From contig CAKSPU010000040.1 of the NCBI GenBank assembly GCA_934486875.1, positions 1-19,453 on the forward strand: DNA of 19,453 nt. The letters run 5' to 3'. Of the stretch, positions 1-19,453 are shown in pieces. This DNA is from an uncultured Oscillospiraceae bacterium (lineage in GTDB: Bacteria; Bacillota; Clostridia; Oscillospirales; Ruminococcaceae). A program made the position numbers and the translations under genes. Under the pieces are notes generated by a model, which saw nothing but the letters and a program-made list of their open reading frames with translations, was not told where the DNA came from and made no database searches. How positions within the stretch are numbered: position 1 is the first letter of the stretch; each line of letters starts with the position of its first letter.

Positions 1-161
1 TCGTCCATCTCTGCCTCAAGCATTTCCTGTATCGTTCCGCCCAGCAGATCCTTGAGAGCATCCTCAATATCCTTCGCTGTCTTGATATCATACTCCTGAA
101 GCAGTCCTGTTATGATGTTCCTCTTGCCCTCACTCATTGGCTCTCGTTTTCTTCTTCCCAT
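1..161 (-). CDS. IS256-family transposase, N-terminal part (runs off window)
   Basis: This is the start of a DDE transposase of the IS256/Mutator family. The visible 53 codons read MGRRKREPMSEGKRNI followed by LLQEYDIKTAKDIEDALKDL and LGGTIQEMLEAEMD. This is the family N-terminus, in which the phrase 'DI..ALKDLLGGTIQEMLEAEMD' is very conserved. The DDE catalytic residues lie beyond the left edge. The ATG at 159-161 was chosen because AGGAGGA sits 9 nt upstream (171-177); a second in-frame ATG lies at 135-137. The gene points away from the metE remnant on its right. Whether the element is intact is not visible. Confidence 0.88.
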   Translation of the reverse strand, partial: MGRRKREPMSEGKRNIITGLLQEYDIKTAKDIEDALKDLLGGTIQEMLEAEMD

Positions 162-238
162 AAAAACTCATCCTCCTGTGTTATTTCTATTTTACCACAG
201 TTCTTCGCTTTTTTACAGACTTTTTTTCATAGGGTCTC
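1..238 (-). mobile_element. IS256-family insertion sequence, one end
   Basis: The sequence from the left window edge to about 238 reads, on the minus strand, as the terminal part of an IS256 (Mutator-type) element. It has an outer end near 228-238 beginning GAGACCCTATG, then a T/A-rich leader with AAAGTCTGTAAAAAAG, a strong ribosome binding site and the transposase start. IS256 elements carry terminal inverted repeats of about 25-30 bp and a single transposase gene. Only one end is visible, so the inverted repeat and any 8-9 bp target duplication cannot be confirmed, and the boundary is approximate. Confidence 0.65.
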
Positions 239-337
239 ATATTGCTTTGAATTTATACAAAAGCTTCACAAAGGTTAAACTGAGTATGAAAGCAAAACGC
301 TTTCGTTGCTCTTTTGACGACCAATTCCTTTGCAATG

Positions 338-532
338 TCATTTTGAACAAATTCTGTTGATTTTTTCATGCGGTTGCCCTGCTTTCTGAATGCGGTGATT
401 TTTCAGGCGGATATTTCCTGCCGTTTCAAGCAGTTCATCTGCTGTTATCTCCTGTCTGAAATATTTTTCGGAAGCAAATTTCAACTCACGGAGCGCTCCT
501 ATTCTGGGGTAACCTATAACTGATGCTTTCAT
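338..532 (-). pseudogene. metE: metE remnant (cobalamin-independent methionine synthase, N-terminus only)
   Basis: The reading frame starts MKASVIGYPRIGALRELKFA and continues KYFRQEITADELLETAGNIR. This is the N-terminus of MetE, which methylates homocysteine from 5-methyltetrahydropteroyl-triglutamate to make methionine; the family is normally about 750 residues. Similarity ends near residue 49-50 (about position 385), after which the frame reads unrelated residues and stops at 338. The remaining ~700 residues, including the C-terminal zinc and homocysteine site, are absent here. The IS256 end lies about 145 bp further along, so insertion plus deletion is the simplest history. No strong ribosome binding site precedes 532. 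The rest of metE could lie beyond the IS outside the window. Confidence 0.82.
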
Positions 533-639
533 ATGTGTTATCTTTTCGTTTTTGAATTGATTTTATTATATCATCTTTTCGGGTGATAGGGTAACACTTA
601 TTTTATATGTCAAGGCATAGCTTAAAACTATATTGAATC

Positions 640-681
640 AAAAAAAGCCGCCGCCCGAAGCTTATTGCTCCGAACGGCGGC
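640..681 (-). terminator. Rho-independent terminator of the ABC transporter operon
   Basis: GCCGCCG (647-653) pairs with CGGCGGC (675-681), and an inner AGC/GCT extends the fold. Read on the minus strand the hairpin is followed by a run of T (complement of 640-646). It starts 11 bp after the stop of the downstream ABC gene. Confidence 0.88.
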
Positions 682-691
682 AGGCAATTTT

Positions 692-2431
692 TTACTGATA
701 TTTCCATCGGTCGGAGCAAAGCTGCATATCTGCCATATGCCTGTAAATTCCATTAGCCTTTTTAAGCTCCTCGGGAGTGCCCTGCTCGGCTACCCGTCCG
801 TCCTTAAGGACAACTATTTTATCAACACCGTCAACCGTTCTCATTCTGTGCGCAATGATAAGGACCGTTTTGTTTCTGATAAGCTTTGAAAGTGACTCCT
901 GGATCACCGACTCGTTATCAACATCAAGCGATGCGGTTGCCTCGTCCATAAGGATTATGGGCGCATCTTTCAGAAAGGCTCTTGCTATGGAGATACGCTG
1001 TCTTTCACCGCCCGAAAGCTCCGAGCCGTTTTCACCGATCATACTGTTCCACTTTTCGGGCATTTTCTCAACAAATTCCTCGCAATGGGCAAGCCTTGCG
1101 GCTGCTATTACTTCTTCATCGGTGGCATTTTTTCTGCCTATTCGGATATTTTCCATAACCGTATTGTTAAAAAGCGTTACGTCCTGAAAAATAATGGAGT
1201 AGAGCGAAAGAAGCTTTTCGGGGTCTGTTTTTGACACGTTCATTCCGCCCACTGTGATAGTTCCCTTATCAATGTCCCAGAATCTTGCGGCAAGTCTTGA
1301 TACGGTAGTTTTTCCGCCGCCTGAGGGACCGATAAGAGCGGTTACCTCACCCTGTTTTGCGGTAAAGCTTACATCTGAGAGCACCTGCTTACCGTCTTTA
1401 TAGGAAAATGCAACGTGGTCGAATTTTATGTCATAGCCATTGTTGCTGAGAGTTTCACTGCCTGTCTGTTCTTCGTGGGAAAGTATCTCGTCCATACGCT
1501 TGCAGTTTACATTGATGCTTATTATCGCTGAAAGATTCTGAAGTGCTATTTGGAACGGGTCATACATTCTTGTTACAACCAGCAGGAACATAAAGAATGT
1601 GAGAACTGTTATCTCGCCCTTTATAAGAAGCGAGCTGCCCACAACCGCAACTGTTCCGATACCGAGCTTAAGTATCAGCTGCGCCGAGCATACAAAGGCT
1701 GCATTTGAAAATTCCGCAACTATCGCATGATTTTCAACGGCTTTTATCTTCTTTTCAAGTCCCTTGGAATAGGTCTCTGTCATATTGTAGGAACGGAGAT
1801 CACGGAGAGTTTCAAGCTCCTCCTGGATACCGTCAAGGCATTCAACACGATATTTCACAGTCTTTTCGTGTACCCTTGCCATAACCTTTCCCGAGCACAT
1901 AACGATGATAAAGGAAACGGGCATTACCCATACAGCTGCAAGCGCCATTCTCCGATCAAAGAAGAAAAGGCTCACCACCACAACAAATGTGGAAATTATA
2001 GAACCAACCAGCTCGGGTATCCAGTGGGAAGATGCGGTCTCTATCATCGAGCAGTCGGTCATTATTGTGTTTGTAAGGTCGGCAAGGTCTTTTTTGCCGA
2101 AGAATGACAGCGGTATTTTTCTGAGCTTTTCTGCCAGTGTTCTTCTTCTTACGCCGCTCTCAATGTAGGTCGAAAGGAATGTTGACCTGTACTGAAATAC
2201 GGCAGTTACCGCAATAAGTGCAAGGACAAAAATTATTGCTATGATAAATGTACCGAACTTTTCCTGCGGCAGCTCTCCTTCAAGCAGATATGATGAAAGC
2301 GTATAAAGAAGTCCTATGGGGAGCATAAGCACGAGATTTGCTGTTGTAACGGCGGCAAAGGCACGTATCATAGCCTTTGCTCCCGTATCGGAAAGAGCGT
2401 ATTTGTGCTTTAATTTTTCTGTGAGCTTCAT
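692..2431 (-). CDS. ABC transporter, fused permease/ATPase, second subunit of a heterodimer
   Basis: This 579-residue half-transporter has an N-terminal six-helix membrane domain (about residues 20-310) and a C-terminal ATPase. Walker A is GPSGGGKT at 368-375, the Q-loop glutamine near 416, signature LSGGERQ at 472-478, Walker B IILMDE at 492-497 with catalytic Glu497, a regular SLD D-loop, and switch histidine 528. All ATPase motifs are intact. Only 3 bp separate its ATG from the stop of the upstream ABC gene, and a GGGGTG-like site overlaps that gene's end, so translation is probably coupled. The pair most likely forms a heterodimeric ABCB-type transporter in the cytoplasmic membrane. Drug or lipid export is the usual role. 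Related pairs (YbtPQ, IrtAB) import metal chelators, so direction and substrate are open. Confidence 0.92.
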   Translation of the reverse strand: MKLTEKLKHKYALSDTGAKAMIRAFAAVTTANLVLMLPIGLLYTLSSYLLEGELPQEKFGTFIIAIIFVLALIAVTAVFQYRSTFLSTYIESGVRRRTLAEKLRKIPLSFFGKKDLADLTNTIMTDCSMIETASSHWIPELVGSIISTFVVVVSLFFFDRRMALAAVWVMPVSFIIVMCSGKVMARVHEKTVKYRVECLDGIQEELETLRDLRSYNMTETYSKGLEKKIKAVENHAIVAEFSNAAFVCSAQLILKLGIGTVAVVGSSLLIKGEITVLTFFMFLLVVTRMYDPFQIALQNLSAIISINVNCKRMDEILSHEEQTGSETLSNNGYDIKFDHVAFSYKDGKQVLSDVSFTAKQGEVTALIGPSGGGKTTVSRLAARFWDIDKGTITVGGMNVSKTDPEKLLSLYSIIFQDVTLFNNTVMENIRIGRKNATDEEVIAAARLAHCEEFVEKMPEKWNSMIGENGSELSGGERQRISIARAFLKDAPIILMDEATASLDVDNESVIQESLSKLIRNKTVLIIAHRMRTVDGVDKIVVLKDGRVAEQGTPEELKKANGIYRHMADMQLCSDRWKYQ

Positions 2432-2434
2432 TGT

Positions 2435-4219
2435 TTACACCCCTGCCTTTCCGACCTGCCATGTGACAGATCTGTTGTATTCGTTCCACATACGGCTGTA
2501 GATACCGTCCTTTTCAACGAGCTCGCTGTGCTTTCCGCTTTCTGCGACCTTTCCGTCGGCAAGAACGTAGATGCAGTCGGCATTGGTAACGGTAGATAAT
2601 CTGTGAGCGATCATTATAACTGTCTTGTCCTTGGCAAGCTTTTCAAAAGCCTGCTGAACAAGCCGTTCATTATCAGGGTCTGCAAACGCTGTGGCTTCAT
2701 CAAGGATAAGCACAGGGGCATTTTTCAGAAATGCTCTTGCTATGGAAAGACGCTGGCACTCGCCGCCCGAAACATAGATGCCCTTTGAACCTATCATCGT
2801 GTCAGCTCCGTCGGGGAATTTTTCAATGATATCCATACACCGGGCATCACGGAGAGCCTGCATAACCTCTTCATCGGAAGCGTCGGGTCTGCCCATACGG
2901 ATATTATCCTTTATGCTCATTTTAAGCAGCCTGCTGTCCTGAAAAACATAGGAAACATACTGCATAAGCTCAGATGAGGGAATATTGCGCACATCAGCGC
3001 CGCCTATCTTAACAGAGCCGCTCTTTACGTCCCAGAAACGTGCGATAAGTGAGGCGAGGGTGGTTTTTCCCCCTCCCGAGGGACCGACAAGGGCAATATG
3101 CTCCCCTGCCTTTACCGAAAGGGTTATGCCGTCAATGGCATTGTTATCGGAATTGCCGTAGGAGAAAACAACATTGTCCAGAGCGATCGAAGAATCCTCA
3201 GGCTTCCCGTTCTTAGCCGATTCGGGAAGAGGCTCTGTTTCCAGTATCTCATACATTCTGTTCAGTGCGTCATCAACTATCATCTGCGACTCGCCTGCAT
3301 ATGCTATCTTCATAAGCGTAACGGTGAGCACGGAGGTTATGAGCACATAGAAAAACAGATTGAGAACAAAATCAGTAGTTACTCCCTGAGCCGTGAACCT
3401 GAACGCTGCTATGATAAGTGCGGCAAAAATACCGTTTGCGGCAGTGGTGAAAGCCACCATAGGCAACAGCATATTTTTTGTATAGCCGAGTGTCCATTTC
3501 TCGTATTCGTCAATAGCTGCCTTAAAGCGCTTGAAGGTGAAAACTGTCTGTCCGAAGGTCTTTACAACGGGTATTCCACGGACATACTCAACAGCCTCCG
3601 CCGACATTGCTTCAAGTGCATTCTGATACTGCTTCATATCTTCTGCCATTTTGGGACCCATCATAAGAGTTCCCATCAGAGCAAATGCTATTGCCGCAGG
3701 AATAAGGCTGATAAGTCCCAGTCTCCGGTCAAACGCCAGCATCATTACAAGAAGTCCTATGGGCGTTGCAACGGAAACTGCCTTGTCGGGGAGATTATGG
3801 GCAAGAAATGTTTCTGTTGCCGCACTTGAATCAATGACTATCTTGCGTATTTTGCCTGTTCCCTCCGCTTCAACATATCCCAGCGGGAGCTTTGAAATAT
3901 GCTTCATCATACTGATACGCATATTTGCCTGAACTCTGAAGGCTGCCTTATGGGAACACATCAGAGCTGCAATGTAAATCACCATTCCAAGGAGGGCAAA
4001 GCCCACTGCCTCCCAACCGTATCGGCTGATATTCACCGCCTCGGAAAAGTTCGGGCGTACCTCAAGCACCTCCCTGATGATTCGCCAGATATCGTAAAAA
4101 GGTATCAGGGCGATCCAGGCACTGATCACAGCAAGCACAACCGAAGCATAGCTGAAATACTTATTGCTGCCCGCATAATGCATCAGCACCGAAAATGAAT
4201 TTCTCTTTTTTTGTTTCAC
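2435..4219 (-). CDS. ABC transporter, fused permease/ATPase, first subunit of a heterodimer
   Basis: This 594-residue half-transporter has six predicted membrane helices in the first ~310 residues and a C-terminal ATPase. Walker A is GPSGGGKT at 379-386, Q-loop Gln427, signature VSGGECQ at 483-489, Walker B VLILDE at 503-508 with Glu508, and switch histidine near 539. The D-loop reads ATAFADPDNE instead of the common SALD form. I associate that variant with the YbtPQ/IrtAB-like branch, from memory. Translation starts at GTG (4217-4219), supported by AGGAGG 7 nt upstream (4227-4232). It heads a two-gene operon with the 579-residue partner. A 16-bp inverted repeat at 4246-4261, just upstream, is shared with two neighbouring promoters and is probably the operator controlling this operon. 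Confidence 0.92.
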   Translation of the reverse strand: MKQKKRNSFSVLMHYAGSNKYFSYASVVLAVISAWIALIPFYDIWRIIREVLEVRPNFSEAVNISRYGWEAVGFALLGMVIYIAALMCSHKAAFRVQANMRISMMKHISKLPLGYVEAEGTGKIRKIVIDSSAATETFLAHNLPDKAVSVATPIGLLVMMLAFDRRLGLISLIPAAIAFALMGTLMMGPKMAEDMKQYQNALEAMSAEAVEYVRGIPVVKTFGQTVFTFKRFKAAIDEYEKWTLGYTKNMLLPMVAFTTAANGIFAALIIAAFRFTAQGVTTDFVLNLFFYVLITSVLTVTLMKIAYAGESQMIVDDALNRMYEILETEPLPESAKNGKPEDSSIALDNVVFSYGNSDNNAIDGITLSVKAGEHIALVGPSGGGKTTLASLIARFWDVKSGSVKIGGADVRNIPSSELMQYVSYVFQDSRLLKMSIKDNIRMGRPDASDEEVMQALRDARCMDIIEKFPDGADTMIGSKGIYVSGGECQRLSIARAFLKNAPVLILDEATAFADPDNERLVQQAFEKLAKDKTVIMIAHRLSTVTNADCIYVLADGKVAESGKHSELVEKDGIYSRMWNEYNRSVTWQVGKAGV

Positions 4220-4245
4220 AACAAAACCTCCTCTTATTCCTATAA

Positions 4246-4261
4246 GTTAGCATAAACTAAC
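4246..4261. promoter_or_regulatory. Candidate TetR-type operator, site 1 (ABC operon)
   Basis: GTTAGCATAAACTAAC is an inverted repeat with 5-bp arms, GTTAG and CTAAC. It lies 27 bp upstream of the GTG start of the ABC operon, after the terminator of the upstream tetR gene. Two further copies with the same length and orientation occur at 5936-5951 and 6162-6177. No strong sigma-A promoter is visible here. The best guess is a weak -10 TATAGG just downstream, which would put the site in the spacer. Confidence 0.65.
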
Positions 4262-4270
4262 CGGTTGATA

Positions 4271-4299
4271 TTTAAAAAGCAGTATCCACTGCTTTAAAA
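4271..4299 (-). terminator. Terminator after the first tetR gene
   Basis: AAAGCAGT (4276-4283) and ACTGCTTT (4288-4295) form a perfect 8-bp stem with a 4-nt loop. On the minus strand the stem is followed by TTTTTAAA. It lies just after the tetR stop and separates that gene from the ABC operon, implying that the transporter has its own promoter. Confidence 0.7.
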
Positions 4300-4307
4300 T
4301 AAACGTA

Positions 4308-4913
4308 TCATTGACCTGCTCCCAGTACCTTTGCCCAGCCTGCGAAGCTGTATTCCCGTATGCTTTTCATAAAGCTCCGGGCTTCCTCATAGGGAAGCTT
4401 GTGGGACACGATCTCGTAAATATACTGCCAGCCTGTCCGACAGACAACGTGGATAAAAAAATCACTCACGCTGTGCCCGGTATGCGCAAACTGCCCCGCA
4501 AAGCTTTTATAATATTTCTCCTCAATCTCAGCGAGCTTGTCGAAATAATGCTCATATTCCGTGCCTGCGGAATTGCAGAAAATAAGGAAAAAAGCATCGA
4601 AATTATCATAGATATATTTCAGTACAAGCTCAGTGCCCTCATCGCCCATATTCGTTGCAGCTGCTGCGCTGCCGCACTCCGCTGCCTCGCTTATGCTTTC
4701 AAGATATATCTGCATAAGTCCGTCAGCCGCAGGCTTTACAAGAGCGGAAAAAAGCCCTGATTTATCACCGAAGCGTGTATATATGGAATTGGTGCTAACG
4801 CCGCTGTCGGCAGATATCCTGCGAAGATTTGCGTTCCGAAATCCGTACTGCAAAAATTCCTTTTTGGCACTTTCGATAAGTGCTTCTGTAACTCCTGCCG
4901 TTTCCTGTCTCAT
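4308..4913 (-). CDS. TetR-family transcriptional regulator (TetR1)
   Basis: This is a 201-residue repressor-type protein. Its N-terminal helix-turn-helix spans about residues 28-55 (ANLRRISADSGVSTNSIYTR, then FGDKSGLF), the typical TetR DNA-binding domain with the Y-x-x-F-x-x-K ending. The C-terminal ligand and dimerisation domain is not recognisable. The start at 4913 was chosen because GGGAGG (4920-4925) precedes it by 6 nt. A further in-frame ATG at 4940 has no ribosome binding site and sits at the predicted transcript start. The gene has its own consensus promoter and a terminator, so it is a single-gene unit between the ABC operon and the methyltransferase. It is a plausible local regulator of the exporter, but its promoter lacks the 16-bp operator found at the three neighbouring promoters. 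Confidence 0.9.
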   Translation of the reverse strand: MRQETAGVTEALIESAKKEFLQYGFRNANLRRISADSGVSTNSIYTRFGDKSGLFSALVKPAADGLMQIYLESISEAAECGSAAAATNMGDEGTELVLKYIYDNFDAFFLIFCNSAGTEYEHYFDKLAEIEEKYYKSFAGQFAHTGHSVSDFFIHVVCRTGWQYIYEIVSHKLPYEEARSFMKSIREYSFAGWAKVLGAGQ

Positions 4914-4944
4914 ACCACACCTCCCTGCTTTTTGTAACATTGTT

Positions 4945-4973
4945 ATTATAACACAGTTATTTTATTCTGTCAA
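4945..4973 (-). promoter_or_regulatory. Consensus sigma-A promoter of tetR1
   Basis: On the minus strand TTGACA (4968-4973) and TATAAT (4945-4950) are separated by exactly 17 bp, a perfect match to the housekeeping consensus. Transcription should start near 4938. ACAG and CTGT half-sites (4954-4957 and 4968-4971, 10 bp apart) sit in and beside the spacer and could be an autoregulatory site. Confidence 0.88.
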
Positions 4974-4993
4974 GGGGGTAAGGTAATTTTTTT

Positions 4994-5029
4994 CAAAAAA
5001 AGTGCCGCACAAAATTTGTACGGCACTTT
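4994..5029 (-). terminator. Rho-independent terminator of the methyltransferase gene
   Basis: AAAGTGCCG (4999-5007) pairs perfectly with CGGCACTTT (5021-5029). The loop can itself pair through ACAAA/TTTGT. On the minus strand the stem ends in a run of seven T. It lies about 55 bp past the methyltransferase stop. Confidence 0.88.
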
Positions 5030-5039
5030 CTGATACATA

Positions 5040-5078
5040 ATACTAATCTTTGACCAACCTATAGACAAAGATTAGTAT
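5040..5078. repeat. Perfect 13-bp inverted repeat beside the methyltransferase stop
   Basis: ATACTAATCTTTG (5040-5052) and CAAAGATTAGTAT (5066-5078) are exact reverse complements around a 13-nt loop. The repeat begins 6 bp after the methyltransferase stop codon and has no T tract of its own. It may protect the 3' end of the transcript or bind a protein; the function is unknown. Confidence 0.8.
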
Positions 5079-5083
5079 AAACA

Positions 5084-5869
5084 TCACTTTTCCATAACTA
5101 TAATCTTATTTGAGATATTGCTTACGGCCTTTATCTTTCCGAGGACCTTATAAACAGGTGCAAATTCCGCCATACCCTCGGTAAGGCTGTGCTCCTCCTT
5201 AAATCGGAAATCGGGGACGAGCTTTGAAAGCTCCTCACCGTTTTTGATCCCCCAGGTGAATTTTGCTTTGCTGCCCTCGATCGATTTTTCTTTTATGCGC
5301 TTTGCGACCATAGGATTCATAATTTCCACAAGAACGGCTGCGTGTTCAAAGCGCCTGCTTATTATCTCAAATATCCGCTTGACATCTTTTTCCGAAAGAT
5401 ACATAGTAAGTCCTTCTATAATTATAAGCGCAGACCTGCTCTCAGGGCTTATCTCTCCGCCCCAGTCGTCCATAGCGGACATTCCTATCTGCGATATTGT
5501 TTCTGTGGGGGGAAGTATCTTTCTGCGCACATCAATAGTTTCGGGGAGATCGAGATTATACCAGTGGGAATAGCCTTTCATACGGTAGCAGCGTGTGTCC
5601 AGACCGCAGGCGATATTTACCACAGCCAAGCCGTGATTTTTTGAAAGATACCTTTCAGCAAGCCTGTCAAGCACTATCGTCCTTGCAATAACGCCGTCGT
5701 GCATAGCTGCGTCCTTGTCTGCCAGGGAGAAATTATAGTCGAGCTTTTCGACTATCTCAACAGCCTTACTGTCTTTTATGGCACCTCTTGTTTTTGTTTC
5801 CTTTGCACGGGCATATATGGTCTGGAGCATCGTTTCGGGAACTCCCGAAAGTGTGGGCTTTTCGCTCAT
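5084..5869 (-). CDS. LCMT/TcmP-type S-adenosylmethionine-dependent O-methyltransferase
   Basis: This 261-residue soluble protein belongs to the leucine carboxyl methyltransferase/TcmP family, which transfers methyl groups from S-adenosylmethionine, usually to carboxylates or hydroxyls of small molecules. The SAM-binding loop is VVNIACGLDTRCYR (about 83-96), followed by the acidic YNLDLPE (104-110), a second conserved patch MSAMDDW (130-136) and IEGLTMYLSEKDV (151-163). An AAGGAAG site precedes the ATG. A consensus promoter lies upstream, with the shared 16-bp inverted repeat just past its -10, so repression by a local TetR protein is likely. It is transcribed divergently from the tetR2-hydrolase operon. 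The substrate is unknown; bacterial family members act on polyketides or are uncharacterised. Confidence 0.85.
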   Translation of the reverse strand: MSEKPTLSGVPETMLQTIYARAKETKTRGAIKDSKAVEIVEKLDYNFSLADKDAAMHDGVIARTIVLDRLAERYLSKNHGLAVVNIACGLDTRCYRMKGYSHWYNLDLPETIDVRRKILPPTETISQIGMSAMDDWGGEISPESRSALIIIEGLTMYLSEKDVKRIFEIISRRFEHAAVLVEIMNPMVAKRIKEKSIEGSKAKFTWGIKNGEELSKLVPDFRFKEEHSLTEGMAEFAPVYKVLGKIKAVSNISNKIIVMEK

Positions 5870-5935
5870 TTTTATCTTCCTTTCACAGCGATCATTTTTA
5901 TGGCAGTCCTTGCAGACAAGCCGATTTTATATCAA

Positions 5936-5951
5936 GTTAGCATTAGCTACC
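5936..5951. promoter_or_regulatory. Candidate TetR-type operator, site 2 (methyltransferase)
   Basis: GTTAGCATTAGCTACC is an imperfect inverted repeat (GTTAGC against GGTAGC, 5 of 6). It lies 5 bp downstream of the -10 of the methyltransferase promoter, covering the expected transcription start. Bound protein there would block initiation. Confidence 0.68.
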
Positions 5952-5956
5952 TGATT

Positions 5957-5985
5957 ATTTTATCACAATCACACTGATTTGTCAA
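5957..5985 (-). promoter_or_regulatory. Sigma-A promoter of the methyltransferase gene
   Basis: On the minus strand TTGACA (5980-5985) and TAAAAT (5957-5962) are 17 bp apart, a near-perfect match to consensus. The long leader to the start codon at 5869 includes operator site 2. Confidence 0.82.
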
Positions 5986-6150
5986 TAGAACAATCGGCAA
6001 TTTGCTCCGCTTTTGGGATAACTTAATATAAGTTTAGTGTGCCATATAATGCTCCGCCTGCCGTTTATATTATGTCGGAAATTTCTGTACAAATCCAATG
6101 AACACAGCTGTGTCAAAATAAGCATATGTAACAAAATGGCAAAAAGCCTA

Positions 6151-6179
6151 TTGACATTTCAGTTAGCATATAGTAACAT
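6151..6179 (+). promoter_or_regulatory. Sigma-A promoter of the tetR2-hydrolase operon
   Basis: TTGACA (6151-6156) is followed after 17 bp by TAACAT (6174-6179). The -35 is perfect and the -10 matches at 4 of 6 positions. Operator site 3 occupies most of the spacer, the classical layout of a repressed promoter. Confidence 0.72.
6162..6177. promoter_or_regulatory. Candidate TetR-type operator, site 3 (tetR2 operon)
   Basis: GTTAGCATATAGTAAC has matching outer arms GTTA/TAAC and the same length as sites 1 and 2. The left half GTTAGCAT is identical in all three. Its position between -35 and -10 of the tetR2 promoter points to autorepression. Confidence 0.7.
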
Positions 6180-6229
6180 AGATCTGTGACCAAAATTCAT
6201 AAAATCAGTCACAGAGATGAGGGACACTT

Positions 6230-6826
6230 ATGCCGAACGCATTCACAGACGAAGAAGCAAAACGAATAAGACAGGAACTTATCCTTGCGGGAATACGTCT
6301 CAGCAAGGAGCTCGGAATGCAGAAAATGTCCGTTGAAAAGCTCACCGCCGCCGTAGGGATAGCAAAAGGCAGCTTCTATCTTTTTTTCGGCTCAAAGGAG
6401 GATTTTATTCTCGAAACAGCAGCGTATGCAAGTGAAAAGACACAGAAAATGCTGCTTGCAAAGCTGAACGGACGGGCGCAGATGTCAGCCCACGAGTTTA
6501 TGGAATTTTATGACGAATTTCTCCATTCCGACCTTGACCTGATGAACGGACTTACCGTCAGTGATTTTTACTGGCTGAAAGATCACATAAAAAAGCAGGT
6601 GCTTTTTGATCCCGATATGCAGATAAAAACAGCACAGTTCTGGCTGTCGCTCATTAATGATATCCGTGAGGGCGTTGACACGGGAACATTCGTAAACCTC
6701 ATTAAATCCATTTACGCCATTCGTGAACACAGCGACACAATGGTGAAGGCTTCCATCGAAAACAGCATTCAGCTGATACTTCGCACTATTGAAATCTACA
6801 TAAGCGGAAAAAGGGATATATTATGA
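6230..6826 (+). CDS. TetR-family transcriptional regulator (TetR2)
   Basis: This 198-residue regulator has an N-terminal TetR helix-turn-helix at about residues 33-59, MSVEKLTAAVGIAKGSFYLF then FGSKEDF, with the typical K-G-S-F-Y-x-F-F-x-S-K-E pattern. The remaining ~135 residues are helical and unassigned, as usual for the ligand domain. A TGAGGG site precedes the ATG by 6 nt. It is the first gene of a four-gene operon and overlaps the next gene by 4 bp (ATGA). The shared inverted repeat lies inside its promoter, so it probably represses itself. It is the best candidate to bind the same motif before the methyltransferase and the ABC operon. The inducer is unknown. Confidence 0.92.
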   Translation: MPNAFTDEEAKRIRQELILAGIRLSKELGMQKMSVEKLTAAVGIAKGSFYLFFGSKEDFILETAAYASEKTQKMLLAKLNGRAQMSAHEFMEFYDEFLHSDLDLMNGLTVSDFYWLKDHIKKQVLFDPDMQIKTAQFWLSLINDIREGVDTGTFVNLIKSIYAIREHSDTMVKASIENSIQLILRTIEIYISGKRDIL

Positions 6827-7671
6827 GAAACTTTGCAGATGAATACAAGGAATTTCTGAAAACCCACAGCTACAAGCCTGTGACCGCATCGGGCAGGGAA
6901 TTTCAGGTCATCGACAGCGGCAGCGGAAGCCAGACCATTGTTTTTCTCAACGGCATCGACACACAGCAGGAATGGATAAATTATGTGTCCGCACTTGAAA
7001 AAAATTACCGTGTCGTAATGATGAAATATCCCGTGGAAATTTACAAAAACAAGGAAATGATCGCTGCGCTCCACGAGCTTTTCGGAAAGCTTGGCATCTC
7101 TTCCCCTATTTTATGCGGTATCAGTGACGGCGGCGTTCTCGGACAGCTTTATGCCAAAAATTACAAGGTGGGCGGACTTATTATGATGACCACCCTGACC
7201 GTTGATTCCGCCTATGTTGAGGGAATGAAAAAGGAACAGTTCCTGCTGCCGCTTATGAAGCTCTACATCAAGACTGTGAAATTTGAAAAGCTGAGACCTG
7301 CGCTTATCAATGCGGTAAAAAAGCATTTCAGAAACGAGACCGAAGAGGAAAAAGCCTATGCGGTATCATTTTTTGAATGCATAGGTCAGGACGAGAGCTA
7401 CAGATATTCATATCTCCGTGCAGTGCTTGCCACAGGCGATATTTACAAGCTGGAAAAATTCAAAAAAAGCGATTTTTCCTATCTTGACGGAAAGGTTCTC
7501 GTGCTTATCCCCGAAAACGATATGTTCGACAAAGCCGACTCGCAGAAGCTTGTGGATATATTCACCGATCCCGTTGTAAAGGAGACCTACGGCGGTCATC
7601 TCGGAATGCTTATGCGTGCGGATCTGTACATAAAAGAGATAGAAAAATTCTTAAGCGAAAATTTTCGGTAA
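6823..7671 (+). CDS. Alpha/beta hydrolase (first of two in the operon)
   Basis: This is a 282-residue cytoplasmic alpha/beta-hydrolase-fold protein without a signal peptide or membrane helix. The nucleophile elbow is CGISDGG with Ser101 in a GxSxG motif. An acid in LIPENDMFD (Asp233 or Asp236) and His259 in GGHLGML complete a credible triad. The usual HG oxyanion strand is replaced by FLNGID (41-46). The start overlaps the tetR2 stop, so expression is coupled to the regulator. Such enzymes hydrolyse esters, lactones or amides, and the substrate cannot be inferred. The placement suggests acting on the same molecule that TetR2 senses. Confidence 0.88.
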   Translation: MRNFADEYKEFLKTHSYKPVTASGREFQVIDSGSGSQTIVFLNGIDTQQEWINYVSALEKNYRVVMMKYPVEIYKNKEMIAALHELFGKLGISSPILCGISDGGVLGQLYAKNYKVGGLIMMTTLTVDSAYVEGMKKEQFLLPLMKLYIKTVKFEKLRPALINAVKKHFRNETEEEKAYAVSFFECIGQDESYRYSYLRAVLATGDIYKLEKFKKSDFSYLDGKVLVLIPENDMFDKADSQKLVDIFTDPVVKETYGGHLGMLMRADLYIKEIEKFLSENFR

Positions 7672-7677
7672 AGGTCG

Positions 7678-8868
7678 ATGAATATGGAAAAATATGATAT
7701 CACAAAACCCATAAGCATTCCCGTTGGAATGCACAAGCTGAACAAAGACCCGAGCATCAGCTTCCAGCTCAACCGCCTTGTCAATATGGACGGCTGCGAC
7801 CTTGCAGTTGCGAGTGAAATTGGCAATACCATTAAAACCGCCGCTGATTTTTACACCGTTCTGAAAAAGCGTGGGGACTCTGAGCTTGAAAACGGACACA
7901 TAAAAAATGCTGCGGCGCTTTACCGTATGTCCGAATTTTTCACCGACCGGGAAGACCCGAACGGTCTTGCCGCCTGGAAAAAAGCAAGGGAGCTTTTCTT
8001 TGAATATTACGCTGATTTTTTTGACGGCGAGCACCCTCTCATCGAGCTTGTAAACGTTCCCTATGAAAGCTTCACGATGCCCACCCTGAAATTCAACGCC
8101 GACGACCCAAAGGGCGATATCGTTATGCACGGCGGCTTTGACTCCAGCTATGAGGAATTTTTCGCCGAGTGCGAATATCTTCGTGAGCAGGGCTATAATG
8201 TGTATCTTTTCGAGGGACCGGGACAGGGTGAATGCATTCGTCTCCACGGCGCTCCACTTATCATTGAATGGGAAAAGCCCGTTATGGCTGTGACAAAATA
8301 TTTTGACCTCCATAATGTCATTCTTGTGGGTCAGTCGCTGGGCGGATTTTTCGCTCCGAGAGCCTCCGCATTTGACAACAGAGTAACAAAATGTGTGAGT
8401 ATTGCACAGTTCGGCGCACTGAAAATGAATTTTTCAGACAATGCCTTTGCAAACGGTCTTATCTGGGGATCGCTGAATGTCCTGCTTTTCCTTTTCGGCT
8501 GGCTCATAAACATCATCTATGCTGCAAAAAAAGAAAAAGGTATGGCATTTTTCCGCACATATTTTCACAGGTTCGGAACAAATAATGTTTATCGGCTGTT
8601 AAAATATCTTCACGAAATAGATCTTCGCCCGATTGCCGACAAGCTCACAAAGGATTATCTTGTCATCGGCGGCAGCAATGACACAATGGCTTGCCGTGCG
8701 GGCATCGGCAGACAGCTTCTTATCCTCAAAAATGCCCGTTCTGTTTCATCAAGAGAGATAACCGCTTACGAACAAGGCGCAGACCATTGCTGCTGCGGAA
8801 ACCAACTTGCCGCAATGGACACGATACTTATGTGGGCAGAGCTTATGAATAAAAGAGATTCGCAATAA
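7678..8868 (+). CDS. Alpha/beta hydrolase, FrsA/dihydropseudooxynicotine-hydrolase-like
   Basis: This is a 396-residue hydrolase with a long helical N-terminal extension (about 1-140) ahead of the catalytic fold, the layout seen in FrsA-like and 2,6-dihydropseudooxynicotine-hydrolase-like C-C or ester hydrolases. Visible motifs are the oxyanion HGG (151-153), LFEGPGQGE (177-185), the nucleophile elbow GQSLGG with Ser220, GGSND with Asp335, and GADHCCCGN with His370. No signal peptide is present; residues 264-282 are hydrophobic (LNVLLFLFGWLINIIYAA) and may contact membrane or form the substrate cap. The AAAGG ribosome site at 7670-7674 fits a start at 7684 (two codons in) better than the ATG at 7678. 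It follows the first hydrolase by 6 bp but is not a close duplicate of it. Confidence 0.87.
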   Translation: MNMEKYDITKPISIPVGMHKLNKDPSISFQLNRLVNMDGCDLAVASEIGNTIKTAADFYTVLKKRGDSELENGHIKNAAALYRMSEFFTDREDPNGLAAWKKARELFFEYYADFFDGEHPLIELVNVPYESFTMPTLKFNADDPKGDIVMHGGFDSSYEEFFAECEYLREQGYNVYLFEGPGQGECIRLHGAPLIIEWEKPVMAVTKYFDLHNVILVGQSLGGFFAPRASAFDNRVTKCVSIAQFGALKMNFSDNAFANGLIWGSLNVLLFLFGWLINIIYAAKKEKGMAFFRTYFHRFGTNNVYRLLKYLHEIDLRPIADKLTKDYLVIGGSNDTMACRAGIGRQLLILKNARSVSSREITAYEQGADHCCCGNQLAAMDTILMWAELMNKRDSQ

Positions 8869-8883
8869 AACGGAGTAATGACT

Positions 8884-9498
8884 ATGCTGAAAATTTCTAT
8901 AATAGCAGCGATCATCGGACATATCCTGTGCGCAGTATCCGATTGCCTGCTCGGGTATTCAAAAAAGGGCAAGCTTGATCTGAAAAATATAAACGATGCC
9001 GAAAAGATGTCTGCAATGTTTGCGGATATGCCCCTTTCCTACCCGCTTTCGTCAACGCTTCTCGGCGTTGCGGCGATAACGCTGTTCAGCTTCGGTTATT
9101 TCGGTATCAGCAGCTATATGGGTGAATATTCAAAGACAGCTTCGGTAATTATGTTTATTTCGGCTGTTCTGTATGCCGTTCCCATAACGGCGCATCACGT
9201 TCTGTTTGCTGTTATAGAATGGCTTTACATAAGGCTTGGCAGGACGAATGAAGCTAGGGAAGCCGTGCTGGAGCTTCAGAAAAAGACCATAGCGCCTATG
9301 TTTGCAGGCTATCTCGGACTGCTTGTTTTCACAGTGACGCTGTTTGTGATGACAGTATCGGGAAGCACTGCACTTCCTCGGTGGGCGTGGGTTTTCAACA
9401 CCGCCGCTGCGATGATACTGCTTCTCCCCACAAAACTGCCAGCAAAAGGAAATATTGCTGGAGCAGCAATGTTTCTGGGTCTGCTTTTTGTAATATGA
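8884..9498 (+). CDS. Six-helix integral membrane protein of unknown function
   Basis: This 204-residue protein is almost entirely hydrophobic, with about six membrane segments near residues 2-20, 55-75, 82-110, 137-158, 163-180 and 185-204, and no obvious catalytic or cofactor motif. It is compatible with small multi-pass families such as DUF6796, a tentative match from memory. ATG 8884 is preferred over the in-frame ATG at 8878 because GGAG (8872-8875) is 8 nt from it but only 2 nt from the earlier one. It is the last gene of the tetR2 operon, starting about 15 bp after the second hydrolase. Transport or membrane modification linked to the hydrolases is inference. Confidence 0.78.
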   Translation: MLKISIIAAIIGHILCAVSDCLLGYSKKGKLDLKNINDAEKMSAMFADMPLSYPLSSTLLGVAAITLFSFGYFGISSYMGEYSKTASVIMFISAVLYAVPITAHHVLFAVIEWLYIRLGRTNEAREAVLELQKKTIAPMFAGYLGLLVFTVTLFVMTVSGSTALPRWAWVFNTAAAMILLLPTKLPAKGNIAGAAMFLGLLFVI

Positions 9499-9573
9499 CA
9501 AAAGCTAACTAAATATGAAAAAGCAGCAAAATGAAAAAATTTGAACAAATAAACACAAAAGTAAAAGTTTCGT

Positions 9574-9695
9574 CCACCTTTTCAAAGGTGGCGGGTTTCC
9601 AAAGGGCAGAGCCCTTTAGTCGCTGTCCGCAGACAGCGAAATCCCCCTTTGCTTCAAAAAAACGGAGCAAGGGGTGAGAAATGCGAAAGCATTTC
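9574..9695. repeat. Array of five tandem hairpins (REP-like or structured RNA)
   Basis: Five stems follow one another with gaps of only 2-9 bp. CCACCTTT/AAAGGTGG spans 9574-9591. AAAGGGC/GCCCTTT spans 9601-9617. TCGCTGTC/GACAGCGA spans 9620-9639. CCCCTTTGCTTC with GGAGCAAGGGG, with one bulge and one wobble, spans 9644-9674. GAAATGC/GCATTTC with a GAAA loop spans 9678-9695. The pattern resembles repeated intergenic palindromes of Ruminococcaceae genomes, as I recall them; a structured RNA is the alternative. Confidence 0.75.
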
Positions 9696-9728
9696 GAGGG
9701 GAGGCATACAAGACCGCCTCCCCTTTTT
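9696..9728 (+). terminator. Terminator of the tetR2-hydrolase-membrane protein operon
   Basis: AGGGGAGGC (9697-9705) pairs with GCCTCCCCT (9716-9724) around a 10-nt loop, followed by TTTT on the plus strand. It is the first T-tailed hairpin after the membrane protein gene, about 200 bp past its stop. Confidence 0.8.
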
Positions 9729-9750
9729 ACATACCCAAGCAAACTTACCC

Positions 9751-9779
9751 TCCAAAACGTTCCGGTGGAACGTTTTGGA
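9751..9779. repeat. Perfect 13-bp inverted repeat
   Basis: TCCAAAACGTTCC (9751-9763) and GGAACGTTTTGGA (9767-9779) are exact reverse complements with a 3-nt loop. No T tract follows on either strand. It continues the hairpin series between the converging operons. Confidence 0.85.
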
Positions 9780-9839
9780 CAAAGCAACTCCCCCAAGCGT
9801 TTTGTTCAGTTTGTACAAGACCGATATCTTTTTCGACAG

Positions 9840-9884
9840 ACTGAACCGCCGCAAGACATTGTATATCCTGCGGCGGCTTTCAGT
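9840..9884 (-). terminator. Bulged 14-bp hairpin at the 3' end of the diguanylate cyclase gene
   Basis: ACTGAA plus CCGCCGCA (9840-9853) pair with TGCGGCGG (9869-9876) and, after a 2-nt bulge, TTCAGT (9879-9884). It lies 13 bp past the stop of the minus-strand gene and is GC-rich, but it lacks a good T tract on the minus strand, so its terminator role is only probable. Confidence 0.55.
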
Positions 9885-9896
9885 ATAACCGAACTT

Positions 9897-12164
9897 TCAT
9901 ATTTCCTTTTTTCGCCGTGCCTTTGCATCGTAAAGCTTTCCGTCGGCTTTGTCTATTCCCTCTTTCAGGTCATAGCTGTTAAACACCTTACAGCTTATAA
10001 CGCCCATTGACATATTGATGTAATACGGCTTGCCTGCGGCTGCATTGAGACGGTCTATGCTCTCCTGTCGGCGGCGGAGGATATCATCGTGAGTGAGGAT
10101 ATCGGTGACAGGCAGCACTGCGGCAAATTCGTCGCCGCCCATTCTGCCGATGACAGCAGCATCACCGAATATCTCTTTAAGACAGTTTGCAAGGGAGCGT
10201 ATGGAAAAATCTCCCTCGGTATGTCCATAGCGGTCATTGACCATTTTGAGGTTGTCCATATCCGCATAGCAGATAGTGTATTCCGCACCCCTGCCGTGTC
10301 TTTTCACAAGCTCAGCAACTGCGGAATAGAAGCCTCGGCGGTTATATATCTGAGTAAGCTCGTCGATTCGGGACATATCCTCCAAAGCAAGATTTTTTGC
10401 GTGGAGCTCATCAAATGCCTGCTCACGGCTGCGGAGAAGATGCACCATTTTTACAACTGAACTGAGCTGATAGGTTATGAGCTCCAGCTCGTCAAAGAAG
10501 TCCACCGAATGGGGCTCGCAGAGAACTATGCCGTACTGGAACTCCTTGCAGAAAAGGTCGGCGGCTATAAGTGTATGACGCTTGTCGCCGTTATAAAGCT
10601 CACTTCTGAAAATATCACGGGCGGACACCCTGCGCTTTTCAGAGGGAATCGAAAATATCTCGCTGCCGAATGCATATCCCGAAAAATTAAAATCGGTGCT
10701 GCCCGCAGGAAAATGCTGTCCCTCGTGATACTCCACAGGTTCGGGGAATATGTAGGCATACGATGAATCCGCTCCGATAAGGTGAAGAGGACGGAGCATT
10801 CGTGAATAGCTCTCGCTGAGGTTCTCCCCTATCATAAGTGTGTCTCGGAGAACAATGTTGTCGTAATGTACGGCAAGCTTATGCTTTTCCTCGAGTACGT
10901 GGAAATCCGAAGCGATATCGAGATTTATGCGCTTATAGAAAAAGTTATACAGCCTGCGGATATAAGGCTCGTTTTCCGGGAAACATTTTCTCATAAGGTA
11001 GCGATAGCCGCTGTCGATAATGTCGTGGATAACACTGACGTGGTTCACGATCTCAAAATCCTTATTAAAGAAAAGGTCGATCATATCGGCAGTCTCGCTG
11101 TAATCCTCGGGAGATGCACGCCTGCTTCCGAAACGGGCATACATATTTTCAAGATAATTTTTTACGAAATCAAAGAGCACGGCTTTTTCTACCGTAAGTG
11201 CTCCGCTTTCATAAAGATATGCACAGACCTTGCCCGCTATCTGAGTCTCGCTTCCGCTGAAAACCGAATCGGGTGAATTATACAGCCCCGACTGACCATA
11301 GCTTGACTGGCGGGGGATAAATTCGGTAGCAAGGTAATTTTCATCATCTGGAGTACCACTGAGGAAATTTACTGCCTTTTCCACCGCTCTGACACCGAGC
11401 TTGTATGCGTCCGCCCTTACCGATGCCAATGGGGGCTCAAGCTTTGCGGCAAACGGAAGATCATCAAAGCCTGTTACGGCGATATCCCTGCCGATGTGGA
11501 TACCTCTGGCATTGAGAACGGAGTAAAGAGCCTGCGCCATTATGTCATTTACGCAGATAACTGCGTCAAGCTCGGGGTTATTGTCCACAAGCATACTTGC
11601 TTCTTTGTAGATATTATCGGAAATATCGCTTGGTACAACGAGCTTCGGGTCATATGCAAGACCATTTTGCTCGATAGCTGTGCGGTATGCCTCAAAACGC
11701 TCAACACATTCGCTGTTGTTCATATCGCCGCAGAGCATTCCTATGCACTTCTTGCCCTGTTCCTTAACAAGATGCTCCACCGCCTGCATTATGCCTGTGC
11801 GGTTATCGAACATAAGATGATCGTAGCCGTCGATTTTAGCGGCAACGCTGAGGGTAGGGACTTTTCCGAAGATCTCCAGATGACGCTTTTTCCCCTCGTT
11901 GTCCAGGGGATAGGCTATTGAGCCCACGGCTGAGATCATATAATCAAACTCAGCTGCGGCGGCTATATCGAAAAGGGCGTTGTACTGATATTCATAGCGA
12001 GCCTGATTGGCATAGCCTTCATATTCAACGCCTATATATTTTCCGGGAAATATGCACAGGTCAGCATCAAGCCTTTCCGCTGCGCTCATTGCGCCTTGGG
12101 AAAGCTGATAGCTGAAAGGGTCTTTGATTGCTGCGACTGCCATTCCGATCTTAAATCTTTTCAT
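9897..12164 (-). CDS. Soluble LacI-type ligand-binding domain fused to a GGDEF diguanylate cyclase
   Basis: This 755-residue protein probably makes cyclic di-GMP from two GTP in response to a ligand. Residues 1-287 form a LacI/periplasmic-binding-type domain, with the typical VNDIMAQALYSVLNARGI (205-222), IAVTGFDDLPFA (228-239), PPLASVR and a closing FIPRQS (282-287). The LacI helix-turn-helix is absent. There is no signal peptide or membrane helix, so sensing should be cytoplasmic. Residues about 300-585 are an unassigned, possibly GAF-like linker. The cyclase begins at DELTQIYNRRGF and has an intact GGDEF at 676-680. No RxxD inhibitory site precedes it, so product feedback may be absent. 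AGGTGA lies upstream of the ATG. The ligand is probably a sugar, by family analogy. Confidence 0.88.
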   Translation of the reverse strand: MKRFKIGMAVAAIKDPFSYQLSQGAMSAAERLDADLCIFPGKYIGVEYEGYANQARYEYQYNALFDIAAAAEFDYMISAVGSIAYPLDNEGKKRHLEIFGKVPTLSVAAKIDGYDHLMFDNRTGIMQAVEHLVKEQGKKCIGMLCGDMNNSECVERFEAYRTAIEQNGLAYDPKLVVPSDISDNIYKEASMLVDNNPELDAVICVNDIMAQALYSVLNARGIHIGRDIAVTGFDDLPFAAKLEPPLASVRADAYKLGVRAVEKAVNFLSGTPDDENYLATEFIPRQSSYGQSGLYNSPDSVFSGSETQIAGKVCAYLYESGALTVEKAVLFDFVKNYLENMYARFGSRRASPEDYSETADMIDLFFNKDFEIVNHVSVIHDIIDSGYRYLMRKCFPENEPYIRRLYNFFYKRINLDIASDFHVLEEKHKLAVHYDNIVLRDTLMIGENLSESYSRMLRPLHLIGADSSYAYIFPEPVEYHEGQHFPAGSTDFNFSGYAFGSEIFSIPSEKRRVSARDIFRSELYNGDKRHTLIAADLFCKEFQYGIVLCEPHSVDFFDELELITYQLSSVVKMVHLLRSREQAFDELHAKNLALEDMSRIDELTQIYNRRGFYSAVAELVKRHGRGAEYTICYADMDNLKMVNDRYGHTEGDFSIRSLANCLKEIFGDAAVIGRMGGDEFAAVLPVTDILTHDDILRRRQESIDRLNAAAGKPYYINMSMGVISCKVFNSYDLKEGIDKADGKLYDAKARRKKEI

Positions 12165-12198
12165 AGTTGTTCACCTAAGAAACATAAATATATAGCTT

Positions 12199-12227
12199 AT
12201 TATAACACAATATTTGTTAATTTTCAA
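12199..12227 (-). promoter_or_regulatory. Sigma-A promoter of the diguanylate cyclase gene
   Basis: On the minus strand TTGAAA (12222-12227) and TATAAT (12199-12204) are exactly 17 bp apart, 35 bp upstream of the ATG. Confidence 0.82.
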
Positions 12228-12287
12228 TGGCCTATCTGACAAATTTATTTCAGGGATCTGTATAATTTTATCAATACGGCGATAAGC

Positions 12288-12316
12288 TTGACAAATCTCC
12301 CCGATAGTGGTAAAAT
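12288..12316 (+). promoter_or_regulatory. Sigma-A promoter of the Nudix gene
   Basis: TTGACA (12288-12293) and TAAAAT (12311-12316) are 17 bp apart. Transcription should start near 12323, which rules out the upstream in-frame ATG at 12307 as the start. Confidence 0.82.
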
Positions 12317-12354
12317 GTTCAGAGATATGTTTTTGGGAAAGGACTTTTACGAAT

Positions 12355-12858
12355 ATGGAGTTTTGGGATATTTATGACAGCAACAAGCAGCCCACGGGAC
12401 GCACTATGAAGCGCAATGACTGGTGTCTGAAAGACGGAGAATATCATCTGACGGTGCTGGGTGTCATTATGCGCCCCGACGGGAAATTTCTCATTACCCG
12501 GCGTGTTATGACAAAGGCGTGGGCGGCAGGCTGGTGGGAGGTCTCAGGCGGCGCTGCTATGGCAGGCGAAAGCTCCCGTGAAGCCGTTAACAGAGAGGTT
12601 TTTGAAGAGACGGGACTTGATGTTTCAAATGCCGACGGCGGCTATGTTTTCTCATATCACAGGGAAAATCCCGGCGAGGGCGACAACTATTTTGTTGACA
12701 TTTACCGCTTTGTTATGGATTTTGATGAAAGCGATCTTCACTTGCAGGAGGCTGAGACTCTGGGGTACAGGCTTGCCGCTCCCGAGGAGATAAAGGAGCT
12801 TGGTGAAAAGGGAATTTTCCTCCATTATGACAGTATTAAAAGAGTTTTTGAAGTTTGA
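12355..12858 (+). CDS. Nudix hydrolase, isopentenyl-diphosphate-isomerase-like subgroup
   Basis: This 167-residue protein carries a complete Nudix box. GAAMAGE (GX5E), seven residues, and REVFEETGL match GX5EX7REUXEEXGU, which binds divalent metal for cleavage of a nucleoside diphosphate linked to another moiety. The N-terminus MEFWDIYDSNKQPTGRTM is typical of the YfcD/IPP-isomerase-like group. Bacterial members without the isomerase cysteine and glutamate set are usually plain pyrophosphohydrolases of unclear substrate. The start at 12355 has AAAGGA about 11 nt upstream and lies downstream of the predicted transcription start. It is a single-gene unit, divergent from the cyclase gene and ended by a strong bidirectional terminator. 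Confidence 0.9.
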   Translation: MEFWDIYDSNKQPTGRTMKRNDWCLKDGEYHLTVLGVIMRPDGKFLITRRVMTKAWAAGWWEVSGGAAMAGESSREAVNREVFEETGLDVSNADGGYVFSYHRENPGEGDNYFVDIYRFVMDFDESDLHLQEAETLGYRLAAPEEIKELGEKGIFLHYDSIKRVFEV

Positions 12859-12860
12859 TA

Positions 12861-12896
12861 AAAAGCCCTCTCACCGAAAACGGTGAGAGGGCTTTT
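12861..12896. terminator. Bidirectional terminator between the Nudix and response regulator genes
   Basis: AAAAGCCCTCTCACCG (12861-12876) and CGGTGAGAGGGCTTTT (12881-12896) are perfect 16-bp complements with an AAAA loop. The A and T flanks give a T tail in both directions, suiting the convergent genes that end at 12858 and 12900. Confidence 0.95.
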
Positions 12897-12899
12897 ATG

Positions 12900-13619
12900 T
12901 TACTTATTCACAACATCACTTTCCGCCATTCTGTAGCCAACACCCACCTCGGTAAAAATATACCGTGGCTCGGCAGGCTTTGCTTCTATCTTGCGGCGGA
13001 TATTCGCCATATTTACCCTGAGAATCTGATTATCCGTTTTGGCGTGAGGCCCCCAGAGTTGCTTTATTATGTAGTCATATGTGAGCACCCTGCCCGCATT
13101 CTTGCCAAGGAGCGCCACCAGCTTGAACTCATTCTGTGTAAGATTTGCGTCCTTTCCGTCAACATACACACGGTATTTTGAATAGTCTATGGTAAGCCCG
13201 CCTGTTCGGAACACGCCCCCTACGGCTATGCTGTCATCGCCCGATGCTGTTCGGGTATGGCGAAGGGCTGTTTTTATTCTGGCAATAAGCTCATTGGTGC
13301 CAAATGGCTTTGTTATGTAATCATCAGCGCCCTTTTCAAGAGCTACCACCTTATCCGCTTCCGAATTTCTTGCAGACAACACGATTATTGGCATTGATGA
13401 CCACTTTCTTACTGAATCTATGACCTCCCAGCCGTCCATTCCCGGCAGTCCCAGGTCAAGTATGACGACATCGGGGCAGTGGGAGCTTATTACCGCACAG
13501 CCGTACTCCCCCGTATCCGCTGTTATCACGTCAAAATTGTTGGCAGAAAGTATGGTCCCGAGGAAATGGCTTATCTGCTTGTCGTCCTCGATTATAAGTA
13601 CCTTGTTTTTATACTCCAC
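12900..13619 (-). CDS. kdpE: OmpR/KdpE-type response regulator
   Basis: This 239-residue two-domain regulator has a receiver domain (1-120) with acidic pocket EDD (11-13), phosphoacceptor Asp55 in VILDLGLPGMDGWE, Ser82 and Lys104 in YITKPF. A C-terminal winged helix follows (about 135-235), with LTQNEFKLVALLGKNAGRV and the WGPHAKTDNQILRVNMANIR recognition segment that is typical of KdpE. It starts at GTG (13617-13619), 16 bp after the kinase stop, with AAAGG about 11 nt upstream. Kinase and regulator form one operon. KdpE normally activates the kdpFABC potassium pump, but no kdp pump gene is in this window, so its targets here are unknown. Confidence 0.9.
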   Translation of the reverse strand: MEYKNKVLIIEDDKQISHFLGTILSANNFDVITADTGEYGCAVISSHCPDVVILDLGLPGMDGWEVIDSVRKWSSMPIIVLSARNSEADKVVALEKGADDYITKPFGTNELIARIKTALRHTRTASGDDSIAVGGVFRTGGLTIDYSKYRVYVDGKDANLTQNEFKLVALLGKNAGRVLTYDYIIKQLWGPHAKTDNQILRVNMANIRRKIEAKPAEPRYIFTEVGVGYRMAESDVVNK

Positions 13620-13634
13620 TTTATGTCATACCTT

Positions 13635-14726
13635 TCATAAAGAATTAAGCTCGTCCGTTGCCTTTACGTCTATGGGCAGGGTAAATGTGAACACCGCTCC
13701 GCCCTCGGGGGTGTTTCCTGCGGTAATAGTTCCGTTGTGGACGGAGATTATGGCACTGCAAACGGAAAGTCCGATGCCCATATTCATTTTCGTATCGCCG
13801 CTTTTTTTGTCGGCGTGAACAAAATAGCCCGTGAATATCTTATCAAGCATTTCCTCGGAAATACCCGTTCCGTTGTCGGATATTCTGAAAACCGCCTTGT
13901 CCTTTTTTCGCTCGAGAGATATGCATATGATAGTGGCATCGCCGTGGATAACACTGTTTTCCATAATATTCACGATAACGTGCTCGATGAGCATATGATC
14001 CATCGGTACAAGTATAAGCTCTCTGGGAATATCGGTCTCAACGGGTGTCTTTCTGGTCTTTCTGAACTCACGGATAGCCTCGCTTATGACCTCCTCGGCT
14101 GCCTCCGGGGTCTTTTTGATATCCCCCGTCTGCTCCTTTATCCGGGTGATGGTCAGGATATTTTCAGTCATTTTAAGCAGCCTGTCTGCGCCCTCCTTGA
14201 TGTCCCCCACAAGGGACATAAGCTGATCCTCGTCAAATTTCCCACGGTTTTCCATTATGCCCTGAGCCGCTCCCGATATGGCGGTAAGGGGCGTTCTTAT
14301 ATCGTGTGAAACCGCTCTGAGTATATTGGCACTCATCTTTTCCCTGTCCATTTCAGCCTGCATCTTGCCCTGATCCTTGAGCCTTGTGGTGGTCATTCCG
14401 ATTATGACGGAGACCGCAAGCATCATGGTAAATGATATGGGATAGCCCGCAAGGGAAAAGTCAAGCTTAAAATAAGGATATGTAAATGCATAGTTTACCG
14501 CAAGCATTCCTGCAAGAGACGCAATGAAGCCGCAGAGATAGCCGTTTGTAAGCCTTGAAACTATAGCGACCCCAAGAACAAACACAAGCTGAATGTAGCT
14601 GTCGCCGTTTATTTTTATGAGCAGCAGACCGATGATGCCTGCTGCTGCAAGGGCTGCAAGGGTTATGATGATATCTTTTAATGTGGGGAGAACAAGAAGA
14701 TTTTTTTTGAGCCCTGACATCGGCAT
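13635..14726 (-). CDS. KdpD-like sensor histidine kinase lacking the N-terminal KdpD domain
   Basis: This 363-residue membrane kinase begins with four hydrophobic segments (about residues 15-110) resembling the DUF4118 membrane region of KdpD. It then has a HisKA dimerisation domain with phosphoacceptor His141 in AVSHDIRTPLTAISG, and an ATPase domain with N-box IVNIMENSVIHG, DNGTGISEEM and GIGLSVCSAI. Full KdpD is about 900 residues with a cytoplasmic KdpD/USP sensor and a GAF domain; both are missing here. The start at 14726 follows GAGGTG by 7 nt, so this is a natural start and not a fragment. Potassium or osmotic sensing would be inference only. It is followed by the response regulator in the same operon. 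Confidence 0.88.
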   Translation of the reverse strand: MPMSGLKKNLLVLPTLKDIIITLAALAAAGIIGLLLIKINGDSYIQLVFVLGVAIVSRLTNGYLCGFIASLAGMLAVNYAFTYPYFKLDFSLAGYPISFTMMLAVSVIIGMTTTRLKDQGKMQAEMDREKMSANILRAVSHDIRTPLTAISGAAQGIMENRGKFDEDQLMSLVGDIKEGADRLLKMTENILTITRIKEQTGDIKKTPEAAEEVISEAIREFRKTRKTPVETDIPRELILVPMDHMLIEHVIVNIMENSVIHGDATIICISLERKKDKAVFRISDNGTGISEEMLDKIFTGYFVHADKKSGDTKMNMGIGLSVCSAIISVHNGTITAGNTPEGGAVFTFTLPIDVKATDELNSL

Positions 14727-14763
14727 TTTCGCTCACCTCATAATATAATATAACACTTTTCGT

Positions 14764-14780
14764 CGTTAATTGCACGTTAA
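14764..14780 (-). promoter_or_regulatory. Direct repeat upstream of the kinase operon, possible response-regulator site
   Basis: On the minus strand TTAACG occurs twice with an 11-bp centre-to-centre spacing (14775-14780 and 14764-14769), about one helical turn. OmpR-family regulators typically bind such tandem repeats. It lies about 40-55 bp upstream of the kinase start. The match is short and could be chance. Confidence 0.35.
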
Positions 14781-14803
14781 GATTAATATTTCGACATATT
14801 TTT

Positions 14804-14843
14804 TTCAAAAAATAAAAGACAGCGGACAAATTATGCCGCTGCC
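14804..14843 (-). terminator. Terminator after nrdG
   Basis: On the minus strand GGCAGCGG (14836-14843) pairs with CCGCTGTC (14818-14825) with one G-U pair, followed by TTTTATTTTTT. It lies just past the nrdG stop. Confidence 0.83.
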
Positions 14844-14848
14844 TTTTG

Positions 14849-15397
14849 TCAAAATTCGTGTTTCTCATAGCAGGGATCGTCCGTCCACAGAACGACCTTC
14901 CCTGCCGCAAGAGTTTTTTTCATATCTATGAGCCGCTGATTGGAGCTTCCTCTGAACCTGAGAGAAATATTTTTGAGATCTTGCACAAACTCACCGTCCA
15001 CAAGCACATCTATATATGACAGAAGCTCATCTGTACATTCGCACCGTGCACGGCTTTCGGAAAGGAGCTCTGTTTCAAGGACATATCCCGAGTAGCACCA
15101 GATATTTTTCTGCGGGTAAAGCTTTTTCACCTTTTTCACAAGATTGAGCAGCTCCCGCTGATTTACGGGCTCCATAGGCTCGCCCCCGAGGAGGGTCAGC
15201 CCGTCGATATAATCGGGTTCAAGGGCTTTCAGTATTTCCCGCTCGGTAGTGATGTCATATTCCCTGCCGAATGTAAAATCCCAGGTCTGGGGATTGAAGC
15301 AGCCCTTGCAGTGGTGGGTGCAGCCCGAGACAAAGAGGGACACTCTCACTCCCGGACCGTCGGCTATGTCGCATTTTTTTATTTCTCCGAAGTACAT
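14849..15397 (-). CDS. nrdG: Anaerobic ribonucleotide reductase activating protein
   Basis: This 182-residue radical SAM enzyme generates the glycyl radical on NrdD under anaerobic conditions, using a [4Fe-4S] cluster and S-adenosylmethionine. The cluster motif CX3CX2C is seen in SGCTHHCKGCFNPQTW (Cys26, Cys30, Cys33), and LTLLGGEPM follows as the SAM-binding GGE motif. Length and order match NrdG. It starts 18 bp after the nrdD stop with an AAGGA site, so the two form an operon, ended by a terminator just downstream. Confidence 0.95.
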   Translation of the reverse strand: MYFGEIKKCDIADGPGVRVSLFVSGCTHHCKGCFNPQTWDFTFGREYDITTEREILKALEPDYIDGLTLLGGEPMEPVNQRELLNLVKKVKKLYPQKNIWCYSGYVLETELLSESRARCECTDELLSYIDVLVDGEFVQDLKNISLRFRGSSNQRLIDMKKTLAAGKVVLWTDDPCYEKHEF

Positions 15398-15415
15398 TTG
15401 AAGTCATTCCTTTTA

Positions 15416-17572
15416 TTACAGGTGCATTACTCTTTCCTTTATCTCCTGTGTTCTGCCCTGATTCCAGAACTGGGTGCCGATATATCCGCAGGTGCGGCGG
15501 GCAACGTTCATCTTGTCCTGATCCCTGTTTCCGCAGGAGGGGCATTCCCATACGAGCTTGCCGTTATCCTCAACTATCTTTATCTCGCCGTCATATCCGC
15601 AGCACTGGCAGTAGTCGGATTTTGTGTTGAGCTCTGCATACATTATATTGTCGTAGATAAACTGGAGCACACGGATAACCGCTTCAAGATTATCCTGCAT
15701 ATTGGGCACTTCCACATAGCTTATTGCGCCGCCTGTGGAAAGAGCCTGAAACTGAGCCTCGAATTTCAGCTTTGTAAAAGCGTCGATCTCCTCGGTAACA
15801 TTTACGTGATAGCTGTTTGTGATATAGCCCTTGTCGGTTACGCCCTTGATTATGCCGAAACGTCTCTGGAGACATTTTGCGAATTTGTATGTTGTGCTCT
15901 CGATCGGTGAGCCGTAGATGCTGAATGCGATGTTAGTTTCTTTCTTCCACTTCTCGCAGGCTGCGTTCATATATCTCATAACATCAAGGGCAAAGCCTGT
16001 TGCGGAGGGGTCTGTGTGAGGCTTGCCCGTCATATACCTTACGCACTCGCAGAGTCCCGCATAGCCCAGAGAAATGGAGGAATAGCCGCCGTAAAGGAGC
16101 TTGTCGATAGGCTCGCCCTTTTTGAGCCTTGCAATTGCGCCGTTCTGCCAGAGGATAGGCGCTGCGTCGGAAAGTGTGCCTTTGAGCCTGTTGTGACGGC
16201 ACATAAGGGCACGGTAGCAAAGGTCAAGCCTTTCATCGAATATCTTCCAGAACTTGTCCATATCCTTGCCCGAGGAAAGTGCCACATCAACAAGGTTAAT
16301 GGTGACAACGCCCTGATTGAAGCGTCCGTAGAACTTATAATTGCCGTTCTCGTCCTTCCAGGGGTTAAGACAGCTGCGGCAGCCCATTACGGGGAAGCAG
16401 TTGCCCTCTTTGAGCTCCTTCATCTTCTTTTCGGAGATGTAGTCGGGAACCATTCTTTTTGCCGTACACTTCGCTGCAAGCTGGGTGAGGTAGAAATACT
16501 CTGAGCCCTCCTTGATATTATCCTCTTCAAGAACATAGATGAGCTTGGGGAATGCAGGTGTTATCCAAACGCCCGACTCATTCTTTACGCCCTGATATCT
16601 CTGGCGGAGCATCTCCTCGATTATCATTGCAAGGTCTTTCTTCTCACGCTCGTTCCTTGCTTCACCAAGGTACATAAATACGGTGAGGAAAGGAGCCTGA
16701 CCGTTTGTGGTCATAAGGGTAATGACCTGATACTGTATGGTCTGAACGCCGCTTGCTATTTCCTTGCGCAGACGCTTTTCAACCACGCTGTCGATGACCT
16801 TTTCATCAAGGCTGCCGCCCAGCTCCTTTGCTTCCTCGATGACTGCCTTGCGGATCTTTTCACGGGATATCTGAACAAATGGTGCAAGATGAGTGAGGCT
16901 GATGCTCTGTCCGCCGTACTGATTTGATGCCACCTGTGCGATTATCTGTGTGGCGATATTGCAGGCGGTTGGGAAGCCGTGGGGCTTTTCGATAAGTGTT
17001 TCGCTGATAACTGTGCCGTTCTGGAGCATATCATCGAGATTTATAAGGTCGCAGTTATGCATATGCTGGGCAAAATAATCTGAATCGTGGAAATGGATAA
17101 GTCCGTCGTGGTCGGCATCGACGATATCCTTGGGCAGGAGCATACGCTTGGTAAGGTCCTTGCTCACCTCGCCTGCCATATAATCACGCTGAACGCTGTT
17201 TACGATAGGGTCTTTGTTTGAATTTTCCTGAAGGACTTCTTCGTTGTTGCACTCGATGAGGGAAAGGATACGGTCATCGGTGGTGTTGGACTTTCTTACA
17301 AGCGAACGGGTATAGCGGTACTTTACATAGCCCTTGGCTATCTCAAAAGCGCCGTGAGCCATTATCTGATTTTCGACCATATCCTGTATCTCTTCAACGG
17401 AAACAGCTCTCTTCATTTTTTCGCACTTGTAGCAGATATATTCCGATGCCTCTCTGATCTGCTCCTCGGTGAGCTCTCTGCGGCGGCCTGCGTTGTTAGC
17501 CTTGGTAATGGCTGTTTCTATTTTGGCTATGTCGAAATCGACTTCCGACCCGTTGCGCTTGATAACCTTCAT
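15416..17572 (-). CDS. nrdD: Anaerobic (class III) ribonucleoside-triphosphate reductase
   Basis: NrdD reduces ribonucleoside triphosphates to deoxy forms without oxygen. The 718-residue protein starts with an ATP-cone allosteric domain (about 1-90, MKVIKRNGSEVDFD). It continues with the catalytic barrel, including FHDSDYFAQHMHNCDLIN and NGQAPFLTVFMYLG. The C-terminus has four zinc-type cysteines (CQCC and CPSC) and the glycyl-radical motif RTCGYIG, with the radical Gly near 696. ATG 17572 was preferred over ATG 17596 because AGGAGG (17584-17589) lies 11 nt upstream of it and inside the longer frame; the gap is slightly long. Its presence marks an anaerobe. No NrdR box is obvious upstream. 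Confidence 0.96.
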   Translation of the reverse strand: MKVIKRNGSEVDFDIAKIETAITKANNAGRRRELTEEQIREASEYICYKCEKMKRAVSVEEIQDMVENQIMAHGAFEIAKGYVKYRYTRSLVRKSNTTDDRILSLIECNNEEVLQENSNKDPIVNSVQRDYMAGEVSKDLTKRMLLPKDIVDADHDGLIHFHDSDYFAQHMHNCDLINLDDMLQNGTVISETLIEKPHGFPTACNIATQIIAQVASNQYGGQSISLTHLAPFVQISREKIRKAVIEEAKELGGSLDEKVIDSVVEKRLRKEIASGVQTIQYQVITLMTTNGQAPFLTVFMYLGEARNEREKKDLAMIIEEMLRQRYQGVKNESGVWITPAFPKLIYVLEEDNIKEGSEYFYLTQLAAKCTAKRMVPDYISEKKMKELKEGNCFPVMGCRSCLNPWKDENGNYKFYGRFNQGVVTINLVDVALSSGKDMDKFWKIFDERLDLCYRALMCRHNRLKGTLSDAAPILWQNGAIARLKKGEPIDKLLYGGYSSISLGYAGLCECVRYMTGKPHTDPSATGFALDVMRYMNAACEKWKKETNIAFSIYGSPIESTTYKFAKCLQRRFGIIKGVTDKGYITNSYHVNVTEEIDAFTKLKFEAQFQALSTGGAISYVEVPNMQDNLEAVIRVLQFIYDNIMYAELNTKSDYCQCCGYDGEIKIVEDNGKLVWECPSCGNRDQDKMNVARRTCGYIGTQFWNQGRTQEIKERVMHL

Positions 17573-17613
17573 CTTTTTAAAGTCCTCCTGTATCATAATG
17601 CTGTGTATTTCTA

Positions 17614-17619
17614 ATTATA
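17614..17619 (-). promoter_or_regulatory. -10 element of the nrdDG promoter, weak -35
   Basis: TATAAT reads on the minus strand 42 bp before the nrdD ATG. At the correct spacing (17637-17642) only CAGAAA is found, a poor -35. That would suit an activator-dependent promoter. Confidence 0.5.
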
Positions 17620-17642
17620 TTCTATATGAGATAAAATTTCTG

Positions 17643-17657
17643 TTGCAATTACCACAA
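17643..17657. promoter_or_regulatory. Possible Crp/Fnr-type binding site between nrdD and the regulator gene
   Basis: TTGCAATTACCACAA has TTG and CAA ends in the style of Crp/Fnr sites, but the symmetry is only 3 bp per arm. Its centre is about 43 bp upstream of the predicted nrdD transcription start, where class II activators bind, and it overlaps the -35 of the divergent regulator gene. Confidence 0.3.
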
Positions 17658-17671
17658 TTTTATGATATAAT
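17643..17671 (+). promoter_or_regulatory. Sigma-A promoter of the Crp/Fnr-family gene
   Basis: TTGCAA (17643-17648) and TATAAT (17666-17671) are exactly 17 bp apart. The start of transcription would be near 17678, so coding frames opening upstream of it are not real starts. Confidence 0.75.
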
Positions 17672-17711
17672 ATACTATATACACGACATACGGAAGAAAG
17701 GAGCACTATAT

Positions 17712-18344
17712 ATGGGGGCTTTGCTTACACGTCAGGAGCTTATCTATCTTAAAAACCGCTTCAATGCGAGGTCGGCAAAATTTTCAAAAAACGAAACGGT
17801 ACTGCATATAGGCGAGAACGAAAATCAGCTCTGTTTCCTGCTTGACGGCACGGTGTATCTCTGCACCGAGAATGAACGCTGCGAACGGAGTATCCTGAGA
17901 TTTTTCCGAAGCGGTGAATATTTTACTTCCGCAATGCTTATACGTTCCGAGTATGCGGTGAGCTATATGACGGCAAAGTACCCCTCCGAGGTCGTTTTTT
18001 TCGGACGTGAGGAGCTTTTCCGCTTCTGCGCCGCCAATCCTGACTGGCAGGCAAAATTTATGGAGATCCTCTCCGAACAGGGCAGCCGAAATGCCTGTTT
18101 TACGGATTTTGTGCTGCATCAGCGCAGCATAAGGGAAAAGCTGCTCCTTTTTTTCAGGCAGGAAGCTGATATCCGGAACTCGGACAGAATAAGGCTGCCT
18201 CTCCCCTACACCGATCTTGCGGAATTTCTCGCCTGTGACCGTTCAGCGATGATGAAGGAGCTGTCCAAAATGAAAAGCGAGGGGATAATTTCGGGGAAGA
18301 ACAGGGAGATCTTTATGGATATGTCTGCTCACACTGCCCGATAA
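17712..18344 (+). CDS. Crp/Fnr-family transcriptional regulator
   Basis: This 210-residue regulator has an N-terminal cyclic-nucleotide-binding-type beta-roll (about 15-130, with LHIGENENQLCFLLDGTVYL) and a C-terminal Crp-type helix-turn-helix (about 165-205, LPYTDLAEFLACDRSAMMKE then LSKMKSEGIISG). Six cysteines occur, but not as the clustered N-terminal set of oxygen-sensing Fnr, and the cAMP-pocket R-S pair is not evident, so the effector is unknown. AAAGGAG (17697-17703) sits 8 nt before ATG 17712, which decides the start. It is transcribed divergently from nrdDG and may control it. Such genes in Clostridia are often annotated as generic redox or nitrosative-stress regulators. Confidence 0.88.
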   Translation: MGALLTRQELIYLKNRFNARSAKFSKNETVLHIGENENQLCFLLDGTVYLCTENERCERSILRFFRSGEYFTSAMLIRSEYAVSYMTAKYPSEVVFFGREELFRFCAANPDWQAKFMEILSEQGSRNACFTDFVLHQRSIREKLLLFFRQEADIRNSDRIRLPLPYTDLAEFLACDRSAMMKELSKMKSEGIISGKNREIFMDMSAHTAR

Positions 18345-18357
18345 AATGCGGAAAACT

Positions 18358-18378
18358 CCCGATTCGATACGGGTTTTT
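18358..18378 (+). terminator. Weak terminator after the Crp/Fnr-family gene
   Basis: CCCG (18358-18361) pairs with CGGG (18370-18373), directly followed by TTTTT. The stem is short, but its place just past the stop and before the tRNA promoter fits a terminator. Confidence 0.5.
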
Positions 18379-18407
18379 AATTTATAAAAATATTTTTGCA
18401 AAAACAC

Positions 18408-18436
18408 TTGACAAACGGAATTTTTTATGATAGAAT
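18408..18436 (+). promoter_or_regulatory. Sigma-A promoter of the serine tRNA genes
   Basis: TTGACA (18408-18413) and TAGAAT (18431-18436) are 17 bp apart. Transcription would start near 18443, 28 bp before the first tRNA. Confidence 0.82.
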
Positions 18437-18470
18437 AATTATGTTGTTGATTGTAATTCTCTTACAATTC

Positions 18471-18559
<89 letters not shown>

Positions 18560-18593
18560 ACATAATTTAATATTTTCTTTTGGTTACCATTAT

Positions 18594-18683
18594 GCAGAAG
18601 TACTCAAGTGGTGACGAGGCGCCCCTGCTAAGGGCGTAGGTCGGGAAACCGGCGCGAGGGTTCAAATCCCTCCTTCTGCGCCA
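18594..18683 (+). tRNA. tRNA-Ser(GCU)
   Basis: GCAGAAG pairs with CTTCTGC, followed by G and encoded CCA. The anticodon stem CGCCC/GGGCG encloses CTGCTAA with anticodon GCT at 18627-18629. The long variable arm (TAGGTCGGGAAACCGGCGC) and GTTCAAATC T-loop confirm a serine tRNA. It is 34 bp from the first tRNA and probably co-transcribed with it. Confidence 0.96.
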
Positions 18684-18686
18684 AGC

Positions 18687-18729
18687 AAAAGTGGCTTAAA
18701 CAAAGCGTTTAAGCCACTTTTGTTATTTT
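18687..18729 (+). terminator. Terminator of the tRNA operon
   Basis: AAAAGTGGCTTAAAC (18687-18701) and GTTTAAGCCACTTTT (18707-18721) are perfect complements with a 5-nt loop, then GTTATTTTT on the plus strand. It starts 3 bp after the second tRNA's CCA. Confidence 0.92.
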
Positions 18730-18760
18730 TATGCCCGCACTTTGTATTTACGCCATAAAC

Positions 18761-18803
18761 ACAAAAACACTCCCGCCGATTCAACCGAACCGACGGGAGT
18801 GTT
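18761..18803 (-). terminator. Terminator after the orphan gene tail
   Basis: AACACTCCCG (18766-18775) pairs with CGGGAGTGTT (18794-18803). On the minus strand it is followed by TTTTTGTG. It directly follows the stop at 18807 and would end a gene whose body is missing. Confidence 0.82.
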
Positions 18804-18806
18804 GCA

Positions 18807-18932
18807 TTATCCCTCTATAACCCAGCCGCCCAAGGACGGAACATAAACGAAGCCGTCAGCAACATTTATATCAGCATTGCCTTGACAGTCTTTATAAATA
18901 ACCAATTGTTCTATAGATAAAGGCGGCAGAGC
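18807..18932 (-). pseudogene. Orphan C-terminal gene tail, no start
   Basis: A minus-strand frame of about 41 codons runs from a TAG at 18933-18935 to TAA at 18807-18809 and ends DCQGNADINVADGFVYVPSL then GGWVIEG. Its clear protein-like ending immediately precedes a good terminator, but there is no ATG with a ribosome binding site, and a hairpin occupies its upstream end. I do not recognise the family. It reads as the surviving end of a deleted gene; chance is possible for so short a frame. Confidence 0.4.
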
Positions 18933-18948
18933 CTAACGGATCTGCCGC
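18923..18948. terminator. Hairpin between the GH130 gene and the orphan tail
   Basis: GCGGCAGA (18923-18930) pairs perfectly with TCTGCCGC (18941-18948) around a 10-nt loop. T-rich sequence follows on both strands (TTTATTAT on plus, TTTATC on minus), so it may terminate weakly either way. Confidence 0.55.
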
Positions 18949-18966
18949 TTTATTATGCCTAAGTAC

Positions 18967-18999
18967 AAAAATCCCCGTGAGATAATATTCTCACGGGGA
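18967..18999 (-). terminator. Terminator of the GH130 phosphorylase gene
   Basis: TCCCCGTGAGA (18972-18982) and TCTCACGGGGA (18989-18999) form a perfect 11-bp stem with a 6-nt loop. On the minus strand it is followed by TTTTTG. It lies 25 bp after the gene's stop. Confidence 0.92.
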
Positions 19000-19024
19000 C
19001 ATTTCATTTTATGCAGTCAATAAA

Positions 19025-19453
19025 TCAAACCTGACTGTTGTTATCGAGGAAGTCCATAACATCGTCAACGGTTGTGAATGCGAGAGATGTGCAGGTATCT
19101 GCGCAGCCGTAGTAGATGCAGATTCTGCCTGTGTCAGCGTCAACGAGGTTAGCGCAGGGGAATGTAACTGCATCGGTATCACCAACGAGCTCATAGTACT
19201 CCTGAGGGCTGAGGAGGTAGGAAGCGCCTCTCTTAAGAACCTTCCAGGGCTCGTCCTTGTCAAGGAGAGCTGCGGAGAAGCTGTAAACATAGCCGTTGCA
19301 GGAAGTAAGAACGCCGTGGTAGAAAATGAGCCAGCCACGATCAGTCTCTATAGGAATAGGACCTGCGCCCATCTTGGTGGATTCCCAGCCCTTGGAGGGA
19401 CCCATTACGTGTCTGTGCTGACCCCAGAATGTGAGGTCGGGAGACTGGCTGAT
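19025..19453 (-). CDS. GH130-family mannoside phosphorylase, C-terminal part (runs off window)
   Basis: The visible 142 codons match the C-terminal half of glycoside hydrolase family 130, five-bladed propeller enzymes that use phosphate to cleave beta-mannosides and release mannose 1-phosphate. Family phrases are SPDLTFWGQHRHVMGPSKGW at the right edge, ESTKMGAGPIPI, GWLIFYHGV, TSCNGYVYSFSAALLD, YELVGDTDAVTFPCANLVD and IYYGCADTCTSLA. The frame stays open to base 19453, so the start and the catalytic aspartate region lie outside. Ruminococcus albus RaMP1 and RaMP2, acting on mannosyl-glucose and mannooligosaccharides, are the closest known functions, but the subfamily cannot be fixed from this part. 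The enzyme is cytoplasmic and used in mannan catabolism. A strong terminator follows. Confidence 0.9.
   Translation of the reverse strand: MSQSPDLTFWGQHRHVMGPSKGWESTKMGAGPIPIETDRGWLIFYHGVLTSCNGYVYSFSAALLDKDEPWKVLKRGASYLLSPQEYYELVGDTDAVTFPCANLVDADTGRICIYYGCADTCTSLAFTTVDDVMDFLDNNSQV

Follow-up and report, generated by a model that had tools for sequence, protein, structure and literature searches.

Three GTTAG-N6-CTAAC boxes in an Oscillospiraceae locus as probable operators of an EqbA-type DtxR-family metalloregulator

The closest described system is EqbA of Streptococcus equi, a DtxR-like regulator of ICESe2 that has no SH3 domain and carries Cys104. According to the sections of its published account used here (PMC3672683), EqbA bound DNA in EMSA with Fe2+, Zn2+ or Mn2+ only if a palindrome with the core GTTAGATGTATCTAAC was present, and deletion of eqbA increased the eqbE transcript 13-fold. 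IdeR and DtxR recognise a 19-bp box with four CCTAA-type repeats, TTAGGTTAGSCTAACCTAA. One IdeR dimer can also bind a 14-bp half site, TTAGGNNNNCCTAA, as described in the part of PMC8464063 used here. In low-GC Gram-positives the usual division assigns iron to Fur and leaves manganese to DtxR-family proteins, according to the sections drawn on from a review that also names the Cys of C-x-x-E-H as an iron-type ligand, where MntR has Glu (PMC10317159).

The box consensus reported here and the core of the EqbA operator at eqbB have identical arms and an identical 6-bp spacer, and the EqbA locus also holds YbtPQ-like ABC genes, eqbK and eqbL (PMC3672683, sections used here). The preliminary description of this DNA knew of no regulator with such an operator; EqbA is a close precedent. 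Taken by its published description, EqbA resembles many box-linked regulators in lacking SH3, in its iron-type Cys and in carrying Asn at the position of DtxR Met10. Its operator differs in being a longer, 36-bp palindrome at a single NRPS siderophore operon in that account, whereas the box here is a 16-bp core spread across feo, enolase, ABC, methyltransferase and other genes. The IdeR half site has the same TTAG-N6-CTAA geometry (PMC8464063), and IdeR boxes likewise overlap the -10 element or the start point (PMC8464063, PMC10317159; parts of both). In contrast to the IdeR/DtxR box, the boxes here have a fixed outer G/C and almost no inner G of TTAGG (3% of the 31 training sites of the matrix described below), and the associated regulators, of about 120–160 amino acids, have no room for SH3. 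The window sites and the 31-site matrix alike show only two arms, not four repeats, which ruled out the 19-bp IdeR box as the identity of these sites.

The locus and its three boxes

The window, that is, the whole stretch of 19,453 nucleotides analysed, contains the following features.

692..2431, minus strand: ABC2, partner half-transporter; top half-transporter among the PDB matches listed, YbtQ
2435..4219, minus strand: ABC1, half-transporter; top half-transporters among the PDB matches listed, YbtPQ entry 6p6i chain A and IrtA
4246..4261, no strand assigned: box 1, GTTAGCATAAACTAAC; 10/10 against GTTAG-N6-CTAAC, 26 bp ahead of the ABC1 GTG at 4219
4276..4295, minus strand: hairpin between tetR1 and box 1, with 8-bp arms and a 4-nt loop
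4308..4940, minus strand: TetR1, TetR-family regulator upstream of ABC1 (PF00440)
4934..4946, minus strand: candidate TetR1 operator, copy 1, ATAACAATGTTAC
4948..4960, minus strand: candidate TetR1 operator, copy 2, ATAACTGTGTTAT; overlaps the tetR1 -10
5084..5869, minus strand: LCM-family methyltransferase (PF04072)
5936..5951, no strand assigned: box 2, GTTAGCATTAGCTACC; 9/10, begins 5 nt past the methyltransferase -10 (minus strand)
5957..5985, minus strand: methyltransferase promoter; TTGACA 5985-5980, spacer of 17, TAAAAT 5962-5957
6151..6179, plus strand: tetR2 promoter; TTGACA 6151-6156, spacer of 17, TAACAT 6174-6179
6162..6177, no strand assigned: box 3, GTTAGCATATAGTAAC; 9/10, between the tetR2 -35 and -10, overlapping the -10
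6230..6826, plus strand: TetR2 (PF00440), leading an apparent operon
6823..7671, plus strand: protein without a Pfam match, weakly alpha/beta-hydrolase-like (NCBIfam pcaD, far under the cut-off)
7678..8868, plus strand: alpha/beta hydrolase
8878..9498, plus strand: DUF6796 protein; some homologues in other genomes have a box of their own

All three 16-mers were found on the plus strand at 4246, 5936 and 6162, as the preliminary description had given them, and its assignment of the sites to the methyltransferase, tetR2 and the ABC operon agrees with ours, although it listed the genes in a different order from the sites. The boxes at 5936 and 6162 each have one arm mismatch. No good -35/-10 pair for ABC1 was seen on the minus strand ahead of box 1. 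Hairpins like the one at 4276..4295 were also seen at three other loci (L001, L002 and L009).

Beyond the trio, a scan against GTTAG-N6-CTAAC returned no window position at 9/10 and one, at 15563, at 8/10. Shuffling the window 200 times with dinucleotides preserved gave at least three positions of 9/10 or higher on 2 occasions (mean 0.3), so the trio is unusual yet not decisive alone, and it is the comparative evidence that decides. A matrix derived from feo, enolase, DtxR and DUF loci, with 31 exact boxes as its training set, ranked the three sites first to third in the window (23.6 at 4246, 17.9 at 5936 and 16.9 at 6162; next site 4.8); since training required exact boxes, the motif under test is built into the core of the matrix, and independence extends only to the choice of genes.

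The best half-transporter matches of ABC1 and ABC2 in the PDB had E values of 2e-92 and 2e-82, placing both in kinship with YbtPQ/IrtAB; P-glycoprotein-type full transporters outscored these overall among the PDB matches listed, and the nearest half-transporters are siderophore-iron importers. Paired genes with an iron-type operator upstream are a further likeness to these exporter-fold importers; for ABC1 and ABC2, substrate and direction are at most predicted. No siderophore synthase was seen within the window.

The box in related genomes

Upstream of ABC1 or its operon, an equivalent box of at least 9/10 was found in 39 of 55 loci, 33 of them exact; these tallies leave out one locus where the ABC1 match stops short of the start (L044), and all ABC1 analyses leave out three ATPase fragments (L057-L059). 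Methyltransferase homologues had a box of at least 9/10 upstream in 7 of 12 loci, namely the seven with identity of at least 33%. The DUF6796 count left out 4 of 28 matches, two under the cut-off and two fragments.

In related gut Firmicutes the GTTAG-N6-CTAAC core precedes feoAB ferrous-iron operons, genes for DtxR-family regulators and DUF2325/DUF3793 genes, and likewise a gene for a haem-binding surface protein, enolase and homologues of the ABC, methyltransferase, DUF6796 and tetR2 genes of the window. Boxes were annotated in four genomes (G001, G002, G003 and G013) and for 3 of 11 boxes of a fifth (G009), with Pfam run on 20 of 50 neighbouring ORFs; in the four, boxes precede feoA/feoB, DUF2325, DUF3793, Shp/NEAT, enolase, DUF6796, methyltransferase, ABC1 and a TetR2 homologue. 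Five annotated boxes fall inside predicted ORFs (L195:1392, L205:2524, L219:1922, L197:6981 and L208:4217). The ORFs enclosing L197:6981, upstream of ABC1, and L208:4217, upstream of feoA, were judged spurious.

FeoB loci carry the box upstream in exact form in 13 of 30 cases and at 9/10 or better in 21, compared with 1 of 30 exact for the best of 29 scrambled-arm controls. When spacers of 0–15 were compared, the 6-bp spacer gave 19 hits, a spacer of 10 gave one and all others none. A further 29 FeoB loci, selected without regard to ABC1, gave 12 exact and 17 at 9/10 or better (controls at most 1 and at most 4). Through the FeoB loci, the box is thus found at iron-acquisition genes of relatives, which does not support the local regulon that had been proposed. 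In relatives, boxes do lie upstream of homologues of the window genes, but they are not restricted to TetR2 and its neighbours. Among DtxR-family loci, 9 of 30 had a box within 200 bp upstream, 7 of them exact; in the three closest genomes, the DtxR genes that probably encode the C-x-x-E-H protein (L163, L166 and L146) had no box in their vicinity.

Across 197 genomes of the family there were 852 boxes against 289 for the reversed control. Genomes with PF02742 accounted for 824 boxes (259 for the control), those without it for 28 (30 for the control); the boxes show an excess only where a DtxR-family regulator is encoded. PF02742 copy number correlated with box number with a Spearman coefficient of 0.47 (0.11 with the control), statistics that are not independent since the genomes are related, and boxes were fewer than controls in 33 of the 197 genomes. 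The scrambled control GATTG, common in some genomes (67 against 102 boxes over 10 genomes) and rare in the three closest (4 against 33 boxes), was too uneven between genomes to be a good control. PF01325 was present in 18 of 18 genomes of relatives, each with a C-x-x-E-H protein, and 25 of 30 loci carry this motif.

Candidate regulators and wider meaning

From the sequence comparisons, the three sites are probably operators of a short, SH3-less EqbA-type DtxR-family metalloregulator, a reading to which we give a probability of roughly 0.87, and the regulator of the ABC operon, the methyltransferase and the tetR2 operon is most likely a metal-loaded, iron-responsive repressor of this type. We infer that a cognate DtxR in the window's organism binds and represses at these sites with iron as its metal. 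With ample iron, the dimer in its metal-loaded form would sit on GTTAG-N6-CTAAC and block RNA polymerase at the methyltransferase start point, across the tetR2 operon's -10 and ahead of the ABC1-ABC2 operon. Iron shortage would release it, allowing expression of the tetR2-hydrolase-DUF6796 operon, the methyltransferase and the YbtPQ/IrtAB-like transporter together with feoAB. A further, ligand-type input may come from TetR1, acting on its own promoter by way of a tandem ATAAC-N3-GTTAT palindrome.

The alternative that retains most weight, though we consider it improbable, is a DtxR-family manganese sensor of the MntR/TroR kind, or a dual Fe/Mn regulator, in place of an iron sensor. In whole-sequence comparison with the PDB, one box-linked regulator (L143) came closer to MntR (E 6e-14), to which the closest solved structures belong, than to IdeR (6e-11). 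The residue at the position of DtxR Met10 varies between N, D and M, which leaves room for manganese or another metal; the response of EqbA to Mn2+ and Zn2+ points the same way (PMC3672683, sections used). The presence of feoAB and the haem-binding Shp/NEAT protein among the target genes argues against it, as does the Cys of C-x-x-E-H noted above from the review. The portions of the Treponema denticola TroR paper used here contain no operator matching the box.

A local TetR regulon, in which TetR2 binds the boxes at its own gene, the methyltransferase and the ABC operon, was the reading of the preliminary description and is probably wrong. What stands of it is an operator-like box shared by three neighbouring promoters, conserved and marking one regulon; neither its local extent nor a TetR protein as regulator does. 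The box within the tetR2 promoter is where an autoregulator would often bind, and exact boxes lie 68 and 84 bp ahead of two TetR2 homologues (L218 and L034), but TetR2-like loci had any box of at least 9/10 within the stretch examined in only 4 of 30 cases, and relatives have the box ahead of feo, DtxR and enolase genes as well. TetR2 had been named the better candidate; however, a genome with 10 boxes (G002) has no TetR2 match at E <= 0.001, and the genome-wide excess tracks DtxR-family regulators, for which such a palindrome has published precedent. We regard TetR2 as very unlikely. In protein searches 90 of the 197 genomes matched TetR2, but for the most part in its N-terminal DNA-binding domain, and this gave no clean set of orthologues.

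Slightly less probable still is TetR1 as the protein that binds the boxes and controls the ABC operon. A TetR1-like gene adjoins ABC1 in 27 of 55 loci, and a box within about 160 bp of ABC1 tracks this adjacency (23 of 27 loci against 6 of 28 others; 24 of 27 against 15 of 28 when counted up to the operon start), partly because Bacteroidota make up 8 of the 28 others and an operon start farther away holds some of the boxes. Against TetR1, boxes precede feo genes and, at 9/10 or better, 15 of 20 non-Bacteroidota ABC1 operons with no adjacent TetR1-like gene, and the tetR1 promoter has no box site of even 8/10, as the preliminary description had observed. That promoter carries the distinct ATAAC-N3-GTTAT palindrome in tandem, also present in 14 of 15 homologue promoters (from the 27 TetR-adjacent loci), a count made without a shuffled control after the palindrome was noticed by eye. 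TetR1 thus has a different candidate operator of its own. In adjoining the ABC operon and in the conserved palindrome over its promoter it resembles local TetR-family repressor-efflux pairs, with the difference that this palindrome is not the 16-bp motif first described. Both TetR proteins were accordingly rejected as likely regulators.

Fur as the regulator is highly improbable: FUR-family proteins occur in 16 of 18 genomes and Fur usually governs iron in low-GC Gram-positives (PMC10317159, sections used), but the two genomes without a FUR-family match, G002 and G013, nevertheless have 10 and 12 boxes, and on this ground it was rejected. Nor does GTTAG-N6-CTAAC have the form of a Fur box. Chance resemblance of the three sequences, which the 2 of 200 shuffles allow for, is made least credible of all by the promoter positions and the conservation upstream of homologues.

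For the DtxR-type reading, these results suggest that many gut Clostridia have an EqbA-type DtxR on ferrous-iron genes. No description of the wider box regulon was found in the open-access literature, subscription journals lying largely outside the search. Tentatively, and as a whole somewhat short of an even chance, a short SH3-less DtxR, not Fur, may be the main iron regulator in many gut Clostridia and in some Erysipelotrichia, spirochaetes and Synergistes, acting at single-dimer half-site operators; its regulon may extend into glycolysis through enolase and include an uncharacterised metallophore or haem pathway of YbtPQ-like transporter, LCM methyltransferase and hydrolases, gated by iron via DtxR and by a ligand via TetR1. 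At the locus itself, the three boxes would link iron supply to a regulator, a methyltransferase and a siderophore-type transporter, and what would be annotated as a 'TetR-ABC drug pump' becomes a probable iron-acquisition locus. The box gives a functional handle on DUF3793, DUF2325, DUF6796 and the LCM methyltransferase, and so simple a motif would predict iron-responsive genes in genomes with little genetics.

Three boxes in the window and the features around them

The three 16-mers that the preliminary description had read as a local TetR regulon, with TetR2 the favoured regulator, were confirmed in sequence and position. Scored as GTTAG-N6-CTAAC over 10 arm bases, box 1 matches at ten and boxes 2 and 3 at nine; no other position in the window, all of which were scored, reached nine, and three or more such positions arose in 2 of 200 window shuffles. 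Box 2 starts 5 nt beyond the -10 of the methyltransferase gene, box 3 overlaps that of tetR2, and ABC1 lies 26 bp beyond box 1, ahead of which a promoter was sought and none found.

Features of the window
692..2431 (-), ABC2
2435..4219 (-), ABC1
4246..4261, box 1
4276-4295, hairpin between tetR1 and ABC1, separating box 1 from tetR1
4308..4940 (-), TetR1
4934-4946 and 4948-4960, ATAAC-N3-GTTAY palindromes in tandem across the tetR1 -10
5084..5869 (-), LCM-family methyltransferase
5936..5951, box 2
6162..6177, box 3
6183-6190 and 6208-6215, perfect 8-bp inverted repeat TCTGTGAC/GTCACAGA, tetR2 leader
6230..6826 (+), TetR2
9897-12164, large protein with LacI-type periplasmic-binding and GGDEF domains
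17469-18344, Crp/Fnr-type regulator (cNMP_binding, HTH_Crp_2)

ABC1 and ABC2 form a pair of half-transporters. Among half-transporters in the PDB listing, ABC1 best matches the YbtPQ entry and IrtA, and ABC2 best matches YbtQ; P-glycoprotein-type full transporters score higher. The listing itself names only YbtQ, in 8vsi; chain A of 6p6i we take to be YbtP. In the tetR2 operon the regulator gene is followed by two hydrolase-like genes and one for a DUF6796 protein. The hairpin at 4276-4295 is a candidate terminator or attenuator, and similar hairpins are visible ahead of the box at three related loci (L001, L002, L009); the 8-bp repeat is possibly a TetR2 operator or an RNA hairpin. The Crp/Fnr-type gene adjoins apparent anaerobic ribonucleotide reductase genes (14849-17596, judged by eye).

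Conservation of the box at homologues of the window genes

In relatives, the box is kept upstream of ABC1 (39/55 loci), the methyltransferase (7/12) and the two best TetR2 homologues, which bears out the proposed sharing of one site. The ABC1 query returned 59 loci, 55 of them usable; an exact box precedes ABC1 or its apparent operon in 33 and a 9/10 box in six more, while 29 scrambled-arm controls gave at most 3/55 exact matches. The box was absent from all eight Bacteroidota ABC1 loci and present in 39 of the remaining 47, comprising 24/27 adjacent to a TetR gene versus 15/20 non-adjacent. Among methyltransferase homologues, the boxes of at least 9/10 (five exact) fall on exactly the seven with 33–81% identity, six no more than about 140 bp from the match and one about 440 bp off; the five homologues of 25–31% identity had none. 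At L183/L194 (genome G052) a TetR2-like gene, an exact box and a methyltransferase copy with in-frame stops follow one another. An exact box lies 68 bp upstream of L218 (30% over 193 aa; also retrieved as L126) and another 84 bp upstream of L034, the two best TetR2 homologues, and 4/30 TetR2-like family loci have any box in the fetched stretch. DUF6796 loci carry one within about 120 bp in 6/24 cases (three exact), for example 32 bp ahead of the start at L202 (G001).

TetR1 and TetR2 share TetR_N and little else (22% over 49 aa). The ATAAC-N3-GTTAY motif, spotted by eye and without a shuffled control, occurs at least once in 14 of 15 TetR1-homologue promoters and twice in 12, the paired copies 13–14 bp apart. 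The tandem is a candidate TetR1 operator, and its presence at this promoter speaks against TetR1 reading the box.

A probable DtxR-family regulator and its wider targets

The box extends to iron-uptake genes. Upstream of 30 feoB loci from 18 genomes with ABC1, 13 boxes were exact and 21 at least 9/10, against at most 1/30 for scrambled arms; when arm spacers of 0–15 were compared, spacer 6 gave 19 matches, spacer 10 one and the rest none. A further 29 feoB loci, from family genomes picked without regard to ABC1, gave 12 exact and 17 of at least 9/10, against no more than 1 and 4 in the controls; the rate was 10/12 where feoA was recognisable versus 7/17 where it was not. Genes downstream of boxes in G001, G002, G003 and G013 encode, by Pfam, DUF3793, DUF2325, FeoA, DUF6796, malic enzyme, Shp/NEAT, TetR and enolase proteins. 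DUF3793 and DUF2325 genes adjoin boxes and feo operons (L196, L201, L212, L221) and are probably uncharacterised iron-response genes. Enolase, identified by Pfam in one genome and by its sequence start in three, follows a box in all four annotated genomes (L199, L206, L217, L220) and would be an unexpected glycolytic target of an iron-type box.

A matrix was trained on 31 exact boxes taken from feo, enolase, DtxR and DUF loci, leaving out the promoters of ABC1, the methyltransferase and TetR2. It scored the window sites at 23.6, 17.9 and 16.9 and the next position at 4.8; because training used exact boxes, it is independent in gene choice only, not in the core. Inner G is rare in it (3%) and outer G/C fixed.

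Ten genomes held 102 boxes versus 24 reversed controls (GATTG control 67, uneven between genomes), and 197 family genomes held 852 versus 289; boxes outnumbered controls in 137 of these, controls outnumbered boxes in 33, and the two were equal in 27. The DtxR-family domain PF02742 is present in 173 of the 197. Boxes to controls stood at 28:30 without PF02742, and at 486:175, 159:52 and 179:32 with one, two and three or more copies; the excess therefore tracks DtxR-family proteins, in counts uncorrected for shared ancestry, genome size or completeness. All 18 ABC1 genomes encode a DtxR-family protein with C-x-x-E-H, and 9/30 such loci are preceded by a box no more than 200 bp away (seven exact); some of the nine are divergent from feo, where the box could act on either gene. 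G002 and G013 lack Fur-family proteins despite 10 and 12 boxes.

EqbA of S. equi, a DtxR-like protein without SH3, requires a palindrome with core GTTAGATGTATCTAAC; it responds to Fe2+, Zn2+ and Mn2+, and the eqbE transcript rises 13-fold when EqbA is deleted (PMC3672683). One IdeR dimer occupies a 14-bp half site, TTAGGNNNNCCTAA (PMC8464063); the box has the identical TTAG-N6-CTAA geometry, but differs from that half site in avoiding inner G and fixing outer G/C.

We conclude with high confidence that the regulator of the boxes belongs to the DtxR family. Its metal is likely iron rather than manganese; one box-linked regulator is nearer MntR than IdeR in whole-sequence comparison. A metal-loaded DtxR dimer would sit on each of the three boxes, blocking the start of the methyltransferase gene, the -10 of tetR2 and the ABC1 leader, and iron shortage would open all three jointly with feoAB.
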